From: an uncultured Spirochaetales bacterium
GTDB lineage: Bacteria; Spirochaetota; Spirochaetia; Sphaerochaetales; Sphaerochaetaceae
Reading direction: 5' to 3'
Length of the DNA: 47,300 bases
Assembly (NCBI GenBank): GCA_944392695.1
Contig: CALXXN010000015.1
Span: 1-47,300, forward strand
Made by a program: the position numbers and the translations under genes. Of this stretch, positions 1 to 47,300 are shown piece after piece. Under the pieces are notes generated by a model that was not told the origin of the DNA, did not search any database, and saw only the letters and a list, made by a program, of their open reading frames with translations. Numbering within the stretch: the stretch's first letter is position 1; each line of letters starts with the position of its first letter.

Positions 1-54
1 GTGGTATCTAAACTTTAGAACGCGCATGCTCTTCTTTTCAATCTTGCCCTTCAT
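1..54 (-). CDS. Possible start of a further minus-strand gene, cut by the window edge
   Basis: An ATG at 54-52 follows a GAGGG run directly and opens a frame that stays open to the window edge, giving 18 lysine/arginine-rich residues. It lies downstream of the beta-helix gene in the same direction, but a terminator-like element lies between them. With 18 residues no family can be assigned, and the reading may be chance. Confidence 0.2.
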   Translation of the reverse strand, partial: MKGKIEKKSMRVLKFRYH

Positions 55-116
55 CCCTCAACTTTCCGTGAAGAACCAAATTTTCTGAGTTTATCCTGAA
101 AATTTATCTAAACTTC

Positions 117-164
117 AAAAAAACGTGGAACCCTGAAGTCATGATGACCGGACTGCGTTTCCAC
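117..164 (-). terminator. Terminator-like stem with T-run ending the first sugar operon
   Basis: Read on the minus strand, GTGGAA (164-159) can pair with TTCCAC (130-125) and is followed by G and seven T (123-117). A nested GACCGGA/TCCGGTC stem lies just upstream. It sits about 15 bases after the beta-helix stop codon, where an operon terminator is expected. The loop is long, so confidence is modest. Confidence 0.35.
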
Positions 165-178
165 AATCCGGTCTGGGA

Positions 179-1462
179 TCAGATCCAGGATGGGATCTGA
201 CCGGCATGTATGATTTCAACAGTGTTGTCGACTTCCTCCATCACACCATGCATCCTTGCTCTTCTGTTTGGAACACTGGCTCTCCTGTGGATGTGGTTGC
301 CACTCACCAGGGCATCCGGGTTGTCGGCAGGGGAGAATGTGCCTCCCAGGTCGTCATGGCTCACATTGCCCTTGAAGATGCTTCCAACCGCTTCCGGCAT
401 GCAGAACATGACTGCACCACCTTCGTTGGTCCAGGATGCATTGTGGCTGTAGATGGTTCCATCTCCAGAGTCACAGTCCCAGGCCTGACCATCCTGGTTG
501 AGCCTTGTATCGATGGCCAGATTGTCAGTAAAGAGGGCTGTCTTGCACTTCCAGGGCCAGATTGCGGCTGCGACCTTGCCCATTCGTTTTCCCGGGTGCT
601 GGTAGATGCGGTCGTTCATCTCACCTGCAACGCTCTCACTCTGACAATGCTCGACAACAGGTCTGAGAGAGTACATGACAGTGATGGCATCTCCACCGAT
701 ATGGGAGCAGAAGACATTCCTGACCACAATTTCCTCATGGCCCCATTGGGGGTAGAGTTCGTCGGCAAGTCTTGCTCTTGCAAAGTGTGCATGTGCATAG
801 GTGTAGCCTATGCTCACTCCCCAGCGGGAGATGTTGTAGAGTGTGCACGATTCCACAAGTACGTTCTTGAACCGGGAGGGGCCTGTGGCCTTCTCGTTTT
901 CCGGAAGCAGTGCACACATGATGATGCCACCATTGGCCATGTGTTTGTCGTAGACGTTGCCGTCAACCTCGTCAATGACCAGGTCGTGGAGTGATATGTC
1001 ATGGACTGTACCTCTGTCGCGTGCGATGACAGCGATGCCAGTGCGGTCCATCTTTCCAGAGTCACTGTATCCCTCGCCGATGATGCCTGCATCACTGTTG
1101 CGGACTTCCACCCCGGAGACTTCGATTCCGTTGCAATCGAAGAGAAGGAGAGAAGTCGAGACGTAGCCTTGCCACACATGGTGGGGGTTGTCGAGCAGAC
1201 AGCCATAATCCTGCCACCATATGCCCTGTCCCATGGCATCCACAACAGGACGTGGCCCCTCTCCGTATGTTGATATCCTCAGCCCGTCAACAGATCTCAG
1301 ATGCAAGGCTTCGTGTGTGAAGACGGAGCCGCATTCAAGCAACAGCTCATCGCCGTTGGAGAAGGGCAGTCCTGCCGCCGCCCACAGAGTCCTCAGTGCA
1401 CTCTCCGGACTCTTTCCGTCATTCCTGTCATCCCCGTGGATGCTGCTGACATGCCATCTCAT
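179..1462 (-). CDS. Right-handed parallel beta-helix protein, pectate-lyase-like fold
   Basis: A 427-residue protein. It opens with a block (WHVSSIHGDDRNDGKSPESA) typical of the first turn of right-handed parallel beta-helix proteins, usually written YYVSPxGxDxNDGxSPxxAF. Short repeats rich in V, I, N and G follow, as in polysaccharide lyases and glycoside hydrolases of this fold. No signal peptide is visible, so the protein should stay in the cytoplasm and act on imported oligosaccharides; most relatives are exported. It is the last confident gene of the operon, and its start overlaps the preceding 134-aa gene by 35 bases, so the genes are probably translationally coupled. The substrate is not readable from sequence, and no catalytic residues could be placed with confidence. 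Confidence 0.8.
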   Translation of the reverse strand: MRWHVSSIHGDDRNDGKSPESALRTLWAAAGLPFSNGDELLLECGSVFTHEALHLRSVDGLRISTYGEGPRPVVDAMGQGIWWQDYGCLLDNPHHVWQGYVSTSLLLFDCNGIEVSGVEVRNSDAGIIGEGYSDSGKMDRTGIAVIARDRGTVHDISLHDLVIDEVDGNVYDKHMANGGIIMCALLPENEKATGPSRFKNVLVESCTLYNISRWGVSIGYTYAHAHFARARLADELYPQWGHEEIVVRNVFCSHIGGDAITVMYSLRPVVEHCQSESVAGEMNDRIYQHPGKRMGKVAAAIWPWKCKTALFTDNLAIDTRLNQDGQAWDCDSGDGTIYSHNASWTNEGGAVMFCMPEAVGSIFKGNVSHDDLGGTFSPADNPDALVSGNHIHRRASVPNRRARMHGVMEEVDNTVEIIHAGQIPSWI

Positions 1463-1832
1463 CGATGAGTCCCTCCCATTCCTCTTCTCTCATGCGCTTG
1501 AGCACGACATCAGCGACTTCCTCGAAGTCGAAGGAATCGCCCTCATAGCGGGTGAAGAGGTCACTGTTTGACTTGTACCAGTCTTCCATCTGTGCTCTGG
1601 ATATCGGGGTGAAGCTGTGCTTGATCCCGGCATCCTCGTTCGCATAGCGAAGGCGCAGCATGTTCAGGCTGTGTATCAGCCAGCCGGTCTCGCTGAGCAT
1701 TGCCCCATACTCTCCTTCTTTCTCCGGCCTGGAGGAAAGAAGGTCCGCAAGCGAGGGGCTTGGCAGCATGCCGAGGCGGAAGGCCACGGCCAATGTGGCC
1801 TCCACACGCTTTTCTGACAGGTCCATCCTCAT
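1428..1832 (-). CDS. Uncharacterised 134-aa protein in a sugar transport operon
   Basis: The start is set by an ATGA overlap: its ATG (1832-1830) shares bases with the permease stop codon, and a CAGGAG precedes it. It is acidic and mostly helical, with no membrane segment or signal peptide and no motif I recognise. The first half looks like a helical bundle (VEATLAVAFRLGMLPSPSLADLL); the C-terminal part has an amphipathic, charge-rich stretch (FEEVADVVLKRMREEEWEG). Its place between the permease and the beta-helix gene suggests an accessory cytoplasmic role in the same sugar pathway. No function is claimed. Confidence 0.7.
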   Translation of the reverse strand: MRMDLSEKRVEATLAVAFRLGMLPSPSLADLLSSRPEKEGEYGAMLSETGWLIHSLNMLRLRYANEDAGIKHSFTPISRAQMEDWYKSNSDLFTRYEGDSFDFEEVADVVLKRMREEEWEGLIDEMACQQHPRG

Positions 1833-2641
1833 TTGACAGCTCCTGTGATGCCGTTTGCGAAGCTCTTCTGCAGGCAGAGGAAGATGATTGCTGTCGGCAA
1901 TGTACATATAAGGACACCAAGCATCAGCATGCCGTAGTCGACAACATAACCACTCTTCAGGTTGGCAACCAGCATAGGCATTGTTATCGAATCGTTCGAC
2001 TGAAGAACGATACGGGGCCACATGTAGTTGTTCCAGGCGTTCATGAACGTGACTGTCATGGCGGCTCCATAGGTCGACTTCATGACAGGGATGAACATCT
2101 GGAAGAAGATGCGTATCTCGCTGAGTCCTTCCAGACGGGCCGCTTCTATGATGTCGTGTGGGAAGCTTCTTGCTGACTGTCTGAAGAGCATGATCATGAA
2201 CGGTGTCGATATCGCGGGAAGGACCAGAGCTATCCAGCTGTTGATCATGTTCCATCCCGAGAACATTCTGAAGAGGGGAACCATCAGTGCGACGAATGGA
2301 ATCATCATCGCAAGAAGAAGGATGCTCATCAGCTTGTCCTTTCTCCTGTCATGGTAGATCTCGAAGCCGTAGCCTGCTATCGAGCAGATCAGCAGCGTCA
2401 GCAATGTGATCACTGTCGAGTTGCGCAGTGAGTTCCACATGGCGACTCCCAGGTTCTGATTCGATATCAGACTCTTGAAATTCTCAACCAGATGGGTGCC
2501 TGGAATCAGACGGCCACTGGTCACGTCCATGCTTGTGTTGGTTGCTCCCACAGCCATGTAGTACAGCGGGAAGACCGACAGGAAGCTTGCAATTACAAGT
2601 ATTATGTAGGCCGGAGCCATTGATCTTGCGCGTCTAGTCAC
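1829..2641 (-). CDS. Carbohydrate ABC transporter permease, MalG type
   Basis: A 270-residue inner-membrane permease with about six membrane segments. It has the cytoplasmic EAA loop that docks on the ATPase (IEAARLEGLSEIRIFFQMFIPVMK, residues ~190-213) and the family C-terminal end FANGITGAVK. It pairs with the MalF-type permease upstream to form the channel. The start is a GTG at 2641 with AGGAG six bases ahead, and it overlaps the MalF-type gene by 8 bases. No ATPase gene is present in this operon. A shared MsmK/UgpC-type ATPase encoded elsewhere probably energises it, as is common for this transporter family. Confidence 0.93.
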   Translation of the reverse strand: MTRRARSMAPAYIILVIASFLSVFPLYYMAVGATNTSMDVTSGRLIPGTHLVENFKSLISNQNLGVAMWNSLRNSTVITLLTLLICSIAGYGFEIYHDRRKDKLMSILLLAMMIPFVALMVPLFRMFSGWNMINSWIALVLPAISTPFMIMLFRQSARSFPHDIIEAARLEGLSEIRIFFQMFIPVMKSTYGAAMTVTFMNAWNNYMWPRIVLQSNDSITMPMLVANLKSGYVVDYGMLMLGVLICTLPTAIIFLCLQKSFANGITGAVK

Positions 2642-3515
2642 GTTTGTCTCCTATCTTCATCTGGATCGCCGAGAGGATTGCGACGGATACGAGGATGAAC
2701 ACCGACATTGCAGCAGAGTAGTTGAAGTTCGGTGTCATGACGAAGCTTGTCTCGAAGATGTAGTGTGCGATTGTCATGGTTGCCTTGCCTGGACCTCCTG
2801 ATGTGAGGTTCATCGACTCGTCGAAGAGCTGCAGTGTTCCTGCAGTCGACATGATGGCTGTAAGCAGGATTGTCGGCTTGAGCAGAGGAACCGTGATCTT
2901 GAAGAACTGCTGGACGGGGGAGGCCCCATCGATTGTTGCCGCCTCGTAGACTGAGGATTCGATGTTCTGCAGGCCTGCAAGGTAGAAGACCATGTTGTAC
3001 CCGGTCCATCTCCAGATCAGTGCGATGACGATGACGATACGTGCGGGCCAGGCCTGTTCCAGCCAGCGTACCGGTTCAAGTCCGAGTCCTGTCAGCAGTA
3101 CATTGATGAATCCGTTTGTTGAGAAGAGGGACTGGAAGATCATGGAGTAGGAGACCAGAGAGGTTGCGCATGGCAGGAAGATCATCGTGCGGAAGATGGC
3201 CTTTCCTTTCAGCCTGGGATTGTTGAGAAGAACTGCGAGCACCAGGGCAAGGATCAGCATGATCGGCACCTGGACAATGAAATAGAAGATTGTATTGAAG
3301 AGGCACTGGCGGAAGGTCTGGTCCTGCAAGAGCCTGGTGAAGTTCGTCAGTGCGTAGTGGGCTTGAGCTCCACGCCCTGCCTTCAGCGACAGCAGGATGG
3401 CCTGTACCATCGGGTAGAAGCTGAAGATGAGGATGAGGAGGGTTGCTGGAAGCAGGAAGGCCCAGCCAGTGAGGCTCAGCTTCCTTTCCAGTGTCAGTTT
3501 TCCTTTCCTTGACAT
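2634..3515 (-). CDS. Carbohydrate ABC transporter permease, MalF/UgpA type
   Basis: A 293-residue inner-membrane permease with six predicted membrane helices and an EAA loop (VYEAATIDGASPVQQFFKIT...PLLKP). It is the first of the two channel subunits. The ATG at 3515 has AGGAG five bases upstream. It is separated from the binding-protein gene by about 100 bases holding two strong hairpins, so it is probably made at a lower level than the binding protein. The N-terminal RKLSLTGWAFLLPA segment is typical of this family. Confidence 0.94.
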   Translation of the reverse strand: MSRKGKLTLERKLSLTGWAFLLPATLLILIFSFYPMVQAILLSLKAGRGAQAHYALTNFTRLLQDQTFRQCLFNTIFYFIVQVPIMLILALVLAVLLNNPRLKGKAIFRTMIFLPCATSLVSYSMIFQSLFSTNGFINVLLTGLGLEPVRWLEQAWPARIVIVIALIWRWTGYNMVFYLAGLQNIESSVYEAATIDGASPVQQFFKITVPLLKPTILLTAIMSTAGTLQLFDESMNLTSGGPGKATMTIAHYIFETSFVMTPNFNYSAAMSVFILVSVAILSAIQMKIGDKRD

Positions 3516-3533
3516 GGCATCTCCTGTAACAAA

Positions 3534-3564
3534 AGGACCGGAGCGATATGGTTCCTCCGGTCCT
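3534..3564 (-). terminator. Hairpin with T-run between binding protein and permease
   Basis: A perfect 10-bp inverted repeat (AGGACCGGAG / CTCCGGTCCT) with an 11-base loop is followed on the minus strand by TTTTG. It lies 19 bases upstream of the permease start. It probably acts as a partial terminator or 3'-end protector that lets the binding protein be expressed above the permeases. Confidence 0.6.
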
Positions 3565-3580
3565 GAAGTGTTTTCGACAG

Positions 3581-3602
3581 ACAGGAGGGAATGCCCTCCT
3601 GT
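3581..3602 (-). terminator. Second hairpin just after the binding-protein stop
   Basis: A perfect 9-bp stem (ACAGGAGGG / CCCTCCTGT) with a 4-base loop lies 12 bases after the stop codon. No clear T-run follows, so an mRNA-stabilising role is as likely as termination. It stands in tandem with the hairpin at 3534-3564. Confidence 0.5.
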
Positions 3603-3613
3603 TTGATGGATGC

Positions 3614-4906
3614 TTAGAGGCCGATGTTGAACCTTGCGGTGTCTTCAGCTGCCTGCATCTCGCTTCTGATGTCAGCACCGTTCTGGACGATGTTGGTCAG
3701 TGCGACATTGAGGGCATCCCTGATCTCGTTGTACCAGTTGCCATAGTCGATGGCAGGAACGTTGCCTGCAAATTCAACGATGTCAGCATAGACGCTCTGT
3801 CCACCGTAGAACTCGACCTGTGATCCATAGAGCTCGGAGTCGGCTGCCGGCAGGTAGCTGGCTATGACGGAGTTCTCTGCAAGCACCTGGTCATAGAGCT
3901 CTGTAGAGGATGCGAAGGTTGAGCGGAGGAAGTCGATGGCAAGTTCTGTGTTGGCATTGCCGGAGACGACCCAGCTTGAGCCTCCGATGTTGGCGTAGTT
4001 TGTTGCTCCTTCAACATCGCCAAGGCGCGGGATGTTGACAATTCTCCACAGACCGCTCTGGTCTGCTGCTGCCTCGATGGATGCCAGGATCCAGCAACCC
4101 TGGATGACACCGCCGGTGACACCGTTGTTCATGGATGCGATGTACTCGTTCCAGTCTGTGTAGTCGACAAGAATACCCTCATCGTACATTGTCTTGTAGA
4201 TCTCGAATGCCTTGTAGAGGACTTCGTTGTCGGCAATGTTCAGCTCGCCATTGACAACAGGTGAGCCGGAGCCTGCGCTCTGGAGGATCTCGATGATGAT
4301 CTCACTTCCACCGCTGATTGTGATCATCGGATGTTCGGTCTTCTCCTTGACGACACGGGCCTGCTCGATGAACTGGTCCCAGGTGATGTCCATGAAGTCC
4401 TCAACAGTGAATCCAGCTTCTTCTACGATATCCTTCCTGATTGCGAAGATGGTCGTGGAGTTGTCGAATGGGACACCATACTGGTTGCCATTGACGTTGG
4501 AGTCGGCTGTCTTTCCTGCTGTGAACTGGCTGAAGTCGATTCCACTGTCATTCAGGCTTGTGAAGACTTCCGGGTACCTGTTTGCATAGGTGTGGAACTG
4601 GTAGTCCTGCATCAGGAAGATGTCGGGGAGGGTTGAGAGGTTGCCGGCTTCTGCTGCGGTGATCAGCATGGTCTGGATGTCGTTGTAGACATACTCGACG
4701 ATGTTGAGAGAGAAGTCGGGATGGTCCTGCTGGTAGAGTGCTTCTGCTGCACGCAGTGCTGCAATGTTGAAGTTGGGATCCCATGCCCAGACTGTAAGAG
4801 TGTTCGAATCCTGGCTGGAAGCGCTCTGGCTCTCGCTTGCGCCACCGGCGAATACTGTCGCCACGACTGTAAGAGCGACAAGTACAGAGATGAGAAGTTT
4901 CTTCAT
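3614..4906 (-). CDS. Extracellular sugar-binding protein of ABC transporter
   Basis: A 430-residue family-1 type solute-binding protein. Residues 1-21 form a Sec signal peptide ending VFA, followed by GGASESQS; there is no lipobox cysteine, so it should be free in the periplasm. The mature part begins with the expected strand (LTVWAWDPNFNIAALRAAEALY) and later has typical hinge and ligand-face segments (YGVPFDNSTTIFAIRKD, GVIQGCWILASIEAAA). It delivers a sugar or oligosaccharide to the two permeases downstream. The ATG has AAAGGAG seven bases upstream. The ligand cannot be told from sequence; the beta-helix gene at the operon end suggests a plant or mucosal glycan fragment. Confidence 0.92.
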   Translation of the reverse strand: MKKLLISVLVALTVVATVFAGGASESQSASSQDSNTLTVWAWDPNFNIAALRAAEALYQQDHPDFSLNIVEYVYNDIQTMLITAAEAGNLSTLPDIFLMQDYQFHTYANRYPEVFTSLNDSGIDFSQFTAGKTADSNVNGNQYGVPFDNSTTIFAIRKDIVEEAGFTVEDFMDITWDQFIEQARVVKEKTEHPMITISGGSEIIIEILQSAGSGSPVVNGELNIADNEVLYKAFEIYKTMYDEGILVDYTDWNEYIASMNNGVTGGVIQGCWILASIEAAADQSGLWRIVNIPRLGDVEGATNYANIGGSSWVVSGNANTELAIDFLRSTFASSTELYDQVLAENSVIASYLPAADSELYGSQVEFYGGQSVYADIVEFAGNVPAIDYGNWYNEIRDALNVALTNIVQNGADIRSEMQAAEDTARFNIGL

Positions 4907-5004
4907 CTGTTGTCTCCTTTCGTTTTTGTAGTAATTCTAGAATGAGTCCCAATTCCTGACCATGTGTTGTGTGATATTGCTCGTTTTGTTATTGATATTG
5001 CTGT

Positions 5005-5028
5005 ATTCGTTCATTGGATGAAACGAAT
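5005..5028 (-). promoter_or_regulatory. Palindromic operator candidate upstream of the sugar operon
   Basis: ATTCGTT-CAT and ATG-AAACGAAT form a near-perfect palindrome around TGG, with one extra base in one arm. It lies about 100 bases upstream of the binding-protein start. On the coding strand it contains ATCCAATGAAC, an 11-mer that also occurs upstream of the other sugar-binding gene at 33188-33198. It probably binds a sugar-responsive regulator. Confidence 0.45.
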
Positions 5029-5305
5029 TTGATGATTATGGAGAAAGAAAATATTGTGCCTGCAACCAGACCACAGGCTTGTCATCATCATTCATCCTGT
5101 ACAATGGCCTGTCAAAGGGCTGGGGGAAAAAGGGCATCAAGACAAGACCTTCAGGCTGGCAAATGGCCCGAAGGTGTACTTTGCATTTGGAGGCCCTCCA
5201 GCTGTTCATATGAAACTACTTGAATTTGTGGCAGCGGACCTCTTGATATTGAACACAATAGGCTGCACTCTTGGAATAAGTGTATTCTGAAAAAAGAGGG
5301 AGTTG
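5029..5305. other. Intergenic region ahead of the defence operon
   Basis: No convincing gene was found. Two short overlapping frames here lack family features and good ribosome sites. The last 60 bases should hold the promoter of the defence operon; several TTGA-like hexamers occur, but no clear pair of promoter boxes. The ribosome site AGAGGGAG lies at 5296-5302. Confidence 0.4.
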
Positions 5306-6769
5306 ATGACAACAGAACGACTCATTCCGTGTGCAAAGCATCTTGTTGAGTCAACAAGATCCGTAGGCTACTCATTTGAGTCGGCCATCGCAGACATAAT
5401 TGACAACAGCATCTCAAAAGACGCATCCACGATAAACATTCTTTTTGATTCCAATACTCCACAGTATGTTGCGATTGTTGATGATGGCACAGGAATGAAT
5501 GCGGATGAACTGAAACAGGCAATGCGTTATGGCAGCAGGAGCTCTGAAGAAGAGAGGTCTGAAGACGATCTGGGGCGTTTTGGCCTTGGCCTGAAAATGG
5601 CCTCCCTCTCCCAATGCAGGAAGCTCACACTAATCTCAAAATGTCACAACGAAATCAATGGTGCTTGCTGGAATCTTGGCCGTGTTTATAATGACGACGA
5701 CTGGACAATTGAACTCTACTCGCAAGAGGATCTGAAAGACAACAAATTCATTTCAGAACTTGACACTTCTGATTCTGGGACAATTGTAATTTGGGAAGAT
5801 TTTGATCGTCTTGAATGCGAAACAGATGATATTCAGAGAGTTTTCGATGAGAAAATAGGTTCCGCCAGAAATCACATAAGCCTGGTGTTTCACAGATTTC
5901 TGGACCCGCACGGTGACGCTAGACGAATCCGTATTATCATGAACGGAAATCCTGTTGAGGCCATTGATCCGTATCTGCTCTCCAACTCTGCAACCCAGCG
6001 TCTGGAAGAAGAGAAAATAAAGATTGGTGGTGAATACATCCTGGTAAAGCCTTTCATTCTCCCATACGCAAGCAAGCTTTCAAAAAAGGAACAGAAAATG
6101 TTCTCAGATTTCAATGACATCCGACATAATCAGGGTTTCTACATATATAGAAACAAACGTCTGATTGTATGGGGAACCTGGATGCGCCTGATAAAAGCCA
6201 GCGAACTGCACAAACTGGCCAGAGTACGGGTGGATATTCCCAACTCAATGGACTCAATGTGGAATATCGATATCAAGAAATCCACTGCTGCTCTACCTGA
6301 TGCAATAAAGACAAAACTGAAAGACATTGTATTGCGTGCTGTCGGTACAAGTGAACGAGTCTTCAAATATCGTGGAAGAAAGATAAAAGACAATTTGTTT
6401 CATGTTTGGGAGACTGTCGAGGGTCGAGACAAGGTTTTTCGCTACTCCATCAACAGAGAACTACCTTTGTACAAAGCACTGGTGGAAGACCTTGATGATG
6501 AAAACCAGAGGCGGCTTGAAGCTCTTCTTTCCATGGTTGAAGACACATTCCCGTATGGAGATGTCTACATCCGTCAGGCTAAAGAAGAAACAATCGGAAG
6601 AGAGACAGATCAAGATGTTCTTTTTAAAAACGGGCTGGACTATGTCGATGCCCTAATATCTCTCGGAACGAACACCACGGTAGCCTTGAACTGTCTGGAG
6701 AGGCTTGACTACCTGAATGGACACAAAGACGTGATTGCAAGAATAAGAGAGGAGTATGGCCATGAATGA
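5306..6769 (+). CDS. GHKL (MORC/MutL-like) ATPase of a Z1-type restriction system
   Basis: A 487-residue ATPase starting at ATG 5306; a TTG at 5303 is also in frame but sits too close to the AGAGGG site. The GHKL ATP-binding motifs are intact: N-box AIADIIDNSIS with D33-N34, G1 DDGTGM at about D59, and G2 GRFGLGLKMAS near residue 90. A transducer-like region follows. In known systems such ATPases clamp on DNA and act with the Z1 helicase, nuclease and AIPR protein encoded next. Its last 8 bases overlap the Z1 start, so this is a tight operon. Base composition is clearly AT-richer than the flanking sugar and redox genes, which suggests horizontal acquisition. Confidence 0.88.
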   Translation: MTTERLIPCAKHLVESTRSVGYSFESAIADIIDNSISKDASTINILFDSNTPQYVAIVDDGTGMNADELKQAMRYGSRSSEEERSEDDLGRFGLGLKMASLSQCRKLTLISKCHNEINGACWNLGRVYNDDDWTIELYSQEDLKDNKFISELDTSDSGTIVIWEDFDRLECETDDIQRVFDEKIGSARNHISLVFHRFLDPHGDARRIRIIMNGNPVEAIDPYLLSNSATQRLEEEKIKIGGEYILVKPFILPYASKLSKKEQKMFSDFNDIRHNQGFYIYRNKRLIVWGTWMRLIKASELHKLARVRVDIPNSMDSMWNIDIKKSTAALPDAIKTKLKDIVLRAVGTSERVFKYRGRKIKDNLFHVWETVEGRDKVFRYSINRELPLYKALVEDLDDENQRRLEALLSMVEDTFPYGDVYIRQAKEETIGRETDQDVLFKNGLDYVDALISLGTNTTVALNCLERLDYLNGHKDVIARIREEYGHE

Positions 6770-9578
6770 TGTTCAGAATAAGATCTTTACGCAGGTAATA
6801 GGCGTTTATCGTGATAATGGTGGACTGCCACTGAATGAGCAGCAAATTGAAACGTATGTAGACTTTTTCTCACGAATGCCTGGTTTGAACTATAACCTGA
6901 CGGAAGAAGAAAGAGCTGATCTGATAAAAGACATCAAACACAACATTGAAGTCAATGTTGATAAGAGGCCACGGGCTTGCCTTGTCGAAAAGAACCACAA
7001 GCCATGGTATCTCAACGCAAAGGCCCAAAATGAACAGAACACCTACTGGAAGAGATACAGGGATTATCTGTTCTTCCAGAAACATTACAGTCAGCCTGTA
7101 GTGGACTCAATCGATTCTTCAACTGACGATATTATGGACTTGCTCGGCAACCCCGCTTTATCAAAAGGTATTGGGTTCATGCGCAGAGGGTTGGTCCTGG
7201 GTGACGTCCAGTCTGGAAAAACTGGAACTTACATTGCACTGATAAACAAAGCAGCAGATGCTGGATATAAAGTCATCATTTTGTTGACTGGTGTCATTGA
7301 AAAACTCAGGCAACAGACTCAGGGTCGTATTGACGAAGGGTTCATAGGCAGTGACAGCGCCGCAATGGTAAAAAACATGCAGGCTTCTGAGCCGATCGGC
7401 GTCGGCAAGTTCATAACCAATGATCTGGCTCCTACTACCTGTCTTACATCTACAGAAGAAGATTTCAATTCAAGACTGGCAAACAATGTGGTCAGTAATC
7501 TCCAGGCGATCAATGGTCCGATGATCCTTGTCGTCAAGAAAAACAAGAGTGTTCTTACAAAGCTTCATCAATGGTTTACAAAAAGAAACAATGTTGTCGC
7601 TGGAGGAAAAATAGATTTTCCTCTGCTGCTGATAGATGACGAGGCTGATAATGCATCTATCAACACAAACAAGGATGACACAAACCCGACAATAATCAAC
7701 AAGTGCATCAGGGATTTGCTGAGTCTTTTCACCAAGTCAAATTACGTCGGATTCACTGCGACTCCATATGCGAATATATTCATCAAACCTGATACGGATG
7801 ATGAAATGCTCAATGCAGACTTGTTCCCACAGGACTTCATCTATGTATTGAAGAAGCCTTCCAACTATATCGGCCCAGAAGAGATCTTTGACGAACAGGG
7901 CAGATGCTCATTCATGATTAAGACAATTGACGATAAGCAAGAGAATGAATTCCTGCCTGAAAAGCATAAGAATGGTGCAACGGTCGGGCCACTCCCAGAA
8001 CCTTTGAAAGAAGCAATCTGCTCATTCTTCATTGCCAATGCAATCCTGGATTTGAGACACAGGGAAAAGACTCATAGATCCATGTTGATAAACATCAGCC
8101 GTTTTATAAACGTCCAGAACAACATCCAGGAGGCTGTGGAGAGTTTTGTAAAGACATATCAGCGGTCCATCGAGAACTACAGTCTGTCAAAGAACCCTTT
8201 GAGTAATAGTGAGCTGTCCTACATCAAGCAGGTTTTTGACAAACACTTTGATCCAAACAAGAATGCCAATGCCGGAGAAGAGAAAACTTTCAGCTGGGAT
8301 GAAATTGTCCGCTCCCTGTATCGTGCAACAACTCCGATTGTTGTAAGGGCAGTGAACAAGGATAATGCTCAGAAGAATCTCAGCTATTCAGATTATGAGG
8401 AAAACGGTCTCCGTGTAATTGCAGTTGGTGGTTTCAGCCTTTCCCGAGGACTCACTCTTGAGGGTTTGTGTGTCAGCTACTATTACAGAAACTCAAAAAT
8501 GTATGACACACTTATGCAGATGGGAAGGTGGTTTGGATATCGGGACCATTATGCTGATGTCTGCCAGATATGGATGAATAACACTTCTCGTGACTGGTAC
8601 AGAGAAATAACTCTTGCCACGCGGGAGTTGAAAGACGATTTGGAGAGAATGAGCAACCAGGGAAAAACGCCAAAAGAATTTGGACTCTGGGTAAGATCAG
8701 ACAGCACAGCTCTGTATGTCACTGCGAAAAACAAGATGAGAAACGCAGAGAGGGTGTCCAGAAAGATAACATTCTCTGGTAAGATCATTGAGACTCCATA
8801 TCTGAGGAAAAGTGAAGCCTTCAACGACAGGATCCGAGAGAGAACAGAGGCTTTCATCAATGACATTCTTGACTGGAATGGTGGATTCTCTTCAACTGAA
8901 GGTCTTCACAAACCTTCCACCCCTTTGATAAAGAGTGTTCCTTCGGAAAAGATTACTTCCTATCTGGCTGACATCAAACTTTCTGGTGATCAGACTGTTA
9001 TTGATAAAGATCTGATTACCAATTACATCAGCTCTTCCGAAGCTCTTAGGAACTGGGATGTCGCAATAGCAACAGGTGAAGGCAAAGAAGTCTGGGACTT
9101 CAAAGGTCGGAAGATTCCTAATGTCAAGAGAAGTTTTCGCATTTCTGATTATTCATATGTAATATCGGGAAAGAACAGCAGGGTAGGTGATACAGAAATG
9201 TATGGCCTTGGTCTTACAAAAGCCGAGTACGATAGAATTGAGTCAGATGTTAAAGCAAAACAGGACAAGAACCTGTCTCAGGCAGATCTGTTTGCTCCAG
9301 GCATCAAGCGCAACCCTTTGCTTGTCATTTATCCTGTTGAACTGATAGTCGGAGAAAAGGCCAAGAAAGAGGAACCTGATAAAGTTCCTGCCCTTGAAAA
9401 AGTTGTTGAAGTTGCCGGTACAAAACCTTACGTTGCAATTGGAATGGGCTTCCCTTGTGCTGTCGGAGAGATACCAATCGAATATATCTACACGATGAAT
9501 TCAACAAAACGAAAAGAGCTGATTGAGGCAGATGAAGATTTCTCGACAGACGACAATGAGGAGGAAGTAGATGAGTAA
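6762..9578 (+). CDS. Z1 domain superfamily II helicase/ATPase
   Basis: A 938-residue motor protein. Motifs seen: Walker A GDVQSGKT at residues 147-154, Walker B DDEAD near 293, a motif III-like FTATPYAN, and motif VI QMGRWFGYR near 586. These define the Z1 domain family. It is expected to translocate on or remodel DNA during restriction together with the GHKL ATPase and the PD-(D/E)XK protein. The chosen ATG at 6762 has GAGAGGAG seven bases upstream; an in-frame ATG at 6756 lies almost on the site. The C-terminal tail is very acidic (ends DEDFSTDDNEEEVDE). It overlaps the following gene by 8 bases. Confidence 0.9.
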   Translation: MNDVQNKIFTQVIGVYRDNGGLPLNEQQIETYVDFFSRMPGLNYNLTEEERADLIKDIKHNIEVNVDKRPRACLVEKNHKPWYLNAKAQNEQNTYWKRYRDYLFFQKHYSQPVVDSIDSSTDDIMDLLGNPALSKGIGFMRRGLVLGDVQSGKTGTYIALINKAADAGYKVIILLTGVIEKLRQQTQGRIDEGFIGSDSAAMVKNMQASEPIGVGKFITNDLAPTTCLTSTEEDFNSRLANNVVSNLQAINGPMILVVKKNKSVLTKLHQWFTKRNNVVAGGKIDFPLLLIDDEADNASINTNKDDTNPTIINKCIRDLLSLFTKSNYVGFTATPYANIFIKPDTDDEMLNADLFPQDFIYVLKKPSNYIGPEEIFDEQGRCSFMIKTIDDKQENEFLPEKHKNGATVGPLPEPLKEAICSFFIANAILDLRHREKTHRSMLINISRFINVQNNIQEAVESFVKTYQRSIENYSLSKNPLSNSELSYIKQVFDKHFDPNKNANAGEEKTFSWDEIVRSLYRATTPIVVRAVNKDNAQKNLSYSDYEENGLRVIAVGGFSLSRGLTLEGLCVSYYYRNSKMYDTLMQMGRWFGYRDHYADVCQIWMNNTSRDWYREITLATRELKDDLERMSNQGKTPKEFGLWVRSDSTALYVTAKNKMRNAERVSRKITFSGKIIETPYLRKSEAFNDRIRERTEAFINDILDWNGGFSSTEGLHKPSTPLIKSVPSEKITSYLADIKLSGDQTVIDKDLITNYISSSEALRNWDVAIATGEGKEVWDFKGRKIPNVKRSFRISDYSYVISGKNSRVGDTEMYGLGLTKAEYDRIESDVKAKQDKNLSQADLFAPGIKRNPLLVIYPVELIVGEKAKKEEPDKVPALEKVVEVAGTKPYVAIGMGFPCAVGEIPIEYIYTMNSTKRKELIEADEDFSTDDNEEEVDE

Positions 9579-10503
9579 TTCTGTCCATCTTGTTTTCAAC
9601 CGCTATAAACTGGTGGAATCCGGTCCTCTATATGAAATCTTCCTTGGTAAAAATGAAAAGAACCAGGATTCGCTCCTTTTCCGTGTCAATTCTTCGTTTC
9701 CTGAGGATCTGTTTGCAGAATTGACAAATACTACAACAATGGCTGTGGATCTGATACAGATGGAAAACAACCAAACTATCCTCTGCTTTGACCTTCTTGA
9801 TACAGACTACCAGACTCTTTTCTTCAGTTTTGCGGACAACATGATTTCCTTTGTCAGCAGCCAATCGAATGAGGACAGTCCATTTGAGGCCATCGTTCTC
9901 CGTTACAGCCAATGGCAGAGGCTGCTGAAAACAAATAGGACAGGGCTGTTGTCTGTTGAAACAATCCGGGGAATGATTGGAGAACTGCTTTTCCTGAGAG
10001 ACTTCCTGATACCGGAGTTTGGTGCAAAAACTGCTCTCGGTTACTGGAAAGGGCCAATTGGGGCAGACCAAGACTTCAGGACGGAAAAGAAATGGTATGA
10101 GATCAAGACGATCACCAGTGGAAGCGATACAGTTCTTATCTCCTCAATTGAGCAACTGGATTCTGAGCAGTTTGGACCTGGAGAGATTGTCATCTTTGCT
10201 CTGGATGCAACGGTTCCAGCAGATCCTGAGAAGATAACAGTCAAGAGCCTTGTTGATGAAATCAAAGTACAGCTAAGCAGACAGGAATCCTATACGTTTG
10301 ACAATTTTCTATTTTCCAATCTTGGGTATTATGACAAGCCTGAATATGAGACTGGAAACTATGTTGTAAGGCTTTCCTCGACACAGCGATATGCAATTGA
10401 CGCTATATCTCCAGTGATGAGGAGAAGCTCTGTTCCAAGTGCTGTTGTTTTCCTAAAATACAATCTTAGTCTGGCTGGGCTGGATGCCTGCAGGATAGAT
10501 TAA
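9571..10503 (+). CDS. PD-(D/E)XK family nuclease, DUF4420 type
   Basis: A 310-residue protein with a readable nuclease core: D168 in ADQDF, followed by E177-x-K179 in WYEIKT, which fits the PD-(D/E)XK metal-binding site. The N-terminal 150 residues are mixed strand and helix without a known motif. In relatives this is the cutting subunit of the Z1 restriction-like system. The ATG overlaps the Z1 stop and has GGAGG six bases upstream. It is followed at 17 bases by the AIPR gene with its own ribosome site. Confidence 0.85.
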   Translation: MSNSVHLVFNRYKLVESGPLYEIFLGKNEKNQDSLLFRVNSSFPEDLFAELTNTTTMAVDLIQMENNQTILCFDLLDTDYQTLFFSFADNMISFVSSQSNEDSPFEAIVLRYSQWQRLLKTNRTGLLSVETIRGMIGELLFLRDFLIPEFGAKTALGYWKGPIGADQDFRTEKKWYEIKTITSGSDTVLISSIEQLDSEQFGPGEIVIFALDATVPADPEKITVKSLVDEIKVQLSRQESYTFDNFLFSNLGYYDKPEYETGNYVVRLSSTQRYAIDAISPVMRRSSVPSAVVFLKYNLSLAGLDACRID

Positions 10504-10520
10504 GCAAAAGGTGGGGAAAT

Positions 10521-12602
10521 ATGGAGACAGTTACAGAATACCTGGACAATCTGAGGCAGCTTATCGCAATAGATTCTGTTCAGAATGGAATTTCAGAAAG
10601 AGAGGCCTTTATCAATTATGTCTCTGACCGTCTGCTGAATGCAGGTGAAATACAGGATGACATCAATTATCTCCATTTTGAGGGAGAAGGAAAAAACAGA
10701 AGGAACATCCAGCTTGACGGGTATTGTACAGATACTCTTTCCTCATCAATCGTTTTATTCATTGCAGACTATTCTGGTGACACTACTCCCATTACGACGT
10801 CTGACATCATGCGTTTCTACAAACGGGTAGAAGGATATCTTGAGAATGTTGATTACATATTGGACGCGGGAGAAGAAAGTTCTGGTGGTTATCAGTTGGC
10901 ATCCTCAATAAAGAATGAATATTCAGAGTTTTCCAAGTATCGGATTTACCTTATTACTGACCGGCCTCTGGCACTGTCAGTAGACTCAATATCAGAAAGC
11001 AGAATAGGTTCTCGAATTGTTGAGCATTTCATCTGGGATATCAACAGACTGTATCAGGTCGACAATTCAGAGAATGGAAGAGAGCCAATTACAATAGACC
11101 TGACAAGGTTTACACCTGACAGAAAAGGTCTCCCATGCATTCTGGCAAACAAAACCCAGGATTACACTGCTTATCTGTGTACCATTCCTGGAAGAACTCT
11201 TGCTGACCTGTACAACAAGTACACAGGCCGACTTTTGGAAGGAAATGTCAGATCCTTTCTTCAGCTGCGAGGAAAAGTGAACAGTGGGATAAGGCGAACC
11301 ATCCTTACTGAACCGGAAAACTTCTTCACTTACAACAATGGAATTTCTGGAACTGCTGCAAAAGTCGAGACAACCACCGATAATGGCATCGGCTATATAA
11401 CCAGCATTACTGATTTTCAGATCGTAAATGGTGGCCAGACAACAGCATCACTGGCTGCTTGTCTGTTGAACGACAAAAAAGAAGATTCAGAAAACAAAAT
11501 AAACGAAATTGTTGTGCAGATGAAGCTTTCTGTTGTTCAAGATCTTGAGAAAGCACAGGAACTGATTCCGAATATTTCCAAATATACCAACTCACAGAAC
11601 GCTGTCAAAGATACTGATATGTGGTCCAACCATCCGCTACACATGCGTCTTGAGAAAATATCAAGATCCATTGCAGCACCTGCGGTTGCTGGAAAGGCAA
11701 ACAGTACATTCTGGTATTACGAGAGAGCACGTGGACAGTATGCTCAGGAGACATACAAACTCGGCAAGCGGGATCGGGACAGATTCCTGGCTTCACATCC
11801 GAAAGACCAGCTTATTACAAAAACTCAGTTCGGCATAATCGTGAATATCATGAATATGCATCCAGAATATGCAAGCCTTGGTGGAGAAAAGTCCTTCAAG
11901 AAATTCATGGATTTTGGACTCAAGAAATGGGAAACAGCTGACTCTTTCTTCAATGAAGAGTTTTTCCGCAATGTTGTCGCAATCCAGTTGATGTATAAAG
12001 CAGCATACAGATACGCAGCAGGAAAGAAATATGACTATAAAGCCAATGTAGTCGAATATGCTGTTTCACGCCTGCTGTTTGAAATTGCATCAAACCCGAA
12101 CCTTGCTGGATATACAATTGATTTGGGAATGATATGGAAGAATCAGGCGGTATCCCCGGCTTTGGGTAATCAGCTTACTATCCTTGTTGATGCTGCATAT
12201 GAACATTTGAATGACCCGAGCAGGCCAGTTGTCAACGTAACAGAATGGGCAAAGAGGGAGAAATGCTGGGAATTGTTCAAGACAGCCTCTATTGAGATTT
12301 CCAAGGATTTCCTTGCTGAACTTGATACTGTCGCAAATGCAAAAACAGCCCAGGCTGATGCAAGAAAAGAACTCAAGAATGCCCAGAAAGACAATGCAAT
12401 GATTGAAGTCTGCAATTATGGCGTGAAAGGATTCAGAAAGCTTCTGGAATGGAACAAGAGTGCAAATGTTCTCTCTCCAGAAGAGAACAGATTTATACAG
12501 GCCGCACTTCTGATGGAAAGAGGCAAGTTCCCTTCTGACAAACAGTGTGTCAGGATTCTTGAAGTACTTGAACGAGCCCGGTCCAAAGGTTATTTGGGTT
12601 AG
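10521..12602 (+). CDS. AIPR family protein (abortive infection / phage resistance)
   Basis: A 693-residue protein with the AIPR signature: FFTYNNGISG near residue 272, then DFQIVNGGQTTASLAA near 303, followed by a helical C-terminal half. The family was named for plasmid-borne abortive-infection proteins; its biochemical activity is poorly known. It is the last gene of the defence operon and runs into the convergently transcribed methyltransferase with only 6 bases between stops. AGGTGGGG precedes the ATG. A charged coiled-coil-like stretch lies near residues 595-625. Confidence 0.87.
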   Translation: METVTEYLDNLRQLIAIDSVQNGISEREAFINYVSDRLLNAGEIQDDINYLHFEGEGKNRRNIQLDGYCTDTLSSSIVLFIADYSGDTTPITTSDIMRFYKRVEGYLENVDYILDAGEESSGGYQLASSIKNEYSEFSKYRIYLITDRPLALSVDSISESRIGSRIVEHFIWDINRLYQVDNSENGREPITIDLTRFTPDRKGLPCILANKTQDYTAYLCTIPGRTLADLYNKYTGRLLEGNVRSFLQLRGKVNSGIRRTILTEPENFFTYNNGISGTAAKVETTTDNGIGYITSITDFQIVNGGQTTASLAACLLNDKKEDSENKINEIVVQMKLSVVQDLEKAQELIPNISKYTNSQNAVKDTDMWSNHPLHMRLEKISRSIAAPAVAGKANSTFWYYERARGQYAQETYKLGKRDRDRFLASHPKDQLITKTQFGIIVNIMNMHPEYASLGGEKSFKKFMDFGLKKWETADSFFNEEFFRNVVAIQLMYKAAYRYAAGKKYDYKANVVEYAVSRLLFEIASNPNLAGYTIDLGMIWKNQAVSPALGNQLTILVDAAYEHLNDPSRPVVNVTEWAKREKCWELFKTASIEISKDFLAELDTVANAKTAQADARKELKNAQKDNAMIEVCNYGVKGFRKLLEWNKSANVLSPEENRFIQAALLMERGKFPSDKQCVRILEVLERARSKGYLG

Positions 12603-12608
12603 GCGCTT

Positions 12609-13874
12609 TCAGGCTTCATCAAACAGCGGTTTCATTGCTTCTGCCACTTTTTCTGCCAGAACAACGGGGACTGCATTTCCTATCTGTTTGAATGCAAAAG
12701 TGCGAGAAGGTCTTCCTGTGATCGACTCAAAGAAATAATCATCGGGGAATGTCTGCAATCTTGCAGCCTCCCTTGGTGTCAGTGAACGGTTCTGGTTCTT
12801 GTCCGGGTGGATATAATAGTGTCCGTCTTTTGAAATATGTGCTACCACAGTCTGAGAGTAGGGCATGTCTCCAGCAACAACCTTGAATCTGTCAGTAAAT
12901 GCTGTAGAGTTCTTGTGTGTCCTCAATTCCTCTGGAACTGCTTGGTAGTTCAATCTTTTGTGATTGTCATTCCAGCTTTCAACTGCCAGTTTATATATTT
13001 CCAGATCCCTGCTGTTATTTGGCCGTGAGCAATGGAAGGTGATTGGGAATTCTTCTGAATGTATTTTGGATTCGATCAGGTACCTGCTTGGCTGACATCT
13101 TTCCTTGACACCATAATATGTGCCTTCTCCTGAATGGATTGATGGCAAATCTCTCAAGACGTCATCAACAGTATATTTGTTCTCACTGATCTCAATCTCG
13201 GGATAGAAGTCTGTTTTGTTGCCTCTCTTTCCTATGATAATGACTCTCTTTCTCTTCTGGAGTACTCCATACTGACTTGAATCAAGTACTCTAAGCTCTG
13301 TTTCATAGCCTTTTTGTTTGAACAGCGCTCTCATTTTCGACAAATGAAGTTCTCCATCTTCATCTTTTGCGGAAAGAAGACCAATAACATTTTCAAAAAC
13401 AAAGTATTTGGGTTTAAATCTTTCAAGGAACTCTGCATACAGTATATACAAATAGTTTCTCTTGTCCCCTACCATCCTGTTCGGATCACGGCTACGACCA
13501 GCTAGGGAGTAAGCCTGACACGGTGGTCCTCCGATAATCAGATCCACATTCTTGCCAGAAGCGTCAATCTGTTTGAATATTCTGGGAAGTGATGAGCCCG
13601 ATATTTCCTCTTGGATGACAGAATCAATTACTTCTTTTGGAACGGAAGAATAAAGCTCATCTCTTGAGATTTCTCCCATCAGATATTTTTTATAGATGTC
13701 TGACTTGCCATTTTGCATTAAGTAATGATATGCAGCCCTTGTCCGTAACGTATTGCAAGCTGCTGCATCCATCTCAATATGACATATTGGGGAATATCCC
13801 GCGCGCACAAAACCTTCGGATAGTCCACCCGCTCCCGCAAAGATATCCAGAAAGTTTATCACAGTGGTCACCAC
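12609..13874 (-). CDS. DNA (cytosine-5) methyltransferase
   Basis: A 421-residue m5C methylase with the family motifs in order: I FAGAGGLSEGF, IV GGPPCQAYS with catalytic C119, VI FENVIGL, VIII QKRKRVIIIG, IX-like SLTPREAARLQTFPDDYF, and X IGNAVP. The region between VIII and IX (about residues 230-350) should hold the target-recognition domain. It is expected to mark host DNA so that the four-gene operon it faces attacks only unmodified DNA. The start is uncertain: GTG at 13874, 13871 and 13862 are all in frame, with GGAGG at 13880-13876 favouring 13871. The IS end lies 96 bases upstream, so its native promoter may have been replaced. Confidence 0.93.
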   Translation of the reverse strand: MVTTVINFLDIFAGAGGLSEGFVRAGYSPICHIEMDAAACNTLRTRAAYHYLMQNGKSDIYKKYLMGEISRDELYSSVPKEVIDSVIQEEISGSSLPRIFKQIDASGKNVDLIIGGPPCQAYSLAGRSRDPNRMVGDKRNYLYILYAEFLERFKPKYFVFENVIGLLSAKDEDGELHLSKMRALFKQKGYETELRVLDSSQYGVLQKRKRVIIIGKRGNKTDFYPEIEISENKYTVDDVLRDLPSIHSGEGTYYGVKERCQPSRYLIESKIHSEEFPITFHCSRPNNSRDLEIYKLAVESWNDNHKRLNYQAVPEELRTHKNSTAFTDRFKVVAGDMPYSQTVVAHISKDGHYYIHPDKNQNRSLTPREAARLQTFPDDYFFESITGRPSRTFAFKQIGNAVPVVLAEKVAEAMKPLFDEA

Positions 13875-13969
13875 CCCTCCATCGGATTTGCTGCTCCAGG
13901 ATACTTTATTCGGAAAAAGCGTTCAAGCTGTTGGCCATATTAAGGACAAAGAGGTGGCTTGGCTATATA

Positions 13970-13999
13970 TGTGAATTCGGCGCTCAAGCTTAACTAAAG
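13970..13999 (+). repeat. Left terminal inverted repeat of the IS
   Basis: It begins TGTGAATTC and ends CTTAACTAAAG. Its outer 11 bases (TGTGAATTCGG) recur inverted and exact at 14001-14011, making a perfect 11-bp hairpin arm inside the element end. Confidence 0.85.
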
Positions 14000-14024
14000 G
14001 CCGAATTCACAATCTGGAAGGACA

Positions 14025-14237
14025 TCAGAGCTTTATCAGTCGCATCACTTCTTCGTAGCTTTTACCGCTCTTCTTGATGGCTTCGACGAGGCTCTTCATG
14101 CGGAGGGTTTTGAGCTCTTCATTGAGCTCATCCAACTGACTGACAGCATCTTTGTAGGCGCCCTTAAGCCTGGTGACACGCTCTTCTGCTTTCTTGATCT
14201 GCGCTTCAATTGACTGAACAGTTTTTGCTCTTGCCAT
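14025..14237 (-). CDS. Small coiled-coil accessory protein of the IS
   Basis: 70 residues, highly charged, with a heptad-like helix over residues 8-55 (IEAQIKKAEERVTRLKGAYK) and a short end domain (KSGKSYEEVMRLIKL) resembling a small DNA-binding helix pair. Its ATG lies 2 bases after the transposase stop, so translation is likely coupled. Such small partners accompany some IS transposases; the role may be DNA binding or regulation. Its stop lies 25 bases from the inner edge of the terminal repeat. Confidence 0.7.
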   Translation of the reverse strand: MARAKTVQSIEAQIKKAEERVTRLKGAYKDAVSQLDELNEELKTLRMKSLVEAIKKSGKSYEEVMRLIKL

Positions 14238-14239
14238 GG

Positions 14240-16033
14240 TCAGATCACCTCATCTTCCTCACTGTAGAAGTCCTCGTTGTCAGACACTGGAGACTCGTCC
14301 GAAATCTGAACAATGCGCTCCATCTCATGGGCAAGAATATTGAGCTTGGTCATGACCATCTTTTCATCCATACCTATCATCTTGAACAGCTCTTTCTGTC
14401 TTGCAGAAATCGAGCATTCAAGAGTCCACTTGCCACTGGATGTCCTTAATAAGACTATCTTGTCGAGTTCTCTTATGAGCGCTGGAACAGAGAAGCAACT
14501 CTTCCTTCGCACTGCAGGATCCGCTTCAACAAAGTCTCTGATCAGCTTTGCAATACGACAACGGATGATCAGTGCGATGAAGGAAATGAAGGTTCTGCCT
14601 CTCAGACCTTCTTCTGTATGAGAACGCATGCTGTTGTTGCCGAAGAAAGTCTTGTCCCAGCTGAAAGCCTTCTCACTCCCGTCACGGCTCTTGTAAATCT
14701 CAAGCGCCTTAAGCGCATCCATCCTGTTGCTTGAAACGATGCAGAAGTAACCACAAAGCTTGATGTACGCTTCAATATCGGCATTGCGGGGAGAATACAT
14801 TACGACATTGCCCCTGGGACCGTACTCAATATCGAAGTACTTGTACTTGCCTCCATCCTCGTTGATCTTGAACTTTGCTGACTTGGTCCTCTTCAGGTTC
14901 TCAAGCACTTTTTCGCACTTCTCAAGGTCGGTCCTGAAAGAAGCCTGCTCTGCTGCTGCCCTGGCTGGAGAGTAGAAGATGTGGAAGTATCTGTTCTTCT
15001 TGTCGTCAGCGTAAAGCTTTTGTTCAACAGTAGTTCCATACATGCTGTATCGCTTGTTCCAGCACTTTTCACTGTCTTCGAATGTGCCTCGTACACTCAT
15101 TACAAGAGAAGCTACAAGATTCTTGCATCCCTTGACCATGATGACAAAGGAATAACCCTTGTCATCCATGTCGTTGATGTTCTCTTTCGAGAAGTGACCT
15201 CTGTCAAGAATGATGCCGATGTTCCTGTAGCCCAGACCATAGAGCTTCTCGAGCATGTACTTCAGCTGGGAGATGTCGACAATAGAACCCTGGCAGACTT
15301 CATAGGCAAGGGGTTTGTTGGCATCTATGTCGTAGAGAATGGTAACGTTGAATATAGGCTGCCCGAGATCAACCTTTGCCTTGCCGAATTCAATGAGGTC
15401 AATGTCCCCGGCCTGGCATGCCTTGTTCGTAGAGTCGTAGGAAAGATGGACAATATCTTTTTTCTTCTTTGCATCCCTGTTCCACCAGTGTATGAAGCCG
15501 GACACGTCATCACGGTCGACATGCTTCAGCACTCTAGCCACTTTTGTATCGCTGTAGATGTGCATGTCAGGAGAATGGAGAGGCCGCTCCCAAGCCCATG
15601 CAGGATAGTGCTGGGCTACATTGCTTTCATCGACAACCATGTAGGAAGCCAGATCAAGCAGCAGTCCACCATCAAGGGAGCCGAAGTGCTCCTGCATCCA
15701 GCTTTTCAGTCCGTAATCTTCAAGAATCCATGATGTAAGAATAAAACTGCCACACTTGATGTAGTGGTGCCTTGATGAGTCATCGACAATGGGAACAAGC
15801 GCCTCCGCCTCATCCGGAAAGAAGACAAAATAGTTGTCATTAGGCCACATCATCGCCGGGTTGTCAGGGCAGACTTTGCCGATCATCCTTCTGTGGGTTT
15901 TGACGTACTTCTTCTCCTTGATGTAGGTTCTTCCGTATTCGTAATGGACAAAGACATCGATGCCATTCCTGGCCTTTACGAGATAGATCTTCCCTCTGAT
16001 TTCTGGTATCGGCACGGGCGTTTTTCTGAGCAA
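14240..16033 (-). CDS. DDE transposase, IS1634/IS4-like
   Basis: 597 residues. Candidate DDE residues: D in LSYDSTN, D in GIILDRGHFS, and E in the YKSRDGSEKAF segment, which resembles the Y-x2-R-x3-E-x6-K box of IS4-group transposases. The end domain (RGRTFISFIALIIRCRI) is typical of the family C-terminus. The start is a TTG at 16033 with a clean GGAGG six bases ahead; no better ATG exists. It appears intact. A copy of the inner part of the terminal repeat (16061-16073) lies just upstream of the ribosome site, where transposase could bind and repress its own gene. Confidence 0.88.
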   Translation of the reverse strand: MLRKTPVPIPEIRGKIYLVKARNGIDVFVHYEYGRTYIKEKKYVKTHRRMIGKVCPDNPAMMWPNDNYFVFFPDEAEALVPIVDDSSRHHYIKCGSFILTSWILEDYGLKSWMQEHFGSLDGGLLLDLASYMVVDESNVAQHYPAWAWERPLHSPDMHIYSDTKVARVLKHVDRDDVSGFIHWWNRDAKKKKDIVHLSYDSTNKACQAGDIDLIEFGKAKVDLGQPIFNVTILYDIDANKPLAYEVCQGSIVDISQLKYMLEKLYGLGYRNIGIILDRGHFSKENINDMDDKGYSFVIMVKGCKNLVASLVMSVRGTFEDSEKCWNKRYSMYGTTVEQKLYADDKKNRYFHIFYSPARAAAEQASFRTDLEKCEKVLENLKRTKSAKFKINEDGGKYKYFDIEYGPRGNVVMYSPRNADIEAYIKLCGYFCIVSSNRMDALKALEIYKSRDGSEKAFSWDKTFFGNNSMRSHTEEGLRGRTFISFIALIIRCRIAKLIRDFVEADPAVRRKSCFSVPALIRELDKIVLLRTSSGKWTLECSISARQKELFKMIGMDEKMVMTKLNILAHEMERIVQISDESPVSDNEDFYSEEDEVI

Positions 16034-16060
16034 TTATGGCCTCCATTCCTTTAGTCAAGT

Positions 16061-16073
16061 AGCTTAACTAAAG
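16061..16073 (+). repeat. Internal copy of the IS terminal repeat core
   Basis: AGCTTAACTAAAG matches 13987-13999 of the left terminal repeat exactly and in the same orientation. With the CTTTAGT at 16049-16055 it also forms an inverted repeat. It lies about 28 bases ahead of the transposase start. Confidence 0.7.
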
Positions 16074-16166
16074 AATAAGGCAAAAAGAAAGGGCTGTCAA
16101 GCCCTGTAGATGAGATATCTGAATAATTTGCAAAGATTTACGTACTTAGCTGAGACTGCCGTAACG

Positions 16167-16196
16167 TTTTAGTTAAGTTTTCGAGCGGAATTCACA
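16167..16196 (-). repeat. Right terminal inverted repeat of the IS
   Basis: The reverse complement begins TGTGAATTC and ends CTTAACTAAAA, matching the left repeat at 24 of 30 positions. The truncated hipA frame runs through it and stops inside at 16171-16169. Confidence 0.85.
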
Positions 16197-16324
16197 CTGA
16201 TTGGGAATCCGGACTCTATCCACTGAGGAGAATACTCAAACGCAGTGAGTCCCCGGTCAGTCAGAGCCATGGTCCCAACGAGCCTGCCTGATGCCATCAC
16301 ATCAGCCTTTTCGATGTTTCGCAT
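16169..16324 (-). pseudogene. hipA: hipA 5' fragment, cut by the IS
   Basis: 51 codons from ATG 16324; the first 44 or so read as the HipA N-terminal domain (GRLVGTMALTDRGLTAFEYS, then QWIESGFPIS), and the last seven come from the IS repeat. Intact HipA is about 400-440 residues and phosphorylates glutamyl-tRNA synthetase; the kinase domain is entirely missing. The start overlaps hipB by 23 bases, as is usual for hipBA. Nothing on the other side of the IS (13875-13969) encodes the rest in any frame, so the remainder has been lost, not merely displaced. Confidence 0.8.
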
Positions 16325-16595
16325 CTAACAACTCCTTCATCGTCTGGAACTCTTGTGGATTGAAGAGGTTGAGAAAAGCCTTCTCGTCATCAAGAACAGC
16401 TCCGATTCTTACAAGAGAGGCGAATGAGATCTCTCCCGTCTGCTCGAAGCGCCTCAATGAGGAAAGAGAGAGCCCTGCACGTCTTGCCAGTTCCTCTTGG
16501 GTGATGCCTTTCTGCTTCCTTCTCGCCTTTTCCTTCCTTGCAATCTCTCTCTGGATTCCTATTGGCAGCATGCCGAATTCATCAAGATTGATCAT
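16302..16595 (-). CDS. hipB: HipB-type XRE family antitoxin/repressor
   Basis: 97 residues from ATG 16595, with an XRE helix-turn-helix at about residues 30-65 (GITQEELARRAGLSLSSLRR). It should repress its own promoter and, in an intact system, hold HipA inactive. Longer upstream starts would run through the operator, so 16595 is preferred although the ribosome site is weak. hipA is destroyed downstream, so this is an orphan antitoxin or repressor. It may still regulate or cross-neutralise other HipA proteins; that is inference. Confidence 0.85.
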   Translation of the reverse strand: MINLDEFGMLPIGIQREIARKEKARRKQKGITQEELARRAGLSLSSLRRFEQTGEISFASLVRIGAVLDDEKAFLNLFNPQEFQTMKELLDAKHRKG

Positions 16596-16604
16596 ATGCC
16601 AATA

Positions 16605-16626
16605 TTTTATCACTTTACGGATAAAA
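16605..16626 (-). promoter_or_regulatory. HipB operator candidate
   Basis: A perfect inverted repeat, TTTTATC-N8-GATAAAA, lies 9 bases upstream of the hipB start. It has the same geometry as the known E. coli HipB site (TATCC-N8-GGATA). Its position fits autorepression. Confidence 0.65.
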
Positions 16627-16792
16627 TACAAGAAAATAACAGAATATTATTACTTTCATGGAGTGTGGGATGCAGGTGGTGCCTCTGGAAGTATTTGCCG
16701 TTTCTGCTCCTCTCCTCGGCATTTGCTTCGGCTTTGCCATCATCACCATGTCGATAGTTGACCATGATGTATGTGTCTTTGTGATTCCAACA

Positions 16793-16819
16793 GGCAATCA
16801 CATCCAATGAGTGATTGCC
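16793..16819 (+). other. Strong hairpin between hipB and the MATE gene
   Basis: A perfect 9-bp stem GGCAATCAC / GTGATTGCC with a 9-base loop, followed by CCCCTCCC and no T-run. It lies about 50 bases ahead of the MATE start and could be a leader structure or an operator. The rest of 16632-16870 shows no gene. Confidence 0.35.
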
Positions 16820-16870
16820 CCCTCCCGTGTCGGGTGTTAAGATTGCGCCTAGCAGGAGTGGAACGGGGAA

Positions 16871-18190
16871 GTGAAGGCCAGTCTTACCGAAGGGAATGTC
16901 GCCCGCACGTTGGTGGGGTTCACGGTCCCGCTCGTCCTGAGCGGGCTTTTCCAGCAACTGTTCAACTGGGTGGATGCGTTCATCGTCGGGAACATCAATG
17001 GTGAGGCTGCCCTCGCCGGCATTGGTGCGACAAGCTCGATTTACAATCTATTCGTCATGCTCATCACAGGCTTCACCTCAGGACTCTCTGTCCTGGTCGC
17101 CCAGAAGGCGGGGGAAGGGGATGAGGAGGCTTCCCGTGACATCCTGTCGACTTACGGGGTGGTCCTCACAGCCATCTTCCTGGTCATCGCCTTGGTTGGA
17201 GCCGCCATGACGAACCCCATCCTCTCCCTGATGGACACTCCTCAAGACATTTTCACAGAAGCGGGGGATTACTTGAGGCTGATCTTCCTTGGCATCCCCT
17301 TTCTTGCGCTCTACAACGTATATGGGGCGGTGTTGAGGGGAATGGGAAACAGCCGTGCACCCTTCCTCGCCATCCTTGTCTCTTCCATTGCGAACGTCAT
17401 CCTCGACATCATCTTCGTCGCCTTCCTTGGCTGGGGGACGGCTGGTGCCGCACTTGCAACAGTGATCGCCCAAGGAGCGATGACGGTCTTCATAATCATC
17501 TACACCTTCACGAAGTCACCTGCCCTCCGACACAGGCCAGGGCGGGGCAGGTCCTCTGCCTGGGCCCTGAGGCAGGGTGGAATCTTCGGCCTCCCTCCCG
17601 CCGTGCAGTCCGGTGTGAGTTCAGTTGGCAATGTGGTGCTGCAGCAGTTCATGAACGGCTTCGGCGCACAGACCGTTGCCGCCATAACCACGGCCTACCG
17701 TGTTGACACCGTGATACTCCTGCCCATAGTCAACCTTGGTAGTGGCATAGCGACCGTAGTCGCCCAGAACACAGGCTCCCGGAATGAGGAGCGCAGCCGT
17801 GCGACCCTGAGGACGGGGCTTGTCATGATGACAGTCGTCTCGCTCGTCCTGACGGCTGTCGTCTTCCTCTTTGGTTCCCACCTGATCGCGCTCTTCGGGT
17901 TGGAGGCTGGTACTGTGGCGATCGGGGATGCTTTCTTCAAGCGCATAGCCGCATTCTACATCGTTTACGGTTCCGCCATGGCTTTCAGAGGAGCCCTGGA
18001 AGGCAGAGGTGACATGCTTTACTCGGGCTTTGCAGGCATACTCTTCCTGGTCGTGAGGATCATAGGGTCCTACGCCATGGACGACATTTTTGGCAACATG
18101 GTCATAGCCTGGGCCGAGGCCTTTGCCTGGATATTCCTGCTCTTTGAGTTCATCGTGCGCTATCATATGAAGACGAGACGGACGTCATGA
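16871..18190 (+). CDS. MATE family multidrug/toxin exporter
   Basis: 439 residues with twelve membrane segments in two similar halves, the layout of the multidrug and toxic compound extrusion family. Typical segments are PLVLSGLFQQLFNWVDAFIVG in helix 1 and AYRVDTVILLPIVNLGSGIATVVAQN in the second half. It sits in the inner membrane and exports drugs or metabolites by Na+ or H+ antiport. The start used is GTG 16871, preceded by GGGGA with short spacing and AGGAG further up, so the exact start is uncertain. Codon use is GC-rich, unlike the IS and defence genes to its left, so it looks like resident chromosome. Confidence 0.92.
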   Translation: MKASLTEGNVARTLVGFTVPLVLSGLFQQLFNWVDAFIVGNINGEAALAGIGATSSIYNLFVMLITGFTSGLSVLVAQKAGEGDEEASRDILSTYGVVLTAIFLVIALVGAAMTNPILSLMDTPQDIFTEAGDYLRLIFLGIPFLALYNVYGAVLRGMGNSRAPFLAILVSSIANVILDIIFVAFLGWGTAGAALATVIAQGAMTVFIIIYTFTKSPALRHRPGRGRSSAWALRQGGIFGLPPAVQSGVSSVGNVVLQQFMNGFGAQTVAAITTAYRVDTVILLPIVNLGSGIATVVAQNTGSRNEERSRATLRTGLVMMTVVSLVLTAVVFLFGSHLIALFGLEAGTVAIGDAFFKRIAAFYIVYGSAMAFRGALEGRGDMLYSGFAGILFLVVRIIGSYAMDDIFGNMVIAWAEAFAWIFLLFEFIVRYHMKTRRTS

Positions 18191-18234
18191 TTCGAGGATT
18201 GGCTGAGTTGATGCGAGGCCTCAGTCCACTATGT

Positions 18235-18257
18235 CCTGCCTTTCAAATCCAGGCAGG
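18235..18257. terminator. Hairpin between convergent MATE and lipoprotein genes
   Basis: A perfect 7-bp stem CCTGCCT / AGGCAGG with a 9-base loop lies between two convergent stop codons. There is no T-run on either side, so it is a weak terminator candidate. Confidence 0.35.
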
Positions 18258-18282
18258 GCATTGGGCCTGGGACATCATGTTC

Positions 18283-19188
18283 TTATCCTATGTAGTCGAC
18301 TTGCCAGGAATCATCGCCGAAGATTTCAATAATCTTCTTGTTGAGCATCGTGCATTTCTCTTCATTGGTAGGGGAATAATCTCCCTCTGTCTCGTTGTTG
18401 TTGTATTCGTATGAGCTGAACACCGAGTCCTTGAGCCAACCTATCTGGTAAGGATGTTGGATTGCAACATCAGTGAAGTCTGCAAGCTTCTCGTCCAGGT
18501 CGTAAGCAAATGCATCAGACAGGTCTGGGAGGTTTTGAGAAGAGAATCGACCCATTTTCATCGTCAGGTTGACCATGGCATGGATGCCGCCCTTGCTCCT
18601 GACCTCGCCATACATCGCACTGGCTCCTGATCCGGATCCTCCCATGATGCCCATGGCGAACCAACTACGGAAACTACCCTGGACATCACCGTTTTCATCG
18701 ACCTTCATGCCGGTCCCTTCTGTCACGCTGATGTATTCGAAGTCCTGTGTTCCGCCATTTCCCACATCTCTGATGACGAGGTCGGCCGCCTGCCTGTAGT
18801 CCAGTGTGCCATCAGCATGTAGGCGTATCGTGAACAGCAGGTCGCTGCTGGTTCCATTGTACACTATGTCAGTACCATCCTGTGTGACTGTGAGTACAAC
18901 AGGTACTCCGTAGACCATGACCGTGGAACTGCCATCAGCGATTTCACCATCTTCCATGAAGCCCATGAGGGCAGGAGCCTGGTAAAGATAGAGTTTGCTG
19001 ACGGATGTGCTGATATCAGAATCACTTACATCAACCGCCCTTGATGTGTCAGATATTGGATTTGCGAAAATCGGCATGAGGATTTCCATCTCCTCTGATT
19101 CGCTTGTTGAGGGAGTGTCAAGTGTGCACGAAGTCATGAACAGCGCTACAAGCAATGCAAGTGTGATGGTCCTGGCAACTCCTTTCAT
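18283..19188 (-). CDS. Uncharacterised lipoprotein
   Basis: 301 residues with a lipoprotein signal: a basic start, a hydrophobic stretch and lipobox FMTSC with C21. The mature protein is acidic and Ser/Thr-rich at first, then predicted mostly strand, with a glycine-rich turn (GIMGGSGSGASA). No enzyme motif was found. It should be anchored to a membrane facing the periplasm or surface. It is single, divergent from the sulfur fusion gene. The region TSRAVDVSDSD resembles linkers seen after lipoboxes in other spirochaete lipoproteins. Function unknown. Confidence 0.75.
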   Translation of the reverse strand: MKGVARTITLALLVALFMTSCTLDTPSTSESEEMEILMPIFANPISDTSRAVDVSDSDISTSVSKLYLYQAPALMGFMEDGEIADGSSTVMVYGVPVVLTVTQDGTDIVYNGTSSDLLFTIRLHADGTLDYRQAADLVIRDVGNGGTQDFEYISVTEGTGMKVDENGDVQGSFRSWFAMGIMGGSGSGASAMYGEVRSKGGIHAMVNLTMKMGRFSSQNLPDLSDAFAYDLDEKLADFTDVAIQHPYQIGWLKDSVFSSYEYNNNETEGDYSPTNEEKCTMLNKKIIEIFGDDSWQVDYIG

Positions 19189-19299
19189 GTGGATAGGAGT
19201 ACACCACGGGAAGGTGGGCGGTCAAGAAAGCACTTGCGTTTTTCATCTCACTTCCTCCTCTTTTCAAAGGGTGTTAGACTCATTAGCAAGAGGCAAGAA

Positions 19300-21858
19300 A
19301 TGAAAGTACTCGTGATTGGAGGAGTCGCGGCAGGGACCAAGGCTGCGGCCAAGCTCAAGAGGGAGGACAGGTCGGCCGAGGTCAGGATACTGACAAAGGG
19401 TCACGACATCTCCTATGCAGGTTGCGGACTACCTTACTACATCGGTGGCATGATAAGTGACCGCAGCGGCCTGATTGTGAACACACCCGGGAAGTTCAGC
19501 GCCCTTACGGGGGTCTCTGTCCTGACCGGGGCTGAGGTGACGTCTGTAGACTTCAAGGAGAAAACCGTCACTTATGTGCATGATGGATCAGAGGACCACG
19601 AGACTTACGACAAGCTTGTCATCACGACTGGCGCCGTGCCTATTGTCCCTCCCGTCGCCGGTGTTGGACTTGATGGCGTCTTCACCCTGAGGACACCTGA
19701 TGACGCACAGGCCATACGCGCCTGGGCAGGGAAGGAAGAAGTCAGGAGGGCCATCGTCGTCGGTGCCGGCTTCATAGGGCTCGAGACGGCAGAGAACCTG
19801 AAGAAGCTTGGCCTTTCCGTCACCGTTGTGGATATGGCTTCCCAGATAATGCCCAAGGCCTTCGACTTGGAGATGGCCGACTGGGCGAGGCGCCAGCTGG
19901 AAGCTGCCTCCATCCGCGTCCTGACCTCGGCGAAGCTCGAGGCTGTGGAGGGCGATGTGGCTGTCAAGGCTGTGAAGACTGACAAGGGGACTCTTGCGGC
20001 GGAAATCGTCGTGCTCGCCCTTGGTGTCCGCCCTGCCACGGCCTTCCTTGAAGGAAGCGGGATAAATATGGAGAAAGGTGCCATCGTGGTCGATTCATCC
20101 ATGGCGACCAATATCAAGGACGTGTACGCTGCAGGGGATTGCGCCCTTGTACGTAACCGCCTGACTGGTGGGCAGCTGTACTCGGCCATGGGTTCGAGCG
20201 CCAATCTCGAGGGACGTGTCCTTGCGCGTTGCATTGCGGGCAGGGATGCCGTATACCCTGGTGCCTTGGCGACCGGTGTCGTGAAGCTCCTTGACGACCT
20301 CAACGCGGCACGTACAGGTCTTACTGAAGATGATGCCGTCAAGGCTGGATACGACGTGGTCACTGTCGTCGCCGTCGAGGACGACAAGGCCCACTACTAC
20401 GAAGGTTCCTCCGACTTCATCATGAAGCTCATCGCAGACGCGGCAAGCCACCGCATACTGGGCTTCCAAGTCATGGGCAAGGGTGCTGTCGACAAGGTGA
20501 ACGACATCGCCGTCCTTGCCGTGTCCCAGGGCATGAAGGTCGAGGACTTCGATTGCATGGACTTCTCCTACGCACCTCCATTCTCGACTGCGATCTCTCC
20601 ATTCGTGCAACTGTGCAACGTGTTGGAGAACAAGATGAATGGCGTGCTTGAGACAATCACTCCACTTGAGTACATGCAAACAAGGGCCAGGGGCTACCGT
20701 GTCATAGACGTCCTGCCTGAGAAGACCATACCTGGAGCGACCTGGGTCGACCTTGGCAAGGTTGACGGTCCTATCCCCGGTCTTGGCAAGGATGAGAAGC
20801 TGCTTCTCGTGTGCAACCGTGGCAAGAGGGGTTACTTCCTCCAGAACCGCCTGAAGGCGGCGGGCTACACGGGCACGAGGGTGCTTGAAGGCGGAATCAC
20901 GATGAATGATGTCAGGGTGGATCTTGGCTCTGTCATCCCACCCGATGAGGTGAAGAGGGTCAAGGGGCTTGGCTGTCTCCAGGACAAGAGGCAGCCTGAC
21001 CACTTCAATGTCCGAGTGATCACCCGCAACGGCAAGATCACCTCGGCAGAGCAGAAGGCGATAGCCGAGGCCGCAGAGCGCTTCGGAAGCGGCGAGGTCA
21101 CGATGACCACGCGCCTCACGCTTGAGATCCAGGGCGTGCCCTACGCCAACATCGAGCCCGTCATCGCATTTCTCAAGGAACATGGCCTGGATACGGGTGG
21201 AACGGGCAGCAAGGTGCGTCCCGTCGTCTCGTGCAAGGGCACGACCTGCCAGTACGGCCTGATCGACACCTTCGATCTTTCAGAGAAGCTGCATACGGTT
21301 TTCTACGAAGGCTGGCACAACGTGTCCTTGCCTCATAAGTTCAAGATCGCGGTCGGTGGCTGCCCGAACAACTGCGTCAAGCCCAGCCTCAATGACATTG
21401 GCATCATAGGACAGCGCCTTATACGCTTCGATGAGGAGAAGTGCCGTGGATGCAAGCTCTGCCAGGTCGAGAAGACCTGTCCGATCAAGTGCGCCCACCT
21501 GGTCGATGGCAAACTTGACGTGGAGGGGTGCAACCACTGCGGCCGTTGCCTTGACAAGTGCCCCTTCGGTGTCACGACGGGTTACACCACTGGCTACGCC
21601 ATCTACGTCGGAGGACGCTGGGGCAAGAAGATCGAGATGGGCAAGAGGCTTTCCCGTGTTCTTACAAGCGAGGAGGAGGTCATGCAGTGTGTGGAGAACG
21701 CCATCCTCCTCTTCCGCGACGAAGGAATAAGCGGGGAGCGGTTCGCTGATACCGTGAACCGGCTTGGTCTGGAGTATGTCGAATCGAAGCTTCTTGGAGG
21801 CAAGATTGACAAGGCGCGGATCCTGGAGAAGAATGTCATCGGCGGGGCGACCTGCTGA
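19300..21858 (+). CDS. Fused CoA-disulfide-reductase-like / rhodanese / sulfite-reductase / ferredoxin protein
   Basis: 852 residues from ATG 19300 with AGAGG upstream; an in-frame ATG at 19189 gives only a non-conserved extension. Order: (1) FAD and NAD(P)H domains of the CoA-disulfide/NADH oxidase type, GGVAAG at 7-12, redox C42 in YAGCGLPYY, second GAGFIG motif, FAD box YAAGDCA; (2) dimer domain to about 445; (3) rhodanese domain with C505 in LLVCNRGKRG; (4) ferredoxin-like half plus siroheme/[4Fe-4S] domain with C645-x5-C651 and C688-x3-C692; (5) two 4Fe-4S ferredoxin clusters from C715. It should pass electrons from NAD(P)H through FAD and Fe-S clusters to a siroheme, reducing sulfite, polysulfide or a related sulfur species. 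It probably works in the cytoplasm. The activity is inferred from domains. Confidence 0.88.
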   Translation: MKVLVIGGVAAGTKAAAKLKREDRSAEVRILTKGHDISYAGCGLPYYIGGMISDRSGLIVNTPGKFSALTGVSVLTGAEVTSVDFKEKTVTYVHDGSEDHETYDKLVITTGAVPIVPPVAGVGLDGVFTLRTPDDAQAIRAWAGKEEVRRAIVVGAGFIGLETAENLKKLGLSVTVVDMASQIMPKAFDLEMADWARRQLEAASIRVLTSAKLEAVEGDVAVKAVKTDKGTLAAEIVVLALGVRPATAFLEGSGINMEKGAIVVDSSMATNIKDVYAAGDCALVRNRLTGGQLYSAMGSSANLEGRVLARCIAGRDAVYPGALATGVVKLLDDLNAARTGLTEDDAVKAGYDVVTVVAVEDDKAHYYEGSSDFIMKLIADAASHRILGFQVMGKGAVDKVNDIAVLAVSQGMKVEDFDCMDFSYAPPFSTAISPFVQLCNVLENKMNGVLETITPLEYMQTRARGYRVIDVLPEKTIPGATWVDLGKVDGPIPGLGKDEKLLLVCNRGKRGYFLQNRLKAAGYTGTRVLEGGITMNDVRVDLGSVIPPDEVKRVKGLGCLQDKRQPDHFNVRVITRNGKITSAEQKAIAEAAERFGSGEVTMTTRLTLEIQGVPYANIEPVIAFLKEHGLDTGGTGSKVRPVVSCKGTTCQYGLIDTFDLSEKLHTVFYEGWHNVSLPHKFKIAVGGCPNNCVKPSLNDIGIIGQRLIRFDEEKCRGCKLCQVEKTCPIKCAHLVDGKLDVEGCNHCGRCLDKCPFGVTTGYTTGYAIYVGGRWGKKIEMGKRLSRVLTSEEEVMQCVENAILLFRDEGISGERFADTVNRLGLEYVESKLLGGKIDKARILEKNVIGGATC

Positions 21859-21942
21859 ATCATTGTCAGGATACTGGATGTGCCAGACTTCATAGAGTAA
21901 GGAAAGGGCCTTGAAACAATCTGGATCCCCTCGAGGAATCAA

Positions 21943-22800
21943 ATGTCTCATAGGCCCTTTCTTGTCTTCATCTGCCTGTTTGTGCTGATCTTGGCACCGC
22001 TATCGGCAATGCGTGTCGCCGCTCTCAACTCCTCACTAGCCGAGCTCTGGTGCCTGGCTGGAGGAGATGTCGCCATCACAGTGCAGGATGCCGTCGACAG
22101 GGGCATCGTGGATGAGCGTGATGTCATCCTCGTCGATACAGCCTCAGGGCGGAATATAAACACCGAGGTCCTGCTCCTGGCCCAGCCGGATCTCGTCCTC
22201 GGCAGTCCCGACACGGCAAGCCATGTACGCATCAAAAGCCTTCTCGACAGTCTTGGTATCGACATGCTCCTCATACGTCAGGACAGCTTCGATGACTTCC
22301 TGATGTCTTTCAAGGAGCTTACGGCGATGACGGGACGTGAGGACCTCTGGCAGGAGTACGGACTTGGGCAGAAGGCCAGGATAGAGACCCTTGTATCTTC
22401 GGCACAGGATATGGACAGCCATCCCCGCGTCCTCTTCGTGAGGGCGGGCAGCGCCTTCTCCTCTGTGAGGGCGAAACGGAGCGACGATCACTTCGCCGCC
22501 CTCATCATGGAGGAATTGGGAGCCGTGAACGTTGCTGACGAGATGGGCCTGCTCACAGAGAGCCTCTCGCTTGAAGCCATGCTCACTGCTGACATCGACA
22601 AGCTCGTCATCGTGGCCCAGGGGGATGAGGAGGCGGCCCAGGCCTATATGGAGAACCTGCTTGCCCAGCCCGGCTGGAGGGACCTGCCATGCGTTGCCTC
22701 TGGCGAGGTGTACTTCCTGCCAAAGGACCTTTTCCATTACAAGCCCAACGGCAGATGGGTGGAGGCCTACCGGACGATGGAGGACGTGCTCTATGGCTAA
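21943..22800 (+). CDS. Periplasmic binding protein for metal chelate (BtuF/FecB type)
   Basis: 285 residues with a Sec signal peptide ending near LSA (residue 22) and no lipobox. The TroA/BtuF-like fold is suggested by the two lobes and the RVLFVRAGSAFSSV and YFLPKDLFHYKPNGRW segments. It is the first gene of a three-gene importer (binding protein, permease, ATPase). The ATG has GAGGA six bases upstream. Substrates of the family are iron-siderophore, haem or cobalamin. The neighbouring chelatase gene favours a tetrapyrrole or metal linked to siroheme/cobalamin, but this is inference. Confidence 0.88.
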   Translation: MSHRPFLVFICLFVLILAPLSAMRVAALNSSLAELWCLAGGDVAITVQDAVDRGIVDERDVILVDTASGRNINTEVLLLAQPDLVLGSPDTASHVRIKSLLDSLGIDMLLIRQDSFDDFLMSFKELTAMTGREDLWQEYGLGQKARIETLVSSAQDMDSHPRVLFVRAGSAFSSVRAKRSDDHFAALIMEELGAVNVADEMGLLTESLSLEAMLTADIDKLVIVAQGDEEAAQAYMENLLAQPGWRDLPCVASGEVYFLPKDLFHYKPNGRWVEAYRTMEDVLYG

Positions 22801-23758
22801 GACAGGACTGGCTGTTGCTGCCCTGATCCTCATCATCATGGCATTGATATGCCTGATGGCAGGCAGTACGAGGCTCGATTTCACACGCGTCTTCACACCT
22901 GGCAGCGTCGAGTCCATCGTCTTCATGTCGGTCCGTCTGCCACGCGTCCTGGCTGCGGCCCTTGCAGGGCTTGCATTCGCGCTATCAGGCCTCTTGTTAC
23001 AGGTTGCGAGTGGCAATGACCTGGCAAGCCCGAACATCATAGGGGTGAATTCCGGATCAGGCTTCGCCGTCCTCCTTTTCCTCTGTTTCCTGCCCCAGCA
23101 CTTCCTCCTCCTGCCATTTGCGGCCTTTGCCGGGGCCATGGCCGCAGCCGTCCTCGTGTTCACAATCTCATCCCTTTCGACACGGCTCTCGTCATCGAGT
23201 TCCCTTATTCTCGCCGGTGTTGCTGTAAACGCGCTCTTCAACGCATTGATCAGCACACTCTCATCCCTGAAGCCGGAGGTCATGGGTTCCTACAGCGCCT
23301 TCTCTGTCGGTGGTTTCGCATCAATCCAGCCATCCAGCCTGGTCGCACCTGCCGTGATCATCCTCATCTCAAGTGTCCTGTGCATCGCAATCGCACCAGT
23401 GCTTGACGTGATCCGGCTGGGCGATGAAATCGCCTCCTCGCTTGGCTACAGGCCACGCAGGGTGCGCATGCTCCTCTCCATGCTTGCAAGTCTCATGGCT
23501 GGGGCTGCCGTAAGCTTCGCTGGGCTTCTTGGCTTCGTTGGACTCGTCACTCCGCATCTCGCCAACTTCCTCACAGGAGGTGGTGGACGGAGGACTGTGG
23601 TCATGTGCGCTCTCTCTGGTCCTACGCTGGTCCTCCTTTCTGACCTGCTTGCCCGCACAGTGGTCGCTCCGGGGGAGCTCCCGGCTGGTGTCTTCATGGC
23701 GGCAATCGGAGTGCCTTTCCTGGTTTATCTCCTTACAAGGAGGGCCCGCCATGCTTGA
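22793..23758 (+). CDS. FecCD-type ABC transporter permease
   Basis: 321 residues with eight to ten membrane helices and hallmark segments of the BtuC/FecCD family: RLPRVLAAALAGLAFALSG in helix 2 and GFVGLVTPHLANFLTGG near residue 245. It forms the membrane channel for the chelate captured by the upstream protein. The ATG at 22793 overlaps that gene's stop by 8 bases and has GGAGG at good spacing. Confidence 0.92.
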   Translation: MAKTGLAVAALILIIMALICLMAGSTRLDFTRVFTPGSVESIVFMSVRLPRVLAAALAGLAFALSGLLLQVASGNDLASPNIIGVNSGSGFAVLLFLCFLPQHFLLLPFAAFAGAMAAAVLVFTISSLSTRLSSSSSLILAGVAVNALFNALISTLSSLKPEVMGSYSAFSVGGFASIQPSSLVAPAVIILISSVLCIAIAPVLDVIRLGDEIASSLGYRPRRVRMLLSMLASLMAGAAVSFAGLLGFVGLVTPHLANFLTGGGGRRTVVMCALSGPTLVLLSDLLARTVVAPGELPAGVFMAAIGVPFLVYLLTRRARHA

Positions 23759-24500
23759 AGTGAGGAACCTGAGTGTCAGGGCGGGGAAGACGCTCCTCCT
23801 TGAAGATGTGAGCTTTACTTTGAACGAAGGACGTATCTGTGCGCTTCTTGGTGCGAACGGCAGCGGCAAGACAAGCCTGATCCGTGCCCTGACTTCATAC
23901 TACCCCCACTACCAGGGGTCGATAATGTTCTCTGGCCAGGAGCTCAGGAATTCGTCAAAAAGGGAGAAGGCATCCCTCCACGCCCTTCTTCCACAGGATC
24001 TTCCGCAGGTCGACATCGTCGTCTCTTCGTTGTTTGATGATGTCGAGGGTGGAACTGGTGTCTTGGATGGGCTTGGTCTTTCACGTCTGGCAGGGAGGCG
24101 GCTCATCAGCCTCTCTGGTGGTGAGAGGGAACTTGTCTTCCTTGCCCTCATGCTCTCTCGCAAGGCCTCGCTCTACTGCCTTGATGAAGCAGAGGCGAAT
24201 CTGGATCCAAGAGGACGGCGCCTCGTGGAGAGGTCCATGGAACGGCTCAAGAGGGAAGGGCACATGGTGCTCGCCTCTTTCCATGACATCCCAAGGGCGC
24301 TGAGGTTTGCAGACGACTGCCTTGTCCTGGACCATGGACGCCTTGTCTTCTCTGGAAGTGTCGGGGATTTCCGTGAAAGTGGGCTGGCCACCTCGCTCTT
24401 CGGCCTTGTCGAGAGGTGTTTCACTTCAGAGGATGGACAGCTTGTGAAGCTTCTCCTTGAAGCCTGTGATGAGGATGTCGGCAAGGGAGGGGAGGCTTGA
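23751..24500 (+). CDS. ABC transporter ATP-binding protein, metal-chelate type
   Basis: 249 residues. Motifs: Walker A LLGANGSGKTS near residue 35, signature LSGGERELV, Walker B LYCLDEAEANLDP, and switch histidine in ASFHD. It energises the FecCD-type permease. The ATG overlaps the permease stop by 8 bases with AAGGAGGG upstream. Its 3' end overlaps the convergent chelatase gene by 75 bases. The usual family phrase DEPTxxLD is DEAEANLD here, which still keeps the catalytic glutamate. Confidence 0.92.
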   Translation: MLEVRNLSVRAGKTLLLEDVSFTLNEGRICALLGANGSGKTSLIRALTSYYPHYQGSIMFSGQELRNSSKREKASLHALLPQDLPQVDIVVSSLFDDVEGGTGVLDGLGLSRLAGRRLISLSGGERELVFLALMLSRKASLYCLDEAEANLDPRGRRLVERSMERLKREGHMVLASFHDIPRALRFADDCLVLDHGRLVFSGSVGDFRESGLATSLFGLVERCFTSEDGQLVKLLLEACDEDVGKGGEA

Positions 24501-25103
24501 TACGAGACCTTCCCTGACTAGTGTGACCTCATGGCCACCATTAATCAGGAAGGGGACGATGGTCTCAGCCACCTCCTTCCTCACGTGGTGGCCTCCTGTG
24601 AGGAGGAAGGGGGTGATGCGCACATTCTCCGCCTGTATGGACAGTTCACGCCATGGCTTCTGTCCCTTGAGGGTGCAAAGCACTATGTCGTCCCTGAGGA
24701 TGGAGGAGAGCTCATCAAGTTCTGCGATGTGCCTTCCACCGCTGCCATGGGCCATGAGCACATGAACAAGACCCTCACGCTTCTCAAGGCCCTCTTCGAG
24801 GACTCTTGCCACTGTCTTGACTGAAGAGGGGTTGAGCAGGGGCTCCGCCACAGTCCTGCTGTAGGACTGGAGCCGGTACCACTCGTCGCCACGCTGTACG
24901 AGGAGTGGGAGCATGATGGAATGTGAAGTGTCCACATCGTCGATGTGGGTACGGCCCATCGCCACGCTGCAACGCCGGCTGAGCCAGAGACGGGCGCACC
25001 TGAGGCCTATCTCCTCCTCGACCCTGTCTTCGAGGGACGTGAGCTCCCTGTAAGAGGACTCGTCCATTGTCCCGAAGCTTGTAAGCAGGATTTGCGTATT
25101 CAT
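24426..25103 (-). CDS. cbiK: Sirohydrochlorin chelatase, CbiK type
   Basis: 225 residues. It has the CbiK/HemH fold marks: an N-terminal SFGTMDESS loop, first active-site histidine in LMAHGSGGRH, and second in PFLLTGGHHVRKE, matching the two metal-binding histidines of CbiK. It inserts Co2+ (or Fe2+, as some family members do) into sirohydrochlorin, giving cobalamin precursor or siroheme. ATG 25103 is chosen by alignment to family length; no clear ribosome site is seen and an ATG at 25106 is adjacent. It is convergent with the chelate importer and near the sulfite reductase fusion, which needs siroheme. Iron or cobalt cannot be decided from sequence. Confidence 0.8.
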   Translation of the reverse strand: MNTQILLTSFGTMDESSYRELTSLEDRVEEEIGLRCARLWLSRRCSVAMGRTHIDDVDTSHSIMLPLLVQRGDEWYRLQSYSRTVAEPLLNPSSVKTVARVLEEGLEKREGLVHVLMAHGSGGRHIAELDELSSILRDDIVLCTLKGQKPWRELSIQAENVRITPFLLTGGHHVRKEVAETIVPFLINGGHEVTLVREGLVSSLPSLADILITGFKEKLHKLSIL

Positions 25104-25232
25104 CATCAGACAACAATGACCCGGATCAGGGGGTAGATACAAGATGGCGTGTGGATGGCTCAACCACCTTGTTGCATATACAGGGTATTGGCCATCCTGC
25201 ATCTGGTGTTTTCATCCAGGCCTCAAGAATAT

Positions 25233-25261
25233 TTGAATATCCAGGTGGGATACGTTAACAT
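25233..25261 (+). promoter_or_regulatory. Promoter candidate for the DUF2075 gene
   Basis: TTGAAT and TAACAT are spaced 17 bases apart, 26 bases ahead of the start codon. Each box matches the consensus at four of six positions. An 8-base palindrome ATACGTAT lies between it and the gene. Confidence 0.3.
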
Positions 25262-25287
25262 CTTATACGTATATTGATGAGTCTTAT

Positions 25288-27144
25288 ATGATTGTATATT
25301 CAGGGAACAAGGCATCTTTTCAACGTGATCTGGTCAATGGAGTCATCGCTGCTAAAGTCGAGGCTTTGTTTTCATCTCATGGCATCCCTAAGGAAAGCTG
25401 GGCTGAGTACCGGTCTTGGGAGAATTCCCTGCCCAAAATAGGCATGATCATTTCTAATCGTAAAATAGATGATGATGTCCAGGTCGCTGTGGAATATCAG
25501 ATACCATTAACATCAAAACGTGTTGATTTCATGATTGGCGGTACGGATGGAGCCCGTAACAATGTTGTAATCGTGGAATTGAAGCAATGGGAGACATGCC
25601 GTGCCACTACCCGCGAGAATGTCGTGAAAGCTTTCACAGGAGGTGCGGAAAGGGACGTCCCCCATCCATCTCAACAGGCGTACTCATACGCCAAGCTCAT
25701 TGCTAACTTCAATGAAGCCGTAGGTGAGAATGACATCGACCTCATTCCATGTGCATATCTTCATAACTACAAAGAAGAGAACAGGGGACAGATATGTAAT
25801 AAGCGATACACAGAAGCCTTGGCGGATGCTCCTGTGTTCCTCCAAGAAGATGGTGCCATGCTGTCGGATTTCATATCGCAATATGTCCCTAGGCCAGCAA
25901 AGAAGGATCTGTTTGAAATACTTGAGAACGGAAAGCTGAAACCATCGAAATCATTACAGGATGAAGTAGGGCACATTCTTAATGGCAATACCGAGTTTGA
26001 GATGATTGACGAGCAGGTTGTCGCTTATTCAACAGTCCTCAAGCTTGTCGAGAACTCTGTGGGGGATGATAGGAAGCACACGATAATTGTCCAAGGAGGA
26101 CCTGGTACTGGCAAATCTGTCATCGCCATCAATCTTCTGGCGAAAATAATCAACAATGGTCATTCAAGCGCCTATGTCACAAAGACAAGCGCTCCTAGAT
26201 ATACATTCTCTGAAAGTCTGATAAAGGGGAAACACAAGCTCTCTTATCTGAAGGGTTTGTTCATAAGCGCAGGAACCTGCCATAAAATGAAGCCTGATAC
26301 ATATACATGTCTATTATGTGACGAAGCACATAGGTTGACTGCCAAATCAGGTATTTTTTCCAATTTGGGTGAGAACCAGGTAAGAGAAGTGATCAATGCT
26401 TCCAAAATCAGTGTGTTCTTTGTTGATGAGGACCAGATAGTCCATGTCAAGGATATCGGAACGGTTGCTGAAATCAGGAAGCAGGCAGAAGCTCTTGGTT
26501 CAATAGTGCATTGCAATGACAGCCTAAAGCTCTCTTCTCAGTTCCGATGCAATGGATCTGATGGGTACATGGCTTTTCTTGATGATGTCCTGCAGATCCG
26601 TCATACGGCGAATAACGCGTTTTTCGATCTGGATTATGATATCAGGATTTTTGATGACGCTTGTGAAATGAGGGATGTACTGCGTACAAAGAACACGCAT
26701 GACAAGGCAAGGATGATTGCTGGTTATTGTTATCCCTGGCTAAGCCAGAAGGATAAATCAAAGATGGATATCATCCTTCCTGGAGGATTTGAGGCTCAAT
26801 GGAATTTCACAACAGAACAATTTGCGACAGATCCTGACTCATTTGAACAGGTAGGATGCATCCATTCCACTCAGGGGCTTGAGTTTGAGTATGTTGGCAT
26901 AATCATAGGTCTGGACCTGTCATATAAAGACGGTAAGGTTGTTACTGATTACAGGATGAGGGACCGCAGGGATTCCTCCATACCCAGGGGGAAAACACAA
27001 AAAGACTTGGATCTTGCTGATAAAATCATAAGGAACACATATAAGACATTGCTCTCAAGAGGACAGAAGGGTTGTTTCATCTACTGTCAGGACCAGGCTT
27101 TGAGCGGATATCTTCGAACAAGGCTGGCCCTCGTAGGAAAATAA
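25288..27144 (+). CDS. DUF2075 helicase with N-terminal nuclease-like domain
   Basis: 618 residues. The N-terminal part has a PD-(D/E)XK-like core: D80 in RVDFMIGG and E97-x-K99 in VIVELKQWE. A superfamily I-like ATPase follows with Walker A GGPGTGKS at 270-277, Walker B LLCDEAHRL, VDEDQIVH, and a late STQGLEFEYVG motif. These are typical of DUF2075 proteins, which are often found in mobile and defence regions. It probably acts on DNA or RNA of invaders, alone or with distant partners. It stands alone, is AT-richer than neighbours, and is followed by decayed genes. The ribosome site is weak. Confidence 0.85.
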   Translation: MIVYSGNKASFQRDLVNGVIAAKVEALFSSHGIPKESWAEYRSWENSLPKIGMIISNRKIDDDVQVAVEYQIPLTSKRVDFMIGGTDGARNNVVIVELKQWETCRATTRENVVKAFTGGAERDVPHPSQQAYSYAKLIANFNEAVGENDIDLIPCAYLHNYKEENRGQICNKRYTEALADAPVFLQEDGAMLSDFISQYVPRPAKKDLFEILENGKLKPSKSLQDEVGHILNGNTEFEMIDEQVVAYSTVLKLVENSVGDDRKHTIIVQGGPGTGKSVIAINLLAKIINNGHSSAYVTKTSAPRYTFSESLIKGKHKLSYLKGLFISAGTCHKMKPDTYTCLLCDEAHRLTAKSGIFSNLGENQVREVINASKISVFFVDEDQIVHVKDIGTVAEIRKQAEALGSIVHCNDSLKLSSQFRCNGSDGYMAFLDDVLQIRHTANNAFFDLDYDIRIFDDACEMRDVLRTKNTHDKARMIAGYCYPWLSQKDKSKMDIILPGGFEAQWNFTTEQFATDPDSFEQVGCIHSTQGLEFEYVGIIIGLDLSYKDGKVVTDYRMRDRRDSSIPRGKTQKDLDLADKIIRNTYKTLLSRGQKGCFIYCQDQALSGYLRTRLALVGK

Positions 27145-27264
27145 GCAATGCCATATCCTGCTAAATCAAGGTGCTGCCCAATGCTTCATGACATGAAATG
27201 AGAGGCCATCTGTGGGAAGCTTGCAGGGGATGGATGATGTACGGGATTCATGCCAGGGCTGGCC

Positions 27265-27600
27265 TCAGCTGTGGTGGCACATGAGGTCGATGAAGCGGCG
27301 TGTCAGCTCATCCTCTGCGAAGGAGAGGACGACGTCGAGTCCTCCTTCAGCCAGTTGTTTGTACAAGTGGACGAAGGGGACGATGCGGAAGATGGGATTG
27401 AGTCCAGTGACTTCCTGACGCAGGAGGGAAAGCACAGGTGCCAGGGGCGGGGCCTCGAGTGGGGAGTGGAGCCCAATCAGGAAGTCCTGCCTCCGTCCTT
27501 TGTCTTGTTCGTTGAAGCGCCCCTTCGCCCGTCTTGCTATTTCCAATATCCCTCTGGCGTCTGTTTGTAATAGCCTGAGAATACCGAGAAAGATCGTCAG
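27265..27600 (-). pseudogene. Likely LysR-type regulator remnant
   Basis: One frame reads like the linker helix and first part of a LysR effector domain: LLQTDARGILEIARRAKG, then DFLIGLHSPLE, then LYKQLAEGGLDVVLSFAEDE, the usual place of LxxGxLDxxI. The helix-turn-helix is not readable in the same frame; a neighbouring frame (NPDDLSRYSQA) may hold a shifted piece. The last two thirds of the effector domain are missing. Identification rests on pattern only. Confidence 0.4.
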
Positions 27601-27711
27601 GATTTCCAGAGAAAGATAGAGTACGGAAGCTTCCTGATGATTGGATTCGGTGCACTTGATTGGGAGTGCATATTCCACAAGACTCCTCCAGAACGAGGAG
27701 GAGCAAGGAGA

Positions 27712-27870
27712 ATGCTCAGGATGGAACAGATAGAAGCCATCAAGCGTATGAGCCGGAGCGAATCGATAAGCACGATAGCTTCGGCTCTGGACATTGACTG
27801 GAAGACGGCGAAGAAGTATGCCGAGATGGACGACTTCAACGTGACAGTGGAGACGAAGGTTGCCAGGGCA
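27712..27870 (+). pseudogene. istA: IS21 family istA 5' fragment
   Basis: From ATG 27712 (AAGGAG just upstream) about 50 codons match the IstA N-terminal helix-turn-helix: EQIEAIKRMSRSESISTIA and the strongly typical WKTAKKYAEMDDFN. Homology ends near 27870, where the sequence passes into an ABC exporter in another frame. A GTGCA-rich repeat just upstream (27650-27670) may be the IS end. The catalytic domain and istB are absent. Confidence 0.7.
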
Positions 27871-29144
27871 CGGGCCAGCAACAGAGCCTGGGACGGCTTA
27901 ACGGCTATTGTGAGGAGATCTTTGGAGGCCAGAAGGTCGTCAAGGTCTTCAATCATGAGTCCCAGTGCATCGGTACACTCCACAAGATTGATGAGGAACT
28001 CTTTGTCAACTCGACCAAGGCCAATGGCCTGGCGACCATAATGATGCCCCTGATGTCGGGCATGGGCAACCTTTCATACATCCTCATCGCCTTGGCAGGT
28101 GGAGCCATGATCCTCTTTGGTGAAGGTGTCATGACAACCACGCTTGGAACCCTCGTCTCCTTCCTGGGGCTCGTGAAGCAGTTCTCCTCCTCGCTGACGC
28201 AGACGAGCCAGCAGATGAACTCCGTCGTCCTTGGCCTTGCCGGGGCTGGTAGGATTTTCGCCATGATGGACAACGAAGCCGAGAGGGATGAAGGCTAAGT
28301 CACCCTTGTGAAGGCGAGGAGGGACGGCGATGTCCTGGTTGAGGATGGTAATGGAAGCATCGATGCCTGGCGTCATCCCCACCATGATGGGACTCTCACG
28401 CTGAGCGAAGTACGTGGTGAGATCGTCCTCGATCATGTCGACTTCAGCTACGATGGGCGGCGCACCATACTGCATGACATCAGCCTGTGGGCCAAAAGCG
28501 GCCAGAAGATCGCCTTCGTCGGCGCGACTGGAGCTGGCAAGACGACGATAACGAACCTGATCAACCGCTTCTATGATATCGCGGATGGCAAGATACGTTA
28601 CGATGGTATCAACATCAACAAGATCCGCAAGGCGGACTTGAGACGTTCCCTGGGGATCATCCTCCAGGATGTCAGCCTCTTCACCGGGACCATCATGGAC
28701 AACATCCGCTACGGCAGGCTCGATGCAAGTGATGAGGAGTGCATGGAGGCTGCCAGGTTGGTCGGGGCCGATGATTTCATCAGCCGGCTGCCTGAGGGAT
28801 ACCAGACCATGGTCAGTGGCGATAACAACAACCTGTCACAGGGCCAGTGCCAGCTGCTCTCAATCGCCCGTGCGGCAGTAGCCGATCCTCCTGTCATGAT
28901 CATGGATGAGGCGACGAGCAGTATCGATACGCGCACGGAGGCCATCGTGCAACGGGGTATGGATCGCCTGATGGAGGGCCGCACAGTCCTCGTCATCGCC
29001 CATCGTCTCTCGACGGTGCGTAACAGCAAGGCGATCATGATCCTTGATGGGGGCCGCATCATTGAGCGAGGCAGTCATGAAGAACTCATGGCAAGGAAAG
29101 GCACATACTACCGGCTCTACACCGGGGCCTTCGAGCTTGAGTGA
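27870..29144 (+). pseudogene. Broken ABC exporter (fused membrane/ATPase half-transporter)
   Basis: In one frame from about 27870 the sequence reads as the second half of the membrane domain (QQQSLGRLNGYCEE, then KVVKVFNHE), reaches ...NEAERDEG, hits an in-frame TAA at 28296-28298, and continues as VTLVKARRDG and a full ATPase domain: Walker A GATGAGKT, Q-loop ILQDVSLF, signature LSQGQ, Walker B VMIMDEATSSID, switch IAHRLS. About 190 N-terminal residues are missing, replaced by the istA fragment. Two separate lesions make it a pseudogene. The ATPase part could still be translated from GTG 28308. The usual partner half-transporter is not present. Confidence 0.8.
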
Positions 29145-29167
29145 TCCGGAGATGCTGTGGTGGAGGA

Positions 29168-29192
29168 GTGGGTGTGGCGTTGCCACATCCAC
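29168..29192 (+). terminator. Hairpin between convergent genes
   Basis: An 11-bp stem with one G-T pair and a 3-base loop lies between the ABC pseudogene stop and the permease stop. It pairs better as plus-strand RNA. No T-run follows, so it is a moderate terminator candidate. Confidence 0.4.
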
Positions 29193-29199
29193 TTCCTGT

Positions 29200-30513
29200 T
29201 CAATGTGGTGGCTCTTCCTTCGGTAGGATGAGGTTGAGGATGATTGCGACAAGCGCGGAAATCACGACAGGAGAGGATGCGAAGACCATTGTGACCCAGT
29301 CAGGGAATTGAGAGAGGGCCTCGCTGACCATGCTGATTCCCATGCCCAGGGCGGCTGAGAGACCTACGATTGAAGTGTTGCGGTAACTCATCGGTTGCAT
29401 TGCCACAAGCTTCATCCCTGTCATGGCGATTGAGGCGAAGACTGAGACAGTGGCACCTCCGAGCACTGCCTGGGGTATTGTCGTGAGCAGGGCGGAGAAC
29501 TTGGGAACCAGTCCTGCCGCCAGGAGCATCAAGGCGGTGAGGGAAAGGACTTTCCTGTTGACGACCTTTGTTGATGACACGATGCCTACATTCTGTGAGT
29601 AGGTCGCATTGGGCAACCCTCCGAAGAGTGCTGACACAAGGTTGGACAATCCAAATCCCAGGATGCCTCCCCTGAGTTCGTCTCCATCAGGTTCCCTGTC
29701 CATGCCTCCTATGGTTGTCGCCGACATGTCTCCAATCGCCTGGACCGCGTTGATCGCGAAAAGGATTGCGAAGGCAAGGCAGGAGGAGGCCTCGAATTCA
29801 ATTCCAAATGGTGCAAGCACTGGAAGGGAGAAAAGGGATGCCTCACTGACTGCCGCCAGGTCGACCATGCCGAAGAATGAGGAGAAGATGTAGCCTGCCA
29901 GGATGCCGAGCAGGATCGATGCGAGCTTCACCATGCCTTTGCCGAAGTGGTTGAGGCTTGTGACGACAAGCAGGGTGAAGATGGAGACAAGCCAGTTCTG
30001 CCATGAACCGAAGGTCGCGGATCCGCTTCCACCTGCCATGTAGGTGATGGCAGTGGGGTAGAGCGAGAGCCCTATTGTGAAGACAACCGTTCCTGTGATG
30101 AGTGGAGGGAAGAACTTCACCAGCCTTTTTGCAAAGAGCCCTATTACAATCGCAGTGAGGCCACCGGCTATCTGGGCGCCAAAGATCTGTGCGATGCCGA
30201 AGTCCTGTGCAATGCTGGTCATCGTGGAAAGGTATGCGAAGCTCACACCCATGATCAAAGGCAGCCTTGCCCCGCATAGGCCTCTTATTCCAAAGAGCTG
30301 GAGCAGGGTTGAGAGGGCGGCGCAGACAAGGGATGACTGGATCAGCAAGATGCTTTCCTGCTGGCTAAGTCCAGCTACTCCAGAGATGATGATCGCAGGC
30401 GTGACACAGCCCACTATCATGGCGATAAGGTGCTGCAGTGCGAGAGGCAGTGAGTATCTCAAGCCTGGAAGCCGGCCATCCATCTCAAACAGCAGTTTCT
30501 CTTCCTTGTCCAT
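29200..30513 (-). CDS. Nucleobase (xanthine/uracil) permease, NCS2 family
   Basis: 437 residues from ATG 30513. About 12-14 membrane helices, with family marks LQHLIAMIVGCVTPAIII in helix 1, the substrate-site region AIGDMSATTIGG, and GGLPNATYSQNVGIVSSTKV. It imports a purine or pyrimidine base with H+ or Na+. The helix 8 region has A-IGD where many members have E/D, consistent with the xanthine/uric acid type; base specificity is uncertain. No ribosome site precedes the ATG, but an extended -10 box ends 6 bases upstream, pointing to a leaderless mRNA. Longer in-frame starts at 30555 and 30690 give non-conserved extensions. Confidence 0.9.
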   Translation of the reverse strand: MDKEEKLLFEMDGRLPGLRYSLPLALQHLIAMIVGCVTPAIIISGVAGLSQQESILLIQSSLVCAALSTLLQLFGIRGLCGARLPLIMGVSFAYLSTMTSIAQDFGIAQIFGAQIAGGLTAIVIGLFAKRLVKFFPPLITGTVVFTIGLSLYPTAITYMAGGSGSATFGSWQNWLVSIFTLLVVTSLNHFGKGMVKLASILLGILAGYIFSSFFGMVDLAAVSEASLFSLPVLAPFGIEFEASSCLAFAILFAINAVQAIGDMSATTIGGMDREPDGDELRGGILGFGLSNLVSALFGGLPNATYSQNVGIVSSTKVVNRKVLSLTALMLLAAGLVPKFSALLTTIPQAVLGGATVSVFASIAMTGMKLVAMQPMSYRNTSIVGLSAALGMGISMVSEALSQFPDWVTMVFASSPVVISALVAIILNLILPKEEPPH

Positions 30514-30519
30514 GGGGAC

Positions 30520-30525
30520 ATTATA
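30520..30525 (-). promoter_or_regulatory. Extended -10 box of a leaderless promoter
   Basis: On the minus strand the sequence is TGCTATAAT, a perfect -10 hexamer with the TG extension, 6 bases before the permease ATG. The expected transcription start falls on or next to the A of the ATG. Confidence 0.6.
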
Positions 30526-30541
30526 GCATGGGGTGTTTCCT

Positions 30542-30560
30542 ATTTGATGAGACATCAAAT
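30542..30560. promoter_or_regulatory. Perfect inverted repeat upstream of the nucleobase permease
   Basis: ATTTGATG-AGA-CATCAAAT, an 8-bp perfect dyad, lies around -30 to -47 relative to the leaderless start. This is where a repressor would overlap the -35 region. It is an operator candidate. Confidence 0.45.
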
Positions 30561-30705
30561 CTGGGTGTCCGATTGGGAAGGAGATGGCATGAGTGCTCCC
30601 ATTTCCTGACTTGTATCTGCCACCTCTTCCTGCAGATGGTGTTGTGGCGATGATTCTTGGCGACAGGTCAGGTCTTTGCGGAATTGACATGCAATGTGAT
30701 TGTAT

Positions 30706-31464
30706 TCAGTTGTTGGGTCCTATTTGCCTGTACTCATTAGGTGTCATGCCAAAATATTTCTTGAATGCCGAGTCGAAATATTTGGTTGATGTGAACCCCA
30801 CTTCCTGCGCTATGTCTCCAACCTTGCCGGCCTTGTAGCTCACAAGCAGCTGGGCTGCACGTTCCATCCTGAGCCGTAGGATGTATTTTGTGTATGTCTC
30901 GCCCCTGTCCGACTTGAATACGGAACTCAAATATGATGGGGAGACGCCCAAGGCCTGTGCGACATCATTCAGTGTCAGAGGGTTGGTGTAGTTTTCCCTG
31001 ATGAAGATTCTTGCCCGCTCAATCAGGAGGCTTGGCGGTTCTGAACACTGTTCCTGGGTTGCTATCTCGTCCACGTCATCATCCATTGTCATGTCGAGGT
31101 TGGATGCAAGTCTGCCTAGAATGGAGTTGAGGGCCTTTTCTTCCAGCGGTTTCAGCAGGTAGTCACTTACACCTTTCTGCAAGGCACTTCTGGCATATTC
31201 GAACTCATCATGTCCTGATATGATCACTACTTTTGTTTTCGGACAGTTCTCATTAATGTATGAAACTAGTTCAAGACCGTCACATCGAGGCATCCTGATG
31301 TCTGTGATTACAAGATCGAAGACATGGTGACGGAGTATCTCAATCGCCTCAAGCCCATCTTTGGCACATGCCGAGGCCTTCCATGCGCTATGTATTCTTT
31401 CAAGATTTTTCCACAGGTATTCTCTCATCAAAGGTTCATCTTCAACAATAAGTGCTTTCGGCAT
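30706..31464 (-). CDS. Response regulator, YesN type (receiver plus AraC domain)
   Basis: 252 residues. Receiver domain with acidic pocket E8-D9, phosphoacceptor D55 in VITDIRMPR and K in YLLKPLE; then an AraC-type double helix-turn-helix at about 155-250 (NDVAQALGVSPSYLSSVFK and VGDIAQEVGFTSTKYFDSAF). It should activate the divergent sugar operon starting at 33268. The ATG at 31464 shares its A with the TGA of the sensor gene (TGATG), so the two are translationally coupled; a GTG one codon upstream is also in frame. Confidence 0.93.
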   Translation of the reverse strand: MPKALIVEDEPLMREYLWKNLERIHSAWKASACAKDGLEAIEILRHHVFDLVITDIRMPRCDGLELVSYINENCPKTKVVIISGHDEFEYARSALQKGVSDYLLKPLEEKALNSILGRLASNLDMTMDDDVDEIATQEQCSEPPSLLIERARIFIRENYTNPLTLNDVAQALGVSPSYLSSVFKSDRGETYTKYILRLRMERAAQLLVSYKAGKVGDIAQEVGFTSTKYFDSAFKKYFGMTPNEYRQIGPNN

Positions 31465-33125
31465 CACAGGTTCCTTGCAGGTAGTCTCAATGTGACAATG
31501 GTTCCAAGCCCATATTCTGATTCGATTGTCATGCCATATCCTGGTCCATACATGAGAGCCAGCCTCTTGTGGATGTTGGCCAGTCCTATCCCCTCATTGC
31601 TCCTGTCATCAAGTTTCTGCCTGATGGCCTCGAGCATGGTGTTGGCCATGCCATCCCCATTGTCCGCGACATCGATGAGGAGGTCATTGCCTTCAAGCGA
31701 GATATCAACTGAGAGCTGGATATCCTCATCCTTTTCACGATATGCATGTTTGAAGCAGTTCTCGACTACTGGCTGTATGATCATCGCTGGCACCAGTATG
31801 TCCATATTGACCTCACTGTCGATGCTTATCTCATACTGCAACCTGTCATGCCTTAGGCGTTGTAGTTGGATATAGCAATCACAGATGTCTATTTCTTCAT
31901 GTAACATTATGAGCTTGTCAGAGTTCACCATTCCCCTCAGTATGGTTGACAACTGTTCTACGGCTCTGACCGTGTCATCTGATTTTCCTGCCTTTTCAAG
32001 CAGTATGATTGTGTTCAACGTGTTGAACAGGAAATGTGGCTGTATCTGATGGTATAATGCTTCGAATTGCGCCTGTTTCTGCAATACCTCTGCCTGCGCG
32101 GCTATTGTAATAAGCTGTTTCTCCTTTTCTGCCATACCTGCAATCCGGTCCAGCATCTGGTTGAATGTCCTGTTGAGCTGTGCGATTTCCGGTGTGCAGT
32201 CTTCTTCAGCCCTGAGCGATGTCTCTCCATCTTTGACCCTGTTCATTATTCCTACCGTGTTATAAAGCGGATCCAGCATTTTGCGTATGCTGAGGGAGGA
32301 GGCGAGGGTCCCTATTGCTATGAAAACCAGGGCCAGGGCAATGTTGAGCAGCAAATTGAACCTGGCAATTCCTACAAGAGGTGCCATTGCAGTGGCATAA
32401 CTTATCGACCAGTCCATGGGAGCGATTGTCCTTGAGTTTACAATACTCCTTCCAGCAGGGATTGTACCGTTGGTGTACAGTATATTGCCTCTCCCGTCCT
32501 CAAGGGTGAGTGTGGAGTTGCCATCAGGGGCAATCCTGTCACAGATGTCTTTGATCCTTGAGAAGTTCGCATCTACTTTGATGACACCTATCACTTTCCC
32601 CGGCTCATCCATGCTTCTGATTTGGTGCAATATGGAGAATGTCTTCCCGTCGTTGGGAAGGAATATGTATTCGGGATCCCTCAGGGCCTCTTGATACCAC
32701 CACTGGTCAGTGTAGTTGGATGGGATTCCATCCCCATATGTCCGAGAGACACCGAAGACCTCATCAACAAGGATATAAACAGATACTATGTCACTACGTG
32801 GTATTGTCATGACTTCTTCCAGGTGGTTCTCTATAACGCGTTTGCGGGAAAGGAAGTCCTGTGAGTTGCCAGTCTCCTCCTCCAGCGCATTCATCACGAG
32901 GGAGTTGTAATATGGGCTGAGACAGAGCCTGGCTATCTCCTGAAGGTAGCCTTCGATGTTCAATGCGACCTGATCTGTGATCTGTCCAATGTACTTGCCT
33001 GTCTGCCTGGAGTACTGTCTGACGAATGTTGCGTAATTGAAGACGGATGCAAGAACGCCTACAAGTGCCAGCAAAAGGGCAATGTACTTTATCATGCGGC
33101 TCTGTATTTTCCTTTGCGATTCCAT
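31464..33125 (-). CDS. Sensor histidine kinase, YesM type
   Basis: 553 residues. N-terminal membrane helix (12-33), a large periplasmic sensor domain of the Cache type, a second membrane helix near 265-287, HAMP, then the His_kinase module with phospho-acceptor H near 363 in QIQPHFLFNTLNT and a GHKL ATPase domain (QPVVENCFKHA, DNGDGM, GIGLANIHKRL). It senses an extracellular sugar, directly or through the binding protein, and phosphorylates the regulator encoded right after it. It is divergent from the alpha-glucan uptake operon. Confidence 0.93.
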   Translation of the reverse strand: MESQRKIQSRMIKYIALLLALVGVLASVFNYATFVRQYSRQTGKYIGQITDQVALNIEGYLQEIARLCLSPYYNSLVMNALEEETGNSQDFLSRKRVIENHLEEVMTIPRSDIVSVYILVDEVFGVSRTYGDGIPSNYTDQWWYQEALRDPEYIFLPNDGKTFSILHQIRSMDEPGKVIGVIKVDANFSRIKDICDRIAPDGNSTLTLEDGRGNILYTNGTIPAGRSIVNSRTIAPMDWSISYATAMAPLVGIARFNLLLNIALALVFIAIGTLASSLSIRKMLDPLYNTVGIMNRVKDGETSLRAEEDCTPEIAQLNRTFNQMLDRIAGMAEKEKQLITIAAQAEVLQKQAQFEALYHQIQPHFLFNTLNTIILLEKAGKSDDTVRAVEQLSTILRGMVNSDKLIMLHEEIDICDCYIQLQRLRHDRLQYEISIDSEVNMDILVPAMIIQPVVENCFKHAYREKDEDIQLSVDISLEGNDLLIDVADNGDGMANTMLEAIRQKLDDRSNEGIGLANIHKRLALMYGPGYGMTIESEYGLGTIVTLRLPARNL

Positions 33126-33187
33126 CAGCCCTGATTATACAGCTGCTTGCTGCAGAGGAAATCCATGACCATGGAAAATCGGAACAA

Positions 33188-33204
33188 ATCCAATGAACTT
33201 TGGA
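33188..33204 (+). promoter_or_regulatory. Shared 11-mer and small dyad upstream of the alpha-glucan operon
   Basis: ATCCAATGAAC (33188-33198) occurs here and, in the same orientation to the gene, upstream of the first sugar-binding gene at 5019-5009. It overlaps a TCCAA-N6-TTGGA dyad. It lies about 70 bases ahead of the binding-protein start, a reasonable place for YesN binding. Confidence 0.4.
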
Positions 33205-33267
33205 ATATCGCGTCTACGTAAGTGATTTTAGACTGCAGATATAAAAGGAAACAAAAGGAGACGACAA

Positions 33268-34551
33268 ATGAAAAGGACAATCACGCTGGCGCTTGCAGTC
33301 CTGATGCTCTTGCCCGTAGCCTTCGCACAAGGCGTTCCCGAGGGCTTTGGAGACGGAGGGAAGGATGTGGAACTTTCATTCTTCACCGGAAAGGTTGAGA
33401 CGATAGACGTCATTGATGGGATCATGGATGATTTCAATGCCCTTGGTAATGGAATCACCATTGAACAGGAATACCAGAATGATGCGAGCAACATAATCAA
33501 AATCAAGTTCGCCTCTGGAGAGGTTCCTGACATAATGACGACATACGAGCAGGAATATGTCGACCAGAGGCAGTACCTGGACCTGTCTGACATGAATCAG
33601 TGGTGGGACCGCCTTGTCCCATCTATGAAAGACAGCTGTACGGATGTGAACAGCGGTAAGCAGTTCAGGGTGTGTACAAACATGACGATGGCTGGTTTTT
33701 TCTACAACAAGGAGATTTTTGATAGCCTTGGGCTGGTTCCTGCTACGAACTGGACAGACTTCGTCAAGAATCTTGAGGCAATCAAAGAGGCCTATCCTGA
33801 AATCGACCCATGGTTCATTTTCGGCAGTGAGGCTTGGTCTCTTGGCCATTTGATCGAGTTCATCCCGCATGGATACCTCAAGGCGAAATACGGTGCACTT
33901 GAGACAAAGAAGGCAATGCTCGCAAACGATAAGGAGGTGCTTGGTTTTGGAGAGCCTGATGGTGCAATGGCGGCATTTGCAAGAGGCTTGCTTGAAGTCC
34001 AGCAGAAAGGGCTGATAAATTCCGATGTGCTTACAGCCACCAGTGATAATTGCATCGAGGCTTTTGTCAAAGGGGAGGCTGCAATGTTCAGCAATGGCAT
34101 GTGGTGCTTGTCCAGCATACTTGCCAAAGACCCTTCCATGGCCGACAAGATTGGTTTTGCTCCTTATCCTTCAATGATGGAGGACGGTGTTCCTGTCGTC
34201 CTTGTCGCCGAGGACTCGGGGTACAGTATCAGCGCCTCCAGCGCCAATCAGCAACAAGCAATCGAGTTCCTTGATTATCTGTTCTCCCCAGATAACCAGA
34301 AGCGTTACAGCGAAGCACTGGGGTCACCATCAGCATTCACCGATGTAGATGCCGCATGGGCACCACAGTCCGTGGTTGACGGTGTGAATGAGGCTGTCGC
34401 ATCAGCTGCAAATATTGGTTATACGAATGAGAAGCCTGCTGGATTCACAGGGGATGATGCGGGACGCATGGTACAGGATCTTCTTGCCGGGAGGTATACA
34501 GCAGAAGAGTTTGCAAAGGCCTATGAATCAGCCTGGGATGCTGGGTTCTGA
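33268..34551 (+). CDS. Extracellular sugar-binding protein of the alpha-glucan operon
   Basis: 427 residues with a Sec signal peptide cleaved near AFA-QG (residue 20), no lipobox. The mature part is a family-1 type binding protein (KIKFASGEVPDIMTTYEQEY; GEAAMFSNGMWCLSSI). It should capture an oligosaccharide for the two permeases downstream. AAAAGGAG lies seven bases ahead of the ATG. The two intracellular glycosidases in the operon point to isomalto-oligosaccharides or other alpha-glucan fragments as ligand; this is inference from context. Confidence 0.92.
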   Translation: MKRTITLALAVLMLLPVAFAQGVPEGFGDGGKDVELSFFTGKVETIDVIDGIMDDFNALGNGITIEQEYQNDASNIIKIKFASGEVPDIMTTYEQEYVDQRQYLDLSDMNQWWDRLVPSMKDSCTDVNSGKQFRVCTNMTMAGFFYNKEIFDSLGLVPATNWTDFVKNLEAIKEAYPEIDPWFIFGSEAWSLGHLIEFIPHGYLKAKYGALETKKAMLANDKEVLGFGEPDGAMAAFARGLLEVQQKGLINSDVLTATSDNCIEAFVKGEAAMFSNGMWCLSSILAKDPSMADKIGFAPYPSMMEDGVPVVLVAEDSGYSISASSANQQQAIEFLDYLFSPDNQKRYSEALGSPSAFTDVDAAWAPQSVVDGVNEAVASAANIGYTNEKPAGFTGDDAGRMVQDLLAGRYTAEEFAKAYESAWDAGF

Positions 34552-34571
34552 GGCTCGGATGCATGATTCCA

Positions 34572-34600
34572 AAGGGGCCATCATAGTAGGATGGCCCCTT
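34572..34600 (+). terminator. Hairpin between binding protein and permease genes
   Basis: A perfect 10-bp stem AAGGGGCCAT / ATGGCCCCTT with a 9-base loop sits 20 bases after the binding-protein stop and 14 before the permease ATG. The following CTATT is not a real T-run, so it is probably an attenuating or stabilising hairpin. The first sugar operon has the same arrangement. Confidence 0.55.
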
Positions 34601-34614
34601 CTATTGGAGGTTCT

Positions 34615-35478
34615 ATGGATGTAAAGCACAAAGACTTTGTCCAGTTCCTTTCTGTTCCTGCCCTGTGTCTATATCTTGTGTTCTTTGTCTATCCACTGAT
34701 CCAAGGGGTTGGAATGAGTTTCACAGATTGGGATGGAATGGGAAGAGCTGCCTTTGTTGGTTTTGACAACTATGCCGCTTTCTTCTCAGACGACAGGGCG
34801 ATGAATGACATCCGTACAACAATCATCTTCGCAATCGCAAGTGCGACACTACTTAACCTTGTCGGACTGGCGTATGCCTTGCTGATGGACAGACGGTTCC
34901 CATTACGTGGACTTGTACGTGTGATAATCTATTTACCTGCGATTATCAGTCCTCTCATCATGGGGTATATCTGGTACTTCCTGCTCCAACCACAGAGAGG
35001 GTTCCTTTATCATGCGCTGATGCAGCTGGGTTTACCTGATTTCGTGGGCAACTGGGTGCTGTCATATCCGAAAAGCCTGGCTGTGCTTGTGGCCGTCAAT
35101 GTCTGGCAGTTCGCAGGAATGACGATGATTATCTATCTAGCAGGCTTGCAATCCATTTCTTGTGATCTCATTGATGCCGCGAGAATCGATGGTGCTGGTA
35201 GTACACAGATATTCTTCCACATCAAACTGCCACTGCTCGTTCCTGCGATAAGGATCAATGTCGTGACGAACATCATAGGATCCTTGTCAGTATTTGACAT
35301 CATCATGTCTTTGACACAGGGCGGGCCTGGTTATTCAACAGAAAGCCTCAGCATTTACATAATGCGCATGTGTTATGGAAACAAGACTGGTTATTCGACT
35401 GCTGTGGCAATGATGCTTTTCTTGATCATCCTCATCCCTGTACTTGTGTCTTTGCGCCTTACCCAATCAAAAGATTAG
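34615..35478 (+). CDS. Carbohydrate ABC transporter permease, MalF/UgpA type
   Basis: 287 residues, six membrane helices, EAA loop LIDAARIDGAGSTQIFFHIK followed by PLLVPA, and the usual GGPGYSTESLSIYI end motif. ATG 34615 has TTGGAGG five bases upstream; the in-frame ATG at 34591 falls inside the hairpin. It forms the channel with the next gene. No ATPase is encoded in this operon. Confidence 0.93.
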   Translation: MDVKHKDFVQFLSVPALCLYLVFFVYPLIQGVGMSFTDWDGMGRAAFVGFDNYAAFFSDDRAMNDIRTTIIFAIASATLLNLVGLAYALLMDRRFPLRGLVRVIIYLPAIISPLIMGYIWYFLLQPQRGFLYHALMQLGLPDFVGNWVLSYPKSLAVLVAVNVWQFAGMTMIIYLAGLQSISCDLIDAARIDGAGSTQIFFHIKLPLLVPAIRINVVTNIIGSLSVFDIIMSLTQGGPGYSTESLSIYIMRMCYGNKTGYSTAVAMMLFLIILIPVLVSLRLTQSKD

Positions 35479-35488
35479 GAGGTCTTGA

Positions 35489-36319
35489 GTGAAAACCGAC
35501 AGGATTTTATCCATTATAAGGATTGCCGCACTTGTACTGATTTGCCTTACATGCCTTGTGCCATTCTATGTGCTTCTTGTGCTTGCACTGAATTCGCCTA
35601 GCAGGATTTTCTATGAGGGTAATATCTTTGTCCCAGATTTCTTCTTCTCGAATTTCATTGAGGCATGGCATGAATCACGTATAGGACAAGCCATGGTCAA
35701 CTCCGCAATCATCACCAGCGGAACACTTGCCCTTGCCATAGTGCTGGGTGGCTTGGCTGGCTATGCGATTGCACGCAGGAAGACACGGTTCAACAAGTTT
35801 GTCTTCGGCCTGCTTCTGTCATGCATGATGATTCCGGGAATCATCAATACCGTGCCTCTATACACATTGATGAGGCATCTGCATGCTGTGAACACGCTTT
35901 ATGGAATGATTCTTGTGTGTTCGACACTTGCACTGCCATCTGCGGTATTCATATATTCGACATTCATCTCTTCGCTACCCATGGAGTTAGATGAGGCGGC
36001 AGTGTTGGATGGTTGTACAGGTTGTTCAGTCTTCTGGCGGATCATTTTCCCTGTGATGAAACCTGCGACAGCATCGTTTGTCATACTCAATGGGTTTGGA
36101 ATCTGGAATAACTACTCGCAATCTGTATTCTTCCTGCAGTCACGTTCCAAGCAGAACATACCACAGGCGCTTTCTGTTTTCTTTCAACAGTTTGGTGGGG
36201 CTGACTGGAATATGATGGCTGCAACAGCAACGATTGCAATCATACCTGTAGTCGCTGTCTTCTTGGTTTTCCAGAAGCAGTTCATAAACGGACTCGCCAG
36301 CGGAGCAGTCAAAGGATGA
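35489..36319 (+). CDS. Carbohydrate ABC transporter permease, MalG type
   Basis: 276 residues, six membrane helices, EAA loop ELDEAAVLDGCTGCSVFWRI, and C-terminal FINGLASGAVKG typical of MalG-type subunits. The start is GTG 35489 with AGGAGG six bases upstream, and the previous stop overlaps this ribosome site. The gene ends 4 bases before the GH66 enzyme start. Confidence 0.93.
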   Translation: MKTDRILSIIRIAALVLICLTCLVPFYVLLVLALNSPSRIFYEGNIFVPDFFFSNFIEAWHESRIGQAMVNSAIITSGTLALAIVLGGLAGYAIARRKTRFNKFVFGLLLSCMMIPGIINTVPLYTLMRHLHAVNTLYGMILVCSTLALPSAVFIYSTFISSLPMELDEAAVLDGCTGCSVFWRIIFPVMKPATASFVILNGFGIWNNYSQSVFFLQSRSKQNIPQALSVFFQQFGGADWNMMAATATIAIIPVVAVFLVFQKQFINGLASGAVKG

Positions 36320-36323
36320 GCAT

Positions 36324-37931
36324 ATGCAAGTGGAAATAACACCCTGCCGTTGCAATTTCCCTGTCGGTCAGGAAATCTCCCTGTTGGTCGATGTGTCATG
36401 CGAGTGCACTCTCGAATTGAGGGTGTTCAGACTTGATGAGCTGGTATTTGATGGTAGCTCCGTACTCAATCCAGGCTCGAACCAATTGGCGCTTCCCGCT
36501 ATGACTTCATGTGGCGGGTATGGTGTGGATTGTGTTTTCAAGAGTGCAAATGAGAGGGCTGAAGCTCATACATCTTTCGTTGTTGGTGCTTCTCCTGTTG
36601 TCAGATATGGTTTTTCATGCAACTTCTCCTCAGACCATGATATCCAAAATGAGATTGATGCCTTTTTGAAAATGCATGTTGATACGGTGCAGTTCTACGA
36701 CTGGTCATTCCGCCATGACAATCTTGTGTCTCCATCGACTTCATATGTGGATATGATGGGCAAGGTCAACAGCTTGGATGTGATTCGACATGAAATAGCC
36801 ATGGCTCATGAGAAGGGTATGAAGGCCTTGGGGTATGGTGCGGTGTATGCCGCAAGTAGTGATTACTGGAAGGATCATCCTGAGCAGGGATTGTATGATG
36901 GGGCAGGAAGACCAATCACGTTCATAGATGTCTTCAAAATCATGAATATCGCAGATGCGGGCTGGAGAAAGCACATGATTGGTGAGTATTCCAAGGCAGT
37001 ATCTGAAATTGGTTTCGATGGTATCCATCTGGATACCTATGGTTGGCCAAAGGCGGCATTGGACAAGGATGGAATACCTGTCAGACTCGAAGAGAGCTTA
37101 CCCTCATTCATCGATGAGTGCCGTGAAATAATGAGATTACAGTGTGGTAAGGAACCTTTCCTTGTCTTCAACAATGTTGGTGCATGGCCTGTGACATGGA
37201 CAATGCGTAGCACAGTTGATGTCGTGTACTGTGAGATATGGCCTCCAATGACACGCTATCGTGACCTTTCATCGCTCATCGGATTGTGCCGCACTAGTGG
37301 CAAGCCTGTTGTAATGGCATGTTATCCGAAAGCGTTCAGGCTGGATGGTGCCAGACGTGCCATCGAATGTCAGTTGCTCCTGTCTTTTGTCATAGCAATG
37401 TACGGAGCCACCCAGCTGTTTTTTGGAGATGGTGGAGCTGTCATCACACAGGGGTACTACCCTGATGATTCCCCTTTGGCTCCATGGCAGTTGGAGCTCG
37501 TGAGGCAGTATCAGGATTTCTTTGTCCGTTATCAAGACCTGATGACAGACATCAGGTTGAAGGATGTCAGCATGACGCATCAGGATTGGGACAATCCTGA
37601 ATACAGGTTCTCATGTCCCTCAAGCCCCTATGGAGAAGGAGGGAAAGTCTGGTGCCACATAAGGGAAGATGGACTGCGCAAGTTGGTCTATCTGGTCAAT
37701 CTGATTGGGAACGATGATTTGTGGAATGAAGGTAAGTCAGAGCCTCCTGTTGTTGATGTGACTGTGGATGTCCTGGTCTTGAAAAAGGTGCATAAGGCTT
37801 GGTGTGCTAGTCCAGAAGGCGGCCATGCCGTTCTTCAGGGCTGTACAAGCATTTGTCCTAATGGAATGGTCTTCCAATGTTCAATCAGGCTGCATCGCAC
37901 TGCAATGATATATATCGAGGAGGAACGTTGA
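36324..37931 (+). CDS. Glycoside hydrolase family 66 enzyme (dextranase-like), intracellular
   Basis: 535 residues. A short N-terminal strand domain (1-90) precedes a (beta/alpha)8 barrel (YGFSCNFSS onward) and a C-terminal strand domain. Probable nucleophile D237 in GIHLDTYG and acid/base E304 in VVYCEIWP; their spacing of 67 residues fits the known GH66 pair. Family members cut alpha-1,6-linked glucan (dextran) or make cyclic isomalto-oligosaccharides. No signal peptide is present, unlike secreted dextranases, so it should act on imported oligosaccharides. It lacks the long C-terminal cell-wall or binding modules. AAAGGATGA precedes the ATG. Confidence 0.8.
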   Translation: MQVEITPCRCNFPVGQEISLLVDVSCECTLELRVFRLDELVFDGSSVLNPGSNQLALPAMTSCGGYGVDCVFKSANERAEAHTSFVVGASPVVRYGFSCNFSSDHDIQNEIDAFLKMHVDTVQFYDWSFRHDNLVSPSTSYVDMMGKVNSLDVIRHEIAMAHEKGMKALGYGAVYAASSDYWKDHPEQGLYDGAGRPITFIDVFKIMNIADAGWRKHMIGEYSKAVSEIGFDGIHLDTYGWPKAALDKDGIPVRLEESLPSFIDECREIMRLQCGKEPFLVFNNVGAWPVTWTMRSTVDVVYCEIWPPMTRYRDLSSLIGLCRTSGKPVVMACYPKAFRLDGARRAIECQLLLSFVIAMYGATQLFFGDGGAVITQGYYPDDSPLAPWQLELVRQYQDFFVRYQDLMTDIRLKDVSMTHQDWDNPEYRFSCPSSPYGEGGKVWCHIREDGLRKLVYLVNLIGNDDLWNEGKSEPPVVDVTVDVLVLKKVHKAWCASPEGGHAVLQGCTSICPNGMVFQCSIRLHRTAMIYIEEER

Positions 37932-39680
37932 ATGTTGCTTACGGCAAATGAATACATCGCACTCCCTGAAATAATGGATGATGCGAGCGTGCTTTCGATG
38001 AACTTCTTGTCAATGCGTCACAAGGGAATGGTGGAGATTCTTGGCAGGAAAGGTCTTGCCTCCTGGCATATCACAGCTGACGGTGCTCCTTTATCTTTCT
38101 CCGCCACGCTTGACAAGGGCTGGATCCCCTCATTCTCCTTTGCCTCAAGCGGTATGAGTGGCAAGATTGAGTACATCGCTCCTCTTGGACAAAGGGTCAT
38201 ATGCATGGCTATATGCATGAGGAATGAGTCTGTTTCTGACGTTGAGGTCACATTGGATATGTTCTTCGATGCCTGCCGTGTCATGCATACAGTGAATGAG
38301 AGCAAGGAAATCAGACTTGAGAGACGTGTTGGCTTGTCCTCATGGTCAGGTATGCCTGTGTTTGAGTTTTTTGATCCTTGGCCGTCTTTTTCAATTGCCC
38401 TGTATGGTTCGGAATCTGATGCGTGGAGTTTTGATGAGGACGGACGCGCTGTCTGGCACCACAAAACGCTTATCAGTGCAGGTGGTGGGAAAAGGTTTGC
38501 ATTGTTCATCGGCTTGGGTTTTGATGAGGTGGCTGCAGTTACTTCATGTCGGGAATGTGAGCGATGGGGCATTGGCCATCTCCGTAGTGAACTTGTCGAT
38601 TATATCGAGAAGGTGAGGTTTGGATGTGAAGATAAGAGACTTGATATGCTGGTCAATCGGAATTTGCTCTTCTGCCTTTTCTTCTCGACCGGTATCACGC
38701 TTGATACGGAGGAAATCGTCAGCGTGACAAGTCGGAGTTCCAAGTATTATGTGTCCGCTGCTTATTGGGATAGGGATGCCCTCCTGTGGGCGTTTCCGAC
38801 AATATGCCTTGCCGATACGGAGAAGGCTAGGCGTCTGCTTTTATATGCTTCCACCATACAGGCTGAAAATGTTGGAATCCATAGCCGTTACATCGATGGG
38901 ACGGTGCTGGAACCAGGCTTTGAACTTGATGAGCTTGTCAGCCCAGTGATTGCCATCGGGGAATATATCAGGACCACATGTGATACCTCAATACTTGATG
39001 AACCGGATATCTGCAGGCTCCTTCGCATGATTCTGGAACGTCTTGGAATTTGGTATGATGCCGGCACAGGGCTTTATGCGACCTTCCTCCAGCCCACTGA
39101 TGACATGACTCATTTCAAGTTCCTCACATACGATAATGTCCTGGTCTGGAGGGCTCTGATGTACCTCTCATCTTGGAACTTTTCAGGACGGCGTGACACA
39201 TTTGCTGAAATGGCTGATGCTTTGAAGAATGCAATCAATAAACAGTGTGTGCATGAGGTTGATGGCTTCTGCCAGTTCGTATGGGCTGTTGATGGAAATG
39301 GTGGCTATGATGTTTATGATGAGCCGCCAGGAAGTCTTGTCCTGCTTCCTTGCTTTGGCTTCTGCGACAAGGATGACAGTATATATGTGAACACTTTGCG
39401 CAGGATCATGGATCCTTCTTATGAATATTCATTTGCAGGCCATCGCTTCGCAGCAATCGGATGTGAGCATGCACCTCATCCCTGGGTCTTGAGCATGGCC
39501 AATTCAATCCGGGCACTGAATGATGAGGCGATGGTACAGCGTTTGTGTGAAGCACCTCTGGATGATGGCATTGTTTGCGAGAGCATCGATGAGGATACTG
39601 GCATGGTCACGACAGGTAACGCGTTCGCTACTGCCGCTGGATATGTAGTTGCGAGCCTCATATCTTTCATGGGTAACTGA
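37932..39680 (+). CDS. Probable (alpha/alpha)6-barrel glycosidase
   Basis: 582 residues. An N-terminal beta-sandwich (1-220) leads into an (alpha/alpha)6 toroid with YWDRDALLWAFP near 275, SRYIDGTVLEPGFELDELVSP near 315, and a C-terminal half ending in GNAFATAAGYV. This layout resembles glucoamylase-like and related exo-glycosidases, but I cannot assign a CAZy family. Acidic residues in WDRD and EPGFELDE are catalytic candidates. It starts directly after the GH66 stop with GAGGAGGAA ahead. With no signal peptide, it should trim imported oligosaccharides to glucose. Confidence 0.7.
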   Translation: MLLTANEYIALPEIMDDASVLSMNFLSMRHKGMVEILGRKGLASWHITADGAPLSFSATLDKGWIPSFSFASSGMSGKIEYIAPLGQRVICMAICMRNESVSDVEVTLDMFFDACRVMHTVNESKEIRLERRVGLSSWSGMPVFEFFDPWPSFSIALYGSESDAWSFDEDGRAVWHHKTLISAGGGKRFALFIGLGFDEVAAVTSCRECERWGIGHLRSELVDYIEKVRFGCEDKRLDMLVNRNLLFCLFFSTGITLDTEEIVSVTSRSSKYYVSAAYWDRDALLWAFPTICLADTEKARRLLLYASTIQAENVGIHSRYIDGTVLEPGFELDELVSPVIAIGEYIRTTCDTSILDEPDICRLLRMILERLGIWYDAGTGLYATFLQPTDDMTHFKFLTYDNVLVWRALMYLSSWNFSGRRDTFAEMADALKNAINKQCVHEVDGFCQFVWAVDGNGGYDVYDEPPGSLVLLPCFGFCDKDDSIYVNTLRRIMDPSYEYSFAGHRFAAIGCEHAPHPWVLSMANSIRALNDEAMVQRLCEAPLDDGIVCESIDEDTGMVTTGNAFATAAGYVVASLISFMGN

Positions 39681-39715
39681 TCCGGATTCTTTTTCCCCCT
39701 GCTGAAAACATCAAA

Positions 39716-39741
39716 ACCCCCATCTGACACTTGATGGGGGT
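39716..39741. terminator. Terminator between convergent glycosidase and lipoprotein genes
   Basis: A 9-bp perfect stem ACCCCCATC / GATGGGGGT with an 8-base loop. On the minus strand it is followed by TTTGATGTTTT; on the plus strand it stands 36 bases after the glycosidase stop. It probably works in both directions. The rest of 39742-39979 shows no gene. Confidence 0.65.
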
Positions 39742-39979
39742 GGGGCTTGATTATCAAACCCTGTCAGGCAAGTCCGCGAAATCACCTAGGCCACTGGTCT
39801 GATTCATGGGGCGACACCGTCCTCGGTCACTTGGTCTCTTGGTTGAAGGCGGCAGGAACCCAGGGATAACGTTTTGTTGCAATGGCGTTACCTACATCTG
39901 TCCGTGCAGCTCCACTGTTGTCCTGACCAAGACCCGTCGTGATCAGGCGGGACCTTGGTTTGATGCTTTCAGGTTGGTT

Positions 39980-40921
39980 TCATCTTGATGGTGCGGAGTC
40001 TGACGGCCATGGTAGTCCATCTTTGCTTGTTGAAGCCTCCAGCAAGGCTTTGATCACGATAGAGAAATCTTCCCTTGCACCACTAGTATCAACATCAGGG
40101 AAACAAGCTTTCATATAGTTCCATAGGCTGTTGCTTCCTGGTCCATCTTTGCCAACGCCATACACTTCATCCAGTATGGTCGGGACATAAAGGTGGAGGT
40201 TCTCACTGAGATAGAATGCCTGGCTGATGACTTTCCCGTATTCATTGCGGTCCTTCCTTGCAAACGGTCCATCCCATTGTGACAAGTTCCGCAATCCTTC
40301 GATGGCAGGGATGTCTGTTCCTTCATAGTTTGAAAGGAAGATGATCTCACCATCTGCGATTTCAGGGATTTCCAGGTCCTCTGGGAACACGTCGAGTTTT
40401 GCGGGGGGTGTTGTCTGTGGATGCTTGCAGTCTTCAGCCCTTGGGTAAGGAAGCTCCTCCTGATTGGCCAGCAGTGCGCTCAGGGCCCTGTACCAGTCTC
40501 TGTATGCTTCATCCTCACTGATTCCAAGGTATGTCATCATGTACCACCAGAATGGTGCGCCCGTCTCTGTTGCGACGATTTCGTTTCCTCCTGCTTCCAT
40601 ATAGGCATCGGGAATCGCTTCTGGCTGATACAGGATGTAGTTGAATGGCATGCCATCTCCATTCTCATCCACATCATCACCGAGATACTCCAGCTTGAAT
40701 GTGTCCTTGCTTCCTGTATTTGTCTGAAGCAGGACTCCTATTATTGGTCCACCTTCCTCATAGACCGTGCGTGTTGCTGATGCACTCGTGCTGTCATCTT
40801 TTCGTATGCTTTTGACATTGGTCTCGAGCAGGAGCCTCCCCTCGGGAGCCTGTACTGGGTCATCACAACCCACTGCAAGCAATGATAGCAGGATGAAGAT
40901 CATGACTAGGATACGTTTCAT
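39980..40921 (-). CDS. Uncharacterised lipoprotein
   Basis: 313 residues with lipobox LAVGC (C19) after a typical signal. The mature start CDDPVQAPEGRLLLETNVKS is followed by an acidic domain without known motifs; WWYMMTYLGISEDEAYRDWY may form a helical pair. It should be lipid-anchored on the periplasmic or outer face. It stands alone between the alpha-glucan and glutamate synthase operons and is divergent from the latter. After the TGA the same frame stays open for about 44 more codons, but without recognisable content. Function unknown. Confidence 0.75.
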   Translation of the reverse strand: MKRILVMIFILLSLLAVGCDDPVQAPEGRLLLETNVKSIRKDDSTSASATRTVYEEGGPIIGVLLQTNTGSKDTFKLEYLGDDVDENGDGMPFNYILYQPEAIPDAYMEAGGNEIVATETGAPFWWYMMTYLGISEDEAYRDWYRALSALLANQEELPYPRAEDCKHPQTTPPAKLDVFPEDLEIPEIADGEIIFLSNYEGTDIPAIEGLRNLSQWDGPFARKDRNEYGKVISQAFYLSENLHLYVPTILDEVYGVGKDGPGSNSLWNYMKACFPDVDTSGAREDFSIVIKALLEASTSKDGLPWPSDSAPSR

Positions 40922-41038
40922 ACACCCTCTAGGTTTGTTTTCAGGTTAAATCATGGTTTTTATGTTTTCAATGCTTGTTGATGTGCCCTGCTTATGCAAA
41001 TATTTGAATTATTATTCCGTTTTCATTCATTGCTGCGA

Positions 41039-41068
41039 TTGACAAAGACCGCATGCAAGGCGTACAAA
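41039..41068 (+). promoter_or_regulatory. Promoter candidate of the glutamate synthase operon
   Basis: A perfect -35 TTGACA (41039-41044) and TACAAA (41063-41068) are spaced 18 bases apart. Transcription would begin just before the terminator-like leader hairpin at 41081. Confidence 0.4.
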
Positions 41069-41080
41069 GGGTGGACAAAG

Positions 41081-41127
41081 GACAAGGACGTCCCGAGAGC
41101 AGATCTTGGGCGTCCTTGTCTTTTTTT
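41081..41127 (+). terminator. Terminator-like attenuator in the glutamate synthase leader
   Basis: GACAAGGACG (41081-41090) pairs with CGTCCTTGTC (41111-41120), extended by CCC/GGG across one bulged T, and is followed by seven T. It is a strong intrinsic terminator 15 bases upstream of the first start codon, so the operon is probably controlled by attenuation. Five CAAAG/CAAGG repeats start at 41043, 41056, 41065, 41076 and 41083, the last inside the stem. Confidence 0.65.
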
Positions 41128-41142
41128 CCAGGTGGAGCCGCG

Positions 41143-42234
41143 ATGAAGAAAGAAGGAGAGGTGAGGATCAGTTCAGGTTGTGCGATCTGCGGCATCTTCT
41201 GCAAAGATGGCAGACGCATCACCGGGGATGCCATAAAACGTTCGATAAGCGTGATGCACAACAGGTCCAATGGACTGGGTGGAGGTTTTGCAGCCTATGG
41301 GATCTACCCCCAGTACAAGGACTTTTTCGCCTTGCACATATTCTATGACTCGCTTTCGTCCAGGGAGGAGACGGAGCGTTTCCTCGACAGGCGCTTTGAC
41401 ATCATCAACCTTTCGAAGATCCCTATCCGACAGACCCCGCGTATTTCTGATGCGCCCCTCGTCTGGCGTTACTTCGTCACTCCATTGCCGCACATGCTGG
41501 CTGACAGCCAGCTTGATGAGGACGAGTACACCTCTCGTGCCATGATAAGGATCAACAATTCCATACAGGGTGCCTACGTCGTCTCATGCGGCAAGGACAT
41601 GGGTGTCTTCAAGGCGGTCGGCTATCCTGAGGATGTCGCTGACTTCTACCGCATCGACGAGTACGAGGGCTATTCCTGGACAGCCCACGGACGCTACCCA
41701 ACGAACACACCTGGCTGGTGGGCAGGTTCCCATCCATTCTCACTGCTTGACCTGACAGTGGTGCACAATGGTGAGATCTCCTCCTATGATGCCAACAGGA
41801 GGGCGGTGGAGATGTATGGCTACTCATGCAACCTGCTGACCGACACCGAGGTGATCACCTACATCCTCGACTACCTGACCAGGAAGCAGGGGCTTGGACT
41901 GAAGGAGTGCGCCGAGGTCATGGCCGCCCCCTTCTGGTCGACAATCGCGGCGAAGGATGAAGAGGAGAGGCGGCGCCTGTCATACCTGAGGAAGATGTTC
42001 TCTGCCTTCCTCGTCACGGGCCCGTTCTCGATCATCGTCGGTTATTCAGGAGGGATGATGGCCTTGAACGACAGGCTCAAGCTCAGGAGCCTTGTCGCTG
42101 CCCAGAAGGGCGATACGGTCTACTTCAGCTCAGAGGAGGCTGCCATAAGGGTCATCGAGCCGGCCCCGGACAGGGTCTGGAAGCCCCGTGGCGGCGAGGC
42201 TGTGATAGTTTCTCTAGAGAGGCGTGGGATATGA
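41143..42234 (+). CDS. Glutamate synthase, class II glutamine amidotransferase subunit
   Basis: 363 residues from ATG 41143 (GGTGGAG upstream). It has the class II amidotransferase layout: nucleophile candidate C16 in CAICGIF, which would need removal of a short propeptide, then HNRSNGLGGGFAAYG, TAHGRYPTNT, VHNGEISSYDANRRAVE and LLTDTEVITYILDYL. It frees ammonia from glutamine and passes it to the FMN subunit encoded next. It corresponds to the N-terminal domain of large bacterial GltB, encoded separately as in archaea. It overlaps the next gene by 4 bases (ATGA). Confidence 0.88.
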   Translation: MKKEGEVRISSGCAICGIFCKDGRRITGDAIKRSISVMHNRSNGLGGGFAAYGIYPQYKDFFALHIFYDSLSSREETERFLDRRFDIINLSKIPIRQTPRISDAPLVWRYFVTPLPHMLADSQLDEDEYTSRAMIRINNSIQGAYVVSCGKDMGVFKAVGYPEDVADFYRIDEYEGYSWTAHGRYPTNTPGWWAGSHPFSLLDLTVVHNGEISSYDANRRAVEMYGYSCNLLTDTEVITYILDYLTRKQGLGLKECAEVMAAPFWSTIAAKDEEERRRLSYLRKMFSAFLVTGPFSIIVGYSGGMMALNDRLKLRSLVAAQKGDTVYFSSEEAAIRVIEPAPDRVWKPRGGEAVIVSLERRGI

Positions 42235-43715
42235 GGGCAAGATACAGGATCAGGAAGGATGAGGAGTGCATCTCCTGCTTCAAGTGCGCAAAAGAGTGTT
42301 CCTTTGGTGCGATAGGGGTCGTCGATGGCAGGCTCGTCTTCCATCATGACAAGTGCGTCGACTGCCAGAGGTGTGTCTCATCCTGTCCCACTGGAGCTGT
42401 TTTCATAAGCGAGGACATGAACCGCTTCAGGGCCAACTCCGTCTTCAAGGAAGATGACATCCGTGAAATCGGCTTGCAGGCTTCGACTGGCGGGGTCCTC
42501 TTGTCCAGCATGGGTGCCCGCGATGGGCAGGTCCCTGTTTATTTCGACAAGCTCCTTCTCAATGCGAGCCAGGTTACGAATCCTTCCATCGACCCGCTTC
42601 GTGAGCCAATGGAGACGGCAGTCTTCCTCGGCCAGAGGCCGGAAAGGGTCGAGCGCGGTGTTGATGGCCGCCTTGTCGACAACCTGCCTCCACATCTTGA
42701 GCTGAGCACACCTGTGATGTTCTCCGCCATGAGCTATGGAGCGATAAGCCTGAATGTGCACAAGGCCCTCGCCTTGGCAGCCCAGGAGCTTGGCACTTAC
42801 TGGAACACAGGTGAAGGTGGCCTCCATGAAAGCCTATATCCCTATGTGCGCAACACGATTGTGCAGGTGGCCTCGGGCCGTTTCGGTGTCCATGAGACCT
42901 ACTTGAATTCTGCGGCAGCCATTGAAATCAAGATCGGACAGGGTGCCAAACCTGGCATCGGAGGTCATCTGACAGGGAAGAAGATCGTCGGAGATGTGTC
43001 CCGTACGAGGATGGTGCCTGAAGGGATGGATGCGATCAGCCCAGCACCCCATCATGACATCTACTCGATAGAGGACCTGGCCCAGCTTGTGATGTCACTC
43101 AAGGAGGTCACTGGCTATCGTAAGCCTGTCATCGTGAAGGTGGCTGCAGTGCACAACATCGCTCCCATCGCAAGCGGTATCGCGCGTAGTGGGGCGGACA
43201 TGATCTCCATAGACGGTTACAGGGGTGGTACAGGTGCCGCACCCAAGCGCATCCGCGATAACGTAGGCATCCCTATTGAACTCGCCATCGCGGTCGTTGA
43301 CCAGCGCTTGCGCGAGGAGAGGATCCGTGACCGGGTGGGCATCATAGCCAGTGGCAGCATCCGTTCCTCCGCCGATGTCGTCAAGGCCATAGCCCTTGGC
43401 GCTGATGCCGTCTCAATTGGTACAGCCGCCCTCTGCGCCCTTGGCTGCCATATCTGCGCCTCTTGCCACACTGGCAGGTGCGCCTGGGGACTTGCGACCC
43501 AGGATCCTGAGCTGACGAAGCGGCTTGATCCCGACGAGGGTGCCAGACGCCTGGTCAACCTGGTCAATGCCTGGACGAAGGAGATCAAGGAGATGATGGG
43601 CGGCATGGGCATCAACAGCATTGAGGCCCTGCGCGGGAACAGAAGAGCCCTCAGGGGTGTCGACCTGAATGTGAAGGAACTTGAGATTCTTGGCATCGGG
43701 TACGCGGGAGAGTGA
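42231..43715 (+). CDS. gltB: Glutamate synthase FMN subunit with N-terminal ferredoxin domain
   Basis: 494 residues. Two 4Fe-4S motifs at the start (CISCFKCAKECSFGAI, CVDCQRCVSSCPTGAV), then the GltB central barrel: SAMSYGAIS, GEGG, GQGAKPGIGGHL, ISIDGYRGGTGAAP, the FMN phosphate site ASGSIRSSADVVKAIALGAD, and the cysteine cluster CHICASCHTGRCAWGLATQ for the 3Fe-4S centre. It reduces 2-oxoglutarate plus ammonia to glutamate. Electrons may come from ferredoxin or an oxidoreductase encoded elsewhere, because no GltD follows. Confidence 0.93.
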   Translation: MRARYRIRKDEECISCFKCAKECSFGAIGVVDGRLVFHHDKCVDCQRCVSSCPTGAVFISEDMNRFRANSVFKEDDIREIGLQASTGGVLLSSMGARDGQVPVYFDKLLLNASQVTNPSIDPLREPMETAVFLGQRPERVERGVDGRLVDNLPPHLELSTPVMFSAMSYGAISLNVHKALALAAQELGTYWNTGEGGLHESLYPYVRNTIVQVASGRFGVHETYLNSAAAIEIKIGQGAKPGIGGHLTGKKIVGDVSRTRMVPEGMDAISPAPHHDIYSIEDLAQLVMSLKEVTGYRKPVIVKVAAVHNIAPIASGIARSGADMISIDGYRGGTGAAPKRIRDNVGIPIELAIAVVDQRLREERIRDRVGIIASGSIRSSADVVKAIALGADAVSIGTAALCALGCHICASCHTGRCAWGLATQDPELTKRLDPDEGARRLVNLVNAWTKEIKEMMGGMGINSIEALRGNRRALRGVDLNVKELEILGIGYAGE

Positions 43716-43716
43716 T

Positions 43717-44397
43717 ATGAGGAAGGAAATCGTGGATGGGGAAGTGAGGCTCAGCGGCTGCCTGGGTGAGCGGTACATCGGCTGTGGGATGAAGAAGGGC
43801 GTCCTGCATGTGGAGGGCACTCCAGGCAATGCCCTGGCCTGCTATCTGGATGGGGGTGAGGTCTTCGTCGATGGCAATACCCAGGACGCGGTGGCTGACA
43901 CGATGAACGCAGGACTCCTTGCTGTCCGCGGATCGGCTGGAGATGCCCTGGCCTATGGCATGCGGGGTGGACGTGTCTACATCCTTGGTGATGTGGGTTA
44001 TCGGGCAGGTGTCCACATGAAGGCCTACGAGGATGAACGTAGCGTGCTCGTAGTCGGTGGCAGGACAGGATCCTTCTTAGGTGAGTATCTTGCAGGGGGG
44101 CTCATCATAGTCCTTGGGCTTGGCTGTGAAGGTGGTGACATCACAGGCTACTTCTGTGGAAATGGCATGTACGCTGGAACAATATACCTGCGTACCGGCA
44201 AGGCCCCTGTCAACCTTTCCGACAAGCTCATCCTCCGTCATGTGGACGAGGCGGAGAAGGCGGCTGTCCTGCGCCCTGTCGTCGAGGACTTCGCCTCCAC
44301 ATTCTCATTGGATGCCAAGCTGTGCCTCTCTGGTGACTTCATCGCCATCGAAGCTGACAAGTCGAAGACATACAGCCAGCTCTATGCGGCTGTGTAG
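43717..44397 (+). CDS. Glutamate synthase GXGXG-domain subunit
   Basis: 226 residues forming the right-handed GXGXG beta-helix of GltB C-termini (GTPGNALACYLDGGEV, GSAGDALAYGMRGGRVYI, GGLIIVLGLG). It stabilises the complex and the path between the two active sites. ATG 43717 follows the FMN-subunit stop by one base, with GCGGGAGAG upstream. It is the last gene of the three-gene operon. Confidence 0.88.
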   Translation: MRKEIVDGEVRLSGCLGERYIGCGMKKGVLHVEGTPGNALACYLDGGEVFVDGNTQDAVADTMNAGLLAVRGSAGDALAYGMRGGRVYILGDVGYRAGVHMKAYEDERSVLVVGGRTGSFLGEYLAGGLIIVLGLGCEGGDITGYFCGNGMYAGTIYLRTGKAPVNLSDKLILRHVDEAEKAAVLRPVVEDFASTFSLDAKLCLSGDFIAIEADKSKTYSQLYAAV

Positions 44398-44417
44398 GCC
44401 CTAGGTGGGATCCAGGA

Positions 44418-44468
44418 GCCAGGGGCGGAAATGGCTGGACGTTTCCATTGCCTTTGACCGCCTCTGGC
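44418..44468. terminator. Large hairpin between convergent genes
   Basis: GCCAGGGGCGG and CCGCCTCTGGC pair at 10 of 11 positions, with an inner GGAAATGG/CCATT stem. It lies between the GXGXG subunit stop and the regulator stop and probably ends both transcripts, although no T-run is seen. Confidence 0.4.
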
Positions 44469-44498
44469 CAGTGTATCCTTCATAATTGATGATTGCCC

Positions 44499-45476
44499 TT
44501 ACTGCTTTCCGGGACCATCCCTCCATTCCGCAGGGGAGTAGCCTGTTTCCTTCCTGAACACCTTGATGAAATAGCTTGTGTATGAGTAGCCACACATACC
44601 CGCTATATCCTTGATTTTCATCTTGGTCGTGCTAAGGAGGTGCTTTGCGTTTTCAATCCTCTTTTTAGTCAGGTACAGGGAGAACGGGGTTCCAGTCTCT
44701 TTGCTGAATATCATGCTCAGGTACTGGGTGCTGTATCCAAGCTGGTCAGCGATCATGTCAAGTCCAAGGGAAGGGTTGCGGTAATTCGCATCTATCTGGC
44801 TGACTATCTTCAGCATGAGTTCTTTTGAGTAAGAACCGTCTGTGCTGCTGAGGGTGGCTTCTTCCAGGAACTTGTACTGTTTGTCGAATGTGTCACACTC
44901 AGTGTCAAACCACCTCTTGAAATAGCCCACTTCGATTGGGATCTTCCCGGCCCCAGCCATGTCCCTCCAGCCAGTCAGCGAGGAATAAAACGATTTATAG
45001 GTTTCAATATATGAGGCTGCCAGGTCCTGTATCACTTGGGAAAGCCTCAGTGCGGCTTCCTTGTCATGCATGGCCCAGGCGTCTTCCAATGAAAGTCCTA
45101 GGAAGAGTTTCCCCTCTTCGTTGCGGAGGATCCCCTCTACCACGGAATACCGTACAGGCTTGAGTATGTAATCTTTTATTCCAAGCCTGATCGCTTGCTG
45201 GGCGAACTCAAATTCCTCGTACCCGGAGATGATATAGTAGCTTGTGGTGTCATTTTCCGAGGCGTTCTTGATCTCATATATGGCTTCAAGTCCAGTGAGG
45301 CCTGGCATCTTTATGTCTGAGAACACGATATCAAAAGTTTCTTGAAGACAGGTGTTCCTGAGTTCCTCTCCAGTACTTACCATCTTGTATTCCGTATATG
45401 GGGATGGATACTGCTCCATGAAATGCTTGAAGAGTGTCTTGACACCCATCTCATCATCAGCAATCAGGATTTTCAT
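44499..45476 (-). CDS. Response regulator, YesN type (receiver, spacer, AraC domain)
   Basis: 325 residues from ATG 45476 with AAAGGAGG upstream. Receiver with D7-D8, phosphoacceptor D54 in VFSDIKMPG and K in YILKPVR; a helical middle region (about 125-225) of unknown role; and an AraC-type domain at the C-terminus (DMIADQLGYSTQYLSMIFS, IKDIAGMCGYSYTSYFIKVF). It overlaps the sensor gene by 20 bases. No transporter operon lies beside this pair, so its target is not visible here. Confidence 0.92.
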   Translation of the reverse strand: MKILIADDEMGVKTLFKHFMEQYPSPYTEYKMVSTGEELRNTCLQETFDIVFSDIKMPGLTGLEAIYEIKNASENDTTSYYIISGYEEFEFAQQAIRLGIKDYILKPVRYSVVEGILRNEEGKLFLGLSLEDAWAMHDKEAALRLSQVIQDLAASYIETYKSFYSSLTGWRDMAGAGKIPIEVGYFKRWFDTECDTFDKQYKFLEEATLSSTDGSYSKELMLKIVSQIDANYRNPSLGLDMIADQLGYSTQYLSMIFSKETGTPFSLYLTKKRIENAKHLLSTTKMKIKDIAGMCGYSYTSYFIKVFRKETGYSPAEWRDGPGKQ

Positions 45477-47181
45477 TTGAAAGAACCTCCTTTGTATCAA
45501 TGACGACCTGGCATCCATTCCCAGGGGATGATGTGATATCCACACTTGCTCCTGGATCCAGGATCCGTATCCTGTCCAGACTGTTCGAGATCCCGATTGA
45601 TGCCATCAAGTCTGTCTTCTCCATGTCAAAGCCACGACCGTCATCACTTATGGTTATCTTCATCCGCCCATCTACCTCTTCTGCTGTCACTTGGATGGAG
45701 CATTTCCTCTTACCTGGCTCCATCCCATGGATGACTGCGTTTTCAACGAAGGGCTGTATCAGCAGGCGTGGAACCAACATTGTTTGTATGTCTCCACTTA
45801 CTGAGACCTGGTAATCCAACCGGTCCCCAAACCTGTCTTTCTGCAGGAGCAGGTACGACTTTATGAAAGTCAGCTCATCGGAGAGTGGTACTAGGTTGTC
45901 CTTCCTCAGGACATATCGCAACAGGTCTGAAAGACTGTAGAGTCCGTTTTCCAGTTCCTTGTACTTCCCCTCATAGATGAGGGCTATGAGTGTGTTCAAA
46001 GTATTGAAGAGGAAGTGTGGTTGCAGCTGGGAGAGGAGGGCTTTGTTCTCCGCCTTCTCTTCAGCGAGCTTGGCGATATAGTTCTTCTCAATCAAATCCC
46101 TGAGGTCGCCAATGGCATGGTTCAGACTTGACCCTAGTTCCTCAAGTTCCCATCCTTTATGGCTTTCGTAGGAGACATCGAAATTGCCTTTCTCGACTTC
46201 CGAAAGGACCTGCCTCATTGCTGTGATTGGTTCTGAAATCCTCTTTGTGAGTCTCCTGTTCAAGAGGAGCGCGGTCATGAAGGCGATGAGATAGAGCCCG
46301 ATTCCTATCGCATAGACCGCCACTGTCCTTTTCATCATCGTTGTCTTATCCAGGAGTATATGCAGTGTATACGGAGTATCCTTGATGTCATGTTGGATGT
46401 GGTTGACAAGATTCTCATTGACCCTTTCGAGCCCCAGCTGTCCGTTTTCATCTTCCATGAAACCGTCTGAAGAGGTGGAGAAAATCAAGTTGTCCTCAGT
46501 ATCTGATATGTATGCGGAAAAGGGGACATCGAAATCGAGGTTCTCGAAAAAAGACGCGAATGATGATGGCAGGATATCAATCTTGATCACCGCATATGGT
46601 GTCATTGTCACAAGATTCCTGATAGTGCACACAAGTGATATTTTTGTCTTGTCATCTGAATGAGCGTAATAGTCTGTTACATGCGGTGGCACATAGACTA
46701 TGTTCCCATTGGCTTCAAGTGCTTCCTGGTACCAATCCTCCGTTCTCCAATCATGGTCATCCAGAGGTTTTGATTGAGTGAAATTCGAGCTGGAATAGAT
46801 GACATCATCATTGTGGACTATGAGTGTGCTGTAGAAGTTGTTGCTTATATACCTGATGGATGAGATCAGGTTTCCAAAGGCGTTTTCAAATATGGTCTGT
46901 TCCACGAAACTCACATCATCCTGCCTGCTGTATTGGCTCAGAAGGGATATGACCTCATCGTCGAAATATGGCAGGAGGATTACTTGCTCCAGGTTGCCGA
47001 TATACATGGATATGTTCTCAGCTGTGCTGTCGACATAGCTGTCCATAAGTGTCAGGAGTTGTCTGGTATAGTATCTTTCAAGGAGCCCTGTGGAGAGTAT
47101 TATTATCGCCAGGATGGGTAGTGCGGTGCTTAATACGAAATACTTTGTAAGTCGGTTCAGGAGCTTCCTTTGTTTTGCCAT
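45457..47181 (-). CDS. Sensor histidine kinase, YesM type
   Basis: 574 residues. Membrane helix at 13-33, a Cache-type outer domain to about 280, second helix near 285-308, HAMP, then His_kinase with phospho-acceptor H near 389 in LQPHFLFNTLNT and a GHKL ATPase domain (QPFVENAVIHG, DDGRGFD, GISNSLDRI). It phosphorylates the regulator encoded next. A second IS begins 25 bases upstream of its start, so its promoter is either within the IS or displaced. No ribosome site is strong before the ATG. Confidence 0.92.
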   Translation of the reverse strand: MAKQRKLLNRLTKYFVLSTALPILAIIILSTGLLERYYTRQLLTLMDSYVDSTAENISMYIGNLEQVILLPYFDDEVISLLSQYSRQDDVSFVEQTIFENAFGNLISSIRYISNNFYSTLIVHNDDVIYSSSNFTQSKPLDDHDWRTEDWYQEALEANGNIVYVPPHVTDYYAHSDDKTKISLVCTIRNLVTMTPYAVIKIDILPSSFASFFENLDFDVPFSAYISDTEDNLIFSTSSDGFMEDENGQLGLERVNENLVNHIQHDIKDTPYTLHILLDKTTMMKRTVAVYAIGIGLYLIAFMTALLLNRRLTKRISEPITAMRQVLSEVEKGNFDVSYESHKGWELEELGSSLNHAIGDLRDLIEKNYIAKLAEEKAENKALLSQLQPHFLFNTLNTLIALIYEGKYKELENGLYSLSDLLRYVLRKDNLVPLSDELTFIKSYLLLQKDRFGDRLDYQVSVSGDIQTMLVPRLLIQPFVENAVIHGMEPGKRKCSIQVTAEEVDGRMKITISDDGRGFDMEKTDLMASIGISNSLDRIRILDPGASVDITSSPGNGCQVVIDTKEVLSNENPDC

Positions 47182-47205
47182 GAATTCATTATAGCATCTT
47201 AGATT

Positions 47206-47300
47206 TGTGAATTGTAAGTTAAGTTAATAAAGAAACCTCAAATCGTAGGACTATAGCTTAGTTCTCGAACTTCTTTGGAGGTCTGCCACGTTTCTTCTTT
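47206..47300 (-). mobile_element. Left end of a second IS related to the one at 13970
   Basis: TGTGAATT followed by TTAAGTTAATAAAG (47206-47232) resembles the 30-bp repeat of the first IS, and a small minus-strand gene stops 25 bases inside it, exactly the spacing seen at 13999/14025. The element continues beyond the window. Confidence 0.55.
47258..47300 (-). CDS. C-terminal end of a small IS accessory protein (partial)
   Basis: The last 14 codons read KKKRGRPPKKFEN and stop. RGRPPK is an AT-hook-like DNA-binding motif. By position it matches the 70-aa accessory gene of the first IS, though the end sequences differ. It is cut by the window edge. Confidence 0.5.
   Translation of the reverse strand, partial: KKKRGRPPKKFEN

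Follow-up and report, generated by a model that had tools for sequence, protein, structure and literature searches.

An 852-residue protein from an uncultured Spirochaetales bacterium combines known modules in a new way; the best reading of its sequence is a siroheme enzyme that would reduce sulfite, joined to a persulfide reductase. The three genes that follow it are read as an ABC importer that could deliver siroheme to a host unable to make it. We put the probability of this whole explanation, a two-part sulfur reductase combined with siroheme import, at about 0.7. The computation, which covered the window (the whole analysed stretch of 47,300 nucleotides) and genomes holding relatives of the protein, supports the domain make-up and conserved active sites of the fusion, the absence of HemC and SUMT from the host, and the mutual exclusion of importer and siroheme biosynthesis across genomes.

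Domain make-up and active sites of the fusion

The gene reads from an ATG at 19300 to a stop at 21858, and this reading frame, claimed in a preliminary description of the same DNA, is real, as its relatives share the start Met and align with it end to end; 12 full-length homologues (66-83% identity), found in genomes of the same family, begin and stop where it does. The features of the fusion are the following.

19300..21858, + strand: fusion gene, 852 aa; CoA-persulfide-reductase-type flavoprotein, rhodanese, and siroheme sulfite reductase (SiR) with inserted 2[4Fe-4S] ferredoxin
19300..20595, + strand: Pyr_redox_2 and dimerisation domains, aa 1-432; C42, catalytic, for CoA; matches 8a56
20701..20901, + strand: Rhodanese domain, aa 468-534; C505 within the loop CNRGKR
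20983..21786, + strand: SiR core, aa 562-829; R572, R605, R640, K680, K682; C645-x4-C650, C688-x3-C692
21442..21561, + strand: 2[4Fe-4S] ferredoxin insert, aa 715-754; all eight Cys invariant
21826..21855, + strand: conserved C-terminal tail, ending in GGATC; C852 invariant in 81 fusions

Pfam places Pyr_redox_2 (1-287), the dimerisation domain (333-432) and Rhodanese (468-534) in the N-terminal half, and NIR_SIR_ferr (562-627) and NIR_SIR (636-829) in the C-terminal half. The FAD reductase, rhodanese and siroheme reductase modules of the preliminary description are thereby confirmed, but the ferredoxin, counted there as a C-terminal fifth module, is an insert in the SiR domain. The redox cysteines listed there are likewise invariant (C42, C505, C645, C688, C692 and the ferredoxin set from C715), except that C651 should be C650; C731 is not conserved among relatives, and two positions had been overlooked, C559 (conserved in 79 of 81 fusions) and the C-terminal C852 (81 of 81).

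The N-terminal half matches the E. faecalis CoA-persulfide reductase (8a56) end to end (E 7e-91, aligned over residues 1-533). In that enzyme a swinging CoA arm links the catalytic C42 and C508, whose counterparts in the fusion are C42, invariant in all 77 fusions whose sequence covers the position, and C505. The FAD domain with its site, C42 and the rhodanese Cys, features of the CoA-persulfide reductase, CoADR-RHD and Npsr enzymes (8a56, 3icr, 3nta), are all present, and the fusion differs from these enzymes by bearing an additional SiR domain. A related flavoenzyme from T. maritima, resembling the NAD(P)H sulfur reductases of archaea, can use NAD(P)H to reduce polysulfide as well as thiosulfate.

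Judged by its sequence, the C-terminal half is very probably a siroheme sulfite reductase. In Fsr, sulfite is bound by R355, R423, K460 and K462, and R388 marks the assimilatory type; the corresponding R572, R640, K680 and K682, as well as R605, are invariant in 81 of 81 fusions, and so are C505, C645, C650, C688, C692 and the ferredoxin cysteines C715/718/721/727 and C744/747/750/754. Because the modules are intact, each one being complete as had been claimed, and the SiR part retains every sulfite-binding residue of Fsr, we favour the reading of a siroheme sulfite reductase joined to a persulfide reductase. The likeness to Fsr group I (PDB 7np8, 7npa) covers these Arg and Lys residues, a fused flavin-containing electron module, and the insertion of the 2[4Fe-4S] ferredoxin in the SiR domain, which is found in Dsr too. 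However, the flavoprotein of the fusion is an NAD(P)H persulfide reductase with rhodanese and not the N-terminal F420H2-oxidase domain of group I, the N-terminal ferredoxin is missing, a C-terminal Cys is conserved, and the CX5CXnCX3C motif of group I is not found. Its place is held by the cluster motif CKGTTC (C-x4-C) in 81 of 81 fusions, one residue under the canonical CX5C, and the site at the siroheme-coupled cluster could be altered by this spacing.

Dsr-like chemistry was considered and rejected, since the fusion has R605 and the CX4C cluster motif, where Thr replaces the assimilatory Arg in DsrA and DsrB has CXnCCX3C. The fusion scores far under the cut-offs of both the DsrA model (95.8 vs 392.85 bits) and the AsrC model TIGR02912 (93.5 vs 324.1 bits), and for this reason surveys using DsrAB or AsrC models alone would likely overlook this large, little-described family of sulfite reductases. 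The fusions end in GGA[TSK]C, the last residue being the invariant C852, which recalls the DsrC arm. A DsrC-like role for it is conceivable; the solo SiR of genome G386 is without this cysteine.

Spread of the fusion and of its separate halves

When the SiR module was used as query against GTDB genomes, 529 relatives were obtained, and the best 80 of them, inspected for architecture, all have the identical fusion (spirochaetes, Lachnospiraceae, Oscillospiraceae and Holdemania). The module order is therefore not unusual, and the fusion is common across gut Clostridia, Holdemania and spirochaetes. The statement of the preliminary description that no settled function is known for this order stands, as no account of a CoADR-rhodanese-SiR fusion was found in the open-licence literature. 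In a broader Clostridia sample, SiR alone (~310 aa) and CoADR-rhodanese alone both occur, so that neither half requires the other to function, and five genomes encode them as distinct genes next to each other; the fusion thus unites partners that are elsewhere encoded side by side. The clostridial solo SiR belongs to the same C-x4-C family, shares 60-68% identity with the SiR of the fusion and lies with the same importer or in a siroheme operon, differing in that it is not fused. Plasmid-borne spread of the full fusion was rejected, there being no match to it in the plasmid collection. In 21 loci, L057, L069, L080 and L115 among them, the SiR gene is preceded by a divergently oriented gene for a LysR-type regulator, which likely responds to sulfur or sulfite.

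Siroheme synthesis and the putative importer genes

HemC and SUMT are absent from the genome of the window and from the 15 genus mates tested (16 of 16), and the siroheme route is therefore missing from the host. Accordingly, self-sufficiency for the cofactor is not supported for the enzyme, which the preliminary description had called self-contained. Directly downstream of the fusion are the genes given below, left out of account in that description, which suggest import of siroheme.

21943..22800, + strand: substrate-binding protein (PBP; Peripla_BP_2) of the putative siroheme importer
22793..23758, + strand: FecCD-type permease of the putative importer; family match, conserved neighbourhood
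23751..24500, + strand: ABC ATPase of the putative importer; family match, conserved neighbourhood
24426..25106, - strand: CbiK-like protein with a chelatase fold; H120 and H174 invariant, no Glu conserved

The PBP_2, FecCD and ABC ATPase genes are grouped as in FecCD/PBP_2 importers, and no other genes near the fusion are conserved as well as these; next come the CbiK-like gene and, among Clostridia, the divergent LysR gene. The predicted structure of the PBP (pLDDT 94) resembles siderophore, heme and B12 binders alike, and such fold matches do not discriminate between these ligands. K267 is invariant, within the signature KPNxRW, and K178 and R167 are nearly invariant; such a set of residues could accommodate a ring bearing eight carboxylates. 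Because the host is without HemC and SUMT and the genes adjoin SiR, we read them as an importer that probably supplies siroheme or its immediate precursor.

Importer genes come right after the solo SiR of G386, a genome without the fusion, whereas in L151, L153 and L157-L160 the solo SiR lies within a siroheme operon with CysG-N and HemD, with HemC nearby and, in L157-L160, with HemB in the operon. In these loci and in L077 the place of the importer is taken by siroheme genes (HemD/SUMT, HemB, HemL, CysG-N). The SiR family is thus linked to siroheme either by synthesis or by import.

From the import reading we predicted that genomes without siroheme synthesis should carry the importer and genomes with synthesis should not. 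In the first sample, 50 fusion genomes in which the adjacent importer was scored against HemC or SUMT, it was found in 0 of 21 genomes with either gene vs 26 of 29 without (p=3e-11), and in 0 of 16 vs 25 of 28 when loci with less than 3 kb of downstream sequence were left out. A tree-aware test on this sample held just 3 supported independent pairs (p=0.25), and a second sample was then added, freshly drawn from Clostridia, with SiR fused and solo. HemC and SUMT calls agreed in all 57 genomes of it, and a same-strand importer occurred in 0 of 31 with HemC vs 19 of 27 without (p=2e-9); for solo SiR alone, the counts were 0 of 15 vs 15 of 17. The importer is convergent, on the opposite strand, at three further loci lacking HemC and at one with HemC (L152). 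A genome-wide search with the PBP profile located the importer elsewhere in G433, G439, G440 and G993, which lack HemC and have none beside SiR with ample flank, and in 1 (G929) of 13 genomes with HemC, none being found in the other 12.

Combining the 98 genomes with fused or solo SiR, the importer is present in 1 of 42 with HemC vs 55 of 56 without, as scored locally for most HemC-containing genomes and genome-wide for the exceptions among those lacking it. Each trait changes 17 times on the SiR tree, and all 8 independent pairs on supported branches are concordant (p=0.008). Two genomes are discordant. In L077 HemC was not found, yet the fusion lies among SUMT/HemD, HemB, HemL and a CysG-N-like gene; L152 (G929) is the sole genome seen with HemC/SUMT plus an SiR-linked importer, possibly a recent switch between siroheme synthesis and import. 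A further genome, L148 (G993), has no HemC/SUMT, three cobalamin-type methylase hits and an importer away from SiR, and the imported ring may there be fed into B12 synthesis.

Proposed mechanism, cargo of the importer and alternative readings

We infer siroheme binding, the sulfur substrates, the electron route and the transported molecule, and propose that they fit together as follows. The rhodanese C505 would accept sulfane sulfur and hand it to enzyme-bound CoA, from which NAD(P)H, FAD and C42 would then free it as sulfide. The Fsr-like, assimilatory-type SiR half could reduce sulfite to sulfide with six electrons, received via the inserted ferredoxin. Electron flow from FAD to the siroheme, as the NAD(P)H-driven enzyme of the preliminary description would require, is conjectural. 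Jointly, the two halves might turn persulfide and sulfite, the pair released when thiosulfate is cleaved, as well as free sulfite, into sulfide, although we hold this thiosulfate/persulfide coupling only tentatively. The PBP/FecCD/ATPase importer would deliver siroheme itself to a host that is unable to make it, and in the lineage of the window the CbiK-like protein could deal with a metal-free or wrongly metallated ring.

The strongest competing reading is that the importer carries metal-free sirohydrochlorin, into which the CbiK-like protein inserts iron to give siroheme; this is conceivable but rather unlikely. In its favour, at nearly every spirochaete locus that is long enough the CbiK-like gene is a neighbour of the importer, and in Holdemania and related loci it stands between the fusion and the PBP gene. 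Its product folds like the sirohydrochlorin chelatases CbiK and SirB, the first match being 2xvz (TM 0.83), followed by FetB of P. gingivalis and by SirB. The CbiK Pfam model gives it a weak pass (27.0 vs a cut-off of 26.2 bits). The metal ligands of CbiK are a His, Glu, His triad with Glu as the third ligand; the alignment of CbiK-like proteins has a pair of invariant His residues, as in the CbiK and SirB chelatases, but no conserved Glu was seen where the triad would have one. Because of this lack, despite the CbiK fold and the two His, the chelatase activity of the protein is uncertain. Moreover, in a search that covered CbiK- and CbiX-type chelatases, most of the importer genomes searched had no CbiK relative and none had CbiX. 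On this search a universal chelatase requirement was rejected, and finished siroheme is the simplest cargo.

That the importer takes heme, cobalamin or an iron siderophore, its adjacency to SiR being incidental or serving iron supply, is considerably less probable. These are the usual cargoes of the FecCD and PBP_2 families, with which the importer shares family and fold, and the PBP model matches binders of all three types; but such a cargo would not account for the near-perfect exclusion with HemC over 98 genomes and 17 switches, and the importer follows solo SiR as well. It is also missing from SUMT-containing genomes without cobalamin methylases, which probably make siroheme only, and no Rfam riboswitch of any family was found in the window and six importer loci; on these two grounds B12 import in particular was rejected. 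What sets the importer of the window apart from the known heme, siderophore and B12 importers is its genetic association with a siroheme enzyme and with lost siroheme synthesis, besides the distinct PBP signature named above.

For the enzyme itself, a NirB-like nitrite reductase driven by NAD(P)H, with electrons passing from the FAD half to the siroheme half and nitrite as the true substrate, is a similarly improbable reading. The FAD domain does score on the NirB model, and the Fsr of M. thermolithotrophicus reduces nitrite with a Km below that for sulfite; however, the score on that model (an NCBIfam equivalog) is 225.6 vs a cut-off of 578.35 bits, and neither the CoA-persulfide cysteine pair nor the rhodanese in the N-terminal half is needed for nitrite. 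Finally, that the absence of HemC reflects incomplete assemblies and the importer pattern shared ancestry is very improbable: most of the genomes are MAGs and HemC was missed in L077 beside other siroheme genes, but HemC and SUMT calls concur throughout the second sample, all 16 tested genomes of the genus lack both, the single-contig genome G386 lacks both as well, and the tree-aware test on the enlarged sample argues against shared ancestry.

Siroheme is usually viewed as made by each cell for its own use. A search of the open-licence literature for siroheme import, uptake, transport, salvage or auxotrophy returned no importer, and the importer is a candidate for a new function within a known transporter family. 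We consider it probable that the PBP/FecCD/ATPase genes encode the first described siroheme importer, and that many gut anaerobes lacking tetrapyrrole synthesis scavenge the siroheme of their neighbours for sulfite reduction. If so, a dedicated importer would make siroheme a shared gut commodity, like B12, and the reduction of sulfite and thiosulfate, with its output of hydrogen sulfide, in many gut Clostridia and spirochaetes would rely on neighbours.

Elsewhere in the window, 5303-13874 is a candidate anti-phage system, with MzaB (HATPase), MzaC (Z1 helicase-like), MzaD (DUF4420 PD-(D/E)XK) and MzaE (AIPR) consecutive on the + strand and a C5-cytosine methylase gene on the - strand after MzaE. 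A DDE transposase gene (DDE_Tnp_1; 14240-16033, - strand) adjoins this candidate defence island. A three-gene glutamate synthase, divided into a glutamine amidotransferase domain, a synthase domain with ferredoxin and a GXGXG domain, is encoded at 41146-44397.
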